Below are positions 1 to 64,000 of a stretch of 64,000 bases of DNA, one piece after another. Position 1 is the stretch's first letter. Every line of letters starts with the position of its first letter. The DNA lies in NCBI GenBank assembly GCA_000169115.1, contig AAVV01000004.1, forward strand, positions 62,001 through 126,000, given 5' to 3'. The translations under genes were made by a program, and so were the position numbers. This DNA comes from a marine gamma proteobacterium HTCC2080. Lineage in GTDB: Bacteria > Pseudomonadota > Gammaproteobacteria > Pseudomonadales > Halieaceae. Under the pieces are notes generated by a model. That model was not told where the DNA came from and ran no database searches. It was given only the letters and a program-made list of their open reading frames with translations.

Positions 1-96
1 AGCAGCAGCGGCGAGATCTGCTGTACCCACGCGCATCATGCCGCCACAGATAATAGGCGCTTCAATATTAAGCAGTTCAGTCACTCGGGTTTTCAT
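1..96 (-). CDS. nitronate monooxygenase-family protein, N-terminal fragment cut by window edge
   Basis: The reverse-strand frame opens at an ATG (96-94) and stays open to the window edge, giving 32 residues. It starts MKTRVTELLNIEAPIICGGM, which is the usual N-terminus of 2-nitropropane dioxygenase/nitronate monooxygenase family FMN enzymes (RVTELLxIxxPIxxGGM). These flavoenzymes oxidise alkyl nitronates, and many relatives have unknown substrates. The rest of the gene lies to the left of the window, so nothing can be said about its catalytic residues. A second family member lies 1.2 kb away on the other strand. The family call is fairly sure; the substrate is unknown. Confidence 0.75.
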   Translation of the reverse strand, partial: MKTRVTELLNIEAPIICGGMMRVGTADLAAAA

Positions 97-284
97 TACA
101 CCAACTCCCTGATTATTTCGTAATGGCGACCGAACAGTATAGTTATGGCAGTTTTTATGTCAATTTATGGAGTTAGGCGTTAGTAATCGAGACGCTTTAT
201 TTAGGGCCGACGCCATCAAATACAGTTGAAATTGCGCGCAATCGTAATAGACCAGATCGACCTAAAATCGAAAATTTTGCACCA

Positions 285-1079
285 TCAATTTCCCTTAAAC
301 ACTGGCTCCCGTTTCTCAGCAAATGCCGAGAGTGCCTCCTCGCAATCCTCACTCACCTGCATACATTGCTTTTCCCTTAACAGACCGTAATCAAGAGTTG
401 CATCGACCGCCTGCCGCAACAAACAGTTTAGTGTTTGCTTGGTACCCTCAATGGCCATCCTAGGTCCTGTGGCAAGCCTTTCAGCCTTCGCATGAGCCAC
501 TTTAAGCAGGTCAGCTGCCTGCACAACATGGCGAATAAGACCGAGCTCCTTAGCTTCTTCCGCCGTCAGACGATCACCAGTCATCAGGAACTCCTTGGCG
601 TTGTGCATGCCTACAAGCAGAGGCCAAATCGCGGCGCCACCGTCTCCTGCAACATATCCCGCAATAACGTGGGTGTCGGCAAACACAGCCTCCTCGGCAG
701 CCACAACAATATCGGAGAACAGCGCTAGAGTAGCGCCAAGTCCCATTGCATAACCGTTTACTGCCGCAATAATTGGTTGGGGTACCTCGAGGATATCGAG
801 GATGATTTTTCTGCCCTCTTCCACCATGGCGTCGGTTTGCTCTCGGTTCATCGACAGTCCGTGCTTCAAATCGCCTCCCGCGCAGAACGCTTTGCCAGCG
901 CCGGTTAACACCACCGCCCGAGTTTGCTTATCGCGGGCGATGTCGGCGAACACCCAAGAGAGCTCACGATGAAGTAGCTCATCGGTCGCATTGAGCGCCT
1001 CTGGACGATTCAACGTTACTTGCAGCACGCCACCTGAACGCTCAAAAGCAATGTGCTGATATTTCTCGTATCCCCTCAT
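285..1079 (-). CDS. enoyl-CoA hydratase/isomerase (crotonase) family protein
   Basis: This 264-residue protein has the crotonase-fold length and signatures. An N-terminal strand carries VTLNRPEALNA, the oxyanion-hole loop CAGGDLKHG lies near residue 67, and the second oxyanion region AVNGYAMGLGATLALFSDIV lies near residues 106-125. The family hydrates or isomerises acyl-CoA double bonds in the cytosol. In the stretch DTHVIAGYVAGDGG the position that usually holds the first catalytic Glu of hydratases appears to be His, while the AKEF Glu matching the second catalytic Glu is kept. It may therefore be an isomerase, hydrolase or other crotonase-fold enzyme rather than a true hydratase. It stands between two nitronate monooxygenase genes, and 187 bp separate it from the partial gene on its left. 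Confidence 0.88.
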   Translation of the reverse strand: MRGYEKYQHIAFERSGGVLQVTLNRPEALNATDELLHRELSWVFADIARDKQTRAVVLTGAGKAFCAGGDLKHGLSMNREQTDAMVEEGRKIILDILEVPQPIIAAVNGYAMGLGATLALFSDIVVAAEEAVFADTHVIAGYVAGDGGAAIWPLLVGMHNAKEFLMTGDRLTAEEAKELGLIRHVVQAADLLKVAHAKAERLATGPRMAIEGTKQTLNCLLRQAVDATLDYGLLREKQCMQVSEDCEEALSAFAEKREPVFKGN

Positions 1080-1306
1080 GCCGTTTCTCCACCGGGTTCG
1101 GTTGTACCTTCTATCATGATGCCCACCAGACTCGTATCTTATTGAGTATTGTCGCCGTCTTTTTCAAAAGATGCGTTTTTTCGTGCCGCAAGTACAGCCA
1201 AGTGCCTCTTTACCACCGCAGTCACTGACACCCTGCTTCAAATAACACAAGCGATTTTAAACCGCGCTCTACACTGTGGTGACGGTCCAGAAATAAGGTC
1301 GGCGTA

Positions 1307-2437
1307 ATGCGCACATCCTTCTGCAATGATGTCGGTATAGAAGCCCCCATCTTCGCCTTTACTCACTGCCGCGACGTGGTGGTTGCAGTGAGTAAGGCGG
1401 GCGGCCTTGGCGTACTGGGCGCCGGATTTATGGACGTTGACCAGTTGCGTGAAGAACTTGACTGGATTGACGCTCATATCGGCGATCGCCCCTACGGGGT
1501 GGACGTCGTCATTCCACAAAACTACGTAGGACGAGATGAAGAGGGCCTCACAGAGCAAGAGCTGGAAGACAAGCTGTGGGCTATGGTACCCAACGAGCAC
1601 CTCGCCCTCGCCGAAAAGCTACTAAAGGAGCACGGCGTTCCTCCCTGGCCCGAAACAGGCCGCCCCAAGATATTCGGCTGGACGCGCCAAACGGTAATGC
1701 CCTGCCTCGAAGAGGCACTTACTCGCCCGAAGTGCCGGCTCATTGCTAATGCCCTTGGCACCCCCCCGGCTGACATTATTCGGCAGGTTAAAGACAGCAG
1801 CAGGCTGATCGGCGCACTTTGTGGCAAACGCAAGCAAGCGATTCAGCATCGCGATGCGGGCCTCGACTTTGTTGTAGCGCAGGGCACCGAGGGTGGCGGT
1901 CATACAGGGGAAATTGGCAGCATGGTACTGTGGCCCGACATTATTGATTCGGTAAGTCCTTTACCGGTTCTTGCCGCGGGAGGCATTGGCAACGGCCGCC
2001 AAATGCTCGCCGCGATGGCGATGGGTGCAGCAGGCGTTTGGACCGGTTCACTTTGGCTTACCGTGGAGGAAGCCCACGCGCAGCCGGCCCAGAAAGAGAG
2101 CTTCTTGAAAGCCGGAGTGGATGACACGGTGCGCACCAAAGCCTGGACGGGTAGGCCCGCGCGGGTCTTGCGCAACCACTGGACAGATTCCTGGGATGAC
2201 CCCGACACGCTGGAACCCCTGCCCATGCCACTCCATGGCCTGGTCACAGCAGACGCCATGCGACGCACCGAAACCTACGCTGGCGCAGGCAACACTCAAG
2301 ACGTGGCGATGAACATCTGCGGCCAGGTGATTGGGCAAATTAATCAGGTGGAATCCTGCAAGTCTGTTGTCTATCGACTGATAGACGAATACCTAGCGGC
2401 ACTCGAACAGGTAACCAGCCTCAGCGCAATCGAGTGA
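1307..2437 (+). CDS. nitronate monooxygenase family FMN protein
   Basis: This 376-residue TIM-barrel flavoprotein belongs to the nitronate monooxygenase/2-nitropropane dioxygenase family. The N-terminus has APIFAF...VVAVSKAGGLGVLGAG. The mid-protein motif AQGTEGGGHTGEIGSM is the family AQGxExGGHxG signature with the active-site His, and PVLAAGGIGNGRQMLAAMAMGAAGVWTGS is cut here to its core AAGGIGNGRQ, the FMN phosphate-binding segment. The family transfers O2 to nitronates, but many members in lipid-degrading bacteria probably act on other substrates such as enoyl-CoA-like compounds. The gene is monocistronic and convergent with the MFS gene; an imperfect hairpin separates them. The ATG start fits the conserved N-terminus. 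Confidence 0.88.
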   Translation: MRTSFCNDVGIEAPIFAFTHCRDVVVAVSKAGGLGVLGAGFMDVDQLREELDWIDAHIGDRPYGVDVVIPQNYVGRDEEGLTEQELEDKLWAMVPNEHLALAEKLLKEHGVPPWPETGRPKIFGWTRQTVMPCLEEALTRPKCRLIANALGTPPADIIRQVKDSSRLIGALCGKRKQAIQHRDAGLDFVVAQGTEGGGHTGEIGSMVLWPDIIDSVSPLPVLAAGGIGNGRQMLAAMAMGAAGVWTGSLWLTVEEAHAQPAQKESFLKAGVDDTVRTKAWTGRPARVLRNHWTDSWDDPDTLEPLPMPLHGLVTADAMRRTETYAGAGNTQDVAMNICGQVIGQINQVESCKSVVYRLIDEYLAALEQVTSLSAIE

Positions 2438-2513
2438 CCTCGTTAATTGCGCTTGCTCGCAAAGCGCTTCGACTGCTCAAGCGATCTAATTCGTCTGACA
2501 AGGGGGGTTTAAA

Positions 2514-2547
2514 TCAGGGACCGCAACTACGTTGTTGTGGTCCCTGA
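2514..2547. terminator. inverted repeat between convergent genes, possible transcription terminator
   Basis: A 14-bp stem with one mismatch (TCAGGGACC-g-CAAC against GTTG-t-GGTCCCTGA) encloses a 6-nt loop. It lies between the convergent nitronate monooxygenase and MFS genes, and the MFS stop codon (2529-2527) is inside it. There is no long T tract on either side, only TTT on the reverse strand, so a classic rho-independent terminator is not proven. It could also protect the 3' end of the mRNA. Confidence 0.45.
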
Positions 2548-3894
2548 CTGCGCGTTGAGCAGATCTGCCAGCGGCCGCAAGGCAGGCGCGATCATGGCGA
2601 CGCCTGCGACACAGGCAACACAACCCACAAGAGACAGGGACAGACCCACTGAATTACCGTCGGCAAATACGACATCGGTTGCAAAGGCCACCGAGGTTGG
2701 GCCGAGCGCTAGCCCCACCACATTAACGGTTGCGATATGGAGACCCGCCATCACCCCGCGCATCCGGTTAGGGGTGACAGCCTGAATACAGGTTGCGGTG
2801 AGCGCCAGCGGCACTGGCGCCAAAAAACTGACAGCGGCAATGCATACAAGCGCTAGCGTGCGAGAGGGCGCGAAGGCCAATCCAATCAGAAAAGGAAATA
2901 CGAGTAGCAGAACCCACAGCGCCACCCTCAGTTGGAAATCTGCATATCCTCTGCGCTGCAATAAGGCACCGAAAAAGGGGCCCGATAGCACACCTGCCGA
3001 CCCGGCAATGAGCGCAATGCTGCCATACTGCGTTCCCGCCTCTAACAAAGACATCTCCTGCACGCGGATAAGATACGTTGGTATCCATGCCTGCAATCCA
3101 TACAGCACCAGCGCAATAAAAGGAACACCCAACATCAGCGCACTGTAAATACGCTTGTGCTGTTTAACCCAGGCAATAATCTCAGCGGCGGGGACCGCAT
3201 TGGGCGCATCCCCCAAAACCTCTTTGCGCTGCGGCTCGCGAATGCAGAAAACGATGGCGGCCAAGAGTAGTCCTGGAGTACCCACTGCGATAAACGTCGC
3301 TTGCCAAGCGCTTATTGATCCAACCAATGGAAGCTGCAAGTCAGGGCGGCTCAGTAAACTCTCCATCAGTACGCCGCCTAAAATCATGGCAATACCTGCA
3401 CCAATGTAAGGGCCCGTGAGAAAGATACTGAATGGCACCAGTCGCCGCTTGGGGGGAAAATAGTCAGAGAGCAACGACCACCCGGCGGGCGTCAACGTAG
3501 CTTCACCCAACCCCACGGCGGCACGAGCAATGAATAGCCCGCTAAATCCCCGCGCCACCCCACAGGCCATTGTGGCAAAGCTCCAAAACGCTATACCCGC
3601 CGACAATACGGGGATCCTACTGCTCGTATCAACGAGCCGTCCCAGCGGTATGCTTAACACCACATAGGTAGAAACGAAGGCGAAGCCCTGTAAAAGACTG
3701 ATCTCCGTGTCAGACAATCCAAGGTCAGCCTGAATAGGCCCGACCAACAGATTCAGTATTTGCCGATCGATAAACGAAAAGACAAAAGCAAAGGTCAGTA
3801 ATACCGTGACTGACCACGCACGGCGCCGGGAAGGGAAATCCGAATCAACTGGAGCATCTATCGGCATGAGCAGCGGCCGGTGCAAAACAAGCAA
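2527..3894 (-). CDS. MFS transporter
   Basis: This 455-residue protein has the pattern of a 12-helix major facilitator. The first helix (TVLLTFAFVFSFIDRQILNLL) is followed by the helix 2-3 loop motif GRLVDTSSRIPVL, a variant of the MFS GxLaDrxGRrkxl signature, and two halves of six hydrophobic segments. The SFIDRQILNLLV stretch resembles MFS members that carry organic anions or are spinster-like. It probably moves a carboxylate or a hydrolysis product across the inner membrane. It lies 40 bp downstream of a serine hydrolase on the same strand and is probably co-transcribed with it. The start could be the second Met (MPIDAP) instead of the first; the choice does not affect the membrane domain. 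Confidence 0.88.
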   Translation of the reverse strand: MLVLHRPLLMPIDAPVDSDFPSRRRAWSVTVLLTFAFVFSFIDRQILNLLVGPIQADLGLSDTEISLLQGFAFVSTYVVLSIPLGRLVDTSSRIPVLSAGIAFWSFATMACGVARGFSGLFIARAAVGLGEATLTPAGWSLLSDYFPPKRRLVPFSIFLTGPYIGAGIAMILGGVLMESLLSRPDLQLPLVGSISAWQATFIAVGTPGLLLAAIVFCIREPQRKEVLGDAPNAVPAAEIIAWVKQHKRIYSALMLGVPFIALVLYGLQAWIPTYLIRVQEMSLLEAGTQYGSIALIAGSAGVLSGPFFGALLQRRGYADFQLRVALWVLLLVFPFLIGLAFAPSRTLALVCIAAVSFLAPVPLALTATCIQAVTPNRMRGVMAGLHIATVNVVGLALGPTSVAFATDVVFADGNSVGLSLSLVGCVACVAGVAMIAPALRPLADLLNAQSGTTTT

Positions 3895-3934
3895 TCTGAC
3901 AAATCGCGTGCAGAAGATCGACGATAATCATGCG

Positions 3935-5062
3935 CTACAAATTCTGCAGGCATGCAAACACCTCATCTATCAGGACGCGCCCTCTGGGATCCCCCCGAAG
4001 CCGGTAACCCATGCAGTTGGGCGTATAGCTCATTGATAACCCCAGTTCAGGGTCAGCGAAACCAAAAGAACCGCCCAGGCCGGTGTGACCAAATGCACGC
4101 TCGTTAGGCCCAAACAACCCATCTACATTGAGCACAAAACCGCAGCCCCAACGCGACTGGTTGGTCAATATCAGATCCCGTCCCTCATACTGCACCGCGG
4201 TCGCCGCCGACAGTGCTTGAGCACTCAGTAGCGGCTCCGTTGCATCGATCGCACTCGCATATATTTCAGCTATCGCTTTCGCATTGGCAAACCCGTTGGC
4301 CGAAGGCAGATCAGCGCGCTTCCATTCCTGCGTGTTGGCATCCAATGGCTCAAGCAACGGGCTGGTAAATACACGACGCTGCAGCTCGGAAGGATTGTCT
4401 CGTACTGAGAGATCCAGCGTGTCCGACACCACTGTCTCAGCGCAGTCGTCTTCACGGTCCGCCGGCAAGCCGATGTGAAAATCCCAGTTACGCGCAATAA
4501 ACCACTCGTCCCTAACAAAGGCTTTTAACGAACGACCCTCTATCCTGCGGAAGAGTTCGGTGACAAGGGCCCCGAAAGTGAGAATGTGATAACCGCTGAT
4601 TAAGCCGGGTGGCCAGAGCGGGTTTGCGCTCGCCAGCGTTGCAGCTGCTTGCGGCGCGTAAAGATCATGAATTGAAGCGCCCTCCTCCAAGGCCGCAAGC
4701 GCTGCTCGATGAGAAAGTAGCTCGGCTATGGTGACGGCTCCCTTTCCGTTGGCTGCAAACTCGGGCCAATAAGCGGACACCGGGTCGTCGTAGGACATGA
4801 GACCGCGGCTAACCAGCATGGCATAGCAAATGGCGACGATACCTTTCGTCGTGGACCAGACGTTCACCAATGTTTTTTTGGTCCAGATGCGCGAGTCCGT
4901 TCTGGCATATTGCCCCGCGAATAAATCCACAACAGTTTGGCCACCGACCTTCACGCACAGAGCCGATCCTACTTCATCATAGCGGGCAAAATTATCCTGA
5001 TAAGCCGCGCGCACGCGCTCAAACGGCGGCTCAGCAAATCCATTGACGGTGACCACTGACAC
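3935..5062 (-). CDS. beta-lactamase-fold serine hydrolase (EstB-like esterase)
   Basis: This 375-residue protein belongs to the class C beta-lactamase/EstB serine hydrolase family (Beta-lactamase PF00144). The nucleophile motif S-x-x-K is seen as WSTTKG near residue 91, the second motif Tyr as SGYHILTFG near residue 156, and the third motif as HTGLGGS near residue 322. Enzymes with HTG rather than KTG are mostly esterases, lactonases or carboxylesterases and not antibiotic-resistance enzymes. No signal peptide is visible, so it should act in the cytoplasm. It is divergent from a LysR regulator and upstream of an MFS transporter, a typical arrangement for an inducible catabolic pair. The natural ester is unknown. 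Confidence 0.88.
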   Translation of the reverse strand: MSVVTVNGFAEPPFERVRAAYQDNFARYDEVGSALCVKVGGQTVVDLFAGQYARTDSRIWTKKTLVNVWSTTKGIVAICYAMLVSRGLMSYDDPVSAYWPEFAANGKGAVTIAELLSHRAALAALEEGASIHDLYAPQAAATLASANPLWPPGLISGYHILTFGALVTELFRRIEGRSLKAFVRDEWFIARNWDFHIGLPADREDDCAETVVSDTLDLSVRDNPSELQRRVFTSPLLEPLDANTQEWKRADLPSANGFANAKAIAEIYASAIDATEPLLSAQALSAATAVQYEGRDLILTNQSRWGCGFVLNVDGLFGPNERAFGHTGLGGSFGFADPELGLSMSYTPNCMGYRLRGDPRGRVLIDEVFACLQNL

Positions 5063-5142
5063 AATACAACTCCTGTAACGACCTACTGGTCCAGAACTCC
5101 AAGGTGCTGATAAGGCAAAAGAGCCGAAAAGCCTGACTTAGG

Positions 5143-5173
5143 TTGACACACTGCAATTATTTTTAAAATTGCA
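5143..5173. promoter_or_regulatory. candidate LysR operator between hydrolase and LysR gene
   Basis: TTGACA (5143-5148) is followed by a perfect inverted repeat TGCAATT-N8-AATTGCA (5152-5173) in the divergent promoter region. The arm spacing and AT-rich centre fit a LysR-type binding site. The same block, in the same register after TTGACA, recurs at 8582-8612 upstream of the TonB receptor gene. That recurrence is the main evidence that it is regulatory. Assignment to the adjacent LysR protein is inference. Confidence 0.6.
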
Positions 5174-5216
5174 ATAAATCTATATGATTAATGAAAATAT
5201 CTAAGGAATGTCACCG

Positions 5217-6149
5217 ATGAAAATCGACTACCTGCGCTACTTTCTGGCGGCTGCAACCCATGGCAGTTTCTCTACCGCTGGCGTAAAAATGCACATCTCA
5301 CCGACGTCAATTGGTTACGCAGTCAATAAACTCGAAGAGGAGTTAAAGACAACACTCTTCGTTCGCACGCCCTCCAAGGGTTTAACGCTCACGCCCGATG
5401 GCGGGGTGCTGCAGGAATGGGCGCGACAACTGCTCAGTGAAATCGAGTCAATCGAAAATCACTTTTCCGGGCCCGATGATGAATTCCGAGGAGAGCTCGT
5501 TGTCGGATGCCAAGAGGGGCTTTTGTGGTCGCTCATGCCCCGGGTCATTCGTGTGCTCGCCGACAAGCATCCCGAATTACGTATCTCCATGATCTCGACT
5601 GATCTGGGTAGCGACTTCGCCCTTCTTGAACAAGGCAGGATCGATGTATTGCTAACATTTGTCCTCGATCCCTCAGAACACAACGCTCACCAGGTCTCTG
5701 ATCTCTGTCGGCCCGAGCTGTTGGCCATGATGAGGGAGGGGCATCCTCTGGATGACGGCGCAGAGTTCGCCACATTGGCCGAATTGGCGGCATATCCCCA
5801 CGTATTCAATAACGAGCCCACATCATTTGACTTGGTCTATGAAACCTACAGGCAGCGAGGCCTCACGCCCAACGTTGGATTTTTGAGTAACATGAGCGCT
5901 GGCGCGCAAGCTATCGTAGGCAGCAGCGACTGTATTTCACCCCGATTTTTACGCCCGGTATCAAATTTATCGCCCTTGGGAGATGCCCTCATATTCAAGC
6001 GGATAAAGGAAAAGACACCCTCGCCCGCCATTGTGGTCGCCAAAGTGAAATCAAGAACGTCAGATCGACGAACCAAACACGACGCCTTTGTAGAGGTATG
6101 CAACGAACTCTTTGATTCTGGCGAAATGCGCGCCCACTGCGTTTACTGA
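5217..6149 (+). CDS. LysR-family transcriptional regulator
   Basis: This protein of about 310 residues starts MKIDYLRYFLAAATHGSFST, the standard LysR N-terminal winged helix-turn-helix (DNA contact helix around TSIGYAVNKLEEELKTTLF). An effector-binding domain follows from about residue 90 (GELVVGCQEGLLWSLMPRVI). An upstream ATG at 5208 directly abuts the AAGGA ribosome site (5203-5207). The ATG at 5217 has proper spacing and gives the usual N-terminus, so it is chosen. The gene is divergent from the hydrolase/MFS pair and convergent with the TonB receptor. It probably controls both groups and itself, because a near-identical element precedes both promoters. The inducer is unknown. Confidence 0.92.
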   Translation: MKIDYLRYFLAAATHGSFSTAGVKMHISPTSIGYAVNKLEEELKTTLFVRTPSKGLTLTPDGGVLQEWARQLLSEIESIENHFSGPDDEFRGELVVGCQEGLLWSLMPRVIRVLADKHPELRISMISTDLGSDFALLEQGRIDVLLTFVLDPSEHNAHQVSDLCRPELLAMMREGHPLDDGAEFATLAELAAYPHVFNNEPTSFDLVYETYRQRGLTPNVGFLSNMSAGAQAIVGSSDCISPRFLRPVSNLSPLGDALIFKRIKEKTPSPAIVVAKVKSRTSDRRTKHDAFVEVCNELFDSGEMRAHCVY

Positions 6150-6156
6150 ACATATA

Positions 6157-6184
6157 AAAAACCCAGTCTTTGAACTGGGTTTTT
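6157..6184. terminator. bidirectional rho-independent terminator
   Basis: A perfect stem ACCCAGT/ACTGGGT with loop CTTTGA is flanked by AAAA on the left and TTTT on the right, so it works as a hairpin plus T tract on both strands. It lies 7 bp after the LysR stop and 21 bp from the end of the convergent TonB receptor gene. It should end transcription of both. Confidence 0.88.
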
Positions 6185-6205
6185 ATGTTTGCTTTATCTC
6201 GGGAA

Positions 6206-8545
6206 TCAGAAGCGATAAGTCGCCTGCACCGTCACTGTCCTAGGGGCTCCTATATATCCAAGGTAGTAGCCAAAAAGCGGCTGCGTCACATCAAGCACCG
6301 CTTCCTCTCCAAGGTTTCGTCCGATAGCGGTAAGGCTCCAGCGTCCATCTGTGGCCTCCACCCCGATCCTCGCGGAGACCATGCTGTAAGAGTCCTGCTT
6401 GGCGACTTCGTCCAGCGTGCCGTCAGTGTAGTACTCGTCCGTGTAGGACACGGTCACGCCGCCAATAAAATTGATCGTGGGCGTGATGGGCGCTGAAATG
6501 TCAGCACGCAGTGTGCCGGAGAACTCTGGGGAATAAGGCATATCCCTGCCGCTTAAATCGCAGGTGCCGGACAAACCTGAACTCTGTGAACACGCGCCCC
6601 TCTTGAACTCATCAAACGTTGCGTCGAGGAACCCCAGAGAGCCGCCCAAGGTTAACCAATCGCTCACAGCTAGCCTGCCATCGAGCTCAAGACCCTGACT
6701 AATCGACTTACCTGCGTTCGAGATGACGCCAAGCTGATTGGTGCCCTCGGTAACAAAACTGTTCACCTGCAGATCGTCATATTCGCTTCTGAACGCAACC
6801 GCATTGAGTTCACCAGAGCCTCCGGCAAATGAACCTTTATAGCCCGCTTCATACGTGACAACGGTCTCGTCGTCGTACTCCCAATACTCAGGATAAATAG
6901 TAGAGGCCATTGCGAAGCCGCCGCCCTTGGCGCTGGTGCCGACCTTTCCGTAAATCATCGCGGAGTCACTGATGTCGTACTGAACCACCAGCTCAGGCAT
7001 CGTATTATCTGACGACCGAGAACCTTCAATACCTTTATAAAAGGTGTTGCAGGTGAATATTCCCTCTGCCACGACAGCGCCCGAGGAAGGAACGAAAATT
7101 TTGCATGACCCTCCCAAAGCCTCGCCACCGCGCTGAACATCTTTTTCTTCGTCGCTGTAGCGGAGTCCAGCAAGGATTCTCAGCCGGTCACTGATATTGA
7201 ATGTGCCCTGTGCGTAAACGGACCACAGCGATTGCTCTACCTGCATGGCATTGGCGGCAAATTCTCCCAGTCCGCACAAGCCAACTGCCTCACAAAAACC
7301 CGGCGCGACCAGGGCATCAAGGGTAGTGGTCAGGTCATAGGCAGACTGGTTGTTGTTATAAAGTGTCGAATCCATGTAGTAGATACCGGCCATGTAGTCG
7401 AACTTCTGCCCGCCTGGCGACGTCAGCCGCAACTCGAATGTATCCTGTTCGTAAGTTTCGGGGGCGATGGAAGCATCCACAAAGGCGGCCCCGTTGGCTG
7501 GGTCGAGGAGCGAGCCCGCTATGGTGTCCAGATCCAGTGCAAAACTGTACTCCATGTCGGTGTAGCCATAGATGCCGGTAATTGAGCTACCGTTGTTCAG
7601 CGTGTAATCAAACTTGATCGCAATGTTATCGACTTCCTGAAAAAGGCCTGGCTTTAAGCCCCTTATGCTTCCGGGTGTATCCAACGGATAGTTGCTCAAA
7701 ATTCCAGCATCGACGTGTCGCCGCCAATCTAGCTGCCCGTCACCGCCATCAAGCGCCGCAGAAAATGATCCATAGATCTCGCCGTGGCTGCCCTCCTGAT
7801 CAAAATCCACTGACTCGAATTTTGCGTCCACCACAAGATTGTCGGATGGTTGCCAAACTGCACTTACGCGGAAAAGCGAATCTTCACGATCGCCCTCCGT
7901 CTCCCCGGTGTAAGTGTTCTCATAGTACCCATCAGATTCGAGCCATTGACCGGCAAAACGTATCGCAAAACTATCTGACAAAGAGCCCCCAGCAACGACA
8001 CTCAGTGTGGTGCCCTCATATTCCGTCTCGTAGGCCGCTCTGACTTCGGCGGAAAATTCGTCTCCCGGGCGAGATCGGGCACTGTGCACCGATACCGCTC
8101 CAGCCGTGGAGTTCAAGCCAAACAACACCGCCTGAGGTCCGCGAAGGATCTCCACCCGCTCAGCATCAAAAAAGGGAGATCGATATTGCCGACTCCTTGG
8201 CATATAGATGTTGTCGATGAACATGCCGACAGACTGCTCGAACGCTCTTTCCCCGCCCGAGCCCATGCCTCTCATATTCACATTGGTCGTGACCACCCCA
8301 TCACCCACAAAAAAGTTGGGTATCTCGACGGCCAGGTCGGCGAAACTTCTGATAGCCATGTTTTGCAGACGCTCACCCGACACCACCTCCACCGACATGG
8401 GAATGTCTTGCACACTCTCGGCCCTTTTAGTAGCCGTGACGACCACCTCCTCAAGCTGGGCCCAAGCGCTGGATCCAGAGCTAACGCAGGCCATGGAGAC
8501 AGCTAGGCGAGTGAGTGATATACGAGACAACTTGAATAGCTTCAT
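6206..8545 (-). CDS. TonB-dependent outer-membrane receptor
   Basis: This 779-residue protein has a signal peptide (Met-Lys-Leu-Phe start, hydrophobic core, cleavage probably after SSAWA near residue 29). A TonB box-like EEVVVTATKR follows, then a plug domain (ESVQDIPMSVEVVSGERL, RGMGSGG, RGPQAVLFGLNSTAGAV), and a long beta-barrel ending in ...TVQATYRF with the terminal Phe needed for outer-membrane assembly. Such receptors import large or scarce substrates with TonB energy. This type, with NSTAGAV in the plug, is common in marine bacteria that take up hydrophobic organics as well as iron chelates. No siderophore genes are near. A GAGGGG ribosome site precedes the start. It shares an operator-like block with the LysR gene. 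Confidence 0.94.
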   Translation of the reverse strand: MKLFKLSRISLTRLAVSMACVSSGSSAWAQLEEVVVTATKRAESVQDIPMSVEVVSGERLQNMAIRSFADLAVEIPNFFVGDGVVTTNVNMRGMGSGGERAFEQSVGMFIDNIYMPRSRQYRSPFFDAERVEILRGPQAVLFGLNSTAGAVSVHSARSRPGDEFSAEVRAAYETEYEGTTLSVVAGGSLSDSFAIRFAGQWLESDGYYENTYTGETEGDREDSLFRVSAVWQPSDNLVVDAKFESVDFDQEGSHGEIYGSFSAALDGGDGQLDWRRHVDAGILSNYPLDTPGSIRGLKPGLFQEVDNIAIKFDYTLNNGSSITGIYGYTDMEYSFALDLDTIAGSLLDPANGAAFVDASIAPETYEQDTFELRLTSPGGQKFDYMAGIYYMDSTLYNNNQSAYDLTTTLDALVAPGFCEAVGLCGLGEFAANAMQVEQSLWSVYAQGTFNISDRLRILAGLRYSDEEKDVQRGGEALGGSCKIFVPSSGAVVAEGIFTCNTFYKGIEGSRSSDNTMPELVVQYDISDSAMIYGKVGTSAKGGGFAMASTIYPEYWEYDDETVVTYEAGYKGSFAGGSGELNAVAFRSEYDDLQVNSFVTEGTNQLGVISNAGKSISQGLELDGRLAVSDWLTLGGSLGFLDATFDEFKRGACSQSSGLSGTCDLSGRDMPYSPEFSGTLRADISAPITPTINFIGGVTVSYTDEYYTDGTLDEVAKQDSYSMVSARIGVEATDGRWSLTAIGRNLGEEAVLDVTQPLFGYYLGYIGAPRTVTVQATYRF

Positions 8546-8933
8546 GGGATACCCCTCGGTGGGTGGATTCTTTTAGAAAGATTGACATACCAAAATTACT
8601 TTTAAAATTACAATAAACCGCGTCCATTAATTTACTTATTTGATGAATTGACTCACTTACCGTCGACTCCTACAGCCAACATATTCGGTTATCGGGGCAA
8701 TAGATTACATGTATTTTTAGGCAATTCACCGGTCTACGACCGCGCTTGCACACACAGAAAAGCACCGGCACAAGGAGCAGACCAGACCGCTGTTTGCGGA
8801 ACCTTGCATAAGGGAGAGTCAGCACACTTACCCGGGGAAACGCCAAAAACGGCCGCGGCATGTTGCCGGCGAGGTAACACCGCAGTGCTTGAGCGAGCAA
8901 ATTTTCTCGCCCTGCACGCTTAAAAACAAAGGA
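8546..8933. other. 388-bp intergenic region upstream of TonB receptor
   Basis: The left third is the leader and promoter of the TonB receptor and holds the operator-like block listed separately. The rest, roughly 8650-8930, shows open frames on both strands of up to 91 codons without recognisable protein features or good ribosome sites. I see no RNA gene in it. It separates the TonB receptor gene from the 3' end of the frameshifted ligase. Confidence 0.5.
8582..8612. promoter_or_regulatory. operator-like block upstream of TonB receptor
   Basis: TTGACA (8582-8587) is followed nine bases from its start by CAAAATTACTTTTAAAATTA, which matches the element at 5143-5173 at most positions in the same register. 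Here the block contains a direct repeat of AAAATTAC (8592-8599 and 8604-8611, one turn apart on 12-bp spacing). It lies about 40-65 bp upstream of the receptor start codon, where a LysR-type activator would bind. Confidence 0.55.
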
Positions 8934-10612
8934 TTAGGTACCGCTAAGCCGCTCGACCATAGCATCGCGCATCACAAACTTTTGTATCTTGCTCGTCACC
9001 GTCATCGGGTACTCGTCAACAAAGTCGATATAGTGGGGGATCTTAAAGTGAGTGATCTTGTCTCGGCAGTAATCCTTCACGTCATCTGCCGAAAGCTCAT
9101 GACCCGCATTCAGCTGAATCCAGGCGCACACCTCTTCACCCATTTTTTCATCTGGAACACCAAACACCTGAACTTCGGATATGGCGGGATGCTGGTACAA
9201 AAACTCCTCTATCTCCCTCGGGTAAATGTTTTCGCCTCCCCGGATGATCATGTCTTTGATGCGCCCGAAGATCTGCACATAACCATCGCCATCCATGACC
9301 GCCAGATCACCCGAGTGCAACCAACCGCCCGCATCAATAGTCTCGGCGGTGCGCTCGGGATCATTCCAGTAGCCCTGCATCACAGAGTAACCCCGGGTGC
9401 AGATTTCGCCTTTTTCTCCCACGGTCACCACACGACCCGAGTCATCGATGACTTTGATCTCCACCCAGGGCACCGCGCGCCCCACCGTCTCTGTCCGTAG
9501 CTGCAGAGAGTCGTTGGGAAGCGTCGTGTTATTGATGGGACTCACCTCGGTCTGGCCATAGGCGATGAGAATATCGTCCATGTGCATCTCTGAAATAAGA
9601 CGCCGCATGACCTCTACCGGGCACGGCGCGCCCGCCATAATCCCCGTGCGCAAACTGGAAAGGTCAAATTGCGAGAACGAGGGATGATCCAGTTCCATAA
9701 TGAACATGGTAGGAACGCCATGGAGGGCAGTACAGCGCTCTTCCTCGGCGGCTTTGAGCGTGTCGAGGGAATCAAAGTCCTCGCCCGGAAACACCATCGT
9801 GGCGCCATGCGCAACGCAAGCCAGTACGGAAAGAACCATGCCAAAGCAATGATACAGGGGCACCGGTATGCACAGCCGTTCCCGTGGACTCAGGTCCATC
9901 GCCGCGCCCGTAAGATAACCGTTATTCAGAATATTACAGTGCGACAGGGTTGCGCCTTTCGGGTTACCTGTTGTGCCGCTGGTAAATTGGATATTAATCG
10001 CATCATCGGGTCTCAATTCCGCGGCTAGCTGCGCAAGACGCGCGTTATCCTCGGCGACCCCATTGCACACACGTCGTCGAAGTTCAGCCTACCAGGGCTC
10101 TTCCCCTTACCCATCCGGATGACCCGTTTGAGATGAGGCAGTGTCTTAGATTGGAGCGCACAGGGTTCGCAGTCAGCCAGCTCGGGGGCGAGCGTCTGCA
10201 ATATGCCCAGATAGTCACTGCTCTTGAATTGCTCCGCAGTGATGATGGTGTCGCACTCGACTTTGTTGAGCGCGTATTCCAGCTCGTAGGTGCGATACGC
10301 CGGATTAATACAGACCATAATCGCGCCAATCTTGGCAGTGGCCAGCTGCACCATCACCCACTCAGCGCTGTTTGGACCCCAGATGCCTACTCGGTCTCCG
10401 GCCTGAATGCCAAGCGCCAACAATCCTGCCGCGAGGCTATTCACCTGCTCCTGTAACTGCTGATATGACCAACGCACGTTCTGGTGGCGAACCACCAAGG
10501 CATCCACTTCTGGGTTGGACTCGCAGGTGCGATCGAAATAGTTGCCGATCGTTTCGTAAATAATCTGCGACTGCGACGCGCCACAATAATAGCTCTGGGT
10601 CAGCTGTGTCAT
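8934..10612 (-). pseudogene. acyl-CoA synthetase (AMP-binding), interrupted by a frameshift
   Basis: Two overlapping reading frames together make one AMP-dependent acyl-CoA synthetase of about 558 residues. The 5' part (10612 to about 10072) carries the N-terminal domain starting [13 protein letters not shown]. The 3' part (from about 10070 to 8934) carries the ATP-binding loop [12 protein letters not shown], the YGQTE motif, the hinge [16 protein letters not shown] and the C-terminal lysine region KIQKFVMRD. The frames switch at a CACACAC tract (10066-10072): removing one TG dinucleotide on the coding strand restores [11 protein letters not shown], matching the intact paralogue at 49272-50948. 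All motifs are intact on both sides, so the lesion is recent or a sequencing error. It is the last gene of a leftward operon, 30 bp after the aminotransferase. If real, the ligase is inactive unless slippage occurs. Confidence 0.85.
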
Positions 10613-10642
10613 CTATGCGTCACTTTTTTGGTTTGATAATGG

Positions 10643-11827
10643 TTAAGCTCTGGCCTCTTTCAACAGTCTCCCTAGGCGACCAATACCTTCACCTATCTTA
10701 TCTTCTGTCATCTGCGAGTAACTCAGCCTCAGGGTGTCGACTCGCGGATCGCTCGCATAAAACGACTCCCCCGGCACATAGGCCACACCGATCTCGTTCA
10801 TCGCGTACACCACCATCTCGGTGGCGTTGATTCCTGGTGCTTCTACCCAAATAAAGTAGCCACCTGCCGGGCGGGTGAAACTAACCTCGTCAGGAAAGGT
10901 TTGCTCGATCGCCGCCAATGCAGCATCTCGTCTGCCACGGTATACGTCACGGGAAGTTTTCAAATGCTCATCAAGGCTGTAATCCGCTAAAAACGTGGCC
11001 GCCTGATATTGGGCAACCGTGCCTGCCTGAAAATCAGTGGCCTCCTTGAGCACGCGGTACCGCTCTATCACGGCCTTACTCGCCACCACCCAACCTAATC
11101 GGATTCCTGGGCACAAGGTTTTCGAAAAAGAGCCCAGATAAATGACTCGATCCGCCTTGTCGAAGCTCTTAATTGCGGGGATAAAGTCCCCCTCAAACCG
11201 GATCTCGTAATAAGGGCTATCCTCAATGATCATGACGTCATACTGCTCGGCCAACTCGACCATTTTGCGGCGACGATCCTCGGCCAGGGTAATTCCCGTC
11301 GGGTTCTGAAAATCAGGCACCGTGTAGATTAACTTTGCTTGAGGGTTGGCGATAAGCGCCTCCTCCAGCGCGTCCATCCGCATGCCGTTTACATCGGTGT
11401 CCACCGAGACATAGTTGGCGCGCAGGGCGCTGAAAGTATTGAGGGCGCCCAGATAAGACGGATGCTCAACGATCACCGTGTCACCCTCATCGAGATAAAG
11501 CCGCGCGGCGTAATCAATGCCCTGCTGGGAACCGCTGAGTATCAGTAAGTCATCCGCTGTGATGTTCGTACCTGTGCGCGGCATCCACTGTGAGGCTATG
11601 AACTCACGCAGCGCCGCTACACCGTAGGCGCCATCGTAGGCCATGATGGTTCGCTGATGGACTTCAAAGGCTTTATCGGATGCCGCCCGAAAGGCCTCCA
11701 ATGCATAGAGTTCCGGCGCCGGCGCACCGCCCGCGAAAGAAATCATGTCGGGGTTTTTTGCGGCGGCAAACATTTCCTTGATGAAGTCAGAGCCGTAGCC
11801 CTGCATGCGTTTCGCTTCCTGAACCAT
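10643..11827 (-). CDS. PLP-dependent aminotransferase, class I/II (LysN/2-aminoadipate type)
   Basis: This 394-residue fold-type I aminotransferase belongs to the group related to 2-aminoadipate transaminase LysN and MocR catalytic domains, without a DNA-binding domain. The substrate loop ISFAGGAPAPELYAL is near residue 35, NPTGITLAEDRR follows in the middle, the Asp-containing MIIEDSPYYEIRFEG binds the cofactor pyridine nitrogen, and the PLP lysine is in GSFSKTLCPGIRLGW near residue 235. It exchanges amino and 2-oxo groups in the cytosol. Specificity may be for branched, aromatic or 2-aminoadipate substrates. It sits between an acyl-CoA dehydrogenase and a ligase in the same operon, and an oxoacid:ferredoxin oxidoreductase is divergent. 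Conversion of an amino acid to an acyl-CoA is therefore a reasonable pathway role. Confidence 0.9.
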   Translation of the reverse strand: MVQEAKRMQGYGSDFIKEMFAAAKNPDMISFAGGAPAPELYALEAFRAASDKAFEVHQRTIMAYDGAYGVAALREFIASQWMPRTGTNITADDLLILSGSQQGIDYAARLYLDEGDTVIVEHPSYLGALNTFSALRANYVSVDTDVNGMRMDALEEALIANPQAKLIYTVPDFQNPTGITLAEDRRRKMVELAEQYDVMIIEDSPYYEIRFEGDFIPAIKSFDKADRVIYLGSFSKTLCPGIRLGWVVASKAVIERYRVLKEATDFQAGTVAQYQAATFLADYSLDEHLKTSRDVYRGRRDAALAAIEQTFPDEVSFTRPAGGYFIWVEAPGINATEMVVYAMNEIGVAYVPGESFYASDPRVDTLRLSYSQMTEDKIGEGIGRLGRLLKEARA

Positions 11828-11851
11828 AGTCGACTCGCTTACTTCTTATCG

Positions 11852-13018
11852 CTAATAGGATTTGGGCAGGCCCAATACATGCTGCCCAATAAAATTCAAC
11901 GTCATTTGTTGCGTCAGCGGAGCTAGGCGAAATAACTGCACCTCACGCCACCAGCGCTCTTGATGGTACTCACGGGCATAACCCGCACCACCGTAAGTCT
12001 GGAGGGACTGGTAGCAAGTTTCGATCGCCGCCTCTACCGCGACGTATTTCGCCATGTTAGCCATGCCAGCAGCGCGCTCCGGGTTGGTGCCTGCATCATC
12101 CAGAGCTGCTGCCTCAGCGATCATCAACCACGCCGCCTCAAGCTTAGCGTGTGCCCCAGCAAGCGGGTGCTGTATCGCTTGATGGCTACCAATAGGCGCT
12201 CGAAAAACCACTCGATCTTTTGCGTATGTCACCGCGGCCCGAAGAGCCAATCTCGCCGTGCCTACTGCTCCGGCCGCCACCAATAACCGTTCCGCATTTA
12301 GTGTGGGTGCTAGGCTAGCAAACCCCTTGCCCAGTTCTCCTATCAGCGCCGATTTAGGAACGACTAAATCATCAATAAACAACTGATTCGACTTGTAATA
12401 GTTGAAGCCATGCTTGGGGGTCGGCGTAAAAGTCAGGGCTTCGTTTGGCAGATTCACCAAAAATAAGCTTAGTCCGCAAGATTCAGTACTGCCGGCGCGT
12501 TGCGTTTGGGTGACAAGCAATAACCGTTGTGAATGCTGCAGATTGGTAATGAACCACTTTGCACCGTTGATAATAAAGTCGTCTTCTCTCTCAATTGCGG
12601 TGGTGCTGATATTGAAGGAGTTAGTACCGGCGTCAGGTTCTGACAGGGCGAAGGCACAAAGCCTCTCTCCAGCCGCTAGAGCCTTCAACTCATCTTGTTG
12701 GTGCTCGGACTCCGCCGCATGTACCAATGTCATGGTACCCAAAAGACCAAACAAGTATCCCAGTGCAGGGCCCCCACCGCCACCTCCACGACAAAGTGCC
12801 TCCATGACCAATACTAGATCTGACAATCCTTGCCCACTTCCACCCAATGCCTCAGGAACGGTGACCCCAAAAAAACCGCTTTCACAAAGCGCATTAATAA
12901 ACGCCTCAGGGTATGCCTCGTTTTCATCATGCTCGCGCCAGTATTCAGGCCCAAAGCGCTGCGCTAACGCTTCTGCGGTAGCGACTACCATCAACTGAGT
13001 CTCTGTTAATGCCGTCAT
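11852..13018 (-). CDS. acyl-CoA dehydrogenase (isovaleryl-type catalytic Glu)
   Basis: This 388-residue FAD enzyme of the acyl-CoA dehydrogenase family has the N-terminal helical domain, the middle strand domain (CAFALSEPDAGTNSFN, then WFITN) and the C-terminal four-helix domain (TYGGAGYAREYHQERWWREVQLFRLAPLTQQM). The medium-chain type catalytic Glu position near the C-terminus appears to be Pro (LAPLT). A Glu is present in NAERLLVAAG, the place used by isovaleryl-CoA dehydrogenase. This suggests a 2-methyl-branched or otherwise different acyl group. It is three bases from the second dehydrogenase on the same strand. The pair may be separate enzymes or, as in steroid side-chain dehydrogenases, a heteromer. 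Confidence 0.92.
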   Translation of the reverse strand: MTALTETQLMVVATAEALAQRFGPEYWREHDENEAYPEAFINALCESGFFGVTVPEALGGSGQGLSDLVLVMEALCRGGGGGGPALGYLFGLLGTMTLVHAAESEHQQDELKALAAGERLCAFALSEPDAGTNSFNISTTAIEREDDFIINGAKWFITNLQHSQRLLLVTQTQRAGSTESCGLSLFLVNLPNEALTFTPTPKHGFNYYKSNQLFIDDLVVPKSALIGELGKGFASLAPTLNAERLLVAAGAVGTARLALRAAVTYAKDRVVFRAPIGSHQAIQHPLAGAHAKLEAAWLMIAEAAALDDAGTNPERAAGMANMAKYVAVEAAIETCYQSLQTYGGAGYAREYHQERWWREVQLFRLAPLTQQMTLNFIGQHVLGLPKSY

Positions 13019-13021
13019 GTC

Positions 13022-14170
13022 TTATCCGAATGCGTCAATGCCGGTCAGCGCGCGACCAATGGAGAGTTTTTGAATTTCGTTGGTGCCTTCTGTCACCATA
13101 AAGGGCCTTACGGCTCTGTACATATACTCTACGGGATACTCCTTAGTAATCCCGTTACCACCATGTATCTGGAGCGCCTCGCTCACAACCTCGCATGCCA
13201 TTTGCGTGCCGAACCACTTTGACATGGCTGCGCAGAGATCCGATCGCTCACCTCGGTCAATCTGCGATAGAGCTTTGAGCGCCAATAACTTGCCAGCCTC
13301 AACTTTGGTGGCCATCTCTCCAATCTTCGCCGAAATTAGCTGATGCCCGGCAATCGGTTTGCCAAACTGTGTCCTGTCCTGCGCGTAACTAACTGACTCG
13401 TCTAGTGACGCCTGTGCCACACCCAAAGCCATCAAGCTAACCAAAGGGCGCGATCCGGAGAGGGATATGAGCAACGTCTTCATCGCCTCGCCAGGCGGCA
13501 CCATCAAGTTCGTTTTCGGGACCCGGACATCCTGAAAGCTGACCTGCGCTGTGGACTGACTATTGAGCCCCATTTTTTCAATATCGCAGGTTTCGTAGCC
13601 ATCTTGCCGCTCCACCAAAATCAGGCCTAGCCCACCGACCGGGTCGTTATTAAAGCGCGCGAGTAGAAAAATAAAGTCCGAATACCCGCCATTGGATATC
13701 CATAGCTTCTCACCGTTAATCACATAATCGTCGCCGTCCTCAACAGCGCGGCACCGAACGGCCGTGACCTGTGACCCGGCATCAGGTTCAGACATGCCGA
13801 CACAACCAAATCGATTCACCGCCAACACGTCTGCTAGATAGCTCGAACGCAGCTGGTCTGGCACATAACGCATCAACTTACCAACGATATTTTGAATAAG
13901 AGAGGTCACTGCAATATCGGGTGACATTCGAGAGAGCTCAAATTGGAGTAACCCTGAGGTAACAGCATCTACCCCCATACCTCCAAACTCCTCTTCAATT
14001 ACACCTGCGCCAACGCCAAAGTCCGTCATTGCTTGCTGAATGGTCCTCATTTCCGCGACGGGAATAAGCTGATCCCGATAGCGCCGCGCAAGTGGTTTCA
14101 CCTCTCGCTCAAGAAACTTCTGGAAGCCATCAATGAGTAAGAGCTGCTCCTCAGAGAGCTGAAAATTCAT
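13022..14170 (-). CDS. acyl-CoA dehydrogenase (C-terminal catalytic Glu type)
   Basis: This 382-residue acyl-CoA dehydrogenase has FAD/substrate motifs CVGMSEPDAGSQVTAV near residue 120 and KLWISNGGYSDF. The C-terminal QIHGGNGITKEYPVEYMYR is followed by VTEGTNEIQ, whose Glu matches the standard catalytic base. It introduces a 2,3 double bond in an acyl-CoA and passes electrons to electron-transfer flavoprotein. It immediately precedes the other dehydrogenase. The two differ in where the catalytic Glu sits, so their substrates probably differ, or they divide roles in one complex. Upstream is a CoA transferase after a 256-bp gap that holds no convincing gene. Confidence 0.92.
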   Translation of the reverse strand: MNFQLSEEQLLLIDGFQKFLEREVKPLARRYRDQLIPVAEMRTIQQAMTDFGVGAGVIEEEFGGMGVDAVTSGLLQFELSRMSPDIAVTSLIQNIVGKLMRYVPDQLRSSYLADVLAVNRFGCVGMSEPDAGSQVTAVRCRAVEDGDDYVINGEKLWISNGGYSDFIFLLARFNNDPVGGLGLILVERQDGYETCDIEKMGLNSQSTAQVSFQDVRVPKTNLMVPPGEAMKTLLISLSGSRPLVSLMALGVAQASLDESVSYAQDRTQFGKPIAGHQLISAKIGEMATKVEAGKLLALKALSQIDRGERSDLCAAMSKWFGTQMACEVVSEALQIHGGNGITKEYPVEYMYRAVRPFMVTEGTNEIQKLSIGRALTGIDAFG

Positions 14171-14426
14171 GAAACACCTCGTCCTCGGCTGTACCGAGCG
14201 ACAGTGGAATAGACCGCGAACGCGGCTTTAGGACACCGGTCATCGGCCATGCTCGAGGCCTCACCTAGACCCCATCTTCGCCATATACACCGTGTCACAG
14301 CGTGCAAGCATTATGAACACAGGCGAGATGCGAGGCATGTCATTTCCGGTACAAGGCATGTCATCGGCAAAAGGGCAATGCCCTAAGGCGCTTGCGCCCT
14401 CATTGGTCTGCACAAACCGTAAGGGG

Positions 14427-15563
14427 TTACGCTTCAGACTGCCACGCCGAAATTGAACTTTCACTGACGCCAATCTCTATAAAATATTGATTTATATCGC
14501 TATTTTTTGGCTTTTCGGTGGCTACTAAAGGCGTGAGAGAGAAGCGCGGCGCGGGCGCCGGAAAAACCTGCCCCTCCTCAACCCAATGAGCCTCTCGGTG
14601 CGCAAATTGGGTGTGATGGTGGCTCTCGCCATAAGTTAGAGCGGGCGATACGCAGGCATCGATATTGAGAAATCGCTCACTCCAGTAAGCCCGGCTGTTA
14701 GCGGCGAATCTCGCTGCCACCATAGCTCGCTGCTGGGGCCATGCTTCCTTATCCCACTGCCCTCCGTTGGCAAATAACGGGTCTTCGTCCAAATCCAGAG
14801 CCGTCAAAAGTGCCTCATAAAACTTAGACTCAATGGCGGCCACCACCATGTAGCCTCCATCACTTGTGACGTAGGTAGCGTTCCAGGGCGCGGCGCCATC
14901 TAGCCACGCGCCGCCACGCTCGTCGGTCAATTGCCCGGCTTGATAAAAGCTCTTGGCGTAGGTTGTTAGGTAGTTTGTGCATTCTGCAATGGCTGCGTCC
15001 AATACCTGTCCATGACCCGTTTTTGCGGCTGAGACCAACGCCGCAGATATCCCGGCCACCAGTAGCACTGCCGCGGATGCATCACCCAATAAAGTGGGTG
15101 GCGTTACTGGGGGGGCACCACTGCTACCGGCGTGATACAAGGCCCCAGTGGCGGCCACGTAATTGGGGTCATGGCCCGCCTTATCCGACATGGGCCCGGT
15201 TTGCCCCCAGCCCGTAAGTCGCGCATAAACCAACCTGGGGTTGCTATTCAGGCATGCATCTGGCCCCAAACCAAGCCGCTCCATCACACCCGGTCGGTAG
15301 GACTCGATTAATACGTCAGACAACCCGATGATTTCCTTAAGAAGCGTCACGTGGGATGCGGTTTTTAAGTTTAGACACACGCGTCGTTTACTGCGATTGA
15401 GAGGATCTATTTTGTCAACATGAATAAGCGCTTCTGGCGAGGGCCGACCCGGCTTGTCGATCAGCAGCACTTCTGCGCCCATGTCAGCCAGCATCATTCC
15501 ACACAATGGGCCAGCGCCTAGGCCGGCCATCTCTATCACTCGAATATCTTTCAGAGGGCCCAT
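14427..15563 (-). CDS. CaiB/BaiF (family III) CoA transferase
   Basis: The protein of 378 residues starts MGPLKDIRVIEMAGLGAGPL, the standard N-terminus of family III CoA transferases. The longer upstream frame adds 54 residues that do not resemble the family, so ATG 15563 is chosen. The CoA-binding region DKPGRPSPEA, LNLKTASHVTLL, and GHDPNYVAATGAL with the catalytic Asp near residue 166 are seen. Family members move CoA between carboxylic acids, or racemise 2-methylacyl-CoA (Amacr type); GHDPNYVAATG is close to the racemase subgroup. It probably heads the leftward operon with two acyl-CoA dehydrogenases, an aminotransferase and a ligase. A 2-methyl-branched acyl substrate would fit. Confidence 0.9.
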   Translation of the reverse strand: MGPLKDIRVIEMAGLGAGPLCGMMLADMGAEVLLIDKPGRPSPEALIHVDKIDPLNRSKRRVCLNLKTASHVTLLKEIIGLSDVLIESYRPGVMERLGLGPDACLNSNPRLVYARLTGWGQTGPMSDKAGHDPNYVAATGALYHAGSSGAPPVTPPTLLGDASAAVLLVAGISAALVSAAKTGHGQVLDAAIAECTNYLTTYAKSFYQAGQLTDERGGAWLDGAAPWNATYVTSDGGYMVVAAIESKFYEALLTALDLDEDPLFANGGQWDKEAWPQQRAMVAARFAANSRAYWSERFLNIDACVSPALTYGESHHHTQFAHREAHWVEEGQVFPAPAPRFSLTPLVATEKPKNSDINQYFIEIGVSESSISAWQSEA

Positions 15564-15739
15564 GGAGTTGGTCTCTTTTCTCTCGGAGCAGGTGTGATCA
15601 TTATTGTCCCGACTGGCCTCCGGTTCACCTACTGATTGCAGAGAAAGCACGCCTTGAACACTTGTTTGCCGATTTCGACACCCCTGAGGGTGAGCAGTTA
15701 GATACTGTGATGAGATCAAGTGCACAAATCAAAACTAAC

Positions 15740-18700
15740 ATGACGAAACAAAAAGTCTCGCTAAATGACCGCTACACTCAACACGACGGCTTGATCCATT
15801 TACGGGGCAGTCAGGCGATGGTGCGCCTACTACTGTTGCAGCGGCAGCGAGATTTCGCTGCAGGCCTCAACACCGGGGGCTTCGTTTCGGGCTATCGCGG
15901 CTCACCGATGACAGCGATTGATGAGGAACTCTGGCGCGCCGGCGCGCTCCTCCCGGAAAACCACATCACTTTCTGGCCAGGCACCAACGAGCATCTCGCC
16001 ATGACCTCGGTCTGGGGGACCCAGCAAACGAACTACTACAATGATGGGCTCTACGACGGTGTTTTCGGCATGTGGTATGGCAAAGGACCCGGCCTCGACC
16101 AATCCATCGATGCACTCCGGCAGGGCAACTGGCACGGTGCCGATAAGCATGGTGGCGTTCTGATTTGTGTTGGCGACGACCACAACATGACATCCACCAT
16201 CAACAACTACAGCTCGGAGCTTTTGTTCCAAGATCAGTTTATGCCTGTACTGTATCCCTCCGATATTCAGGAGGTCATCGAGCTCGGCTTGCTCGGCTAT
16301 GCTTTGTCGCGGTTCTGCGGCGCTTGGGTGGGCTTTAAATTACTGCCAGAGACCATTGAAACATCCGCTACCATCAGCGCTGATATTGACCGAACCCGCA
16401 TTACGCTGCCCCATTTCGAATTTCCAGCTGAAGGTGTGAATGCCTTCTTGACCGACTCAGTTTACGAGCAGGAAGCCCGAATCAAACAATACCGGCTACC
16501 CGCCGCAATCGCCTTCTCCCGCGCCAATGCATTGAACTACGTCAGCCACGACTGCGAAAATCCAAAAATCGGCATCGTATCGATGGGCAAGAGCTGGCGG
16601 GATACCTTGCAGGCGTTACAGGACCTTGGGCTCGATCAGCCTGCGATGACCGCACTGGGCATTAAAATCTTAAAGGTAGGCATGCCCTTCCCCTTTGATA
16701 TCGATACTTACAAGGAATTTGCCCGCGGGTTAGACACAATTCTTATCATCGAAGAGAAGCGAGACTTACTCGCTACTGGCTTCCGCGAAGCCTGCTACGA
16801 CATTGCCACTCAAGAACGCCCCAAGTTGGTGGGCAGGTTAGATTGTCAGGGGCGGCCCCTACTGCCCAATGACCAACCCATTACGACCGACCACATTACA
16901 GGTGCCCTGGCGCGTGTCATTGATTTAGGCAAAGTATCCACAGCACAATATCGGCTGAAAAAGCTGACCGATGCGGTCGGTCGCTCCAGCACACTCGATC
17001 CGTTAGGCCTACAACGAATACCCTATTTTTGCTCGGGTTGTCCCCACAACACGTCAACAAAAATCCCCGAAGGCAGCCGTGGTCAGGGTGGCGTCGGCTG
17101 CCATTACATGGTGACCTGGATGAATCGGGAAACCTACACTTTCTGCCAAATGGGAGGTGAGGGTATCACCTGGATCGGCCAGCAACCCTTCGTAAAAACA
17201 CAACATATTTTTCAGAATCTGGGCGACGGTACCTACTTCCATTCGGGGTCATTGGCGGTTAGAGCCGCCGTCAGTGCAGGTATTAATATTACCTACAAGC
17301 TTCTATTCAACGACGCCGTTGCGATGACCGGCGGCCAACCCGTCGACGGCCAACTTCAAGTAGATCAAATTAGCCATCAAGCCTTTCACGAGGGTGTACA
17401 GCGCATTGCGGTTGTGTCCGACGAAACGGATAAATATCGCTCGGGGTATCAATTTGCACCGGGGACAACAATCCACCATAGAAAAACACTCGACACCGTG
17501 CAGCGGGAATTCCGCGAGATCAAAGGGGTAACGCTGATCATCTATGATCAGACCTGCGCCTCGGAAAAGCGGCGTAGACGTAAACGGGGAACTCATCCAG
17601 ACCCCGCCAAACGTCTAGTTATCAACCACCGCGTCTGCGAGGGCTGCGGAGACTGCGGCGTCGCCTCCAACTGTACTTCTATTCAACCTCTCGAAACGCC
17701 CTTCGGCAGGAAACGCACAATCGATCAATCTAGCTGCAACAAAGATTATTCCTGTGTAGAAGGTTTTTGCCCCAGCTTTGTCACTGTGGAGGGCGGGCAG
17801 CTTCGGGGCAAAAACCAGGCCTCAGACGATTGGGCGCAACTGCCCGATGCTATCCCGCACCCCAGTTTCGAACCGCTGCCCGACAGCAGAAGCTTTAATG
17901 TCCTCATTACGGGAGTCGGCGGAACCGGTATTGTCACCATCGGCGCTGTACTGGGAATGGCGGCACACATTGATGGCATCGCGGTCAGCGTTGTGGATCA
18001 GCTGGGCTTTGCGCAAAAGGGCGGCTCCGTCGTAACTCACATTCGCCTCGCAAAAAACCGGGAAGATATCCACGCCCCCAGAATCAACAGCGCTGCAACC
18101 GATACCTTATTAGCCTGCGACATGCTGGTGTCCGGCCACGATAAAATCAATCCAGTTCTGGATACACAACGCACAGCGGGTGTCGTAAACACGGCCAGCC
18201 AATTCACTGGCGACTTCACACAAAATGCCGACCTGGGCTTCCCTGTAGACACGCTAGAGTCTCGGTTGGTCAGCTCAACTAAGAAAGGAGCACTGTCGCT
18301 ACTCCCCGCATCACAGCTCGCAGTGTCGATTCTCGGAGACACCCTCGCGGCCAACCTCATCGTTACGGGCTACGCGTGGCAAAAAGGCTTACTGCCCATT
18401 TCCAGAGAAGCCATACACAATGCCATTGAGCTCAATGGCATTGCCGTCGCATGGAATCAGAAAGCCTTTGAATGGGGTCGTGCTTTGGCGCATAAACCTA
18501 CACTTGTCGAAGAGTTGCTCGCCCGCGATACCTCCGCAGTTAAGTTTGTAGACGTTAACCGTGCGCAGCCTTTATCCGCGCTGTTGGCGGAAGAGCTTAT
18601 TGCGTATCAGGACCAGGCCTACGCACAACGGTTCACACAGTGGCTTTCCAAAATAGACCAACACATTGATCAGACTATCGGGCTAAACCAAGAGCTGTCA

Positions 18701-19213
18701 GATGTTATTGCCCGCTCATTGTTCAAACTTATGGCCTACAAAGATGAATACGAAGTCGCACGCCTACACAGCTCACCAAAATTTCTTAAGACCCTTGCCC
18801 AGCAATTTGACGGCGATTATCGGCTGGTTTTCAATCTGGCACCACCGCTCCTATCCAGAATCGATAAAGCAACAGGAAGGCCCCAAAAAGTTCGGTTTGG
18901 TAGTTGGATGCTGCACGGCTTCAAGCTGCTCGCCACCTGCAAGAAATTACGCAATACCCGCTTTGACCCATTTGGCTACACGGCGGAACGACGACTGGAG
19001 CGCCAGTTGATAAGTGACTATCAACGCTTGATCGAAGGCCTGGTAAACAATCTTACACCCGATAAAAAAGACTTATTCTCACAGATTGCAGCGCTTCCAC
19101 TCTCTGTAAGGGGCTACGGCCATATCAAGCTAGCATCCATCGACGGTTACCAAGAACAACTTACAAACTTACTCGAAGCTTGGAGCATGCCGATTGCCAA
19201 AACCGCAGCCTAA
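15740..19213 (+). CDS. indolepyruvate ferredoxin oxidoreductase, fused alpha/beta/gamma type
   Basis: This single chain of about 1157 residues matches the large fused indolepyruvate (2-oxoacid):ferredoxin oxidoreductases of proteobacteria. In order it has the pyruvate-ferredoxin-like domain (GYRGSPMTAIDEELW near residue 50), the thiamine diphosphate domain (GCPHNTSTK, then NLGDGTYFHSG near residue 494 and GINITYKLLFND), a ferredoxin-like cysteine segment CEGCGDCGVASNC...CNKDYSCVEGFCPSF (about residues 633-680), and the gamma domain (GVGGTGIVTIGAVLG near residue 720, then FAQKGGSVVTH). It decarboxylates aromatic or branched 2-oxoacids to acyl-CoA in the cytosol. ATG 15740 gives the usual MTKQKVSLNDRY start; the open frame extends upstream but is not family-like. 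It is divergent from the CoA transferase/aminotransferase operon. Confidence 0.93.
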   Translation: MTKQKVSLNDRYTQHDGLIHLRGSQAMVRLLLLQRQRDFAAGLNTGGFVSGYRGSPMTAIDEELWRAGALLPENHITFWPGTNEHLAMTSVWGTQQTNYYNDGLYDGVFGMWYGKGPGLDQSIDALRQGNWHGADKHGGVLICVGDDHNMTSTINNYSSELLFQDQFMPVLYPSDIQEVIELGLLGYALSRFCGAWVGFKLLPETIETSATISADIDRTRITLPHFEFPAEGVNAFLTDSVYEQEARIKQYRLPAAIAFSRANALNYVSHDCENPKIGIVSMGKSWRDTLQALQDLGLDQPAMTALGIKILKVGMPFPFDIDTYKEFARGLDTILIIEEKRDLLATGFREACYDIATQERPKLVGRLDCQGRPLLPNDQPITTDHITGALARVIDLGKVSTAQYRLKKLTDAVGRSSTLDPLGLQRIPYFCSGCPHNTSTKIPEGSRGQGGVGCHYMVTWMNRETYTFCQMGGEGITWIGQQPFVKTQHIFQNLGDGTYFHSGSLAVRAAVSAGINITYKLLFNDAVAMTGGQPVDGQLQVDQISHQAFHEGVQRIAVVSDETDKYRSGYQFAPGTTIHHRKTLDTVQREFREIKGVTLIIYDQTCASEKRRRRKRGTHPDPAKRLVINHRVCEGCGDCGVASNCTSIQPLETPFGRKRTIDQSSCNKDYSCVEGFCPSFVTVEGGQLRGKNQASDDWAQLPDAIPHPSFEPLPDSRSFNVLITGVGGTGIVTIGAVLGMAAHIDGIAVSVVDQLGFAQKGGSVVTHIRLAKNREDIHAPRINSAATDTLLACDMLVSGHDKINPVLDTQRTAGVVNTASQFTGDFTQNADLGFPVDTLESRLVSSTKKGALSLLPASQLAVSILGDTLAANLIVTGYAWQKGLLPISREAIHNAIELNGIAVAWNQKAFEWGRALAHKPTLVEELLARDTSAVKFVDVNRAQPLSALLAEELIAYQDQAYAQRFTQWLSKIDQHIDQTIGLNQELSDVIARSLFKLMAYKDEYEVARLHSSPKFLKTLAQQFDGDYRLVFNLAPPLLSRIDKATGRPQKVRFGSWMLHGFKLLATCKKLRNTRFDPFGYTAERRLERQLISDYQRLIEGLVNNLTPDKKDLFSQIAALPLSVRGYGHIKLASIDGYQEQLTNLLEAWSMPIAKTAA

Positions 19214-19275
19214 TCGCCGAAGCTGCTCAGGGCCTCACAGGGGATCTAAGGTTGAGGCGGCGCACCGATATCACA

Positions 19276-21624
19276 GTGAGTGACGACATCCTTTTTCCAA
19301 CCTCCTCGCACTGGGGTAACTTCAGAATCGCGACTCAAAGCGGTCAAGTGACCAAAGTATTGCCCTACAAGGTCGATGCTGAACCTTCACCCATTGGTCA
19401 ATCACTACTGGATCATGCCGACCCCAAAGTGAGGGTCGCACAACCGATGATTCGCGAGGGCTACCTGAACAATCCGACTGCTGAGTCGAACGGTGCAAGA
19501 GGTACCGAGCCCTTCGTCGCTGTAAGCTGGGACCAAGCCATTACCCTCGCCGCCGATCGGCTTAAGGCTTTCTGGAGAAACAGTGGTCCCAACAGTATTT
19601 ATGGGGGGTCTTATGGCTGGGCCAGTGCCGGGCGTTTTCACCACGCGCAGAGTCAGATCCACCGCTTTCTGCGCCTAGGAGGTGGTTATGTGTCATCCGT
19701 CAACTCATACTCAGCGGCCGCTGCGGAAGTTATCATCAAACATATTTTGGGCTTCCCGCTCCTTGCGCTACTTCGAGAATCCCCCTCTCCAGAGGAAATA
19801 GCGCAACACAGCAAAACCATGATTCTGTTCGGTGGAGCAGCCATAAAGAACGCCCAAATCAATGCTGGGGGACTCGGCCGCCATTCCGCCAGAGCGCAAT
19901 TACGGCAACTGCGTGATGCAGGAGTCCGTATCGTCAATGTTAGCCCGTTAAAAGATGACACTGTAGCGGAGCTAGAAGCGCAATGGGTACCCTGCCGGCC
20001 GGGCTCAGATACTGCGATTATGCTGGGCATGGCCCACACGCTCTACATCGAAAACCGATACGATAAACACTTCATCGATGAATACACGACCGGCTTCCAC
20101 AGGTTCGTTCCCTACCTAACAGGCGAAACGGATGGCGAGCCCAAAACAGCACGCTGGGCGAGCGAGCTGTCGGGAGTGCCAGAAGACCTTATTGTTGATC
20201 TCGCGCGAGCCGCTAGCAACGCCCCAAGTCTGATCAGTGTGAGCTGGTCACTCCAACGACAAATATTCGGCGAGCAAACCTGGTGGATGGTCACCGTACT
20301 AGGAGCAATGCTGGGATATATCGGCAGACCTGGAGCAGGGATCGGGTATGGATATGGCTGCATCCACAATATGGGTTTTGGCAGCAGAAAGATTCCCAAC
20401 TTCCGGATTGGCGCATTTGGCGAAGAAGTCGGAGAGCGCATCACCGCTGAAAACCACTTTATCCCCGTAGCACGACTCGCCGATATGCTGGAAAAGCCCG
20501 GGGAGAGCTTCAACTACAATGGTCAACGGTTAACCTACCCAGACATAAAGCTCATCTACTGGGCTGGCGGCAACCCCTATCACCATCACCAAGATCTTAA
20601 TCGTTTGCGCCGCGCTTGGCAGAAGCCACAAACCATTATTGTTAATGAATCGTTTTGGACCGCTACTGCGAAGCACGCGGACATTGTGTTTCCGATCAGT
20701 ACTTTTTTAGAGCGCAATGATGTGGGGGGTAGTGCCTACGATGAGTATCTGACTCCCATGCATGCCGCAACCTCACCTTTTGCCAACTCTCGAAGTGATT
20801 ACGCGGTGTTTTCCGCTCTTGCAGAGAAGCTGGGGTTTGCGCCTTCATTTACCCAGCATCGCGACGAAATGGCCTGGGTGCGGTCTCTGTATGAGGAGAC
20901 AAAAAGTAATGCGGCCGCGCAGGCGATCTCACTTCCGAACTTCGATGAATTTTGGCAAGGTGAGCAAATCAGTTTTGGAGATCAACTCCCCCGCGCTGAA
21001 TTCATGCTCGAAAAATTTCGTCAGAATCCGAACGCTCACCCATTGAGAACCCCTAGCGGAAAAATCGAGATTTTTTCTGAGAAGATTGACGCCTTTCAGT
21101 ATCCAGATTGCCGGGGGCACCCACGCTGGTACGATCGAGACGAATGGCTGGGAAACCCATCCCAAAGGTACCCGCTGCATCTAGTGTCAAATCAGCCCAA
21201 ACACAAGCTCCACAGTCAACTCGATCATGCTCGGTCAAGCCAAGTTTCAAAAATATCTGGCCGGGAAACCGTTCGCCTCAGCGCAGCGGATGCAGTGATA
21301 CGCGGACTTAAGCAAGGTGATATTGTCAAAATATTCAACGCACGAGGCGCTTGTCTCGCCGGGGTGCTCATCTCAGAAGCCATTATGCCCGGCGTCATCG
21401 AGTTGCCCACAGGAGCTTGGTTTGACTCCCAAAAAATTGATGGTGAGACACTTGAGGTTCACGGCAACCCAAATGCACTGACGCCTGACATGGGCACTTC
21501 CATGTTGGCTCAAGGTTGCTCTGCGCATACCTGTATGGTCGAGATCGAGAAATATGACGCCACCCTACCGCACCTGAAAGCATTTGAGCCGCCCGCTACG
21601 ATCACCCACCCACCAACGGCCTGA
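19276..21624 (+). CDS. molybdopterin oxidoreductase, BisC/TorZ-type (DMSO reductase family)
   Basis: This protein of about 782 residues is a DMSO-reductase family molybdoenzyme closest in pattern to biotin sulfoxide/TMAO reductases. It begins with SSHWGNFRI and KVLPYKVDAEPSPIGQS, has no N-terminal cysteine motif for an Fe-S cluster, and keeps the Ser ligand region SVNSYSAAAAEV near residue 145. MGDs-binding stretches WAGGNPYHHHQDLNRL and VLISEAIMPGVIELPTGAWF lie further on. No Tat signal is seen, so it should be cytoplasmic. The start is unsure: GTG 19276 matches family N-termini, and a TTG frame start overlaps the previous gene. It follows the indolepyruvate oxidoreductase by 62 bp and is probably co-transcribed. 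The oxidised substrate (S- or N-oxide) is unknown. Confidence 0.88.
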   Translation: MSDDILFPTSSHWGNFRIATQSGQVTKVLPYKVDAEPSPIGQSLLDHADPKVRVAQPMIREGYLNNPTAESNGARGTEPFVAVSWDQAITLAADRLKAFWRNSGPNSIYGGSYGWASAGRFHHAQSQIHRFLRLGGGYVSSVNSYSAAAAEVIIKHILGFPLLALLRESPSPEEIAQHSKTMILFGGAAIKNAQINAGGLGRHSARAQLRQLRDAGVRIVNVSPLKDDTVAELEAQWVPCRPGSDTAIMLGMAHTLYIENRYDKHFIDEYTTGFHRFVPYLTGETDGEPKTARWASELSGVPEDLIVDLARAASNAPSLISVSWSLQRQIFGEQTWWMVTVLGAMLGYIGRPGAGIGYGYGCIHNMGFGSRKIPNFRIGAFGEEVGERITAENHFIPVARLADMLEKPGESFNYNGQRLTYPDIKLIYWAGGNPYHHHQDLNRLRRAWQKPQTIIVNESFWTATAKHADIVFPISTFLERNDVGGSAYDEYLTPMHAATSPFANSRSDYAVFSALAEKLGFAPSFTQHRDEMAWVRSLYEETKSNAAAQAISLPNFDEFWQGEQISFGDQLPRAEFMLEKFRQNPNAHPLRTPSGKIEIFSEKIDAFQYPDCRGHPRWYDRDEWLGNPSQRYPLHLVSNQPKHKLHSQLDHARSSQVSKISGRETVRLSAADAVIRGLKQGDIVKIFNARGACLAGVLISEAIMPGVIELPTGAWFDSQKIDGETLEVHGNPNALTPDMGTSMLAQGCSAHTCMVEIEKYDATLPHLKAFEPPATITHPPTA

Positions 21625-21635
21625 AAGCCTCTATT

Positions 21636-22880
21636 TCACTCGATGAGTTGTTTAGCACTCCCGAAAACAATATAAACCACTGCCCCAAACACACTCACGC
21701 TAGCAGCGAGCAACAGCACAGAGTCGTAGGAACCCGTGGTGTCCACCAACCATCCCGCCGTCGCAACTCCAATGATGCCCGGCAGCGTACCAAGTGTGTT
21801 CATCACCCCAAAAACAACACCACCAAATCGCGGCGCAATATCGAGCACATTCGGTGCAGAACCGGAGTAAGCAAAGGCCAGCAATCCCAGTGCACCGCAA
21901 AGTGACAGTAGCGCCATCTCGGGTGTCGTCACAAAACGAGTTACGAGCAAAAAAGCCGCCGAACCCAACAGGCCAATGGTCTGCATCATCTTTCTGACGG
22001 TGGTGATGTTCCACCGTCGAGAAATCAGACCATCAGCGATCCATCCGGCAACATTCATCATCACAAACATGGCCGCCCAGGGTGCCATGGTGTAGATCCC
22101 CGCGCTGCCAATATCGAGCCCATGAACCGAAGTAAAGTAGCTGGGCATCCAGGACATGAAGACGTACAAACTCCAGCTGGTGCAAAAAAAGGTGACTAAC
22201 AGCGCCCAAATAGCTGGCAAGGACCAAATGGTTTTCCAGGGGATCGGGGCACGGTCTTCAGAAATCACACTACCCGCCAACAGAGCGCGCTCACTGGAGG
22301 ATACGTTTGGATGCAAGTCGGGACTCTCATGAATAGTACGGTTGAGCCAGAGCGCATAAATGAGGCCCGCGCCCCCAAAAACGTAAAACACTGACTGCCA
22401 GCCAAATCGCGCAACAGTAAAACCGGTCACCAACAACGCAGCGATAGTACCCGCTATCGCGGCACTAGAATAAATAGCGACCGCTCTCGATCGCTCATTT
22501 TCCGGAATCCAGCGCCCGAACAAACTGAGCACCGCTGGACTGAGAGGCGCCTCGCCAAGGCCAAGACCTATTCTGATCAGAATGAGCGCAAAAAATGAAG
22601 CCGATGCCGCAATAGGTGTCAGAATAGTAAATATTGACCACGCTACCATTGACCAGATTAGAACGCGTTTTCCGCCATACTTATCGGCTAGTACTCCTCC
22701 AAGAATTTGCGCAGCCATGTAGCCGATAAAAAAAGAGGATAATACGAAGCCTTTCTCCGTTTCACTCCAGCCCAGCGTTTCTTGCATCGCAATGGCCGCC
22801 ACAGAGATGTTGACTCGATCTAAATAAGCAATGAAAAGCGCAAAAAAACTTGCCAGAACCAAACTGTGACGCGCCTGCAT
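21636..22880 (-). CDS. MFS transporter (ACS-like anion:cation symporter)
   Basis: This 414-residue, 12-helix major facilitator starts MQARHSLVLASFFALFIAYLDRVNISVA. The motifs YLDRVNISVA, GYMAAQILGGVLADKYGGKRVL and LGLGEAPLSPAVLSL are typical of the anion:cation symporter (ACS) family, which carries hexuronates, phthalates, glucarate-like acids or dicarboxylates. ATG 22880 has a GGAGG ribosome site 4 bases upstream and is preferred over the earlier GTG at 22907. The gene is convergent with the molybdoenzyme (11-bp gap) and divergent from a DUF2817 protein. It may import a carboxylate for the neighbouring catabolic genes. Confidence 0.9.
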   Translation of the reverse strand: MQARHSLVLASFFALFIAYLDRVNISVAAIAMQETLGWSETEKGFVLSSFFIGYMAAQILGGVLADKYGGKRVLIWSMVAWSIFTILTPIAASASFFALILIRIGLGLGEAPLSPAVLSLFGRWIPENERSRAVAIYSSAAIAGTIAALLVTGFTVARFGWQSVFYVFGGAGLIYALWLNRTIHESPDLHPNVSSSERALLAGSVISEDRAPIPWKTIWSLPAIWALLVTFFCTSWSLYVFMSWMPSYFTSVHGLDIGSAGIYTMAPWAAMFVMMNVAGWIADGLISRRWNITTVRKMMQTIGLLGSAAFLLVTRFVTTPEMALLSLCGALGLLAFAYSGSAPNVLDIAPRFGGVVFGVMNTLGTLPGIIGVATAGWLVDTTGSYDSVLLLAASVSVFGAVVYIVFGSAKQLIE

Positions 22881-23124
22881 ACCGCCTCCATCTGCTTTTC
22901 CTCGCACCCTACCCCGTGATCTGTAGGGCTCTTTAATAGAACACTCGCATCAGCACAGGGTCAGATCATCATTTTTTTATTTTCGAAGCCTGTTTACCTT
23001 GACCAAATACACACTACGGGTAGATAGCAATTTCAGCAAACATCCTGTCATTCAACTTTCAGAGCTTGCTTACCTGTACTGCGACGGACATGCTAAGTGT
23101 TCACTTGCCAAGCGAATTTGCGTT

Positions 23125-24210
23125 ATGAATTCAGCGACTCTGTTTTCAAAATCCTACTCAGAGGCCCGTGAGCGCTTTCTGGACGCAGCCAATGACTGCG
23201 GCTTTAGTATCCACTCTCAGGTGCTGGACATTTCAGGCCCGGCTGGCGAAGAGCTGGCCATGGATTTTGCAGTGGGTGGGCCGGCCGATGCCGCTACTGC
23301 ATTAGTTATTGTCAGCGGCACCCATGGTCCAGAGGGCTATACCGGATCTGCCTGCCAATTGGGGTTTCTCACTTCACCCGAGTTCCGTGAGCTGTTCGCG
23401 CACCACCGCATCGTTCTGGTTCACGCCCATAATCCCTATGGCTTTGCATGGACCCGAAGAACCACCGAAGGTAACGTGGACCTGAATCGCAACTATGTTG
23501 ATTTCAATCAGCCGCTGCGAGGCAACCCAGAGTACGACGCTTTACACGATGCGTTTGTGCCGCGAGCAATCGATGACCCGGATGCCAAGAGAGTGCTCGA
23601 GGATTATCGCGAGGCGCACGGCGCAGTGGCGTATATGGCGGCGATGCTGGGCGGTCAACGGACTCATGCCGATGGCCTGTTCTATGGTGACACCAAGCCT
23701 GCTTGGTCTCAGGAAGTCATGGTGGCTGGACTGAGGCGCTGGCTGAAGGATCAGAAAACCGTCTTGCTCATTGACATCCATACAGGGTTAGGGCCCTACG
23801 GCGTTCCTTATCTTGTTCACGGTTATCCTGAGAATGACCCACGCTTTAGTGTCCTCAATACCCAGTTTGGATCAGCAATGCGCTCGACAGCCGTCAAAGA
23901 AGCTTTCGATGAGGATCTCCCCGTTGACCCAGAAGGGCCTATTGTTCTAGCAATGGATTGGATTCTGCCGGATAAGCAAACCTATGCCTTTGTCATTGAA
24001 TATGGCACTTACCCTCCCGATGAAGTACTGGGCGCTCATCAACAGGATAACTGGCTGCATGCCTACGGAGATTTGCAGTCCGAACAGGGCAAGGTGATCA
24101 AAGAGGAACTGCGCCGAGTCATGTATCCGGAGTTTGATGACTGGAAGACCATGATTTGGAACGAGGCTGAAGACGCCCTGTATAAATCAGCAAAGGTATT
24201 GAGCGGTTAG
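23125..24210 (+). CDS. DUF2817 (M14-like zinc carboxypeptidase fold) protein
   Basis: The protein of 361 residues from ATG 23125 matches the DUF2817 family, related to M14 zinc carboxypeptidases. SGTHGPEGYTGSACQLGFL near residue 65 contains the H-x-x-E metal pair. VDLNRNYVDF, LLIDIHTGLGPYG (third metal His) and FVIEYGTYPPDE (general-base Glu) are further signatures. No signal peptide is seen from this start. The family probably cleaves a C-terminal amino acid or amide from an unknown substrate. The upstream part of the open frame (22999-23124, TTG start) is not family-like and has no good ribosome site. The stop overlaps the end of the convergent TetR gene by 4 bp. Confidence 0.87.
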   Translation: MNSATLFSKSYSEARERFLDAANDCGFSIHSQVLDISGPAGEELAMDFAVGGPADAATALVIVSGTHGPEGYTGSACQLGFLTSPEFRELFAHHRIVLVHAHNPYGFAWTRRTTEGNVDLNRNYVDFNQPLRGNPEYDALHDAFVPRAIDDPDAKRVLEDYREAHGAVAYMAAMLGGQRTHADGLFYGDTKPAWSQEVMVAGLRRWLKDQKTVLLIDIHTGLGPYGVPYLVHGYPENDPRFSVLNTQFGSAMRSTAVKEAFDEDLPVDPEGPIVLAMDWILPDKQTYAFVIEYGTYPPDEVLGAHQQDNWLHAYGDLQSEQGKVIKEELRRVMYPEFDDWKTMIWNEAEDALYKSAKVLSG

Positions 24211-24827
24211 GACGCCACACCCAAACCATGCAAAATTTGGGCTTTGGCACTTTCCGCCAGAGCCCTGCCATCGAGTGTGTCTGCAAATCGATACCACTCA
24301 AGCAACATACCGTCAGTAAGAGCCACCAAGACCGCCGCCCGTTCCTTGATCGCGACTTTGTCGTCAAACAGGCCAAGGGCCTGCCCTTCAGTGGCTATGC
24401 GGTTCATCTCCTCATGGTAGCGGTCATACATCTTACGAACATGTTCCGCTACAGCCGGCTCCTTACCCATCGCCTGAAGAGAAACCAGTATGGGGAGTAC
24501 CAGCAGCTCCTGATTTTTAGCGCCGGTCTCCGCACACCAATCCACAAACATGCTCAACTGCTCTACCGGACCCTCACGAGAAGTTCGCATTTGCTCAAAA
24601 ATCCCTGCATACAAAGCTTCGGCATCGTCCAACAGTGCATGGAGCAAAGCCACTTTGCCTTTAAAATAAAAATACACTGCACCTTTGGTGAGCCCAGCTT
24701 TTGCAGCTATGGCATCGATAGTGGCGTTTTCGTAGCCCTGTGATACAAAAAGTTGCAGAGCAGCAGCCAGCACGTGCTGAACACTTTGCTCTCGTCGCTC
24801 CTCGTTACTGCGTCTGGCTGGCTGCAT
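24207..24827 (-). CDS. TetR-family transcriptional regulator
   Basis: This 206-residue protein has an N-terminal TetR helix-turn-helix: VLAAALQLFVSQGYENATIDAIAAKAGLTKGAVYFYFKGK, cut here to its recognition part AGLTKGAVYFYFKGK, at about residues 45-60. A ligand-binding helical domain of normal size follows. It is the last gene of the leftward train that begins with the ligase at 32728, and three bases separate it from the AraC gene. A perfect 8-bp inverted repeat of TetR-operator shape lies before the oxygenase large subunit of this train (31141-31164) and is a good candidate target. The ligand may be an acyl-CoA of the pathway; this is inference. Confidence 0.92.
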   Translation of the reverse strand: MQPARRSNEERREQSVQHVLAAALQLFVSQGYENATIDAIAAKAGLTKGAVYFYFKGKVALLHALLDDAEALYAGIFEQMRTSREGPVEQLSMFVDWCAETGAKNQELLVLPILVSLQAMGKEPAVAEHVRKMYDRYHEEMNRIATEGQALGLFDDKVAIKERAAVLVALTDGMLLEWYRFADTLDGRALAESAKAQILHGLGVAS

Positions 24828-24830
24828 GCA

Positions 24831-25877
24831 TCAAACCCCGCCGGCGCGTCGCTCTGACGGGCAACACCCGAACCACTTCCTATAGCTACGGGCGAAGTTA
24901 CTGCAGTCGCTGAAGCCCAAATGATAAGAAATTTCGTTAATCGACTTACCAGAATGAGATACCAGCTCCGCCGCCAACTCCTGACGCGTCCTTAGAACAA
25001 TCTGGTGATGACTCAGCCCCGCTTGCTGCAGTGCAACTTTGAGACGGCAATCCTCCATACCCAACCATGCGGCGATGTCCTGCCTGTCATAAGCCCCCAT
25101 GGGCAACAGCTCAAAAAGTGCCATTCGAATCTGAGTTTCGAGATCAACAGAGCCCATGAGCCGAAGATGATCGAAAACCTGGCGCTCACTTCGTCTTGCG
25201 AGCTCGGCATTACCACCCGCCAATGGCTCATCCAACACAGAAGCGTCAAAGCACAAGGCGTCAATGGCACTTCCAAACTTCAGCGAGCAGCGAAAATAGT
25301 GTTCATAATCATCCACAAAACCCAAGGGCGGCGGTGAAGAAAATTGCACTTCAACGGGAGCAAAGCTGGGCGAAGAGACCATTCTCAGCATCCGGACCCA
25401 GGTAGCCGCCCAACCCGAGAGCCGCGCAAGGCGCGCCATAGGGCTGTCACCGGCCTCCTCATGGCAGTGATAAACAAGCATCGCTCTGCCATTAACCACA
25501 TCAAATGACACCGACTTGTTAGTGGTGACCCATGCATAATAACGGGCTAATCTGGTACAAAACTGTCTAAGTGTGGGCGATGAAATAAGCATCAAACCGT
25601 AGCAGTGGTAAGTTGTGGCGTGCACATTCTCCGCAAATTTTAATCCAAACAACGGCCCCAGCTCCGAGCTCACTGCTCTAGAAATAATTTGCGATAGCGA
25701 TTGGATCGGCACACGTTCAAAGCTCTGAGCCAAGGCCTCTGGCGACACACCCGCCTCCATGAGCACGCCGTGGGTATCGACACCCAGCTTGTCGAGTGTT
25801 GTCGCAACGCCCTGAATGCTACTCATTGAGACGGATTCCCCTGCGGGAAGTGCCGCTGCCGAAATTACTTGCCTCAT
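24831..25877 (-). CDS. AraC-family regulator with OruR/ArgR-type N-terminal domain
   Basis: This 348-residue protein has the arabinose-binding-like N-terminal domain typical of long AraC regulators (Arabinose_bd, PF12625; YHCYGLMLISSPTLRQFCTRLARYYAWVT is cut here to YGLMLISSPTLRQF, near residues 93-106). A C-terminal double helix-turn-helix follows, ending LGFSDCSNFARSYRKWFG. Such proteins activate catabolic operons on binding a small acid. It lies 15 bp after the MaoC gene and 3 bp before the TetR gene on the same strand, so the regulators are probably made as part of the operon they may control. Confidence 0.9.
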   Translation of the reverse strand: MRQVISAAALPAGESVSMSSIQGVATTLDKLGVDTHGVLMEAGVSPEALAQSFERVPIQSLSQIISRAVSSELGPLFGLKFAENVHATTYHCYGLMLISSPTLRQFCTRLARYYAWVTTNKSVSFDVVNGRAMLVYHCHEEAGDSPMARLARLSGWAATWVRMLRMVSSPSFAPVEVQFSSPPPLGFVDDYEHYFRCSLKFGSAIDALCFDASVLDEPLAGGNAELARRSERQVFDHLRLMGSVDLETQIRMALFELLPMGAYDRQDIAAWLGMEDCRLKVALQQAGLSHHQIVLRTRQELAAELVSHSGKSINEISYHLGFSDCSNFARSYRKWFGCCPSERRAGGV

Positions 25878-25892
25878 TTCATCCCCCTGTCT

Positions 25893-26312
25893 CTATTCTT
25901 TTATCACCTCTACCATGCAGGTCGTCGTTTGGCCTCGCTCACTTTCACACCAGAGATTCAACAACCATTTTTCCCCTCGCTCTACTTCATCAATAGCGAC
26001 AACCTTACCCCGAAATAAAAGCGTATCCCCCACCACATTGAAATTTAGCATCTTTAGCGGCCCTATTTTTTTAAATCGTATGCGAGACCCAGCCCAGTTA
26101 CGCACGAGCCGCTCGAACATACCCATAAGGAAAAAGGTATTAGCGAAAGCTGCACTGGCACCGGCCGATTGCGCCACAGCAGAATCATGGTGCATGAGTG
26201 AAAAATCTCGATTGGCCCCTGCTTCCATAACTAGCCGCTGTAAGGTAATAGGAATTTCAATGGCAGGTAGCACGTCTCCAACCGCCGGAGCTTTGGCAAG
26301 TTGCTCGGTCAT
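25893..26312 (-). CDS. MaoC-like hot-dog hydratase, small subunit
   Basis: This 139-residue single hot-dog protein has PITLQRLVMEAGANRDFSLMHHDSAVAQSAGASAAFANTFFLMGM; shortened, the hydratase-2 type motif is RDFSLMHHDSAVAQSAG near residues 33-50, with Asp and His in positions used for water addition. In steroid side-chain degradation, a protein of this size (ChsH1 type) pairs with a second MaoC protein to hydrate an enoyl-CoA. Here it overlaps the 3' end of the next upstream MaoC gene by 4 bp, which supports a heteromer. It follows thiolase-like and DUF35 genes in the same train. Confidence 0.87.
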   Translation of the reverse strand: MTEQLAKAPAVGDVLPAIEIPITLQRLVMEAGANRDFSLMHHDSAVAQSAGASAAFANTFFLMGMFERLVRNWAGSRIRFKKIGPLKMLNFNVVGDTLLFRGKVVAIDEVERGEKWLLNLWCESERGQTTTCMVEVIKE

Positions 26313-26866
26313 TTGGTCACGCCCTGTTCCGCATAGAAGCGGAAGATATCGAGATTAGCCACCGCAATAACCTCTCCCGATTGCTTAGTATAGGTATCTT
26401 CCTGCCTAAGAAATGCGCCGGGGCCTACTTTCAGCGTTTTGCGCTGAATATCGATTAGTCTGCTGACGCATCCAACCACGTCACCCGGATACAACGGTTC
26501 GTTAAACTCGACTTCCATACTGGTGGCAAAACTTTTATTACAAGGCGCGGGCACATTAAAGATCACCGGTATCTGTATTTGGGTGGGTTCATCGTCGATA
26601 GACTTCGAGGAATCTCCGGGTGACCAGTAAGGCGCTACACCATAGCTAAACACCATCGAAGCGGGCGCCACCAGATCTGGAAAACCGACGGCACGAGCAG
26701 CGCCGACATCGGTATGAATTGCGCAGTCAAACTCCTTGGGCTCAAGCCAACGGCGGATACTGCCCGGCTCAACAGGATCCGGACCCCACCATTCACCGAC
26801 CACCGTGTTGAGGCATGCCTCAGTCTCCTCCCAGCTGCCCCACAACCCCCAGCCGACATCGCTCAT
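26309..26866 (-). CDS. MaoC-like hydratase, N-terminal (FAS1-type) subunit
   Basis: This 185-residue protein begins WGLWGSWEETEACLNTVVGEWWGPDPVEPGSIRRWLE; shortened, WGPDPVEPGSIRRWLEP is the tell-tale segment of N-terminal MaoC-like (PF13452) proteins. A later FDCAIHTDVGAARAVGFPDLVAPASM carries hot-dog features. In ChsH2 of Mycobacterium this domain is fused to a DUF35 domain; here the DUF35 protein is the separate gene just upstream, 3 bp away. With the small MaoC protein it probably forms a hydratase for a bulky enoyl-CoA. The 4-bp overlap with the next gene indicates translational coupling. Confidence 0.85.
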   Translation of the reverse strand: MSDVGWGLWGSWEETEACLNTVVGEWWGPDPVEPGSIRRWLEPKEFDCAIHTDVGAARAVGFPDLVAPASMVFSYGVAPYWSPGDSSKSIDDEPTQIQIPVIFNVPAPCNKSFATSMEVEFNEPLYPGDVVGCVSRLIDIQRKTLKVGPGAFLRQEDTYTKQSGEVIAVANLDIFRFYAEQGVTK

Positions 26867-26869
26867 AGA

Positions 26870-27277
26870 CTATACCGGCCTAAAAAATGGCAGGGTGATG
26901 TCCTCGGTAATCGAGCGAAAGACTACCTCGACCTCCATCCCAATGGCGACGTCCTCAGGCTGGCATTCCACTAGATTGGTGTGCATGCGGATTCCCTCAG
27001 GCAGATCTATCCACGCCAAAATGATCGGCAAATCCTCCACAAATTTTTGCTCCACACCCTCATAGGTTACGGAATACGTATAAACCGTTGCACGCCCGGA
27101 CGCTTTAATCCATCCCAAGTCCTGACTCCAGCACTCCGGGCAGTCGCGGCGCGGATAAAAAATATTGGCATCACAGGCATTGCAGTGCTGTATGAGTAAA
27201 AGTCCCTTTTTAGTCCCATCCCAGAAGGGCTGGCTATAAGGCTGTATTTCGGGCAACGGCTTTTTATAGTCGCTCAT
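26870..27277 (-). CDS. DUF35 OB-fold zinc-ribbon protein
   Basis: This 135-residue protein has a rubredoxin-like zinc ribbon CNACDANIFYPRRDCPECW (Cys-x2-Cys-x10-Cys-x2-Cys, residues about 33-50) followed by an OB-fold (GRATVYTYSVTYEGVEQKF, then LAWIDLPEGIRMHTNLV). DUF35 proteins act as obligate partners of SCP2-type thiolases and of thiolase-like aldolases such as Ltp2. Its start overlaps the end of the thiolase gene by 4 bp (27277/27274), which is strong context for a stable complex. It is not an enzyme on its own. Confidence 0.92.
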   Translation of the reverse strand: MSDYKKPLPEIQPYSQPFWDGTKKGLLLIQHCNACDANIFYPRRDCPECWSQDLGWIKASGRATVYTYSVTYEGVEQKFVEDLPIILAWIDLPEGIRMHTNLVECQPEDVAIGMEVEVVFRSITEDITLPFFRPV

Positions 27278-28455
27278 CGTGGCTTCCTCCCAAAGACCGT
27301 GGTGCAGGTATTCATCACGGAACCACCGGAAGTGGTCAGAATCGCGTGTTCACATTGATCGACCTGACGATCCCCGGCCTCACCGCGCAATTGGCGGACG
27401 CTATCGAGGTAGAACGCCATACTGACGCCACTGCCTGTATGTCCTCTTCCAGTTGCATCGCCCATGGTCGTGCAGGGCAAGTCGCCTCCGGGACCACAAC
27501 GTCCCTCCGCCCAGAGCTTTGCTCCCTGTCCGTCCTCGCAAACGCCATAACCCTCGAGCGCGCTACATTGCGTATAGGGGTAGGCGCCATAGATCTGCCT
27601 GAGGTCCATATCGTGGATTGACAGCCGAGCCTGGCACAACGCGTCGCGACTAGACTCGCGGTAAGCTTGGCGGTGAAACACATCCTCGCGAAGCATGGGT
27701 GTAGCACTCATAAAACGGGTGCCATGTCCCAATTTGTAAACCGCCTTATCCCCTAACTCCCGAGCCTTTTCCCATGAGGTGACCACCATCGCTCCACCAC
27801 CATCTGCCAGCAAATTACATTCCTTAGCCTTCAATGGTGTGCTAATCATGCGAGAGTTCATGACGTCGTCCAAGGTTACGGTTTTACCATAAAAGATAGA
27901 CAGCGGATCGAGGGCGCCCCAGGCCCGTAAAGCAACTGTCACAGAAGCTAACTCTTCCTCCGTTGCACCGGTCTCATACATGTAGCGCTGAGTAATAAGA
28001 CCCATTGACCCGTTAAAACTTACGCCATACGGATACTCAAATTGCTTATCGAGGGGTGCGGTAGCAAAGAAGTTGATGAGGTCCTGGGGCGGCATATCGG
28101 ACTGAACAGTGGTGTGTGGAATCAGAACGTAGTCCACCTGACCGCTGGCGATGTGCTGCTCTGCCAGCCGCAAACAGTTGGTTGTGGATGCGCCCCCCGC
28201 ATTGCAAATTGCGATGTCGCGACAGCCTTTCAGGCCCATGACCTCGGGAATTTTTCCCAGCGACATATCATTTTGCATTGAGGGCTGCGCCATCGGGTTA
28301 TTCGAAATGACAGCACCGATAAGATTCTTGTCTATTCCCGCATCACGAATCGCTCCCATACAGACATCCAGCAGGATGTCCCAGCGCTGACGCTCAGGAT
28401 CACGGCGCGTGGGCACCTCCGCGATCCCTACAATCGCGAGACCAGATTTTGTCAT
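27274..28455 (-). CDS. SCP2/Ltp-type thiolase-like protein without catalytic Cys (probable retro-aldolase)
   Basis: This 393-residue thiolase-fold protein is of the lipid-transfer-protein (SCP-x) type, as shown by GYGVCEDGQGAKLW and GRGHTGSGVSM. The segment that normally holds the nucleophilic Cys (CASG) reads CNAGGASTTNCLRLA, with Gly near residue 88 at the Cys position. The second Cys in the C-terminal loop also appears replaced (TTSGGSVMNTC). Known Cys-less relatives such as Ltp2 are aldolases that cleave a 3-hydroxyacyl-CoA by retro-aldol reaction together with a DUF35 partner and a MaoC hydratase. All those partners follow directly. A retro-aldolase is therefore more likely than a thiolase. 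The substrate is not known. Confidence 0.88.
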   Translation of the reverse strand: MTKSGLAIVGIAEVPTRRDPERQRWDILLDVCMGAIRDAGIDKNLIGAVISNNPMAQPSMQNDMSLGKIPEVMGLKGCRDIAICNAGGASTTNCLRLAEQHIASGQVDYVLIPHTTVQSDMPPQDLINFFATAPLDKQFEYPYGVSFNGSMGLITQRYMYETGATEEELASVTVALRAWGALDPLSIFYGKTVTLDDVMNSRMISTPLKAKECNLLADGGGAMVVTSWEKARELGDKAVYKLGHGTRFMSATPMLREDVFHRQAYRESSRDALCQARLSIHDMDLRQIYGAYPYTQCSALEGYGVCEDGQGAKLWAEGRCGPGGDLPCTTMGDATGRGHTGSGVSMAFYLDSVRQLRGEAGDRQVDQCEHAILTTSGGSVMNTCTTVFGRKPR

Positions 28456-28501
28456 TGGCTCCCTCCTCTTTTTATTTTTTAAGCCGGCCAGTGGTCAGGA
28501 T

Positions 28502-29353
28502 TTATGCGTAATCGGTATGGCTGTACTCCGCGCGGTCAACTAAATCGAGATTGTCGTCAACGCTGACAGCGAGGGGGCGCCTCAGAGTCACGGTGTCTGG
28601 ATCTGTCGGTACCATGAACTCCCACAAAGTTGGCGGTACAGTTGCACCGCGGCACTTGCGTCGCACTGAGTCCCAGTCATCTGGGCACTCGCAACGCAGC
28701 TTCGATTGAATTTCTGTCGGCTCCAAGCCCGTTGCTTGAGCCAGCACATCGACCACATCGTCTATAAAACCTGACCGTGCAGATTCAAGTGACGCCGCTC
28801 TAATACCTGCGTCTAAAAGCAAATCCGCTGCAGCAACATCGCCAAACCAGCGCGCTACCGTAGGCCCCCGTATGGCGAGTGACTGCCGCATGTCGTCCTG
28901 CTCTTCATCACTAGTCGCCGTCATCCAGCCCTCGAGGCCCAACCGGTGAAAATAGAGCTCCTTGCCAAAATGCTTCACCATGCCCGATAGCGCTTTGTCG
29001 CTCCCCTCTAAAAAGGTTGAAAGTAGGCGCCATACTGCACATTCCGCCAAGAACGCAGTGACGAGGAAATCACCCCAGTTCTGTGGAGGAAGCGACAACG
29101 CCTCAAGATCATGTAATTCGCTAGGTTGGCGACCAAACTCAAGCTGGTGCTCGGGCAGTCCAAGACGATCTTCCAACAGCCGAAAAATCGCCCGTGTATG
29201 GCCCAGGCTGTCCTGCCCCATCCCCGCGAATGCTGTGCAATCGGGGAGACTGCGGCCATTCAGCATCACTTTGATATACCAGTGTCCTAACACCCAGTCG
29301 GTATCGGCAATACACAGTAACTCCTGCATCAACGCCTTGTCTGTTCCAGACAT
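28502..29353 (-). CDS. PaaC-like structural subunit of a CoA-thioester epoxidase
   Basis: This protein of 283 residues resembles PaaC, the ferritin-fold partner of PaaA in phenylacetyl-CoA epoxidase. It starts MSGTDKALMQELLCIADTDW and has GQDSLGHTRAIFRLLEDRLG near residue 48, with the fold of the DELGHAR stretch of PaaC. A later stretch ELYFHRLGLEGWMT matches the second helix pair. In PaaC the iron ligands are degenerate and the protein stabilises PaaA. ATG 29353 has GGGAGAGAG just upstream and replaces a longer frame start at 29416. The C-terminal part, from about residue 230, has a PTLWEFMVPTDP stretch not expected in PaaC and may be a family-specific extension. Confidence 0.8.
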   Translation of the reverse strand: MSGTDKALMQELLCIADTDWVLGHWYIKVMLNGRSLPDCTAFAGMGQDSLGHTRAIFRLLEDRLGLPEHQLEFGRQPSELHDLEALSLPPQNWGDFLVTAFLAECAVWRLLSTFLEGSDKALSGMVKHFGKELYFHRLGLEGWMTATSDEEQDDMRQSLAIRGPTVARWFGDVAAADLLLDAGIRAASLESARSGFIDDVVDVLAQATGLEPTEIQSKLRCECPDDWDSVRRKCRGATVPPTLWEFMVPTDPDTVTLRRPLAVSVDDNLDLVDRAEYSHTDYA

Positions 29354-29379
29354 CTCTCTCTCCCACTCGCTGCCCCGAA

Positions 29380-29601
29380 CTACTGCCCGGGAAGTTTGTC
29401 CTGCCACTTCATCCATCCAAAAACAGACTTACACTGATTACACTGCATACTCATTTCCGACACCGTACCGCCAAAAGGATTCGAAACACGCGTGCTCTCC
29501 GACCCACACCAAGGGCAAGCGACGGTCGCGTCGTATTGCAACCCGAACAACTCTGTCAGGCTGCTAGAACGATCCTTGGTGCTATCGCGCCCCTCAGCCA
29601 C
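29380..29601 (-). CDS. PaaD-type C-terminal zinc ribbon as a separate small protein
   Basis: This 73-residue protein holds a two-Cys-pair zinc ribbon: VACPWCGSESTRVSNPFGG near residues 31-49 and MQCNQCKSVFGWMKW. This matches the C-terminal domain of PaaD (CPRCG...FGST...RC..C), including the FGG turn. PaaD normally carries a DUF59 domain at its N-terminus, and here that domain is encoded 259 bp away as its own gene with a PaaB-like gene in between. The start is GTG at 29601, 3 bp after the PaaB-like stop. It probably works with the DUF59 protein in assembling the diiron or Fe-S centre. Confidence 0.82.
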   Translation of the reverse strand: MAEGRDSTKDRSSSLTELFGLQYDATVACPWCGSESTRVSNPFGGTVSEMSMQCNQCKSVFGWMKWQDKLPGQ

Positions 29602-29604
29602 GGC

Positions 29605-29850
29605 TTAAGCAATCCCGATCATGTCGTTAACCGAGATCACCGGTATCACCTCGACACGAGGACAAATACACATTTCTACCCAGGGTTTTTCCGAGTACAC
29701 CATCCTTGCCTGGCCAACCGCTGCAGCCCTGTTTGGCGCACTGACAGAGCCCAAATGAAACAGGGGTCCGTCAAGCTCCTCCCGTGCAAATACCTCAAAA
29801 TAGTCCCAGTCCATGGTATTACGCGCTGTTTTTTGCGTGACTAAACCCAC
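29605..29850 (-). CDS. PaaB-like subunit of a CoA-thioester epoxidase
   Basis: This 81-residue protein contains DYFEVFAREELDGPLFHLGS, then the PaaB pattern of an Ala-rich helix (AAAVGQARMVYSEKPWVEM) and ICPRVEVIPV. PaaB is the small bridging subunit of phenylacetyl-CoA epoxidase (WEVFVR...HxGSxxAxDAxxAxxNARDVYTRR). The GTG start (29850) has AGGAG six bases upstream; an internal ATG at 29814 lacks a ribosome site. It lies between the DUF59 and zinc-ribbon halves of a PaaD-type protein, an unusual order. Confidence 0.82.
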   Translation of the reverse strand: MGLVTQKTARNTMDWDYFEVFAREELDGPLFHLGSVSAPNRAAAVGQARMVYSEKPWVEMCICPRVEVIPVISVNDMIGIA

Positions 29851-29859
29851 CTTCTGCTC

Positions 29860-30174
29860 CTAGATGCAATAACCATGTTCACGTGCAATAAGTCGAGCCT
29901 CGGGAACGATGTCGTCCCGGCTCCATTCGTGTTGCCACTCAACCCTAACTTTGGTGGAGCGCACGCCCGCAAGCGCGCCAACTGAACGCTTAATATCGTT
30001 TTGGATCAAATCCCAGGCCGGACAACCCACGCACGGGAACACCAACCCAACATCGACATCACCGTCTTGTGAAACCGTAATCCTTCGGACCATGCCCATA
30101 TCAGGGAGGCTAACGTTCATGTGCGGATCCATCACACCATTGAGCACCTCAGCTACGGCGCCTTCGGTTACCAC
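29860..30174 (-). CDS. DUF59 (MIP18/PaaD N-terminal) protein
   Basis: This 104-residue protein is a lone DUF59 domain. VAEVLNGVMDPHMNVSLPDM and GMVRRI correspond to the DPExpxxxxDLGMVr motif, and VFPCVGCPAWDLI holds the conserved Cys of the family. In PaaD this domain precedes a zinc ribbon and is needed for epoxidase activity, probably in metal-centre maturation. GTG 30174 overlaps the end of the PaaA-like gene by 7 bp, so the two are translationally coupled. The zinc ribbon is the separate gene at 29380-29601. Confidence 0.87.
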   Translation of the reverse strand: MVTEGAVAEVLNGVMDPHMNVSLPDMGMVRRITVSQDGDVDVGLVFPCVGCPAWDLIQNDIKRSVGALAGVRSTKVRVEWQHEWSRDDIVPEARLIAREHGYCI

Positions 30175-31115
30175 AACTGATCACCCCATTCTTCCCGCTG
30201 CAAACGCTCGTAGCAGGAGGGACGCATCGGCCCACCAGACTTGAACTTGCCGATAGCACGATCCCAACTGGTCTCTTCCCATTCCCAATCATGGGCTCCT
30301 GCATCAAAGGTCATCGGGTAAGGCATATCGGTAATACGATACTCACCGGTTTCCTCGTCCTTCTCTGCAGGCACCTTGAGACCGACCCGGTCAGCAAAGT
30401 CAGTCGCTGACCGGAGCCATTTATTGCGCATGGTGTCGTTACTCCACGCGCGGACCTTGTAGTTCAGCTGATCCGGGTATCCCTTTAAATCGTCCGGACG
30501 TCCGTACCAGTGGTAACCCCAGGGAAAGATCCAGCGGACGGCATCTTCAACCAGCTCTTTAGTCTCATCGTTCTGATTGAAATAGAACTCCGTCCACATC
30601 GCGCCATGACGAAAATGATAAGCCTCCTCAAAATTGACTTTTTTTAACGTCCGCCGATAGGGCGCAAAGCTGCAATTGAGCTCGATGTCCCACGTCGTAA
30701 AACGACCAGCTCGATCCAGGAATGCCTGTGAAACCACAAACTCTGCATAATTTCTGACAGGAAACTCCATAATGGGCAGCGACCAGTATTTTCTGGGATC
30801 CGCCTCAAAGGCGACCTTCTGCATATCAAAACCAAAGCGCTCAAAGAGCATGCCCTGTTGGTGGGCATGTCCCACTTCGTCCTGAATGGTTCCACAGATC
30901 GCGACTTTGGCTCCGATATCTGGCGCAACTCTGAACGCGGTGTAAGCCCACGTCAGCACCGTCACTTCAGACTGCGCAGCAATCTCGAGGGTTCGCTCCA
31001 GAATTGCGCGATAGCGGGGCGTCAACTCCTGCATATCCTCGATCAATTCGCCGGCGTGTATGCGTTCTAGTAGCGCCTGCTCTTGGGGATCAACCGCTGT
31101 CATTGGCTGCGACAT
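30168..31115 (-). CDS. PaaA-like diiron oxygenase catalytic subunit
   Basis: The protein of 315 residues has the PaaA/ferritin-like diiron fold. The two E-x-x-H motifs expected for a carboxylate-bridged diiron site are seen as DEVGHAHQ (Glu80, His83) and EEAYHFRHG (Glu164, His167). PaaA of the phenylacetate pathway epoxidises phenylacetyl-CoA with O2 and electrons from PaaE. ATG 31115 has an AGGA site about 7 bases upstream and gives MSQPMTAVDPQE; an upstream start at 31145 would run over an inverted repeat and is less likely. No paaE-like reductase or paaG/paaZ genes are present, so the substrate need not be phenylacetyl-CoA. It leads the five-gene oxygenase block. Confidence 0.88.
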   Translation of the reverse strand: MSQPMTAVDPQEQALLERIHAGELIEDMQELTPRYRAILERTLEIAAQSEVTVLTWAYTAFRVAPDIGAKVAICGTIQDEVGHAHQQGMLFERFGFDMQKVAFEADPRKYWSLPIMEFPVRNYAEFVVSQAFLDRAGRFTTWDIELNCSFAPYRRTLKKVNFEEAYHFRHGAMWTEFYFNQNDETKELVEDAVRWIFPWGYHWYGRPDDLKGYPDQLNYKVRAWSNDTMRNKWLRSATDFADRVGLKVPAEKDEETGEYRITDMPYPMTFDAGAHDWEWEETSWDRAIGKFKSGGPMRPSCYERLQREEWGDQLW

Positions 31116-31140
31116 TTCTTTTCCTACCGTGGCTTTTTCA

Positions 31141-31164
31141 AACATACCTACTATACGGTATGTT
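31141..31164. promoter_or_regulatory. perfect inverted repeat, candidate TetR-family operator
   Basis: AACATACC-TACTATAC-GGTATGTT is a perfect 8-bp inverted repeat with an 8-bp spacer, ending 26 bp before the PaaA-like start codon. The ACATACC...GGTATGT form is common among TetR-family operators. It could control an internal promoter of the train. The operon ends with a TetR gene, which makes an autoregulatory loop plausible but unproven. Confidence 0.6.
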
Positions 31165-31204
31165 TATGAAGTGGATTTGTCATTTCAGGCAAATTTTCAG
31201 GGCC

Positions 31205-32728
31205 CTACACCGCTTCAAGCCGCAGCTTAATGGCCTTTTTGTCTACTTTTCCAAGGTTGGTAAGCGGCAAAGCACTATCAAATTCGATGGACTTTGGGGT
31301 TAGCAAGGGGCCCGTACTTTGCCTCAAAAAGCCAATCAGCTCTTCCTCTGAGCACTCCCGGCCTGCTTTTAGCACCACCAGCGCGTGCACCCGCTCGCCC
31401 CACTTACGATCCGGCAGTCCAACGACCGCCGCAACATCAACGCTGTCATGCGCCGTCAATGCCCGCTCCACGTCCTGTGAATAGATATTGAAGCCGCCGC
31501 TGATAATCATGTCCTTGAGCCTATCAACGATAAACAGAAACCCTTCTTCATCCATAAATCCCACATCGCCGGTATGAAGCCACCCCGACTGCAGCGCTTC
31601 AGCGCTAGCCTCGGGGCGTTGCCAGTAACCCGCGAGGAGACTTGGCCCCTTAACGCATATTTCACCCACCTCTTTCAGGGGTAAGGCGCTGCCGTGAGCA
31701 TCAACGACCGACACCGTCATACCGAGAGTCGCTCGCCCCACACTCTCAAGCCGCCTACTCACCGATGGATTGTGTTCCTTGTGTGTCATACACGTAATAT
31801 GAATGCTCTCCGTTTGACCGTAGCACTGGTGTAAAATAGGACCGAAAAGGTGGAGGGCTTCGCGAAGCCGCTCCGGTGCGATGGGCGCCGACGCATAAAT
31901 AATGTGCTCCAAGTTGCTCAGATCTCTTTGACCAACGCCAGGATGATCGAGAAGTCCGTAGATCATACTGGGCACTAGAAAGAGTGTATTGACGCCCTGA
32001 TTCTCAATACATCGAATCACCGGCTCGGGCGAGAACCTAGGCAACAGCGAAACGCGGCCGCCAAGCATCAAAACTGGCAGCACTAGAAATCCCGCCGCAT
32101 GACTGATCGGTGAACACGCCAAAAAATGCGGCTGCTCGGGAAACTGCCACGCAGCTCGCGCAATCTCAGCAGTCGCCCCCATACCTTTCTGTGTGTGCAT
32201 GACCCCCTTAGGATCACCCGTGGTACCACCGGTGTAACTAACCCATGCAATATCTTCGCTATCTTGTTGATCATCCAGCCAAGGCCGATCAACTAATAGA
32301 TCCCCCAGATACTCACCAAAATTTGCCCGGGAAAGCGTGATCACGGCCAGCTTGGGGAAGGCGTCGGCTAATCGGGCACCCCACTCTGCAAATGCTGCAG
32401 AATCAATGACCAACAGCTTGGCTTGGGAATCATTGACAACAAATCGCTGCTGATCCAAAGAACCCAGAGGATGAAGGGGCGTGTAACGACCGCCCGCGCG
32501 CAGACAGGCTGCCATAACGGCAAAAGCGTCTACACAATTACTTGCAAGCTGTGCCAATCCATCGCCACGTTCTAGCCCAGAGGCTCGCAACAGACTGGCA
32601 ATACCCTCAATACGCTGTCGCAACGCGTGACCGCTGTAAAACTCCCCCGTTACATCAGCGACCGCGACTGCATCACCGATATCAGCCAAAGCTTTATTCA
32701 ATAAATCTGTGTAATTAGCTGATGCCAC
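31205..32728 (-). CDS. AMP-dependent acyl-CoA ligase
   Basis: This 507-residue acyl-CoA synthetase has the ATP/AMP signature SYTGGTTGDPKGVMHT near residue 165, the YGQTE motif near residue 300, GWLHTGDVGFMDEEGFLFIVDR shortened to HTGDVGFMDEEG, the hinge DRLKDMIISGGFNIYS and the C-terminal catalytic lysine in NLGKVDKKAI. It converts a carboxylic acid to its CoA thioester with ATP. It starts at a GTG (32728) 90 bp from the upstream AraC gene and is followed by the oxygenase block. As the first gene of the train it probably activates the pathway substrate before oxygenation. Confidence 0.9.
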   Translation of the reverse strand: MASANYTDLLNKALADIGDAVAVADVTGEFYSGHALRQRIEGIASLLRASGLERGDGLAQLASNCVDAFAVMAACLRAGGRYTPLHPLGSLDQQRFVVNDSQAKLLVIDSAAFAEWGARLADAFPKLAVITLSRANFGEYLGDLLVDRPWLDDQQDSEDIAWVSYTGGTTGDPKGVMHTQKGMGATAEIARAAWQFPEQPHFLACSPISHAAGFLVLPVLMLGGRVSLLPRFSPEPVIRCIENQGVNTLFLVPSMIYGLLDHPGVGQRDLSNLEHIIYASAPIAPERLREALHLFGPILHQCYGQTESIHITCMTHKEHNPSVSRRLESVGRATLGMTVSVVDAHGSALPLKEVGEICVKGPSLLAGYWQRPEASAEALQSGWLHTGDVGFMDEEGFLFIVDRLKDMIISGGFNIYSQDVERALTAHDSVDVAAVVGLPDRKWGERVHALVVLKAGRECSEEELIGFLRQSTGPLLTPKSIEFDSALPLTNLGKVDKKAIKLRLEAV

Positions 32729-32818
32729 AACCCATCCGCAATTGCTCTGCTCTTATTGCCACAGCCTAAGAAGCACTTCGTGCTGATGTCGTATCAATAC
32801 CGGCAAGATTGTTGTGTT

Positions 32819-33859
32819 TTAGGATTCGTCGTTGAGTGCGACTTTAATGCGGTAGGTCATCGGTGAAAGCCCCGTCCACTTTTTAAAGGCTCTTGAAAAA
32901 TTTGCAGTGTCAGAAAAGCCTGTAAGGTAAGCGATTTCGTTCACCGGCAAACCCTTTGTCAGATAATCCTCAGCCAACAGCTTGCGAGTTTCATCCAGAA
33001 CCTCACGAAAAGTAGTACCCGCCTCTTCAAGACGGTTGTATAGCGTCCTAGTACTCACGCACAGTACGCTTGCCACAGCATCTTTTCCAGATACACCAGT
33101 GGGTAGTAATCTCACCAATTCGTTGCGAACCCGCGCTGGAAAATCGGCTTTTTCCAGCTTAGCTATATATTGTTCGGTCAGCTGGTCATAAGACTGGGCG
33201 AGCTGTGGATCTGCACCAACCAAAGGCAATTTAAGCAGTTGAGAGTCAAAAGATATCGAGGTCTCAGGCGCACCAAAAAGGACATCGCATCCAAAAAAGT
33301 CCTCGTAGTGGGACGCCTCATCTTCAGGGAAAGGGCGCGCCAAAGACACAGTGCGGGGCCGAAATTCGTTCTGACTTGCTATGCGAAGAATCGTTACGAA
33401 GATGGCAGCAATGCCATCTTCACGGATTGGAGGAAACGGCTCTGGATTATGCGTCGTCCAGCGCAGCGCACATTCTCCGACCTCTTTCACCAGAGACATC
33501 ACATCATTGGTAGTCACCACAGAGTAGTAACGCACCATTTTTTCAAGATACTCACCCATTGTGGCGCTGCAATAGGCAGCTACGCCCAAGCTGTAAAAAG
33601 TGGTGGGATGGATAAACTTCGCCAAATGTAATCCAAAGGTGCGAGCCGAGGCCTGCGCTTCAATCGCTTGCAACAAATTTCGAAAAGCGCCGTCAGCGAT
33701 CCGAGTATTAGGGTCAAGCAGCGGCCCTACCTCAATACCAGCCTCTGCGAATAAGGGCTCAGGTTCAATACCTAAATCCTCCAGCGCTTGCCAGATAACG
33801 ACACCTAGGGGACCAATAGTCGAAAATTTCTGTGCGATCATAAAAAGGATGGAATGCAC
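32819..33859 (-). CDS. AraC-family regulator with OruR-type N-terminal domain
   Basis: This 346-residue regulator has the arabinose-binding-like N-terminal domain (YSLGVAAYCSATMGEYLEKM near residues 111-130) and a C-terminal AraC helix-turn-helix pair ending GFSDTANFSRAFKKWTG. It resembles the AraC protein at 24831-25877 in layout, so the train is bracketed by two related regulators. It lies upstream of the ligase on the same strand and is divergent from a MaoC gene at 34085. A positive role on the ligase/oxygenase train is plausible. Confidence 0.9.
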   Translation of the reverse strand: MHSILFMIAQKFSTIGPLGVVIWQALEDLGIEPEPLFAEAGIEVGPLLDPNTRIADGAFRNLLQAIEAQASARTFGLHLAKFIHPTTFYSLGVAAYCSATMGEYLEKMVRYYSVVTTNDVMSLVKEVGECALRWTTHNPEPFPPIREDGIAAIFVTILRIASQNEFRPRTVSLARPFPEDEASHYEDFFGCDVLFGAPETSISFDSQLLKLPLVGADPQLAQSYDQLTEQYIAKLEKADFPARVRNELVRLLPTGVSGKDAVASVLCVSTRTLYNRLEEAGTTFREVLDETRKLLAEDYLTKGLPVNEIAYLTGFSDTANFSRAFKKWTGLSPMTYRIKVALNDES

Positions 33860-34084
33860 TTAGCCAGTATTCGATCCCCTCATCATCCGCTTTTTGTCTG
33901 ATGAATCAATCCCCGATTACCTATTGGCGTAGTTGAAGGCACACAGGATGGACCAAAAACCTTAAAAAAGACGACCTAATTGCACGCATGGACACGTGCC
34001 GCTTGGTGAGTGCACTGCTAGGCTTCCACCCTTGGGGCGACTAATGACTGATGTCGACGATAATGGGGGTGCCAGTAGAGATTC

Positions 34085-34540
34085 ATGAAGACAATATTGC
34101 AAACCCAAAGAGATTTCGAAAGCCGCGTTGGTAAAACTCTGTTTGAGTCACAACCTGTAATAATCGATAGCGATCGAATCCAAGCCTACTGCAAGAGCCT
34201 CGACCAGCTTGACTGGTTCCATTTCGATGAGGATCAATGCCACGAGGCCGGGCTCACTAACATAATCGCGCCAGGCTCGCTGACCTTTGCTTTGGTACAC
34301 TCTACTTTTTTCCAACATATCGAATTAATAGATCTTAAAGCGCTATTTGTGGGCAGTGATCGCTTTCGGGTAGTGCGCCCAGTCACGGCAAACGATTTGG
34401 TAACGCTACGAATGGTCATCGCTACTGTCGAAAGTAGACAGGAAGGCTTCCGAGTGGCCTACAAATTTGAGTGGCAAGGGGCTAACGAGGCCGACCCAAT
34501 ATCCAATGGGATGTTTCTTGTTCGATACTGGCCCAGCTAG
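34085..34540 (+). CDS. MaoC-like hot-dog dehydratase
   Basis: This 151-residue hot-dog protein shows DWFHFDEDQCHEAGLTNIIA followed by PGSL, matching the (R)-specific enoyl-CoA hydratase motif DxxPxHxDxxxAxxxxxxxxIAPGxL, although the central His of H-x-D is split as HFDED. A RFRVVRPVTANDLVTLRM strand follows. It would hydrate a 2-enoyl-CoA to the (R)-3-hydroxy form. It is divergent from the AraC gene and followed 88 bp later by a hydroxyacid dehydrogenase, so both may be one unit. Confidence 0.82.
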   Translation: MKTILQTQRDFESRVGKTLFESQPVIIDSDRIQAYCKSLDQLDWFHFDEDQCHEAGLTNIIAPGSLTFALVHSTFFQHIELIDLKALFVGSDRFRVVRPVTANDLVTLRMVIATVESRQEGFRVAYKFEWQGANEADPISNGMFLVRYWPS

Positions 34541-34628
34541 AAAAACCTTATCAAGCGGGTTTATGGCGTGATAGGCGATAATCATTTGCACCGGCACTGC
34601 CTTCTGTTGAGATGGGCATGGGTACTTC

Positions 34629-35792
34629 ATGCCGAAACTTGATCGCTATTTCAATATTGCAGAGCTCAGAAAAGCGGCCCAAAAAAACCTCCCAGCGTCT
34701 ATTTTTCATTATCTTGACGGGGGCGCTGACGACGAATGGTCCCTGCGACGAAATACCAATGCTTTTGACCAGTGGGAGATAATTCCATCCGCTCTCACCG
34801 GCATCACCAAACCCACTCTCAACACTCGGCTATTTGATCGCGACATCGCATTACCTTTTTTCCTGTCGCCCACCGGTATGTCGCGGCTTTTTCATCACGA
34901 TAAGGAGCTAGCGGCTGCGCGAGCAGCGGGCAAGGCCGGTACCTTCTATAGCCTATCGTCAATGGGATCAAGCACGATTGAAGAGGTCGCATCGGCAGTA
35001 CGAGGCCCGAAGCTATTTCAGATATACGTCTTCAGAGATCGCGCCCTCACCCAGAGCTTTTTAGAGCGCTGCAAAAGCGCCCGGTACGACGCAATATGTC
35101 TCACCGTAGACACCACGGTTGCCGGCAACCGGGAACGCGACATCAGGACCGGCATGACCATTCCACCGTCGCTGGCACTCAAATCGCTCCTTAGTTTTAC
35201 AACGAAGTGGCCATGGCTTCTCGGGTTGAGGCATAACCGTGATTTCACTCTCGCCAACCTATCTAAGAATATCGACCCCAAAAATTCCGGTGCTTTGAAT
35301 ATTTTCGATTACGTCAATCAACAGTTCGACCCGTCAATCAGCTGGGAAGATGTCACCTGGTTGAGAGACCGATGGGAGGGCCCACTGATCATCAAGGGTC
35401 TATTATCTGCCGAGGATGCCAAACAGGCTCAGCGCATTGGCTGCACCGGCGTCATAGTCAGTAATCACGGCGGTCGGCAGCTGGATTCAGCGGCAGCCCC
35501 TATTGACTGCATCTCAGCCATGCGCGATGCAGTCGGAGACAGCATGGACTTAATTCTTGATGGCGGCATTCGTCGTGGCAGCCACATTTGTAAAGCCCTC
35601 GCGCTGGGCGCTTCTGCCTGCTCTATTGGCAGGCCCTATCTCTATGGCCTAGCGGCCGGCGGCGAACCAGGCGTAAACCAAGCCATCGAGATATTAGCTA
35701 GTGAAACACGTCGATGCATGCAATTAGCCGGCTTTCACTCGGTTGCCGCACTGCAATCCAGCGGAGCCGTGAGAAAGGCTGGAAGAGGGTGA
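34629..35792 (+). CDS. FMN-dependent 2-hydroxyacid dehydrogenase (LldD family)
   Basis: This 387-residue TIM-barrel flavoprotein has NIAELRKAAQKNLPASIFHYLDGGADDEW, cut here to FHYLDGGADDEW near residue 25. The active-site His and Arg are in IVSNHGGRQLDSAAAP near residue 280, and the FMN phosphate site in LILDGGIRRGSHICKALALG is cut to DGGIRRGSHICKALALG. Family members oxidise lactate, mandelate, glycolate or long-chain 2-hydroxyacids and pass electrons to quinone or O2. The membrane-binding insert of LldD near the middle (residues about 180-215, hydrophobic LKSLLSFTTKWPWLLGL) is present, which suggests membrane association. Confidence 0.92.
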   Translation: MPKLDRYFNIAELRKAAQKNLPASIFHYLDGGADDEWSLRRNTNAFDQWEIIPSALTGITKPTLNTRLFDRDIALPFFLSPTGMSRLFHHDKELAAARAAGKAGTFYSLSSMGSSTIEEVASAVRGPKLFQIYVFRDRALTQSFLERCKSARYDAICLTVDTTVAGNRERDIRTGMTIPPSLALKSLLSFTTKWPWLLGLRHNRDFTLANLSKNIDPKNSGALNIFDYVNQQFDPSISWEDVTWLRDRWEGPLIIKGLLSAEDAKQAQRIGCTGVIVSNHGGRQLDSAAAPIDCISAMRDAVGDSMDLILDGGIRRGSHICKALALGASACSIGRPYLYGLAAGGEPGVNQAIEILASETRRCMQLAGFHSVAALQSSGAVRKAGRG

Positions 35793-36116
35793 ATTAAAAA
35801 CGAGCCTTGGCGACTTATACTAAGCCCACAGGGGTACGGCCTTTTGCATTTGAACAAGGGCAGATTGAAGACTCGACCGCACGGCACTCTTGAAAAGAGA
35901 ACACCATGCCGAAGCAAGGAACATTTAGCGGAGGAATCAAGGCAATTTTGCGTACTTCTTGCAGGAAAGTACTTCCGGCCACTGACCTGTCAGGAGGAGA
36001 CGTGTGCCCTGTGTCAGCGGGGTTCACAGCTTTGCCACCCGAGTTTTAATCTATGATGATAAATTGGTCGTTGAGCGTCTGTTACAGCGATAGAAATCCA
36101 GTGGAGCCTGCAAACT
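35793..36116. other. 324-bp intergenic region
   Basis: No convincing gene is seen. Short open frames lack family features and ribosome sites. The last 60 bp are the leader of the propionyl-CoA synthetase-like gene. No strong hairpin with a T tract was recognised. Confidence 0.4.
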
Positions 36117-37976
36117 ATGAGCGACCAACCCTCACACGATGATCTGTGGACTGATGCAGCCCGTGCAATCGACTGGTTCACGCCCTATTCATCTATTCTG
36201 GACGACTCAAGACAACCGTTGTATCGCTGGTTTCCAGATGCCACCTGCAACACTTCGTACAACTGCCTTGACCGTCACGTAGCCAATGGCCGGGGTGAGC
36301 AGACCGCAATCATTTACGACAGCCCGGTTACTGATACGGTACAGCACATTAGCTACCGCGAGTTGCTAGATCGAGTATCCCGCATGGCTGGCGCACTCGA
36401 TAAGTTGGGCATCAGCAAAGGCGACCGGGTTGTTATCTACATGCCCATGGTACCGGAGGCCGCAGTGGCCATGCAGGCCTGCGCCCGCCTAGGCGCCGTC
36501 CACTCAGTGGTATTCGGCGGTTTCGCCGCCAATGAACTGGCCTCAAGAATTGATGATTGCGCCCCAAAACTGATCGTCTCTGCCTCCTGTGGCATCGAGC
36601 CGAGCGGTCTGGTGCCCTACAAACCTTTGCTCGACCAGGCACTAGAGCTTTCCCAACACAAACCTAAGCACACCATCATTCTGCAGCGCCAACAACTCAC
36701 CGCAGAGCTGCTCCCCGGGCGGGACCTGGACTGGACAGAGATGGAGACCTTCGCAGAACCGGTCAACGCCACGGCAGTCGCGTCGACCGACCCCCTTTAC
36801 ATCATTTACACATCCGGCACGACAGGCCAGCCAAAAGGTGTTGTGCGAGATAACGGCGGACATCTGGTTGCTCTCAACTGGAGCATGGGAAACATCTACG
36901 ATATCAATCCCGGCGACGTATTTTGGGCGGCATCAGACATCGGCTGGGTTGTTGGGCATTCATATATCGTCTACGGCCCGCTGATACGGGGAGCGACGGC
37001 AGTGATGTTTGAGGGCAAGCCCGTGGGTACCCCAGATGCCGCCACCTATTGGCGCTTGATCGAGCGCCACAAGGTCAAGGCTATGTTCACCGCACCCACG
37101 GCCATTCGCGCCATTAAGCGGGAGGACCCTGACGGCAAACTCCTCAAGGACTACGATTTGACCAGCCTCGAGACCCTGTTCCTCGCTGGCGAAAGAGCCG
37201 ACCCCGACACCATCCAGTGGGCAGAAAATCATTTGCAGCGCCCGATAATCGACCATTGGTGGCAAACCGAACTAGGCTGGCCTGCAGTGGCTAACTGTGC
37301 CGGCACCGGCCTTTTTACAGTTAAATACGGCTCGTCGGGGAAGGCCGTGCGCGGGTTCCAGATCGAAGTATTGGACGAGAGCGGTCAGCCACTACCCCGA
37401 GATACTCTGGGCGCCCTTGCACTGAAACTACCGCTACCTCCGGGCACGCTACCGACCCTTTGGAACAATGATGAAGGTTTTGTCGAAAAGTATCTCACCG
37501 AGTTCCCCGAGTATTACAGCACCGGCGATGCCGGCTTCATCGACGGGGAGGACTATGTGCATATTATGAGTCGAACCGACGATGTCATAAACGTAGCCGG
37601 CCACCGTCTGTCTACCGGACAAATGGAAGAGGTCATTACCGACCATCCGGATGTAGCAGAGTGTGCGGTTTTCGGGATTAACGACGAGCTCAAGGGTCAG
37701 GTACCACTGGCTTTGCTGATCCTCAATCAGGGCACTGCCAAGAAGGCCACACAAATTGAAAGCGAAGTTATCGCCTCGGTGCGTGAGGTGATCGGACCTG
37801 TGGCAGCCCTGAAGCGCGTTTACACAGTGAATCGTCTGCCGAAGACCCGCTCCGGAAAAATCCTCCGAGCGACATTGCAGAAAATAGCCAATGGCGAACC
37901 CTATAAGACACCCGCCACTATTGATGATCCAGTTATTCTCGATGAGATTCAGTCTGAAATCGAAGTGCGAGGCTGA
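36117..37976 (+). CDS. prpE: propionyl-CoA/acetyl-CoA synthetase-like protein
   Basis: This 619-residue protein has the length and motifs of PrpE/Acs short-chain acyl-CoA synthetases. TAIIYDSPVTDTVQHISYREL lies near residue 65, IYTSGTTGQPKGVVRDNGGH is the ATP loop, then DIGWVVGHSYIVYGPL, the DHWWQTELGWP core, and the C-terminal PKTRSGKILRATLQKIANGE with the acetylatable catalytic Lys near residue 580. The ending EPYKTPATIDDP is typical of propionyl-CoA synthetases. It probably activates propionate released in nearby chain shortening, but acetate or another short acid is possible. The gene stands alone, with 324 bp before and 504 bp after it. Confidence 0.85.
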   Translation: MSDQPSHDDLWTDAARAIDWFTPYSSILDDSRQPLYRWFPDATCNTSYNCLDRHVANGRGEQTAIIYDSPVTDTVQHISYRELLDRVSRMAGALDKLGISKGDRVVIYMPMVPEAAVAMQACARLGAVHSVVFGGFAANELASRIDDCAPKLIVSASCGIEPSGLVPYKPLLDQALELSQHKPKHTIILQRQQLTAELLPGRDLDWTEMETFAEPVNATAVASTDPLYIIYTSGTTGQPKGVVRDNGGHLVALNWSMGNIYDINPGDVFWAASDIGWVVGHSYIVYGPLIRGATAVMFEGKPVGTPDAATYWRLIERHKVKAMFTAPTAIRAIKREDPDGKLLKDYDLTSLETLFLAGERADPDTIQWAENHLQRPIIDHWWQTELGWPAVANCAGTGLFTVKYGSSGKAVRGFQIEVLDESGQPLPRDTLGALALKLPLPPGTLPTLWNNDEGFVEKYLTEFPEYYSTGDAGFIDGEDYVHIMSRTDDVINVAGHRLSTGQMEEVITDHPDVAECAVFGINDELKGQVPLALLILNQGTAKKATQIESEVIASVREVIGPVAALKRVYTVNRLPKTRSGKILRATLQKIANGEPYKTPATIDDPVILDEIQSEIEVRG

Positions 37977-38480
37977 GCAGGCTGGCGCATTCAGATCTAA
38001 GGCATACCCGCACAAGGTGGCTGCGATTTTTGTGCCTACTTAGCCGTTGCGATTAAGGCTCGCTGAGTACAAGACTCACATCGTCAACGCAGTTGATCTG
38101 TCGAAGGATACGCCCAAAAGAAGTGCTGCACTTTGCCTCACGGCACCCAGCAAAAAATTGCTGGCAGCGCTTGCTGGTCTGGATACGTTCGAGCTGATTG
38201 ACCCCACAACGGTCTGCCAAGGTATCGCGGTAAGCTTTATGAGACCAATGGAGGTTAGATTCGGCGCCCTAACCACAACTCAAAGCCTAGGCACCTGCCT
38301 TCCCGCTTTTAGCACTGCCACAGCGCTGCAGCGGCTTAGAACGCCCAACTACAGATGCTGTCTCATAGACTATCCACTAGTAGGACCTTACCTGCACGAT
38401 TGTGGCAAGGCGGCTATGGAGAGCCTCTGGTTCAGCAACACCGCCCGAAGATTCCCAGCCTTGGCAGAAAGCCCCGACGC
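37977..38480. other. 504-bp intergenic region
   Basis: An open frame of 160 codons (38047-38529, forward) crosses the end of the convergent DUF1254 gene, has no family features, and has no ribosome site. I do not call it a gene. A reverse open frame (38076-38276) also gives no recognisable protein. The region may hold remnants or the 3' untranslated parts of the two convergent genes. Confidence 0.4.
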
Positions 38481-39569
38481 TCATTCAGCGAGCTGCAGCT
38501 CCGGTCGTACCCACGAGGCATCAAAGTAGGCTGGCTGAGGGGTATAAATGCGCAATGTAGCGTTCCATCCGGCGTAGACCGGCAGGTAATTGTCTGCCGA
38601 GGGATCGCCGCCAAAATTGAGGACAGTGTCACTATCGGCGTTCGCCTGAGCAAAAGAGCTATTCATATTGAAGGGCTCAGATGCAACGAAGCCGTCAGCG
38701 TCGTAAACGGTGATTGACCAAAACGCATTATCTGCGTGGGGCACGTTGTTAAGCGTTAGCGTCTGATGCTCCATCGAGTCCGGAGTATAAAAAAGATAGA
38801 CCGCGCCCTCTTTGGGCTGCCCGCCCCAACCGATCGCGACGCCCACGTTGTTCAAGTCGTGATCAATCTCACCCTGCTTGCCGAACATATCCTCCGACTT
38901 GTAACCCTTTTCATCGCGAAGAATCTGAAGCTCCTTACGCATGGCCATAATGGCTTCTCGATCCCAACGATCTGTGAATAGCAATTCACCCGGATCTGCC
39001 TGCTCAACACGAACCAAGTCCTGAAGCGCGTTGGCCTCTTTGATATCCGCGGGATCCTGCATATTCATCTGGGTTCGGATACCCACCAACACGTAGCGAC
39101 TTCCCGAATTCTCACGCGTCAGCGTGAAACTACCGGCCGCCGTCACCACAAAAGGCATCCAATGGCCTTCGTTGAGCACCTGAGCAGACTGATAGCGACC
39201 GCCCGTTTCCGGCAGGGTGATCGTTGCTGGCGAGTTAAGGTCGAGCAGCACCCAGGAGTAAAGCGTATCGAAGTTAACTCGGGCGAAGGCTTTGTGGTTG
39301 GGGTCTGAGGGAACACGCTCGTGCATCAGCACTCCCATGCCGCTCGAGCAAGTCGCTTGCGCGATCTTCTGAATATAGGCGCCGGCAAAAATCGACTGAG
39401 TCTCCGCGGTCGCGTAATTGTCCGCGGTCAGGGGCGTAAATTCCTCAGCCTCAATACGTACCGCAGGTGGCGGACACGCAGCCTCCTCAGCTAACACCTG
39501 CTGCGTCAAAGCGGGCGAAACGAACGCTGCGACTGACAGCATGACAGGCATAAAAAAACGGCTGGACAT
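38481..39569 (-). CDS. secreted DUF1254/DUF1214 protein
   Basis: This 362-residue protein has a signal peptide (MSSRFFMPVMLSVAAFVSPA, cleavage probably near residue 27 before EEAACPPP) and the DUF1254 domain (NYATAETQSIFAGAY then HERVPSDPNHKAFARVNFD; NFDTLYSWVLLDL is the family hallmark). The C-terminal DUF1214 domain includes FWSITVYDADGFVASEPFN. Family members lie near hydrocarbon, lipid or polymer degradation genes, but no biochemical role is settled. It is in the periplasm or outside the cell. It is divergent from the cytochrome/DUF1501 pair at 39807, sharing a 237-bp promoter region. Confidence 0.9.
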   Translation of the reverse strand: MSSRFFMPVMLSVAAFVSPALTQQVLAEEAACPPPAVRIEAEEFTPLTADNYATAETQSIFAGAYIQKIAQATCSSGMGVLMHERVPSDPNHKAFARVNFDTLYSWVLLDLNSPATITLPETGGRYQSAQVLNEGHWMPFVVTAAGSFTLTRENSGSRYVLVGIRTQMNMQDPADIKEANALQDLVRVEQADPGELLFTDRWDREAIMAMRKELQILRDEKGYKSEDMFGKQGEIDHDLNNVGVAIGWGGQPKEGAVYLFYTPDSMEHQTLTLNNVPHADNAFWSITVYDADGFVASEPFNMNSSFAQANADSDTVLNFGGDPSADNYLPVYAGWNATLRIYTPQPAYFDASWVRPELQLAE

Positions 39570-39806
39570 AAACCTCTCCTCTAATGGAGCAACTGGGGCA
39601 ATTATTAGGAAACTGCTATCGTCGCTGCAGAACTTTCAGATGCAGCAGCGCTGCCCTGACAGTAACCCAGCCGGGCGAGAGGGGGAAACAGTCGTCTCGG
39701 CAGAAATGGCCAGAGTGAGGGTCAAACCAAGAGCTTTGTCGCACATTGATAATTAGAATAAAATGCGAAGGTGGTTGAAGACAAGTCAGTAAGCAAGGTG
39801 AGGGGC

Positions 39807-42323
39807 ATGGCAGGCAAAATCAGCAGGCATCATCGGATCATTGTTAGCACGGCGATGGCCTGTATTTTGACCCTTAGTATGGTCAATAGCGTCAGTGCTT
39901 ACCCCGGCTCTCTTGGAACAGCACTAAGCCTCGCTTGCCAACTTCGGATCAGCGCAGCCGGTGGGGCGGAGGCCCACGCCCAAAATTTGTATGACGCTGC
40001 TGATGCGGTCGTTCAAAATAAGTGCATTGGTTGTCACATTGAGGATGGCATTGCCCCCAAGGCGGGAGCCTCGCTCGCATTGCGTCAAACATCAGACCCC
40101 ACCTATCTTGATTTTAATTTTTCAAATTTCCACGCCCTGTCGGAAGCTCGTAGTTCTCAATACATACTAAATAAAGCGCAGGGGGCGGCGCACGGGGGCG
40201 GCGCTGTTATTGAGCCCTTCTCCTCAGACTATAAATTACTCGCTGACTTTCTACAGGCCTTGGCGCTTGGTACGACTTGCAGTTCTTCGTCATTGAAAAA
40301 ACAAGCAGGCAACAGTAATCCCGACGCGCTGTGGAGTGGGATCAACACTTTGAGTACCCCTCAGCTCTATCGCAAAGCTGCCGTTGTGCTAAGTCGACGG
40401 GTACCCACGACAGAAGAGCATGACCGACTAAGCCTTGGCGACATTACGTTAGATGCAGCGATTGATGAGCTCATGGCTGGTCAAGGCTTCCATGACTTTC
40501 TTATTACGGGCGCAAATGATCAGCTGTTGACTGATGCATTCACAAACGGGTTGTTCCCAATTCAGTTATGGGGCTCATGGTGGCCAGGAACTGGGGAAAC
40601 TAAAATGACCCTTTTTGATAACCTAGAGCGGAATGAGGATCTCTACCGAAATAATGAAGCTTGGGAGCTCTGGCAAGCGAATAATTACGGACACGCTCGC
40701 GCCCCCGCCGAGCTCATTGCGTATGTGGTTGAGAACGATAAACCTTATACCGAAATATTAACTGCCGACTATACGATGGTGACGCCGTTAACTGCAGATA
40801 TTTTGAATGCTCAGCTCGAGGACCCATGGTCACAAAAGGTTGTTTACGACGGCGAATACACCAAATTTCATAAGGAGTTCAGACCAGCCAAGAATTTCGG
40901 CACATTTAACTCACCGCCCGGCGGAGAAGTTTGCATTCCCATCGATGGGGGCGAATGCTATCCCAGCTCTTGGGAGCCGTTTGAATGGCCACATGCGGGA
41001 ATTCTTAACACGGTGGCGTTTTTGCAACGCTACCCGACGACTGAAACCAATCGTAATCGTGCGCGTGCTCGGTGGACTTATAAATTCTTTTTAGGGCTCG
41101 ATGTAGAGGCATCAGCTGCAAGGACAACCGATGCGGCCGCGTTAGCCGATAAGAACAATCCAACCCTATTAAATTCTGCTTGCACGGTCTGCCATCGAAC
41201 CCTGGATCCGGTCGCGGGCGCGTTCCAGAACTATGGGGAGTTGGGCTTTTTCAGAGACAGCGACTTTACGGATACTCTGCCCTGGTCGTATAAGCTCGAT
41301 CCAGAATCGGGCTACGTCAATGGGGATACCTGGTTTCGCGATATGAGAACGCCGGGGATGAATGGTAAGCCTGCCCCGGACGCCTCCAACAGCCTGCAAT
41401 GGTTGGCACAGCAAATCGTTGCAGACCCTAGGTTCCCGGTAGCAACCGTCGAGTTTTGGTGGCCTGCCGTCATGGGCCGGGCTTTATTGAAAGCTCCAGA
41501 AGATCCTCAACTCCCCAATTACAATGAAGAGCTTGAGGCCTTTAGCCTGCAACGCTATGAAGTGAATAAGCTGGCTGGCGCCTTCGTGCAAAATCAATTT
41601 AAGTTGAAAGTATTGCTGAGAGAAATGGTCCTATCACCCTGGTTCGCCAGCGGTGAGGTTGTAAGCCAAAACGCTAAGTTATTTTCGGTGGCTAGGCTCG
41701 GTACTCGGCGACTACTCACACCGGAAGAACTCGACGGTAAGACCAAATCACTTTTTGGATATAGCGTCATGGAGGAGGAGATAACAAACATTCTTCCCAC
41801 AACAGGCACCTTCGTGTCTGATTTTGTCAACATAGCGCTGGGTGGCATCGATTCTTACCAGGTTAAGTCTAGAGCCAGAGAGGTTTCTAGCCTTTCTCTC
41901 GCTGCTTTCGAGCAGCACGCAGCTGGAGTAGCTTGTGTTGTCTCCGAGATAGAGGCTGAAACCGTCGATGGCCAGCGCCAGTATTTAAATACATTCGAGT
42001 TTTCATCGACTCCAACAGACTCTGAGGAGCTGCGAGCGGTGTTGGTAAATTTGTATTCGCGCCTACACGGGCGCAGCGTGGCGGCGGAGTCTGATGACGT
42101 CGATTTATTGGTCGATTTGCTGCTAGAAGCACAGAGCACTCACGTGTCAACCGGACCGTGCCACCTTTGGGATAATATTGTCTATGCAAAGCTAGCGGAC
42201 GACCTGGATACGAGAGGGGTTCGGCAACCGGCCAATACGACACCGGTTGAACAAGCAAACACCTGGGCTTGGCGCCTTATATTCGATTACATGGTGGCTC
42301 ACTATGATTACATCAATGAGTAA
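39807..42323 (+). CDS. secreted c-type cytochrome-like protein (DUF1592/DUF1588-like), DUF1501 partner
   Basis: The protein of about 838 residues from ATG 39807 has a signal peptide (hydrophobic IIVSTAMACILTLSMV, cleavage near AYPGS). A first haem-binding motif NKCIGCHIEDGI lies near residue 68 and a second CTVCHRTLDPVAGAF near residue 455. The second one in the context DPxAGAFxNYG resembles the DUF1588 motif of Planctomycete-type cytochromes, and YRKAAVVLSRRVPTTEEH fits the helical region before DUF1592. It overlaps the next gene by 8 bp. These pairs are periplasmic or surface-bound; the first domain may carry haem and pass electrons. The function is unknown. Earlier GTG starts exist but are less family-like. 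Confidence 0.8.
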   Translation: MAGKISRHHRIIVSTAMACILTLSMVNSVSAYPGSLGTALSLACQLRISAAGGAEAHAQNLYDAADAVVQNKCIGCHIEDGIAPKAGASLALRQTSDPTYLDFNFSNFHALSEARSSQYILNKAQGAAHGGGAVIEPFSSDYKLLADFLQALALGTTCSSSSLKKQAGNSNPDALWSGINTLSTPQLYRKAAVVLSRRVPTTEEHDRLSLGDITLDAAIDELMAGQGFHDFLITGANDQLLTDAFTNGLFPIQLWGSWWPGTGETKMTLFDNLERNEDLYRNNEAWELWQANNYGHARAPAELIAYVVENDKPYTEILTADYTMVTPLTADILNAQLEDPWSQKVVYDGEYTKFHKEFRPAKNFGTFNSPPGGEVCIPIDGGECYPSSWEPFEWPHAGILNTVAFLQRYPTTETNRNRARARWTYKFFLGLDVEASAARTTDAAALADKNNPTLLNSACTVCHRTLDPVAGAFQNYGELGFFRDSDFTDTLPWSYKLDPESGYVNGDTWFRDMRTPGMNGKPAPDASNSLQWLAQQIVADPRFPVATVEFWWPAVMGRALLKAPEDPQLPNYNEELEAFSLQRYEVNKLAGAFVQNQFKLKVLLREMVLSPWFASGEVVSQNAKLFSVARLGTRRLLTPEELDGKTKSLFGYSVMEEEITNILPTTGTFVSDFVNIALGGIDSYQVKSRAREVSSLSLAAFEQHAAGVACVVSEIEAETVDGQRQYLNTFEFSSTPTDSEELRAVLVNLYSRLHGRSVAAESDDVDLLVDLLLEAQSTHVSTGPCHLWDNIVYAKLADDLDTRGVRQPANTTPVEQANTWAWRLIFDYMVAHYDYINE

Positions 42324-43581
42324 AACCATGGGTTTGACTCGGCGAAAATTCTTGGCGAGCACGGCAGCCCTGATCGCCTCAAGTCGAGTTTCATTGGTGC
42401 AAGGTTCCTCGCCCTACGATGGACCTTACCTAATGACAATTCATGCAAATGGGGGATGGGATTTATCGCTCTTTTGTGACCCTAAGGTAAATGTGCCAGG
42501 AGAGCTGCCAATTACCAACTGGTCTGAGGCTGGCGATACTCAGTCGATAGGCAATATTTTATTTGCGCCCATCGCAAACAATGACGACATGTTCCGAAAA
42601 ATAGCCGCAGATTCATTGGTCATCAACGGCGTAGACACCCAAACCAATGCGCACCAAACAGGCGAGCGCCACACGTGGACAGGTTCCCCAAGCGAGGGCC
42701 GCCCAACCTTGGCAGCCCTGTATGCAGCTGCGAAAGCTCCCAATGCGCCAATAGCATTAATAAACAACGGAATCTTTGGTGCTGATCAGGGTCTTGTTCG
42801 AACCGCCAGAACCAACCCGGGTGGATTAAAAGAGTTGGTGCGCCCCCGCAATAGCACTGAAGAAGCTCTACTTTCGAAGTACAAAACTCGGGGACTCAAT
42901 GTCCTGAGCGAGCAAGAGCGGTATAACGACGCACTGGCTAACCGTATGGGCGCCTTTGAAACCGGTATGCAGGGCAGAATATTATTAGACGAACTGTACC
43001 TCAACCTGCCAAACGAGATGCCTCAATCCCAAGGCGTTTACCAAGGAGAAAGTAACCTAAAAGCGCAGATACAAACTGGTTTGGTGGCGTTCAGCACTGG
43101 AACCACCGCAAGCGTCGAATGCGGCGCCGGTGGCAACTGGGACACACACTCAAGTGGTGAGTTCTCGCAAGTTCAAAACATTCAAGCCTTAAATGACGCG
43201 CTAATCTATCTTTGGGACATGGCTGACGAACTCGAAATCCGGGACAAATTGGTGGTTGTCGTGTCATCTGATTTTGGCAGAACGCCCTACTACAACTCCT
43301 TTGGCGGCAAGGACCATTGGCCCATTAACTCCTACCTGATTATGCAGGGAAATGCTGACTGGGGTGGTCGCAGCGTGGGACAAACCGATGCCTTACAAAA
43401 TGCCGAAAAAATTGACCCGTCGACTCTGAAAGTATCGAACTCAGGTTCGCTAATTTATCCAAAGCACGTTCATCATGCATTGCATCGCTATTTGGGCATT
43501 GATGAGTTTGCCGCGCAAGTCGGGTACGGCTTTTTGCAAACGGAACAGTATGATTTCTTCAACCCAAATCTCATAACCTAG
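42316..43581 (+). CDS. DUF1501 protein, Tat-exported
   Basis: This protein of about 421 residues has a twin-arginine signal (GLTRRKFLASTAALIASSRV) and the DUF1501 pattern: YLMTIHANGGWDLSLFCDPK at the mature N-terminus, HQTGERHTWTGSPSEGRPT, NWDTHSSGEFSQVQ, and the C-terminal VVSSDFGRTPYYNSFGGKDH-W. DUF1501 proteins have an alkaline-phosphatase-like fold and are often encoded after DUF1549/DUF1592/DUF1588 proteins. Starts at 42304, 42316 or 42328 are possible; 42316 overlaps the preceding stop as ATGAGTAA and keeps the Tat motif near the N-terminus. Proposed roles in polymer or sulfate-ester breakdown are not established. Confidence 0.88.
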   Translation: MSKTMGLTRRKFLASTAALIASSRVSLVQGSSPYDGPYLMTIHANGGWDLSLFCDPKVNVPGELPITNWSEAGDTQSIGNILFAPIANNDDMFRKIAADSLVINGVDTQTNAHQTGERHTWTGSPSEGRPTLAALYAAAKAPNAPIALINNGIFGADQGLVRTARTNPGGLKELVRPRNSTEEALLSKYKTRGLNVLSEQERYNDALANRMGAFETGMQGRILLDELYLNLPNEMPQSQGVYQGESNLKAQIQTGLVAFSTGTTASVECGAGGNWDTHSSGEFSQVQNIQALNDALIYLWDMADELEIRDKLVVVVSSDFGRTPYYNSFGGKDHWPINSYLIMQGNADWGGRSVGQTDALQNAEKIDPSTLKVSNSGSLIYPKHVHHALHRYLGIDEFAAQVGYGFLQTEQYDFFNPNLIT

Positions 43582-44024
43582 GCTTTTTCCTGCAGTGCTT
43601 CCAGCTACAGCTACGCTGTTCTTCAGGCATTTTACGCCCGTCAGTCCCAGCCCTATTTAGCAACTTGCTGGGAGCCGCCTCTAGCAAACGCGGGTGGACC
43701 AAAACGGCGCTTATGTTGATTAGGCGGTGTGTTCTAAATCCACAGCAACGAGCCGCTTGGCACTACATAGCCCCATAGCCCCATAGCCCCCAGCATAGCT
43801 GGGGACCTGTCCCAGGAAAATCCGACGTAAAACGCGTTCGTGTCATTGCATCACTGACCCACTGAGCATGCGCTGTTTGCTCAGTAAAAGTTTAGGAGGG
43901 AGTCTAAACGTAGGAGTGCACCATCTCCTCTGCCCACGGCCGGGTTACTGCACAGCGAAAGATCACGTCTGCAACAGCAATGATAGCTGCTATGCTGAAG
44001 CCTCTATGCTAAAGGAAAAGCCCC
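43582..44024. other. 443-bp intergenic region with short repeats and a GC-rich hairpin
   Basis: It holds three tandem copies of CATAGCCC (43766-43789) directly followed by a perfect inverted repeat CCCCAGC-ata-GCTGGGG (43788-43804). No T tract follows, so termination is possible but not certain. A forward open frame at 43868-44065 overlaps the next gene in another frame and is not supported. Confidence 0.5.
43766..43804. repeat. CATAGCCC x3 tandem repeat plus 7-bp hairpin
   Basis: The octamer CATAGCCC occurs three times in a row, and the last copy runs into a perfect 7-bp inverted repeat with a 3-base loop. It lies 185 bp after the DUF1501 stop codon. It may be a transcript 3'-end structure or a small slippage repeat. 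Confidence 0.6.
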
Positions 44025-44759
44025 GTGAAATTATTTTACTCTCCGTTCCATACATTTATTCATAAGGTCCTCGTTACCATTCATGAAGCCGGTCTGTGGG
44101 ATGACGTCACCTTTGTGCCTACCTACCCTTTCAAAAACCGCGAGGGGGAAGACCAAGGCGATGCCTATTCAATCGCAGCGCTAAACCCGCTGAACAAAGT
44201 ACCAACCCTCGCGCTGGATAGTGGCCAAGTGGTGTATGGCAGTCAGGCCGTTGTTGAATGCATCGACAGCATGAGCAAGTCTGGCAAGCACCTTTATCCC
44301 CCTGCAGGACCTGCTCGCTGGGACGCCATTACTCGCCTTGCTCTGGCAGATACCATGTTTGAGACCACGGTCATGCTGGTCATGGAAGGTTGGAATCCCG
44401 AAGAAAATCAGCGCATTGAATTTTTCGAGTGGATCTGGCCGAAGATTATTCGCGGCTGCGATTCCCTAGAAGCTGCCTGCAAGCAGGGCTTCGATGGCTT
44501 CGATATTGGCCAAGCGTCAATGCTTCACGCGATTAGCTATATGGATTTTAGGGTGAACTTTTACGACGCAAAAGATCCCCTGTACCCGGATTTCGATTGT
44601 TTCGATGGGCGCCCTAATCTGAAAGCCTGGTGGGAAGAATCGATCCAACGGCCTTCGGTAACGAGCCACTACAATCGCGACTTTGAAGGCGATGACTCGG
44701 CAGCATTTTTACAAAAGAATGTTCAGGAGGTACTGGCAGCCCAGGGTGCTCAAAAATGA
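44025..44759 (+). CDS. glutathione S-transferase family protein
   Basis: This 244-residue protein has the thioredoxin-like N-terminal domain (MKLFYSPFHTFIHKVLVTIHEAG, NPLNKVPTLALDSGQ, then VVYGSQAVVECID, the cis-Pro and glutathione-binding segments) and a helical C-terminal domain. Glutathione transferases conjugate or reduce electrophiles in the cytosol. The start is GTG (44025) with AGGA about 8 bases upstream. It overlaps the second glutathione transferase by 4 bp (ATGA), so the two are co-translated. The specific substrate is unknown. Confidence 0.87.
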   Translation: MKLFYSPFHTFIHKVLVTIHEAGLWDDVTFVPTYPFKNREGEDQGDAYSIAALNPLNKVPTLALDSGQVVYGSQAVVECIDSMSKSGKHLYPPAGPARWDAITRLALADTMFETTVMLVMEGWNPEENQRIEFFEWIWPKIIRGCDSLEAACKQGFDGFDIGQASMLHAISYMDFRVNFYDAKDPLYPDFDCFDGRPNLKAWWEESIQRPSVTSHYNRDFEGDDSAAFLQKNVQEVLAAQGAQK

Positions 44760-45454
44760 TTAAGCATTTTTACTGGCCAACGCCCAACGGCCACAAAACT
44801 GCCATCATGCTCGAGGAAGTAGAGGTCGAGTATGAAGTCTGCATCGTCAACATTTTGGAGGGCGATCAGTTCGATCCGGCGTTTATTGCGATCAGCCCCA
44901 ACAACCGCATACCGGCCATTGTCGATACCGACGGTCCTCAGGGTGAGCCCTATACGGTGTTTGAATCGGGCGCCATTCTTATGTACCTGGCAGAAAAAAC
45001 TGGCAAGTTGTGGCCACAAGATTCAGTGGAACGCTACGACGTTATTCAGTGGCTGATGTTTCAGATGGGCAATGTTGGCCCAATGTTTGGTCAGAACGGT
45101 TATTTTCAGGGTTACTGTCCAGAGGATGTGCCGCTGGCCAAGGAACGCTATCACAATGTGTGCAAACAGCTGTACGGTGTTATGGACCGACGCTTGGGTG
45201 AATCGAAATATTTGGCGGGTTCGAATTACTCCATTGCCGACGTAGCCACCTTTCCCTGGACGATGCCCAAGCAGCAGGAGATGCACCGTATCGACATTAC
45301 GCAGTATCCCAACGTCAAGCGCTGGTCCGAGACGGTGGCAATGCGGCCCGCAGTACAACGCGGCATCGCGGTCATGGCTGAGGATATGAAAGTGGGCAAC
45401 CCCACCCAAGAGACGTATAACAATATGTTTGGCGCTAAACAGTTCAAGCAATAA
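44756..45454 (+). CDS. glutathione S-transferase family protein, Nu/Ure2p-like
   Basis: This 232-residue protein matches the YfcG/YghU (Nu-class, Ure2p-like) glutathione transferases. FYWPTPNGHKTAIMLEEVEV is the N-terminal strand-helix, ISPNNRIPAIVD holds the cis-Pro, and FESGAILMYLAEKTGKLWP binds the glutathione glutamyl part. The C-terminal half includes YSIADVATFPW, the N-capping box of the helical domain. Such proteins often have disulfide reductase activity and may protect against oxidants or help in detoxification. It follows its neighbour with an ATGA overlap; the pair is distinct in sequence, so it is not a recent duplication. Confidence 0.92.
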   Translation: MIKHFYWPTPNGHKTAIMLEEVEVEYEVCIVNILEGDQFDPAFIAISPNNRIPAIVDTDGPQGEPYTVFESGAILMYLAEKTGKLWPQDSVERYDVIQWLMFQMGNVGPMFGQNGYFQGYCPEDVPLAKERYHNVCKQLYGVMDRRLGESKYLAGSNYSIADVATFPWTMPKQQEMHRIDITQYPNVKRWSETVAMRPAVQRGIAVMAEDMKVGNPTQETYNNMFGAKQFKQ

Positions 45455-45808
45455 ATCGGTCGTGAACAATAAAGTTGAGGGCGCTGCCAACCGCCCCCGC
45501 GCTACAACGATGAGGGCTTTTAAAATCTTATTGGCTTTGCCAGTTTTGGTTTTAAGAAACAACCAATCGGCATAACGGTATAACGGTATAACAGTACAAC
45601 AAGGTGGAACTGCGACAGCCTCCAGCTTAACAAAGCGACGCGGTAAGGCTCGGCAGAGCTTAAGCGGTAGCGTCGAGCCCCTTGGCAAACCGCTGGGTGC
45701 CGCCGTTAACCTTTACACAGCACAATATAGGTATTCATCATTAAAGAAAAAATAGAAGCGAATACACCGACCGAAATTGCCATCGGGCAAGTCGCTTGGC
45801 TAAAGATC
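45455..45808. other. 354-bp stretch between GST and CvfB-like gene
   Basis: The first 270 bp show no gene; a minor imperfect tandem repeat ATAACGGT occurs at 45572-45595. From 45740 to 45808 the CvfB frame is open and codes for S1-domain-like residues (IAIGQVAWLKIVEVN runs across the GTG at 45809), so the coding region may begin there at a non-standard start. Confidence 0.5.
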
Positions 45809-46420
45809 GTGGAGGTCAATCATCTTGGTGCCTTTGCGGACTGGGGGCTTAGCAAAGACCTGTTTATCCCTTTTGCTGAGCAGCATCACCCGTTGAAGCC
45901 GGGTAACTTCACCATTGTGAAGGTCTACCTTGATAACCAGGGGCGACCCGCAGGCTCAACGCGCATTGATCACTGGATTGAGGACACGGCAACCGGTCTC
46001 AAGGTGGGTGAAAAAGTGTCTTTACTGGTTGCTGAACAAACCGAACTGGGGTTTAAGGCAATCATCAATCATCAGTTTTGGGGTTTGCTTTACAGCAATG
46101 AGCTGTATCGGAGAATTCGCAGAGGGCAGGCGCTCGACGGTTATATTCAACGCATTCGTGACGATGGAAAAATTGACCTATCGCTCAATCAGCCGGGCTT
46201 TAATAACTCAAAAATAGACGGCGTTGCGCAAAAAATAGTTTCTCAGTTAAACGAAAATTCAGGGTTTTTAGGCCTCACCGACAAAAGCCCTCCCCCTGCT
46301 ATTTACGCAGCCTTTGGTGTCAGTAAAAAAGTGTTTAAGCAGGCGATTGGTTCGCTGTATAAGGCCCGAAAAATCACCATTGAAGCCGAGGGGATACGAC
46401 TAGCACCTGACGACGCATAG
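45809..46420 (+). CDS. CvfB/YitL-like S1 RNA-binding protein lacking the first S1 domain
   Basis: This 203-residue protein from GTG 45809 shows LGAFADWGLSKDLFIPFAEQ (the second S1 domain of CvfB), then EKVSLLVAEQTELGFKAIIN and GYIQRIRDDGKIDLSLNQPG (third S1-like domain), and the winged-helix end PPPAIYAAFGVSKKVFKQAI. Typical CvfB proteins have about 280 residues with another S1 domain in front. Here an in-frame stop at 45728 bars it. The open frame between 45731 and 45809 encodes EIAIGQVAWLKI, the start of the second S1 domain, yet has no ATG, GTG or TTG; an ATT at 45740 is the best alternative. The protein may bind RNA in translation control. Confidence 0.85.
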   Translation: MEVNHLGAFADWGLSKDLFIPFAEQHHPLKPGNFTIVKVYLDNQGRPAGSTRIDHWIEDTATGLKVGEKVSLLVAEQTELGFKAIINHQFWGLLYSNELYRRIRRGQALDGYIQRIRDDGKIDLSLNQPGFNNSKIDGVAQKIVSQLNENSGFLGLTDKSPPPAIYAAFGVSKKVFKQAIGSLYKARKITIEAEGIRLAPDDA

Positions 46421-46475
46421 CCCCTTAAAGCGCTTTACAAGATGGCGCGTTACGAATCTCCCATGAGCGCCTCAA

Positions 46476-47327
46476 TTACTCGGTGAGATTTTTCTCAAGG
46501 AGCGCAAAAAGGCCCTGGACCGATGAGTTTCCTTTGACCTCTCCCTTGGCATCAAATTGCCAAAGCATGCCTTCAAGGTCGGGGTTAGCGAAGTACACGA
46601 TGCCATGGCGCAGGGGGTCGATAGATTGCTGACTCAAAACTCGGTGCACCACAGCACCCACGGTGCGCTCTGAGTAGGCCGTGACGAAGTGCAACGCTTC
46701 ACCGAAATTGATAACAAGATGGCCAGGGAGCACAGGCACATCCATGAAGTCACCGGCAATTTTGATCTGCAACCCCGGGGCGGTAGCGTCGAGAATTGTG
46801 ACAAATCCGTAATCTGTGTGGGGACGCAACCCCAAGTCTGGATTGCGGGTGTCGTAGTGCACAAAGTTCAGAAACGCTGTGCCCTCTCCCAATGAATAGC
46901 CCCCCGAAGCACGGCCCCAAAGGGACTCCGGGATACCCGACTGACGCAAAACCTCGCCCATGATGGCGACACCAATGTCATCAAGCTGACGCCCAAACTG
47001 TGCGACTTCTGAAGGGTAGTGTTGATCCCAGCGATGGCGACGCAGCGCGAGCTTGGTTTGCTGGTTGTTCTCAAGGGCAATAAAGCCCTCTAATTCGCCA
47101 TATTTAGGAGTCTGACGGTACGGGCTATCAGCCGATGTTAGCCCTTGACCAAAGTGACGCGCGCCCTCGATATCAAGACAGGTTGGAACCTTGAGATAGA
47201 AAACGCCCAGATCCCAAGCGCGATCGAAATCTTGTGAGGTAGAGAAAACCAAGCGCCCACTGCCTGAGATAGTAGCGGCCGGGAGACCCTCACTGAGTAA
47301 CGCTGCTTGGCAGCTGTCGGTCACCAA
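46476..47327 (-). CDS. 2-oxoglutarate/Fe(II)-dependent oxygenase, isopenicillin N synthase family
   Basis: This 283-residue protein matches the 2OG-Fe(II) oxygenase superfamily in its IPNS/plant-like group. The iron ligands are RPHTDYGFVTIL (H-x-D, near residue 168) and VGAVVHRVLS (His near residue 226); the 2-oxoglutarate-binding Arg is in DPLRHGIVYF. DIEGARHFGQGLTS and FYLKVP in the N-terminal part are like the DIOX_N domain. Such enzymes hydroxylate or desaturate small molecules with O2. It is convergent with the CvfB-like gene and divergent from an aldehyde dehydrogenase. The substrate is unknown. Confidence 0.88.
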   Translation of the reverse strand: MVTDSCQAALLSEGLPAATISGSGRLVFSTSQDFDRAWDLGVFYLKVPTCLDIEGARHFGQGLTSADSPYRQTPKYGELEGFIALENNQQTKLALRRHRWDQHYPSEVAQFGRQLDDIGVAIMGEVLRQSGIPESLWGRASGGYSLGEGTAFLNFVHYDTRNPDLGLRPHTDYGFVTILDATAPGLQIKIAGDFMDVPVLPGHLVINFGEALHFVTAYSERTVGAVVHRVLSQQSIDPLRHGIVYFANPDLEGMLWQFDAKGEVKGNSSVQGLFALLEKNLTE

Positions 47328-47496
47328 AACCCCCTAGGAAAAACTGCTCCATCGCTGTGAAGTTAATACACAACGCTATCGCCGTCTACCGAGTTATCGC
47401 AGCCAAGGGCTCCAAACATTGATGATTTTTACAACGCCCCAAAAAGGGGTATTGTTTTAGATCCAGATAAAAAACGTTAATAACAAAGAGGTCACT

Positions 47497-49014
47497 ATGG
47501 TCTACGCAAATCCAGGCTCCGAAGGCGCCGTCGTTCAATTCAAACCCCAATATGAGAATTACATTGGTGGCCAATGGGTTGCCCCCGTCGACGGCAGCTA
47601 TTTTGACAATGTCTCTCCCGTCAATGGTGAACCGTTCTGTAAAATCCCCCGGTCGAGCGAAGCCGATATCAACCTAGCTCTTGATGCAGCCCATAGCGCA
47701 AAAGATGCTTGGGGCGCCACCCCGGCGACCGAGCGATCAAACCTACTGCTAAAAATAGCCGATCGTATTGAAGCCAACCTTGAGATGCTTGCGGTTGCCG
47801 AGACTTGGGACAACGGCAAGGCCGTGCGCGAAACTCTGGCTGCAGATCTGCCCTTGTGTGTAGACCATTTCCGTTATTTTGCAGGCTGCATTCGCGCGCA
47901 GGAAGGCTCGATGGCAGAGATAGACCCCACAACAGTGTCCTACCACGTTTATGAACCTCTGGGTGTCGTGGGGCAAATCATTCCCTGGAACTTCCCTTTG
48001 CTAATGGCGTGCTGGAAGCTTGCACCAGCCCTAGCTGCGGGCAACTGCACGGTGATGAAACCAGCAGAACAAACCCCCGCCTCTATCTGCATTCTGATGG
48101 AGCTCATCGGTGACCTGTTACCCCCGGGTGTGGTGAATATCGTTAATGGGTACGGCACCGAAGCTGGACAAGCCTTGGCGACCAGCACCCGTATTGCAAA
48201 GATTGCCTTTACGGGGTCCACCGCCATCGGGCATCACATTTTGCGCTGCGCCGCTGAAACAATGATTCCCTCTACCGTGGAGCTTGGCGGTAAGTCACCC
48301 AATGTCTTTTTCGCCGATGTCATGGATCAGGGCGAAGACTTCATCAGCAAGGCTGTAGAGGGCCTGGTATTAGGCTTCTTGAATCAGGGCGAGGTTTGTA
48401 CTTGCCCCTCACGAGCTCTGATCCATGAAGATATGTATGAGCCCTTCATGGAGATGGTGATCGAGCGCGCCAAAAAGATCACGCGAGGCAACCCCCTTGA
48501 TGTCAACACAATGGTCGGCGCTCAGGCCTCTCGAGAACAGTTCGATAAAATCATGAGCTACTTACAAATAGGTCGTGAAGAAGGCGCTGAAATTCTCATT
48601 GGTGGCGATATTGAGCAGGTAGAAGGCCTGGGCGGCGGGTTTTACATTCAGCCTACGTTCTTCAAGGGCGATAACAAGATGCGTGTGTTCCAAGAGGAAA
48701 TCTTTGGTCCCGTTATTGGCATCACCACCTTCAAAACCGAGGAAGAAGCGTTGGCTATTGCCAATGACACCGAATACGGCCTAGGCGCCGGCGTTTGGAC
48801 CCGTGATACCAACAAGGCCTATCGCATGGCGCGGGGCATTCAAGCGGGGCGGATATGGATGAACTGTTACCACGCGTATCCATCCCACGCCGCCTTTGGA
48901 GGTTACAAAAAGTCGGGTATTGGCCGGGAGGGCCACAAGGTGACCCTTGACCACTACCAGCAAAAGAAAAATTTGCTCGTCAGCTATGGCGATAGCCCCC
49001 TAGGCTTCTTCTAA
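47497..49014 (+). CDS. NAD-dependent aldehyde dehydrogenase, ExaC/AcoD-like
   Basis: This 505-residue aldehyde dehydrogenase starts [20 protein letters not shown], like the acetaldehyde dehydrogenases ExaC/Aco[21 protein letters not shown] is the NAD-binding and catalytic Asn region near residue 154-173, [12 protein letters not shown] holds the general-base Glu near residue 264, and [13 protein letters not shown] holds the catalytic Cys near residue 303. It oxidises short-chain aldehydes (acetaldehyde from ethanol or threonine) to acids in the cytosol. An AGAGG site lies 5 bases before the ATG. A 4-bp CCCC/GGGG hairpin with five-base loop lies about 60 bp upstream. Confidence 0.93.
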
Positions 49015-49129
49015 ACCGGGTGGAAAGGTGATCACTAAACAGCGATAACCGGCAACACAGCAACCCCCTGAGGCGCTAGGGCGCGATGGCGCCTAGATGC
49101 CCTTGGGGTCGTTGTAAATCACGGGCTAT

Positions 49130-49177
49130 TGTTAGATCGCGGTAATGTTAGATCGCGGTAATGTTAGATCGCGGTAA
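49130..49177. repeat. three exact 16-bp tandem repeats
   Basis: The unit TGTTAGATCGCGGTAA occurs three times without mismatch or spacing (49130-49145, 49146-49161, 49162-49177). It lies in the 257-bp gap between the aldehyde dehydrogenase and ligase genes, which are convergent. The 16-bp unit with the inner CGCG is not a known operator. Strand slippage is the likely origin; copy number may vary between strains. Confidence 0.9.
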
Positions 49178-49271
49178 CTTACAGACCGCAAAAGCCTGAC
49201 GTCGCCTTAAAAACTGTATCGGCGTTTTCTACCGCGCTATCTATGGGGCTGCTATCAGCGCTTTGCCGATT

Positions 49272-50948
49272 CTATTCATTTAGCGCCGCAACCATCTGAT
49301 CACGCATCACGAACTTTTGGATTTTCCCCGTGACCGTCATGGGGTATTCGGTGACAAACCGCACGTGACGCGGAATTTTGAAGTGTGTGATTTGATCGTT
49401 ACAAAAGGCCTTGAGCTCATCTTCGGTCATTGACTGTCCCTCGTTGAGCTGCACCCAGGCACAAACTTCTTCACCCATTTTCTCGTGAGGGATGCCAAAA
49501 ACCTGAACCTCTGAAATCGCAGGATGCTGATACAAAAACTCTTCTACCTCCCGGGGGTAAATATTTTCACCACCACGAATAATCATGTCTTTGATGCGAC
49601 CTACAATTCGGACGTAACCCTCTTCATCCATCGTGGCCAAGTCACCGGAGTGTAACCACCCCGCTTCATCAATCGTCTCCGCCGTGCGCTCGGGATCGTT
49701 CCAATATTCACGCATTACCGAATACCCCCGAGTGCAGATTTCCCCTTTCTCACCAATGGCTACAACACGATTTGATTGATCGATAACCTTGATCTCTACC
49801 CAAGGCACGGCCCGGCCTACGGTTTCAGTGCGACGCTCCAAAGAATCGTTGGGGAGTGTCATATGGTTGAGGGGACTGACCTCCGTCTGACCATAGCCAA
49901 TCAAAATATCCTCCATGTGCATTTCAGAAATAACACGTTTCATGATTTCGACCGGGCACGGTGCGCCCGCCATAATGCCCGTTCGCAACGATGACAGATC
50001 AAACTCGCCGAAGCGGGGGTGGTCGAGCTCGGTGATAAACATGGTGGGAACGCCGTGTAATGCCGTGCAACCCTCGGCCTCCACTGTTTGTAATGTTTCA
50101 AGCGGGTCAAAAGCTTCGCCAGGGAACACCATGGCCGAGCCATGAGAGACACAAGCAAGCACCGCCAAAACCATACCAAAGCAGTGATACAACGGTACCG
50201 GAATGCACAATCGATCCGTCTCGGTGAGCTGCATAGCCTCCCCCGCAAGGTAACCATTGTTGAGGATATTGCAGTGGGTGAGGGTCGCTCCCTTCGGGTT
50301 TCCCGTGGTGCCACTGGTAAACTGGATGTTAATGGCATCGTCGGGCTTCAACTGGCCTCGCAATGCTCGCAGCTGGTCGCCGTCCTTCTCCCCGCCCAGC
50401 CCACAGACAGTTTCAAAATTTGGCATGCCGGCGGTTTCGGCGGTTCCCATCCGAATGACGGTTCTAAGGTAGGGTAACTTCTGAGCTTGGAGTGCTCCGG
50501 GTTTTGAATCTGCGAGCTCGGGGGCGAGGGTGTTGAGCATGCCCAGATAGTCACTGGTTTTAAATTTTTCTGCCGTAACAACCACCGTACACTCGACTTT
50601 GTTCAAGGCAAATTCAAGTTCATAAAGTCGATATGCCGGATTAATACAGACCATAATGGCGCCAATTTTCGCCGTCGCCAGCTGAACCATGACCCACTCA
50701 TAGCTGTTGGGGCCCCAGATACCCACGCGATCGCCGGGTGCCACCCCCAGCGCCAAAAAACCGCCCGCCAATTGATCAACCTGTTCCTGAAGCTGGCGGT
50801 AAGTCCACCGCACGCCCTGATGGCGCACGATAAGCGCGTCCTTATCGGGGTACTGATCGCAAATACGATCGAAGTACACCCCAATCGTTTCATAAATGAT
50901 TTGAGTCGTGGAGGCACCGCAGTAATAGCTTTGGTCGAGTGTTTTCAT
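49272..50948 (-). CDS. AMP-dependent acyl-CoA synthetase, intact paralogue
   Basis: This 558-residue medium-chain-type acyl-CoA synthetase starts [20 protein letters not shown]. The ATP loop is [17 protein letters not shown] near residue 207, [14 protein letters not shown] near residue 358 is the second motif, [20 protein letters not shown] is the hinge and adenylate-binding region, and [12 protein letters not shown] holds the C-terminal catalytic Lys. It closely parallels the interrupted gene at 8934-10612 along its whole length, which shows where the lesion is. It probably supplies the activity lost there. It is convergent with the aldehyde dehydrogenase; 556 bp without genes lie upstream. 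Confidence 0.93.
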
Positions 50949-51504
50949 AACGGATATCTTTTTATTTTCATTCGTTTTACATCAGGGGATGGTGCGGAGT
51001 AAACATCACGGACCACTATCTGGCGCAACGAGCGCATACCCCGCCTAACCTTCAGCCAGCATTCCCCGACCGGAACATTATGCATGGCGAATTAAAAGGC
51101 TGTCCCTGTCTAAACAGGCAGGAATTCGGTAACAGAGACCGCACCTCAGCTACCGTACAGGACATCAACGTTGGCTTTTTCCCGCGAATAACTCAATGAT
51201 TTGCAGCGCAACCGAGATCAGGCGCAGTTTACGAAAGTACGTCCAAAAACGTTTTTAAAGCCTCGGCAGATTTGGGATTTGTACCGAATGGTCCAAAGAT
51301 ACTAGCTGTGGAACTGCCCACGCTGTTTGTACCTCGTGCAGCGACAACTCTAAGCCTTATAGGGTGAATTACAGGTGATAAATGCGAAATTTATGGGCCG
51401 CGCCCGTTCCTTTAAGCATATCTGTTAGGACCAGCCGCCATTGCTGATCGGTACTCAAGCTGCCCAGACCCACAAAGGGGTTGTGCGGTCGTAAACAACG
51501 CCCA
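50949..51504. other. 556-bp intergenic region
   Basis: No open frame with family features, no tRNA and no strong hairpin was recognised. It contains the promoter of the ligase (leftward) and the 3' side of the ceramidase gene, which also reads leftward. Its size is large for this gene-dense window, so an unrecognised small RNA is possible but I see no evidence for one. Confidence 0.35.
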
Positions 51505-53571
51505 TTACTTGTCCACTACTCTGGTAATTTCAAACGCGGAAGACGTGCCACTAAAGGCTGAACCCGCGGCATCAAAGCCAAAGTGTGACAAGCGGTACTC
51601 GCCGGGTGGCGTTTGCTGCGGCACCTCCCAGCTCAACTCTGCGACATAAGCATTTGCTTTAAGCTGCCAGCGCACCCGGGTACTCCAGTCGCCATCATCT
51701 GCGACCCGCTGCCAACCCGCCGCAGTTTTACGCTCAACGAGCAGGTAATTTTTCCCCTTGGGGAAATTTACCGTGGGGTTCGCCGACCAAAATCGCGCGA
51801 CAATCGTCTCTCCCGGACGATAACTCGCGGCAAGCGGCGCCTCTGTATCGCCAAGTTGCGCACCATTGGGGAGCGAATTTTCGGACCCCACCGGCAAAGG
51901 CAGACCGAGAGATTTGCCCCGCCAATCGTCGTAGGACACGCCACTTGCCAACGGCGCAGCCAACTCCAAAGCCGCCGCCAACTGACTCGCGATCTGCTGG
52001 TAGGCGGGCAAGCTCCAGCGTCCATGTAAAGTATGACCGCCCTCATACTGCTGAAGCCCATATTCCTCGGGGGTCGTTATGTACCCGGCATAGCCATTGG
52101 AGTAACCCGCCAACACAATGTGCCTTGCCCAGTCGCCCAGTTCAGCCATAACGCTATCTCGCAGACGTCTGCCTGCCATGGTCGTTACTTCTGCGGGTAA
52201 GGCGAGAATCACAAGTTGGCCAACGCGTGCCACGGTGATTGAGCGTATTTGAGATTGCAGCGGCGGTGTGCCGGTACCCGTTTCCAGCAAAATAGCCTTG
52301 GGCCTTTGGCAGGCTCTCACGGGTTCGGTCCACTCGGGGGCGCCGATGATGAGTTGAATCAGCCAGTCCCGCCACACACTCTGCTCGGTCATCCCCTCTT
52401 TAAACAGGAAGTGCCCGCCGCCGTCTTCCGTAGAGCCCCCGGCAAAGGAGTAGCCGTAGGCCGAGGGGCAGGTATGCTGTGTCCCTACCCCGGTAAATTT
52501 GCCATCGACGGCATAATCACTTAAATCAACATACAGTCGACGCGAATCGATCGGTCCTGCTAGCACCTCGTCTGCCTCATCGAATAGTGTCTGTGCTACT
52601 ACCAGTTGGCGCTGGCCCATAATTTGCGTGGTCGCTACGTCGGTTGCTCCAGGGCCGGTATTATCGAGATTGGTATTGGGGGTGACATCTCCCGGGTCAG
52701 ACTGCGCAAAAGCGGCCACAAAATCGTCGGCCGATGCGTAGCCCACGCCCTCGCGCTTTTCCATTTGCAACGAGGCATATCCTTTATGATCGCCGGAAAT
52801 AAGGCGGTTGTAATAGTTCATTGCTGTGGGGTGAAGTGCGTACCAATTGATCATGCCCAGGGGCCCATCACTGCCTACAAACTTGAGCAAGGTCATAGCC
52901 GTGTTGGTATTTTCGCTGTAACGGTCACGCTCATCCTGGGGGTTTTCCCGGTAAGCAATAAGCGACCGGTTGACTCCGGCGTCTGCCACACGGCCTGTAT
53001 TGATAAAAATATGGCCAGGCTGGAGATCGTCGTGGGCTTTTACGATGGAGGCGGTAATGCCAGTAACAATCGCCTCAAAGTGCGCGGGGTAGTGGCCCCC
53101 ATCGAGACCGGTCTCTGTCCGAGACTGCCAATAGCCACTGGGCCCAGCATGGGTATGGGTGGCGCTGATAATCACGTTTTCCAAGGTATAGGTAGGGCCA
53201 TAGCGCAGCTGCAAGCGCTCAACGACTTCTAATGTCATATGGTGGTCAATACTCCCCAAGTCGGCGCTGACAAACACGAGGCGCTGCTTGGGGTTGCTAG
53301 CCTGGGCCGTTATGAAGGCCCGTGATCGCAGACGAATATGAACGCCCTCAGAAATCTGGTCGGGCCGACCAAAGCCCCATAGCGGCATGCCTACCTCTGG
53401 CCCGGTAATATCCACCATGCCACGGCCGATCAAATAAGGCGTTTGGGTCTCATCGTCTTTCTGTCCAAACGCCGGGCCCGATACAACGAGCAGACAAAGG
53501 AGCCAAGCCCTAGCCATGCTGCGTTGATAAACGCCACCCGAACTGCCTTTGGAACCTCGAATTGACCTCAT
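51505..53571 (-). CDS. neutral/alkaline ceramidase-family protein, active-site Ser replaced by Thr
   Basis: This 688-residue secreted protein (670 from the second Met, MARAWLLCLLVVSGPAFG, a signal peptide) is a neutral ceramidase. SATHTHAGPSGYW (zinc His) lies near residue 138, WYALHPTAMNYYN (zinc His) near residue 250, LPAEVTTMAGRRLR (zinc Glu) near residue 460, and YSNGYAGYITTPEEYGLQQY (Tyr ligand) near residue 490. The hexapeptide of the nucleophile, GDVSPN in characterised enzymes, reads GDVTPN: Thr297 (codon 52683-52681, ACC). The C-terminal Ig-like domain ends in FEITRVVDK. It may hydrolyse ceramide or another N-acyl lipid, if Thr can serve. It is followed (upstream in reading order) by a secreted amidohydrolase on the same strand. 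Confidence 0.9.
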   Translation of the reverse strand: MRSIRGSKGSSGGVYQRSMARAWLLCLLVVSGPAFGQKDDETQTPYLIGRGMVDITGPEVGMPLWGFGRPDQISEGVHIRLRSRAFITAQASNPKQRLVFVSADLGSIDHHMTLEVVERLQLRYGPTYTLENVIISATHTHAGPSGYWQSRTETGLDGGHYPAHFEAIVTGITASIVKAHDDLQPGHIFINTGRVADAGVNRSLIAYRENPQDERDRYSENTNTAMTLLKFVGSDGPLGMINWYALHPTAMNYYNRLISGDHKGYASLQMEKREGVGYASADDFVAAFAQSDPGDVTPNTNLDNTGPGATDVATTQIMGQRQLVVAQTLFDEADEVLAGPIDSRRLYVDLSDYAVDGKFTGVGTQHTCPSAYGYSFAGGSTEDGGGHFLFKEGMTEQSVWRDWLIQLIIGAPEWTEPVRACQRPKAILLETGTGTPPLQSQIRSITVARVGQLVILALPAEVTTMAGRRLRDSVMAELGDWARHIVLAGYSNGYAGYITTPEEYGLQQYEGGHTLHGRWSLPAYQQIASQLAAALELAAPLASGVSYDDWRGKSLGLPLPVGSENSLPNGAQLGDTEAPLAASYRPGETIVARFWSANPTVNFPKGKNYLLVERKTAAGWQRVADDGDWSTRVRWQLKANAYVAELSWEVPQQTPPGEYRLSHFGFDAAGSAFSGTSSAFEITRVVDK

Positions 53572-53679
53572 AAAATAATGCGGTCTCTGAGCGTGATGAT
53601 ATTTCGCCCGGCGACGCCCCCTATTAGACCATCGGATAAAGCCAACAACGTGTCAGGCAGGTCAGGTGTCGTCAATGAA

Positions 53680-55380
53680 TTAAAGTTCATGGAGAACCTC
53701 GCCACCAATCACCGTCATAGTGACCTCTGTATCAAGCAGAACGCTTTCATCGACGGTCATAATGTCTTGGGAAAGCACCGTCATATCGGCGGCCTTGCCC
53801 ACGCTAATAGATCCCAGAGTCTCTTCCATAAATACGGCATAGGCATTCCACTGCGTTAGGCTAAGCAGCGCTTCCGACCGCGTCATACGTTGATCAGCCT
53901 CAAAACCTTCCGAGGGCAGGCCTGCCAGAGTTTTGCGGGTCACTGCCGCATAAAAATTGGCAATGGGATTGATGGGCTCAACCGGCACATCGGTACCATT
54001 GGCAACATGCACCCCGGAATCAATCAATGACCGCCAAAGATAAGCGCCTTCGTCAATACGCTCAGGGCCCAATCGATCTATCGCCCAAGGTCGATCAGAA
54101 CTTAGATGAATGGTTTGAATAGACGCAATCACCCCAAGCCGCTCAAAGCGCTCAATGTCATCAGGGCGCAAATGTTGCGAGTGCTCAATGCGAAACCGGT
54201 GGTCACCCCCCTCTGGCATGACCTGCTCAATAGTATCGAGCACAACGCTGTTCGCTCTGTCGCCAATGGCGTGGGTATTAATTTGCCAGCCATTCACCCG
54301 GGAGCGCTCCATGAGCGTGGCTAACCGGTCAGCATCTGCTGTTTGCAAACCCACTGTGGTCGGGTCGTCAGAATAAGGTTCGTGTAGCCAGGCCGTTCTC
54401 GATCCCAAGGCGCCATCCATAACCACCTTGAAGGCATTGAGCGTTAAGCGGCTATCTTCTGAAGCTACAACAGGGGCTGTATTGAGCCAGTATTCGGTTA
54501 ATTCTGGATCGCTGGCGCTGATCATAGAGAACAGACGAATTTTTAAACGCTGGTCGCCATCGACGATCTGCTGAGCTTCAACCTCGACAGCATCAATGCC
54601 GGCATCATGGAAGCTGGTGATTCCCTGCTTAATAGCATGATCCTGAGCGGCTAGCAGCGCCCGGGTCGCAGACTCCGCAGTAAAAACCGTCAGAGGTGCT
54701 GCAAGGGCCATTGCAGTTTCATGCAAAATACCCGTTGGCATTCCCCGGGTGTCTTTAACCACTACTCCGCCTTCCGGGGCAGTCGTGAGCTTGTTGATTC
54801 CCAAAACCGACATGGCCTTAGCGTTGAGCATTAGAGTGTGGCCGTTTGCATGCTCAAGCACCACAGGGTGATTGGGACTGACTTCCGATAATCCACGATG
54901 GGTTGGAAAGCCATCGACAGTCAGTGACGGGGCCTTAGACCATTTACTTTGGTGCCACCCCCGGCCCAGGATGACTTCATTCTCTGGCGTCGTCGCTGTC
55001 GCTTGTGCCACCTGATCAACCATACCGATGAAAGTTTTTGGCGTAGATAAATCAAGACTTATCAATGCTCGACCGAGTGAGGCAAAGTGACCATGGCCCT
55101 CTACAAAGCCGGGGTAGGCAATGTCTGTCCCCAAGTCTCTAAGGCTACTAGCGTTGGGGGCATGAGCTAGGGCGTCTTCCTTACTGCCAACAAAACTGAA
55201 TTTCCCTGCTTCTACGACTACCGCTTCAACCACCGGGTTGGTGTCCTCTGCGGTGTAAATTTTCCCCGTAATAATAATCGGGCCGGTTGAAGCGAGCGTT
55301 GTCCAGGGCAACATCGCCAGTATTACGGCGACACCGGCAATGAGACTTAATAATTTTGGCCGAATTGTTAGCGTCGACAT
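53680..55380 (-). CDS. secreted amidohydrolase, YtcJ/NfdA-like (amidohydrolase 3)
   Basis: This 566-residue metal-dependent amidohydrolase has a signal peptide (hydrophobic LIAGVAVILAMLPWT, residues about 13-27). The metal pair is in GFVEGHGHFASLG near residue 93. HETAMALAAPLTVFTAESAT and SFHDAGIDAVEVEA follow, then INTHAIGDRANSVVLDT and the late Asp in VANGTDVPVEPINP. Relatives include N-substituted formamide deformylase and uncharacterised exported amidases. It lies 108 bp upstream of the ceramidase gene in the same direction. Both may act on amide-linked lipids or xenobiotics in the periplasm; this is inference. Confidence 0.9.
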   Translation of the reverse strand: MSTLTIRPKLLSLIAGVAVILAMLPWTTLASTGPIIITGKIYTAEDTNPVVEAVVVEAGKFSFVGSKEDALAHAPNASSLRDLGTDIAYPGFVEGHGHFASLGRALISLDLSTPKTFIGMVDQVAQATATTPENEVILGRGWHQSKWSKAPSLTVDGFPTHRGLSEVSPNHPVVLEHANGHTLMLNAKAMSVLGINKLTTAPEGGVVVKDTRGMPTGILHETAMALAAPLTVFTAESATRALLAAQDHAIKQGITSFHDAGIDAVEVEAQQIVDGDQRLKIRLFSMISASDPELTEYWLNTAPVVASEDSRLTLNAFKVVMDGALGSRTAWLHEPYSDDPTTVGLQTADADRLATLMERSRVNGWQINTHAIGDRANSVVLDTIEQVMPEGGDHRFRIEHSQHLRPDDIERFERLGVIASIQTIHLSSDRPWAIDRLGPERIDEGAYLWRSLIDSGVHVANGTDVPVEPINPIANFYAAVTRKTLAGLPSEGFEADQRMTRSEALLSLTQWNAYAVFMEETLGSISVGKAADMTVLSQDIMTVDESVLLDTEVTMTVIGGEVLHEL

Positions 55381-55516
55381 AAAAATGCACTCACCAGTAA
55401 GATTTAAATTTAAGCTCGCCTGTTGATTAGCTGCTATATGGCTGATTAATACGATAGTACAGTAGCTTACCCGGGTTCGGCGTGGCCCTCACACCCCATT
55501 CAAGCCTCACACTCTG

Positions 55517-55552
55517 CATGGCGCCGCATGTCACGTGACATGCGGCGCCATG
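55517..55552. promoter_or_regulatory. 36-bp perfect palindrome overlapping a promoter
   Basis: The sequence is its own reverse complement over 36 bp: the left half CATGGCGCCGCATGTCAC is followed by the mirror half with no loop. The ends stop at a G/T pair. It lies between the divergent amidohydrolase (55380, leftward) and ligase (55628, rightward) genes. A GTGACA (55535-55540) inside it and a TATACT (55557-55562) with 16-bp spacing form a good sigma70-like promoter for the ligase. A dimeric or tetrameric repressor bound here would block the promoter. No T tract follows, so it is not a terminator. Confidence 0.75.
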
Positions 55553-55562
55553 TCGATATACT
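55535..55562 (+). promoter_or_regulatory. sigma70-like promoter for the downstream ligase
   Basis: GTGACA (55535-55540) and TATACT (55557-55562) are 16 bp apart, five of six and five of six matches to the consensus boxes. The ligase ATG (55628) lies about 60 bp after the expected start site. The -35 box is inside the 36-bp palindrome. Confidence 0.6.
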
Positions 55563-55627
55563 AGAACCTGCGCAGTGTGCCCGTGCACCTGTACAAGCCA
55601 GACACCTTTGTGAGGAACGAGACCACT

Positions 55628-57271
55628 ATGCTGAAGTCGCACTTTTCCGCTATCTGGGAGTCAGTCGCTGATGCTGTGCCCGAGCACATTGCACTGATTC
55701 AGGGTGAGCGCCGCATCACTTGGCGCGACTATGAAAGTCGTTCTGCACGGCTCGCCCAAGGACTGATGGAAGCGGGACTAGGAAAACATGCCAAGGTGGG
55801 TATGTACCTATACAACTCGCCAGAGTACGCGGAAACTAATTTTGCCGCCTTGAAAATTGGAGGCGTACCGATCAATGTCAACTATCGGTATCTCGATGAG
55901 GAGCTGTTCTACCTCCTTGAGAATGCCGATGTTGAAGCCCTGGTCTTTCATCGTTCGTTGGGAAATCGGGTCGCTCGAATATGCCATCGGTTGCCCCAAC
56001 TAAAAATAATGATCTCTGTTGACGATGGCGTCCCAGAAGATGACTCAGAGGAACCATCAGCGGCGATACCTTACGAATCCCTCATCGCCAAAAACTCCGG
56101 TGCCGCGCGCATAACCCCTGAAGGGGATGAGATCTATATGTTCTACACCGGCGGCACCACGGGTATGCCTAAGGGCGTCATGTATCCCGTAAAGGATTTC
56201 ACCGAGTTTTTCATGCGCGGGTTCCCATCCATGATCGGACTTAGCCCCTTTGAGACAGCGGATCAAATGGCGGTGACGGCGAAACAACTGTTCGATTCAA
56301 ACGCTACCGTTGTCTCAATGTCGGGGCCACCACTGATGCACGGTACCGGCTCATGGCTGGGGTTGATGTTTCCCCATATGTTAGGCGGCACATCCGTCAT
56401 GCTCGAAAGTCGTGGGTTAAAACCGGAGGAGGTTTGGGACGCAATAGACCAGCATAAAATCGCTCAACTGGTCATCGTCGGCGACGCCTTTGCTAAACCG
56501 CTGCTGCGAGCTTTGGAAGCAGAGCCTGATCGCTGGAACACTTCCAGCTTACGAATGATGATTTCATCCGGCGCCATGTTCACCACTCAGGTAAAACGGG
56601 ATCTGATCGAGCACATTCCCGAACTCGCTATTGCCGATGTACTGGGTTCGACTGAAGGCGGTATGGGCCAATCGATCATGACCAAAGATACTCCCGCCAG
56701 TGAGACTGCAAAATTCATGCTGCTACCCACTTCAAAGGTGCTTTTACCCGATAGCAGCCGTGAAGTGACACCAGGGTCTGGTGAAGTGGGGATGGTTGCC
56801 CAAAGTGGCATGGTGCCCCTTGGCTATTACAAAGACCCAAAAAAATCTGCGGGCACCTTTAAGGAAATCGATGGCAAGCGCTATGCCTTCCCCGGTGACA
56901 TGGCCACGGTTGCAGCCGACGGCAGCATAAACTTGTTGGGCCGAGGGTCGAACTGTATCAATACAGGGGGTGAGAAAGTCTTCCCCGAAGAGGTGGAGGA
57001 AGCCTTGAAGCTCCATGATGCGGTCGAGGATGCACTGGTCTTTGGTCTGGACGATGAGCGGTTTGGAAGCCGTGTGGCCGGTGTTGTTTCGCTGGAAAAA
57101 GCGAAGAGCGCAGCCGCTGAGGACATTGTCTCCGCAACCCGGACTGTGCTGGCCAGTTACAAGTTGCCCAAAGAACTGATCGTAGTGCCCAAAGTACCTA
57201 GAGCACCTAATGGCAAGGCAGATTACAAAGCGGCAAAGCAGCTACTTGTGGACAGCAGAAGCACCGAGTAG
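55628..57271 (+). CDS. AMP-dependent acyl-CoA synthetase
   Basis: The protein of 547 residues starts MLKSHFSAIWESVADAVPEH. The ATP loop is YMFYTGGTTGMPKGVMYPVK near residue 170, then DVLGSTEGGMGQSIM takes the place of the usual YGxTE motif, FPGDMATVAADGSINLLGRG the adenylate Asp and hinge, and PRAPNGKADYKAAK the C-terminal Lys. This subgroup (YTGGTTGMPKGVMY, with STEGG) resembles ligases for fatty or cyclic acids in lipid and steroid degradation (FadD3/FadD17-like). It stands alone, divergent from the amidohydrolase, with a palindrome-controlled promoter. Confidence 0.92.
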   Translation: MLKSHFSAIWESVADAVPEHIALIQGERRITWRDYESRSARLAQGLMEAGLGKHAKVGMYLYNSPEYAETNFAALKIGGVPINVNYRYLDEELFYLLENADVEALVFHRSLGNRVARICHRLPQLKIMISVDDGVPEDDSEEPSAAIPYESLIAKNSGAARITPEGDEIYMFYTGGTTGMPKGVMYPVKDFTEFFMRGFPSMIGLSPFETADQMAVTAKQLFDSNATVVSMSGPPLMHGTGSWLGLMFPHMLGGTSVMLESRGLKPEEVWDAIDQHKIAQLVIVGDAFAKPLLRALEAEPDRWNTSSLRMMISSGAMFTTQVKRDLIEHIPELAIADVLGSTEGGMGQSIMTKDTPASETAKFMLLPTSKVLLPDSSREVTPGSGEVGMVAQSGMVPLGYYKDPKKSAGTFKEIDGKRYAFPGDMATVAADGSINLLGRGSNCINTGGEKVFPEEVEEALKLHDAVEDALVFGLDDERFGSRVAGVVSLEKAKSAAAEDIVSATRTVLASYKLPKELIVVPKVPRAPNGKADYKAAKQLLVDSRSTE

Positions 57272-57751
57272 CGAACTCCACTGCAAGGCCCCGCCTTCGC
57301 AACAGCAAGCAACTGAGGCACTCTCTCGAAGGTACCCGCACGCTTAACGACGCCCCTCCTTTTTTTCGGGGCAATTTCGCGGGCAAGTTCAGCGAGAAAG
57401 TTTGACGAGAAAATGTTGGGGCACATTCCTGCTTCGCAGATTAAGGCAGGGCGACTCTCTCGGGAACCGACGCAGAAGCGGCAGAAACACAAGCACAGAA
57501 TATGGCTTACAACTAAAACACACCGTTTTCCCTGCACATAAACATGGGCATGGGCACTATCCTGCAAACAGTCGATGGGCTGAGGAATCCCTCAATACAA
57601 CATCAAGGTTCACGGATGTAAGGTTTACCTATAAAAGGGGCACAGCGATTGACCTCAAGGTCATGTAGCACTTTGGACACGTAGCACTTTGGTAACGTGA
57701 CTTTCTAGGGCATGCTGTAAGCCCTCTGCTAAACATCAAGTACCCAAAATT
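57272..57751. other. 480-bp intergenic region with a 12-bp direct repeat
   Basis: No convincing gene is seen. GTAGCACTTTGG occurs twice, at 57665-57676 and 57681-57692, with a 16-bp period, ending about 60 bp before the S9 peptidase start; it could be a regulator site. A GCCCC...GGGGC inverted repeat with an 11-base T-rich loop near 57350-57370 has no T tract after it. Confidence 0.45.
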
Positions 57752-59749
57752 ATGACGCGAACGAACTACTTGCTGCTGCTATTCACAACCCTGTTCACAC
57801 CCGCTGTTTTCGCTGAAGTCTTTGACGTAGATACCTACTTACACATGCAGGACGCCTCGGAAATTAGCGTGAGTCCCGATGGGCAGTTTGTTGCTTATAC
57901 GCTTTACGAGAGAGACTTAGAGCAGGATCTTGTCACCACTTCAGTCTGGATGATTCCAACCGCTGGAGGCCCAGCCGTTCCCATGACCGCGGGTAATGGC
58001 AACTCGCACACACCAAAGTGGAGCCCTGACAATCGTTTTTTATCGATACTCTCTGATCGAGGAGATCAGCAAATTCAGGTCTGGCTGTTGGACCGTCGTG
58101 GTGGCGATGCGCAACCTCTAACCGCGCTCAAACAAGGGGTGAGCAGCTACGAGTGGTCTCCAACAGGAAATCAGATATTACTCGAGGTGAAGGACCCGAC
58201 TCCGGCCGACTTAGACGAGGAACCCCGACCCAACCCTCGCCCCTACGTTATCGATAGACTGCAATTTAAAGAAGATTATGTCGGTTACCTCGACCGTTAC
58301 CGATATCACTTATACGTCATTGACGTTGCCACCCAGAAAACTCGGCAACTCACGTTTGGTGACTTTGACGACAGCCAGCCTAGCTGGTCTCCCGATGGCA
58401 AACACATCGCGTTTGTCAGCAATCGCACCGAGCATCCAGACCGTAACCGCAATACCGAGCTCTGGCTTTTAGACACGACTGCTGGCCCGTCAGAGCCTCG
58501 GCAACTGACCTTTAACTCCTTTCAGGACGCTAGCCCCACTTGGAGTCCCGATAGTAAACACCTCGCATATACCACCGCCGCCTCAGAGGACCTGCCCATT
58601 TACGCAATTCCGCAACTTGCGATTCTGAACATTGAATCCGGCGAGTCCCAGTTGGTGGCGTCACTATCTGAGGTACAAGTCTTTAACCCTGTGTTTTCGG
58701 CGAATGGCAACGACCTTCTCACAATCACTGAGTTTCAAGGTCAACAACAGCTCGTGCGCGTCGATCTCGATACCCATGAAATTGAAGTCGTGCTGGGCCA
58801 ACAAGATGTTGTGAGCGATTTTGACGAGGCACCCGACGGCCAACTTTATGCGCTTATCAACCGACCCCAGTACCCCGGGGAGATTTTTACGGTAAACAAG
58901 GAGAGCTCTTGGGTTCAGCTCAGTGCGGTGCACCAAGCGTTACTCGCTGACATTGAATTTGGCGCAGTCGAAAAACACGAATTTGAGAGCGAGCCGGGAG
59001 TAGCCATTGAGGCTTTCTATTTGTTTCCACCCGGTTATCAAAAAGAACACAGCTACCCTGCAGTGCTGCACATTCATGGCGGCCCACAAGCCCAGTGGGA
59101 CTTTGGGTTCAATTACGAAGCGCAATTATTAGCCGCGCAGGGTTACATTGTAGTAATGCCTAATCCACGCGGGTCGTTTGGCTATGGTCAGAAATTTGCG
59201 AGCGCCATCAACAAAGACTGGGGTGGTCCCGACTTTATCGACGTCATGGCGGCAATGGACTTTGGCATCGACAAGGGCTGGATTGATTCGGAGCGCATGG
59301 CGGTTTATGGCTGGTCCTATGGCGGCATGCTTACGAATCACGTGATCACAAAAACAAATCGCTTTGCGGCAGCCATTACCGGTGCAAGCGCAACCCTATA
59401 CGTTTCAAATTATGGGCATGATCAGTACCAGCGTTGGTGGGAGGAGGAGCTGGGCTTTCCCTGGCTTGCCGAAAACAAAGAAGCCTGGGATAACATCTCC
59501 CCGTTCTATGCCCTCGAACAGGTGACCACTCCGACACTAGTCGTAGGAGGCGAAGAAGATTGGAATGTGCCCATCATAAATAGCGAGCAGCTATACATCG
59601 TTCTTAAACGCAGAGATATTCCCGCGCGATTGGTGGTCTACCCCAATGAGTATCACAGCCTGTCGGTGCCCTCTTATGAAAAACACCTGTACCAACAATA
59701 TTTTGAGTGGCTAGACACTTACGTTACCGAACGCTCTAACGAGCACTAA
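57752..59749 (+). CDS. S9-family prolyl oligopeptidase-like exopeptidase
   Basis: This 665-residue protein has a signal peptide (MTRTNYLLLLFTTLFTPAVF, cleavage near residue 22). A beta-propeller with repeated TolB-like units (SPDGQFVAYTL, SPDNRFLSIL, WSPDGKHIAFVS, WSPDSKHLAYTT) fills the middle, and an alpha/beta-hydrolase domain follows. The catalytic Ser is in YGWSYGGML near residue 521, Asp in GGEEDWNVP near residue 603 and His in NEYHSLS near residue 635. It cleaves dipeptides or acylated amino acids from peptides in the periplasm (DPP-IV/AAP-like). The gene stands alone, with 480 bp before it, and is convergent with the NhaC gene. Confidence 0.94.
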   Translation: MTRTNYLLLLFTTLFTPAVFAEVFDVDTYLHMQDASEISVSPDGQFVAYTLYERDLEQDLVTTSVWMIPTAGGPAVPMTAGNGNSHTPKWSPDNRFLSILSDRGDQQIQVWLLDRRGGDAQPLTALKQGVSSYEWSPTGNQILLEVKDPTPADLDEEPRPNPRPYVIDRLQFKEDYVGYLDRYRYHLYVIDVATQKTRQLTFGDFDDSQPSWSPDGKHIAFVSNRTEHPDRNRNTELWLLDTTAGPSEPRQLTFNSFQDASPTWSPDSKHLAYTTAASEDLPIYAIPQLAILNIESGESQLVASLSEVQVFNPVFSANGNDLLTITEFQGQQQLVRVDLDTHEIEVVLGQQDVVSDFDEAPDGQLYALINRPQYPGEIFTVNKESSWVQLSAVHQALLADIEFGAVEKHEFESEPGVAIEAFYLFPPGYQKEHSYPAVLHIHGGPQAQWDFGFNYEAQLLAAQGYIVVMPNPRGSFGYGQKFASAINKDWGGPDFIDVMAAMDFGIDKGWIDSERMAVYGWSYGGMLTNHVITKTNRFAAAITGASATLYVSNYGHDQYQRWWEEELGFPWLAENKEAWDNISPFYALEQVTTPTLVVGGEEDWNVPIINSEQLYIVLKRRDIPARLVVYPNEYHSLSVPSYEKHLYQQYFEWLDTYVTERSNEH

Positions 59750-59896
59750 GACACGAAGCTACTCAAATGAGATTGCGGCACAAGTACTTCACAACTCATG
59801 GTGTTCCAAGAGCAAATGTAGCCGGATTGACCTTATCAAAGTAGCGCATCGCGTTTGAATGCAGAATTTCTAGCCCCACGTTATCAACCGACTTCA

Positions 59897-61243
59897 TTAA
59901 ATAAGAAGAGCCGCCACAATAAACAAAGCAGACGCGCACACCGCACCTATCAGTGCGTAAGGCAATTGCGATATAGCGTGATCGTAAGTTTTACAGCCTG
60001 CACCCTGTGCACTCAAAATCGTGGAGTCTGAATAAAAACATGCATGGCTGCCAAAACAACTCGCTGACAACAGTGCGCCAACCATGAGTGGTGTATTGAC
60101 ATCAAAGGCCTCTGCCAAAGGAAAAACCACCGGCATAGCAATTGCGATCACACCCCAATTTGATCCCGTGGTGTAAGCCACAGCTGATATCGCAATGAAA
60201 ATCAGTACCGGCAGCAGCGTGGCCGTCATGTAGGGCTCAATGCCGGCAATCACGTAATCTGTCAGGCCAATAGCATTGTTAGCCTCCACAAATACAAACA
60301 GCGCCAATAGCATAGCCAACACCGGAACCATCGATTTAAGCCCTTCAATGCAAGTATCAAAAAGCTCAGTTAAGGGCATAATTCTAAGTACGCTGTACTG
60401 CACAAGCGTGACAACGATGCCAAGAATGACCCCCCTCAGCAGGTCTACCGAAGGAACCACCGTAAAAAATAGTAAGGCTGCTATTGGAAAGAAAAACACA
60501 CTCTTAGTCGCGTTTTCTGAAGCTTCAACAGCCAAAGTTGTGTCTTCAACCACGCCAAGGTCGCCGGTTTCTTCGGCGCGCATTTCAGCGGCACGCATAG
60601 AACCTACCAGGGGTATGACGCCAAATATCACCAGCGGCACCACGACAATCGCCAGTAATGGGTAAAACATATAGGGGATGGATTCGACAAACAGCGCAAT
60701 ACCCTGCCCTGAATCGGCCACCCCATTTTTTTCCAATAGTGTCGCAAAGTAGACGCCCCAACTCGAGATGGGAATCAGTAAACACATGGGTGCCGCAGTA
60801 GAATCCACCACATAGGCCAGCATCTCACGCGAAGTCTTATATCGATCCGTAACCGACTTCATGGTGGCGCCCACTGTGAGGGAGTTCAGATAATCGTCGA
60901 GAAAAATAACCAGACCCAGCATCCAAGTAGCCAACAGGCTGCTCCGCTTACCTTTCAGTTTGGGCGCTAACCATTCGCCAAAAGCATAGGCACCACCGCC
61001 CTTAACCAGTAAAGCGATGAAACTGCCGTAAAGCCCACAAACCAACAGCACCCAGGCCGTCGACTCATCGGCGAGAACCTCGGTAGTGACAGTCGCCAGA
61101 CGGTCGGCAAACTGCCAGCCGTCCATAATCAAGAACGCGACGATAGCACCACATATCACCGACTCGAGTGTTCGGCGGCTCCAAATTGCCAACGCCAAAA
61201 CGAGGGCCGTGGGTATTAAACTGACTGCTCCGTAATCCACCAA
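59897..61243 (-). CDS. NhaC-family Na+/H+ antiporter
   Basis: This 448-residue membrane protein has about 11 hydrophobic segments and the NhaC signatures: GAYAFGEWLAPKLKGKRSSL near residue 87, WMLGLVIFLDDYLNSLTVGA with the Asp pair needed for ion transport, VVDSTAAPMCLLIPISSWGV, and the C-terminal TGSNWGVIAIAMPVVFPL, SCFGSHACFYSDST. NhaC exchanges Na+ for H+ across the inner membrane; some relatives carry malate/lactate or amino acids instead. It lies 159 bp before an aldehyde dehydrogenase on the same strand and 147 bp from the peptidase gene. Salt-related physiology fits a marine cell. Confidence 0.92.
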   Translation of the reverse strand: MVDYGAVSLIPTALVLALAIWSRRTLESVICGAIVAFLIMDGWQFADRLATVTTEVLADESTAWVLLVCGLYGSFIALLVKGGGAYAFGEWLAPKLKGKRSSLLATWMLGLVIFLDDYLNSLTVGATMKSVTDRYKTSREMLAYVVDSTAAPMCLLIPISSWGVYFATLLEKNGVADSGQGIALFVESIPYMFYPLLAIVVVPLVIFGVIPLVGSMRAAEMRAEETGDLGVVEDTTLAVEASENATKSVFFFPIAALLFFTVVPSVDLLRGVILGIVVTLVQYSVLRIMPLTELFDTCIEGLKSMVPVLAMLLALFVFVEANNAIGLTDYVIAGIEPYMTATLLPVLIFIAISAVAYTTGSNWGVIAIAMPVVFPLAEAFDVNTPLMVGALLSASCFGSHACFYSDSTILSAQGAGCKTYDHAISQLPYALIGAVCASALFIVAALLI

Positions 61244-61402
61244 TGCTCCTTAGTACTAGCGCCCGCGACTTCGGTGGGGCATTACCACTATAACAGGGGC
61301 AGTCGCGCTTCTTTTGACCCAGCTCTTACCGTAGCGCGGTTATGCATTTAGAGGGACACCCCCGCCTGAAACGCCAGGCCACAGCCTACGCTGTACCGGC
61401 AC

Positions 61403-62836
61403 TTACACTTCAGGAGATTTATTCATCGTCATAGTTTGCCAGTTGGTGTATTCCATCAAACCGTGCAATGAATTTTCACAGCCTAATCCAGATTGTTTGT
61501 GACCGCCAAAAGCCTGAAAGGGTGAATACTGGTGGACTTCATTGAGCCAAACCGTGCCCGCTTCAAGCTGTCGGCCAATACGCTCAACGGCCACTTGGTC
61601 ATTACCCCAAACCGACGCTCCCAGGCCGTAAATAGTGTCATTTGCCCTAGCGATAACATCCGACTCATCAGACCACTTCAGCAACGGTAATATTGGGCCG
61701 AAGGGCTCCTCACAGACGATGCGCGAATCATCGGGAGGGTTATCAACCAGAGATACGGGCACGAACCACCCCGCTGCAGATTCGTCAATGCGGCCCCCAA
61801 CCGCAAATTGATAACCCTGCGTATGACAATCGGCAAAGTAGTCCTGAACCTTCCCATATTGCATAGAGTTTTGAATAGGGCCCAAGTCAGTATCGGCTTC
61901 CGCACCATCACCCACCTTAATCTGCTGCGTTATGAAATCGACGAGTGCCTCTTTGACGTCGTCGTAAACATCTTCGTGGATGTAGAGACGCTTAGTGGAG
62001 TTGCAAAACTGTGCGTTGTTTTGGAAAGCTGCCCAGAAGAGTTGGGGGGCTAGGGTCTTGGCATCGACATCAGGCAAGACAATAGCAGGGTCATTGCCCC
62101 CCAACTCAAGCGTGACACGCTTGATAGTTTCTGACGCCGACTTCATTACGTGTCGCCCCGTCTCAGTGGAACCGGTAAAAGCAATTTTGTTGATGTCCGG
62201 GTGAGTTGTCATCCAAATACCCAGATCATCGCCCCCACTTACGGCGTTGATAACACCCGGTGGAAAAGCCTCCTGAGCAAGCTCAACGAGCTTCAGATCA
62301 CACAGGGGCGTGTAGGGCGAAGGCTTGAGGATCATCGTGCATCCTGCCATCAGCGCCGGTGCAATTTTCCAAATCGCCAGCAATATAGGGAAGTTCCACG
62401 GCACAATCGCCCCGACAACACCCACTGGGGTAAAGCGCGTTACCACACGGCGGTCATCACCATCTTCAACGACCTCATCGGGAAGCCGCTGGGACGCCAC
62501 TGCCCGCAGCCAATCAACTGAACCAAACACTTCCCATTCTGCTCCTGCTTTAGGCTTGCCCTGCTCCCGTGTAAGCAGTGATACAAATTCCTCAGCATGT
62601 GCCTCAATCAAACTGGCATAACGCTCAAGGGCCGCCTGTCTGCCTTCAGCCGGCGTTGCTGCCCAACCCTTAAGTGCCGCCCGAGCGAAGCCAACCGTTT
62701 GATCAAGCTGCTCCCGAGACGCATCCGGTACCTGGGCAAAAACAGCCCGTGTGGCCGGATTGTAAACAGGCTGGGTGTGTTCGGTGGTTACAGCATCACC
62801 ATTGATGCTCATCACAAAATTACTATCTACTTTCAT
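61403..62836 (-). CDS. NAD(P)-dependent aldehyde dehydrogenase
   Basis: This 477-residue aldehyde dehydrogenase has VGAIVPWNFPILLAIWKIAP near residue 138, VTLELGGNDPAIVLPD with the general-base Glu near residue 246, AFQNNAQFCNSTKRLYI with the catalytic Cys near residue 279, and EEPFGPILPLLKW near residue 385. NAQFCNSTKR rather than GQxC is typical of the betaine/4-aminobutyraldehyde and aromatic aldehyde groups. It follows a ligase 23 bp upstream in the same direction (62860), so aldehyde oxidation and acid activation could be linked. The substrate is unknown. Confidence 0.92.
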   Translation of the reverse strand: MKVDSNFVMSINGDAVTTEHTQPVYNPATRAVFAQVPDASREQLDQTVGFARAALKGWAATPAEGRQAALERYASLIEAHAEEFVSLLTREQGKPKAGAEWEVFGSVDWLRAVASQRLPDEVVEDGDDRRVVTRFTPVGVVGAIVPWNFPILLAIWKIAPALMAGCTMILKPSPYTPLCDLKLVELAQEAFPPGVINAVSGGDDLGIWMTTHPDINKIAFTGSTETGRHVMKSASETIKRVTLELGGNDPAIVLPDVDAKTLAPQLFWAAFQNNAQFCNSTKRLYIHEDVYDDVKEALVDFITQQIKVGDGAEADTDLGPIQNSMQYGKVQDYFADCHTQGYQFAVGGRIDESAAGWFVPVSLVDNPPDDSRIVCEEPFGPILPLLKWSDESDVIARANDTIYGLGASVWGNDQVAVERIGRQLEAGTVWLNEVHQYSPFQAFGGHKQSGLGCENSLHGLMEYTNWQTMTMNKSPEV

Positions 62837-62859
62837 TGCGGGGTCTCCACGTTCATGGC

Positions 62860-64000
62860 CTAGTCAAGCGTCTTCAGTTCACGACGCATCACTTTTCCGG
62901 TACTGGTTTTTGGTAAATCATCGACAAATTGAACAGCCCGGGGCACCTTGTAGGCGGCCAGATGCTCGCGACAATAAGCAATCACGTTATCTGCGCTGGG
63001 GGTGGCGCCAACCTTGGGCACGATATAAGCCTTGGCCAACTCGCCTTTTTCTTCATCAGGAATACTGCCCACTGCCACCAAAGCGACGTCGGGATGACCC
63101 GCCACCACCCGCTCAATCTCTGCGGGATAAACGTTGTAACCCGCGGTCAAAATCATGTCTTTTTTGCGATCGACGATAAAAATACAGCCGTCGTCGTCCA
63201 TAGACGCCAGATCGCCGGTATGCAGCCAACCGTCAGGTTCAATCGTGTCTCGGGTCGCCTGCTCATTGCCGTAATAGCCCAGCATGACAATACCGCCCTT
63301 AACCATTAGCTCCCCTACCTCGCCTACAGGTAGTGTTTCATTGGCATTTTCGGGGTGAGCAATTCTTGCTTCTGTATAGGGCAACGCCACACCAATAGAA
63401 CCGTGTTTCACCGGACCGTTAGCGGCAAAGGTACTGCCCAGCCCCCCCAGCTCAGTCATACCCCACAGCTCTATTAGCGGGCAGCCGAAGCGCGCTTCAA
63501 CCTCTTCCATTTTAGGCTTGGGCATCGTCTGTCCACCCACAGTGCAGCAGCGCAAAGAAGATAGGTCGTATTGATTAAAGTCAGGATGATTTAGAAGAAA
63601 CATGAACATCGTAGGAACGCCTTCAAACAAGGTGGCCTTATGCTCTTGAATACTTTTTAAAATTGTTTGTTCTTCAAAACTCGGGTGTAACACCAGAGTC
63701 ATGCCGTTTTGTATTGCACCGCTCATGACCACGTTGCCGTAAACGTGAGGGCATGGCAAAGCAGTAACCACCGTGTCGTGATCACTGCGCTGATGCATTA
63801 AGGCCGTCATGGCCACGTTCAAGACAATGCTGCGGTGGGACAGGCAAGCACCCTTGGGGTGGCCGGTGGTACCCGACGTGTAGCCAATAGTCGATAGGCT
63901 ATCAGGATCGATATCGGGTATTTGAAAGGCGTCGCTACCCGCCGCCAAGAGCTCGTTAAATGACAGCATACCCTCAGGCAACGCCGCGTCACCGACGGCG
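62860..64000 (-). CDS. AMP-dependent acyl-CoA synthetase, cut by the right window edge
   Basis: The reading frame is open to the window edge, so the N-terminal domain is missing. The visible 380 residues include TIGYTSGTTGHPKGACLSHR (ATP loop), VPTMFMFLLNHP, LWGMTELGGLGS (second motif), DGWLHTGDLASMDDDGCIFI and VDRKKDMILTAGYNVYPAEI (hinge), and the C-terminal KTSTGKVMRRELK with the catalytic Lys. It resembles long-chain fatty acid or aromatic acid ligases. It is the first seen gene of a unit with the aldehyde dehydrogenase 23 bp downstream and possibly the NhaC antiporter. Confidence 0.92.
   Translation of the reverse strand, partial: AVGDAALPEGMLSFNELLAAGSDAFQIPDIDPDSLSTIGYTSGTTGHPKGACLSHRSIVLNVAMTALMHQRSDHDTVVTALPCPHVYGNVVMSGAIQNGMTLVLHPSFEEQTILKSIQEHKATLFEGVPTMFMFLLNHPDFNQYDLSSLRCCTVGGQTMPKPKMEEVEARFGCPLIELWGMTELGGLGSTFAANGPVKHGSIGVALPYTEARIAHPENANETLPVGEVGELMVKGGIVMLGYYGNEQATRDTIEPDGWLHTGDLASMDDDGCIFIVDRKKDMILTAGYNVYPAEIERVVAGHPDVALVAVGSIPDEEKGELAKAYIVPKVGATPSADNVIAYCREHLAAYKVPRAVQFVDDLPKTSTGKVMRRELKTLD

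Follow-up and report, generated by a model that had tools for sequence, protein, structure and literature searches.

In the marine gammaproteobacterium HTCC2080, relatives of the phenylacetyl-CoA epoxidase subunits PaaA, PaaB and PaaC are encoded in one gene train with a thiolase-fold protein, a DUF35 protein and two MaoC proteins (M1 and M2). This raised the question of whether the locus serves phenylacetate degradation or another pathway. Based on the window, i.e. the whole analyzed stretch of 64,000 nucleotides, and its relatives, the operon points to an undescribed degradation route for a ring-like acid. No published description of the operon or the pathway was found in the literature searched on PaaABC relatives, PaaA in combination with DUF35, MaoC or DUF59, Luminiphilus oxygenases and indoleacetyl-CoA/isatin.

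The train consisted of 12 minus-strand genes (32728–24207) with no gap exceeding 59 nt, which bore out the gene order and the one-strand arrangement with overlaps or short gaps described in the first-pass annotation. The spacings from the ligase gene to the TetR gene were 59, −7, 9, 3, −37, 46, −4, 3, −4, 15 and 3 nt. The value of −37 was obtained because the start of the PaaC-like gene was listed too long, the true start probably lying downstream of the listed ATG. Pfam matches above the cut-off (AMP-binding, PaaA_PaaC, FeS_assembly_P, PaaB, Zn_ribbon_PaaD, PaaA_PaaC, Thiolase_C_1, zf-ChsH2 with OB_ChsH2_C, and FAS1_DH_region) confirmed the families named previously, except that the match of M2 was weak (PF01575, 21.1 bits against a cut-off of 27).

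All coordinates refer to the minus strand unless indicated otherwise. An AMP-forming acyl-CoA ligase other than PaaK was encoded first (31205–32728; PF00501, 246.8 bits; PF13193); its best NCBIfam match, the FadD8-like NF004838, was far below the cut-off (416 of the 875 bits needed). The train ended with the genes of an AraC-family regulator (24831–25877; NF049968 QhpR, 148.7 bits, below the cut-off) and a TetR-family regulator (24207–24827), the latter assigned by reading its translation and kept in relatives. The gene of a second AraC-family regulator (32819–33859), which clustered with the first one and adjoined the operon in relatives, was located upstream of the ligase gene. A promoter and terminator scan was uninformative, giving fewer matches than shuffled sequences and no promoter-like site on the minus strand, and no match to viral contigs was recorded.

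The PaaABC-like oxygenase half

The PaaA-like gene (30168–31145; PF05138, 118 bits) encoded the catalytic subunit of a putative diiron acyl-CoA oxygenase. The diiron ligands of E. coli PaaA are E42, E72, H75, D126, E155 and H158 (PMC4498308). All six were present in the PaaA-like protein as E60, E90, H93, D144, E174 and H177, and they were kept in 84–86 of the 86 clade members of the alignment. The residues of the lysine bridge of phenylacetate PaaA, Lys68 and Glu49, corresponded to T86 and A67; both bridge residues were found in 10 of 10 canonical PaaA proteins but in none of the 86 PaaA-like clade members. Phe108 and Lys103 of the canonical enzyme were changed to Met and Trp, respectively.

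The bridging subunit was represented by a PaaB-like protein (29605–29850; PF06243, 29.5 bits, cut-off 27) and the structural subunit by a PaaC-like protein (28502–29416; PF05138, 69.7 bits; TIGR02158, 38 of the 133 bits needed). The maturation factor PaaD is encoded in two genes, its N-terminal half being the DUF59 protein (29860–30174; PF01883, 64 bits; NF041868, TIGR02159) and its C-terminal half the zinc ribbon (29380–29601; PF23451 Zn_ribbon_PaaD, 53 bits). As claimed earlier, neither a PaaE reductase gene nor paaG, paaZ, paaJ or paaK was found between positions 24 and 36 kb of the window; in three relatives (L048–L050) a 2Fe-2S ferredoxin gene directly followed that of PaaC.

The joint presence of the PaaA, PaaB, PaaC and PaaD families, with PaaA as the best match both in the PDB and by fold, would suit a second epoxidase for phenylacetyl-CoA, paralogous to the canonical paa locus located elsewhere in the genome on contig C9. 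However, the PaaA-like protein was placed outside the canonical PaaA clade with full support (100/100), a long branch separating the groups, when a position inside that clade had been named beforehand as the result that would speak against a different pathway. The equivalog scores were also far under the NCBIfam cut-offs (TIGR02156, 77 of the 280 bits needed), the residue changes listed above affected both the bridge and positions 108 and 103, and the other paa genes did not accompany the operon. The paralogue was rejected on the basis of the tree position and the loss of the lysine bridge, and we consider it hardly credible. A BoxB-like identity was rejected as well, the fold match to BoxB (Z 21) being weaker than that to PaaA (Z 31). 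Together with the separate canonical paa genes, the tree position and bridge loss supported the earlier claim of a pathway other than that of phenylacetate, predicted to be a catabolic one proceeding through CoA thioesters.

The clade lacking the lysine bridge and having an intact diiron site was large and included marine Proteobacteria, Thermus, haloarchaea and Chloroflexota. Genes of the PaaA/PaaC family were proposed in 2026 as markers of phenylacetate degradation (PMC13186573); because of this clade, they are not safe markers.

The putative hydratase and retro-aldolase half

The thiolase-fold protein (27274–28455; PF22691), a putative retro-aldolase, had been described as a Cys-less thiolase, which was true for the two catalytic positions. 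Both catalytic cysteines were missing in the alignments, where the loop read NAGGAS and the C-terminal motif TSGGS, with no conserved Cys. Tyr289 was invariant in 11 sequences, and His339 was an invariant residue too. The motif was YGAY instead of YDHF or YDCY, with Ala291 as its third residue, and His339 was aligned with Tyr344/Gln352 of Ltp2/Sal; due to these two differences, the chemistry is not fixed by homology. The predicted structure had a mean pLDDT of 43, a quality insufficient for further comparison. The nearest plasmid homologues neighbored P450, CoA-ligase and acyl-CoA dehydrogenase genes, which point to no particular substrate. The adjoining DUF35 gene (26870–27277; PF12172 and PF01796, zinc ribbon and OB fold) overlapped the thiolase gene by 4 nt, and the partnership of the two proteins was predicted from this gene arrangement.

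PhlC was found among the PDB matches of the thiolase-fold protein, which would agree with a role in biosynthesis or acyl transfer, where the thiolase/DUF35 pair would join carbon chains instead of cleaving them, in the manner of PhlABC. Such a role appears very improbable, as there was no PhlA partner, carrier protein or polyketide gene, and the surrounding genes were mostly those of CoA catabolism, with TetR/AraC control and uptake genes.

In M1, a ChsH2/HadA-like MaoC-fold subunit (26309–26866; PF13452), an invariant Phe46 replaced the catalytic Asp five residues before His51 in the 7 aligned sequences, and a shifted Asp47 was present in only three of them. In M2, a ChsH1/HadB-like MaoC-fold hydratase (25893–26312; NF010246 HadB), Asp36 and His41 were invariant in 7 sequences. 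One MaoC site was complete and the other incomplete, and judging from the alignments, M1 and M2 resemble the ChsH2/ChsH1 hydratase pair. The anatomy suggested earlier for a hydratase/retro-aldolase half fitted the alignments of all three proteins and the comparison with Ltp2/Sal.

The order PaaA-DUF59-PaaB-zinc ribbon-PaaC was kept in all 18 public loci, mainly of Halieaceae, with PaaA-like proteins 54–100% identical, and the arrangement is thus not due to chance. The lyase cassette (thiolase-DUF35-M1-M2) was adjacent in 11 loci, where it formed one operon with the oxygenase. It was inverted nearby in one locus, shared a contig with the oxygenase at a distance of ~11 kb in another, and was not found in the remaining 5 of the 18 oxygenase carriers. 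In L036, the PaaA-like protein of which was 92% identical, no cassette was present between the PaaC and AraC genes. Since L036 and four other carriers show none, the oxygenase can work without the cassette. The PaaA-like protein, the thiolase and a BisC-family enzyme occurred in the same 5 of 37 congeneric genomes, and the pairwise identities of the PaaA-like protein and the thiolase were correlated (r 0.84, Mantel p 0.005).

Such separability of the cassette would also be expected if the island contained two modules, each with its own part of the molecule or stage of its breakdown. The oxygenase and a lone MaoC protein, M3 (34085–34540, plus strand; PF13452, PF01575), would attack and open a ring, and the thiolase, DUF35 and MaoC proteins would shorten a side chain elsewhere in the molecule once it had undergone ordinary dehydrogenation. 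M3 was conserved near the PaaA-like gene in most relatives, including those without the cassette, and the acyl-CoA dehydrogenase pair described below is the usual enoyl-CoA source for a ChsH-type hydratase. On the other hand, both halves were immediately adjacent in the 11 single-operon loci, and no obvious ring-opening aldehyde dehydrogenase was present within the conserved island. We regard two such modules as rather unlikely, though worth serious consideration.

The catabolic island and the proposed pathway

The operon was located in a larger island of ~35 kb (about 285–35792), collinear in two sister species and hence across three Luminiphilus genomes. Its left end carried a crotonase (285–1079) and a FabK/nitronate-monooxygenase-like flavoprotein (1307–2437, plus strand), both placed by collinearity. 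These were followed by a PLP-dependent aminotransferase-like enzyme (10643–11827; 84–96% conserved in the two sister species), an acyl-CoA dehydrogenase without the EGT motif (11852–13018) and its partner with this usual catalytic motif (13022–14170), and a conserved CaiB/BaiF-type CoA-transferase (14427–15725; NCBIfam matches below cut-off). A fused protein of the indolepyruvate:ferredoxin oxidoreductase family (15506–19213, plus strand; NF009589, 1491 bits, above cut-off), which probably starts ~200 nt downstream of the listed position, is predicted to convert a 2-oxo acid to acyl-CoA. Further genes encoded a BisC/DMSO-reductase-family molybdoenzyme (19180–21624, plus strand; TIGR00509, 938 of 1018 bits; PDB match DMSO reductase), an MFS transporter conserved in the sister species (21636–22907) and a conserved DUF2817 protein, an M14-like putative amidase/peptidase (22999–24210, plus strand; PF10994, 307 bits). 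An FMN-dependent 2-hydroxy-acid (lactate-type) dehydrogenase formed the right end by collinearity (34629–35792, plus strand; NF008398, 327 of 376 bits). A 4HBT-type thioesterase gene was noticed beside that of the dehydrogenase in one relative.

We tentatively proposed, at somewhat less than even probability, a Luminiphilus/Halieaceae catabolic island, with the operon as its core, in which an oxygenase and then a hydratase-aldolase act on a bulky ring-containing (aryl or cyclic) acid. The acid is probably available also as an amino, hydroxy or 2-oxo acid. It would be activated to the CoA thioester by the ligase, or the thioester may be formed by a second route, not considered in the first-pass annotation, by the aminotransferase or the hydroxy-acid dehydrogenase and then the indolepyruvate-type 2-oxo-acid:ferredoxin oxidoreductase. 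PaaA-PaaB-PaaC, for which the split PaaD would be the maturation factor and a 2Fe-2S ferredoxin, instead of PaaE, the reductant, would then introduce a single oxygen atom into the thioester's ring. A hydratase requires an enoyl-CoA substrate, which could come from the acyl-CoA dehydrogenase pair; M2/M1 would convert it to a β-hydroxyacyl-CoA. Finally, retro-aldol cleavage by the thiolase/DUF35 pair, with Tyr289 as the base and His339 possibly as the acid, would release a short acyl-CoA and leave either a ketone or an aldehyde. The scheme has no step for the BisC-family enzyme, the DUF2817 protein or the FabK-like flavoprotein.

The product of the oxygenase could plausibly be what the aldolase cleaves, but this link is only putative because the halves can separate. 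Oxygenation and hydration are not obviously interdependent either, because a β-hydroxylating oxygenase would need no hydratase. The non-phenylacetate character and the hydratase/retro-aldolase anatomy of the pathway read initially were retained, whereas its order of oxygenation, hydration and cleavage was not established, the cassette not having been found in 5 of 18 carriers.

A more specific version, to which we assign a low probability, is an aerobic route, not described before, in which an amino acid is the source of the arylacetic-type acid that is degraded. The PaaABC-like enzyme would oxygenate the ring carbon that bears the side chain or its neighbor, dehydrogenation and hydration would give a tertiary β-hydroxyacyl-CoA, and the Cys-less thiolase would release acetyl-CoA and a cyclic ketone. 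Conversion of indoleacetyl-CoA to isatin and acetyl-CoA, given as an example and not as a result, would assign a sensible role to most recognized enzymes. Three PF04199 cyclases, looked at for the isatin route, were found in the genome; the family is broad and they were not linked to the island, and they therefore speak neither for nor against this route.

The conserved FMN dehydrogenase and oxidoreductase would also fit α-oxidation, in which the oxygenase hydroxylates beside the thioester carbonyl, the dehydrogenase oxidizes the hydroxy acid, and the oxidoreductase decarboxylates the 2-oxo acid, which gives a CoA thioester shortened by one carbon; the thioesterase adjoining the dehydrogenase gene in one relative is in agreement. 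However, the operon of the window contains no thioesterase, the aminotransferase speaks rather for amino acids as the entry point, and ring epoxidation is the reaction known from the PaaA family. α-Oxidation was therefore considered improbable.

Comparison with known systems

The oxygenase half shares with PaaABC(D)E the catalytic A, bridging B and structural C subunits, the PaaD-type maturation factor and the six diiron ligands, and a CoA-thioester substrate is likewise expected. It differs in its own clade, the absent lysine bridge, the changed pocket residues, PaaD in two genes, the lack of PaaE and other pathway neighbors. BoxAB, the benzoyl-CoA epoxidase, also epoxidizes a CoA thioester at a diiron site and belongs to the same broad fold; its structural similarity is lower than that of PaaA, and its reductase and ring-opening genes differ.

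The lyase half is similar to ChsH1-ChsH2-Ltp2 (igr operon) and Shy-Sal of steroid catabolism in that a nucleophile-less thiolase fold is partnered by DUF35 and accompanied by two MaoC subunits, only one of which has a complete Asp/His dyad. The Tyr of the Ltp2/Sal YDHF/YDCY motif is matched by Tyr289, whereas the third motif residue, His in Ltp2 or Cys in Sal, and Tyr344 or Gln352 are represented by Ala291 and His339. Unlike in ChsH2, MaoC and DUF35 are not fused, M1 and DUF35 being separate genes, and M1 keeps its His. Unlike in steroid side-chain systems, the neighbor is a PaaABC-like oxygenase, and other steroid genes were not recognized in the window.

In the ipf ibuprofen-CoA pathway (IpfABDEF), a CoA ligase acts first, the thioester is oxygenated, and a thiolase-type enzyme then cuts off the side chain in a retro-aldol reaction (PMC9195938). 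It is a precedent for the combination of an oxygenase and a retro-aldolase, although it employs a dioxygenase system and not a PaaABC-like diiron monooxygenase. To our knowledge, no MaoC pair takes part in its cleavage step. If the proposed pathway is true, a PaaABC-type diiron enzyme joins, in common coastal bacteria, the strategy already known for ibuprofen, in which an acid is activated, oxygenated as the CoA thioester and relieved of its side chain by a retro-aldol cut.

The operon and its conservation

The twelve genes of the first-pass annotation, from the ligase to the TetR gene, were confirmed on the minus strand at positions 32728 to 24207. The intergenic spacing was at most 59 nt, with several overlaps of 4-7 nt. 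The ligase and the oxygenase half matched the Pfam families AMP-binding, PaaA_PaaC, FeS_assembly_P (DUF59), PaaB, Zn_ribbon_PaaD and PaaA_PaaC; the lyase half matched Thiolase_C_1, zf-ChsH2/OB_ChsH2_C (DUF35) and, for the first MaoC protein (M1), FAS1_DH_region, while the second (M2) was below the Pfam cut-off, yet had a HadB match as well. Since the DUF59 protein and the zinc ribbon each matched a portion of PaaD (TIGR02159), they represent a split PaaD; separate haloarchaeal models for such halves exist in NCBIfam. The oxygenase set of the operon consisted of A, D1, B, D2 and C, and PaaE was absent from it.

One genome per species was scanned for 84,980 prokaryote species, and the best 80 loci were kept. 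In 18 of these 80 the PaaA-like protein was 54-100% identical to that of the window, mostly in Luminiphilus and other Halieaceae MAGs and also in Lysobacterales, Hellea-like, Oceanospirillaceae and Rhizobiaceae MAGs. The gene order PaaA-DUF59-PaaB-zinc ribbon-PaaC was retained in all 18. The thiolase-DUF35-M1-M2 cassette directly followed PaaC in 11 of the 18, some loci being truncated by a contig end; it was inverted and ~4 kb off in locus L049, and L046 had it ~11 kb upstream within the same contig. The cassette was not found in L036, L039, L044, L047 and L050, which are MAGs and may carry it elsewhere in their genomes; in L036 the PaaA-like protein was 92% identical to that of the window, and PaaC directly abutted AraC.

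Five of 37 congeneric genomes had the PaaA-like protein, and it was in these same five that the thiolase and BisC-family enzyme occurred; the genes being linked, this reflects shared inheritance and not many independent gains. In one of the five (G003) the thiolase ran into a contig end, and the BisC-like gene lay on a different contig, with an identity of only 46%. The pairwise identities of the PaaA-like protein and the thiolase were correlated (r 0.84, Mantel p 0.005).

The PaaA-like oxygenase

A 57-protein tree set canonical PaaA (the E. coli protein, that of the window's own genome and nine others) apart from the group of the window protein. Support for this split was 100/100; the program warned of a long joining branch. 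Placement inside the phenylacetate PaaA clade, which would have spoken against a separate pathway, was not supported by this tree; a phenylacetate paralogue was given little probability. The six diiron ligands of E. coli PaaA (PMC4498308) were all conserved in 84-86 of 86 relatives. The lysine bridge (Lys68 and Glu49) was present in 10/10 canonical PaaA and in 0/86 of the relatives, with Thr86 and Ala67 at these positions in the window protein. Phe108, which orients the phenylacetyl group in the canonical enzyme, was replaced by Met126, and Lys103 by Trp121. The predicted fold (pLDDT 88) matched PaaA with Z 31 and BoxB with Z 21.

Another contig of the same genome carried canonical paaA, B and C, a PaaE-like Fer2 reductase and a paaJ-type thiolase. 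An external ferredoxin was considered the likely electron donor of the oxygenase, because a 2Fe-2S ferredoxin gene followed paaC in the related loci L048-L050. A lone MaoC gene adjoining PaaA (34085-34540) was retained even in loci devoid of the lyase cassette, and its product may thus act on the product of the oxygenase.

A large clade (L025, L028-L032, L051-L112) combined a PaaA-like protein having no lysine bridge with a separate DUF59 gene. Its hosts were Thermus, haloarchaea, Rubrobacter, Chloroflexota and plasmids of Bradyrhizobium and Agrobacterium; crotonase, aldehyde dehydrogenase and transporter genes lay alongside in several plasmid records. Its members are annotated as phenylacetic acid proteins.

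The surrounding island

The window was collinear with two sister Luminiphilus species from about 285 to 35792, with no such block outside these limits; the TonB receptor within was only about 41-43% identical. Besides the operon, the island encoded a crotonase, two acyl-CoA dehydrogenases, a CoA-transferase, the lone MaoC, a FabK/nitronate-monooxygenase-like flavoprotein, a BisC/DMSO-reductase-family molybdoenzyme, an FMN 2-hydroxy-acid dehydrogenase, an indolepyruvate:ferredoxin oxidoreductase family protein (1491 bits, above cut-off), an aminotransferase, an MFS transporter and a DUF2817 protein. Relatives additionally had RidA-like, amidohydrolase, D-amino-acid dehydrogenase and D-lactate-type dehydrogenase genes. 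The aminotransferase, hydroxy-acid dehydrogenase and 2-oxo-acid oxidoreductase together suggest amino, hydroxy or oxo acids as possible precursors of the CoA thioester. The EGT motif, which carries the catalytic Glu, was present in one acyl-CoA dehydrogenase and missing from the other, a pairing reminiscent of the heteromeric steroid acyl-CoA dehydrogenases.

The molybdoenzyme gene (19180-21624) often neighboured this oxygenase, and an export signal was not evident in relatives. A fatty-acid-type CoA ligase at 8934-10612 was split, its two frames (10025-10612 and 8934-10070) overlapping, and looks like a decaying gene; the sister genome G002 seemingly held only a shortened copy at the corresponding place, and an intact relative lay at 49272-50948 of the window. 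Just right of the island (39771-43581), a PSCyt3/DUF1588 protein gene was followed by a DUF1501 protein gene, neither of which the two sister species have at this position. Two adjoining glutathione S-transferase-like genes were located at 44025-45454, and such genes lay near the cluster in L033 and L041 too.

The lyase half and the proposed pathway

The thiolase-fold protein had NAGGAS in the loop of the thiolase nucleophile and TSGGS in place of the C-terminal Cys motif. Judged by its residues it is hardly a thiolase, and retro-aldol cleavage is the best reading. Catalysis involves Tyr294 (in YDHF) and Tyr344 in Ltp2, and Tyr302 and Cys304 (in YDCY) in Sal, which has Gln352 (PMC12329534). 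The window protein shared the catalytic Tyr (Tyr289 within YGAY, invariant in the alignment), whereas its second catalytic residue would be its own, the equally invariant His339 aligning with the Tyr344/Gln352 site. The Asp/His pair was found in 7/7 M2 sequences, and an invariant Phe occupied the expected Asp position in M1, close to the published division of labour in ChsH1-ChsH2 (PMC11321319).

The central idea of the first-pass annotation, a non-phenylacetate pathway with oxygenation of a CoA thioester, hydration and retro-aldol cleavage, was supported as far as gene content goes. Cleavage of the oxygenase's own product by the aldolase stays a proposal, because the cassette was missing in some carriers of the oxygenase and the hydratase would be better served by a dehydrogenase. 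The three steps as one route were given somewhat less than an even chance. Both points speak for a split into two modules, each serving a different part or stage of the molecule, a reading considered less probable than the single route.

Neither the oxygenase-lyase combination nor the clade having no lysine bridge was described in the literature searched, most subscription journals being outside its reach. Each module is a variant of an already known kind. Oxygenation with retro-aldol loss of a side chain has a published precedent: in the ibuprofen pathway the CoA thioester is oxygenated and the side chain is then lost by a retro-aldol reaction (PMC9195938).
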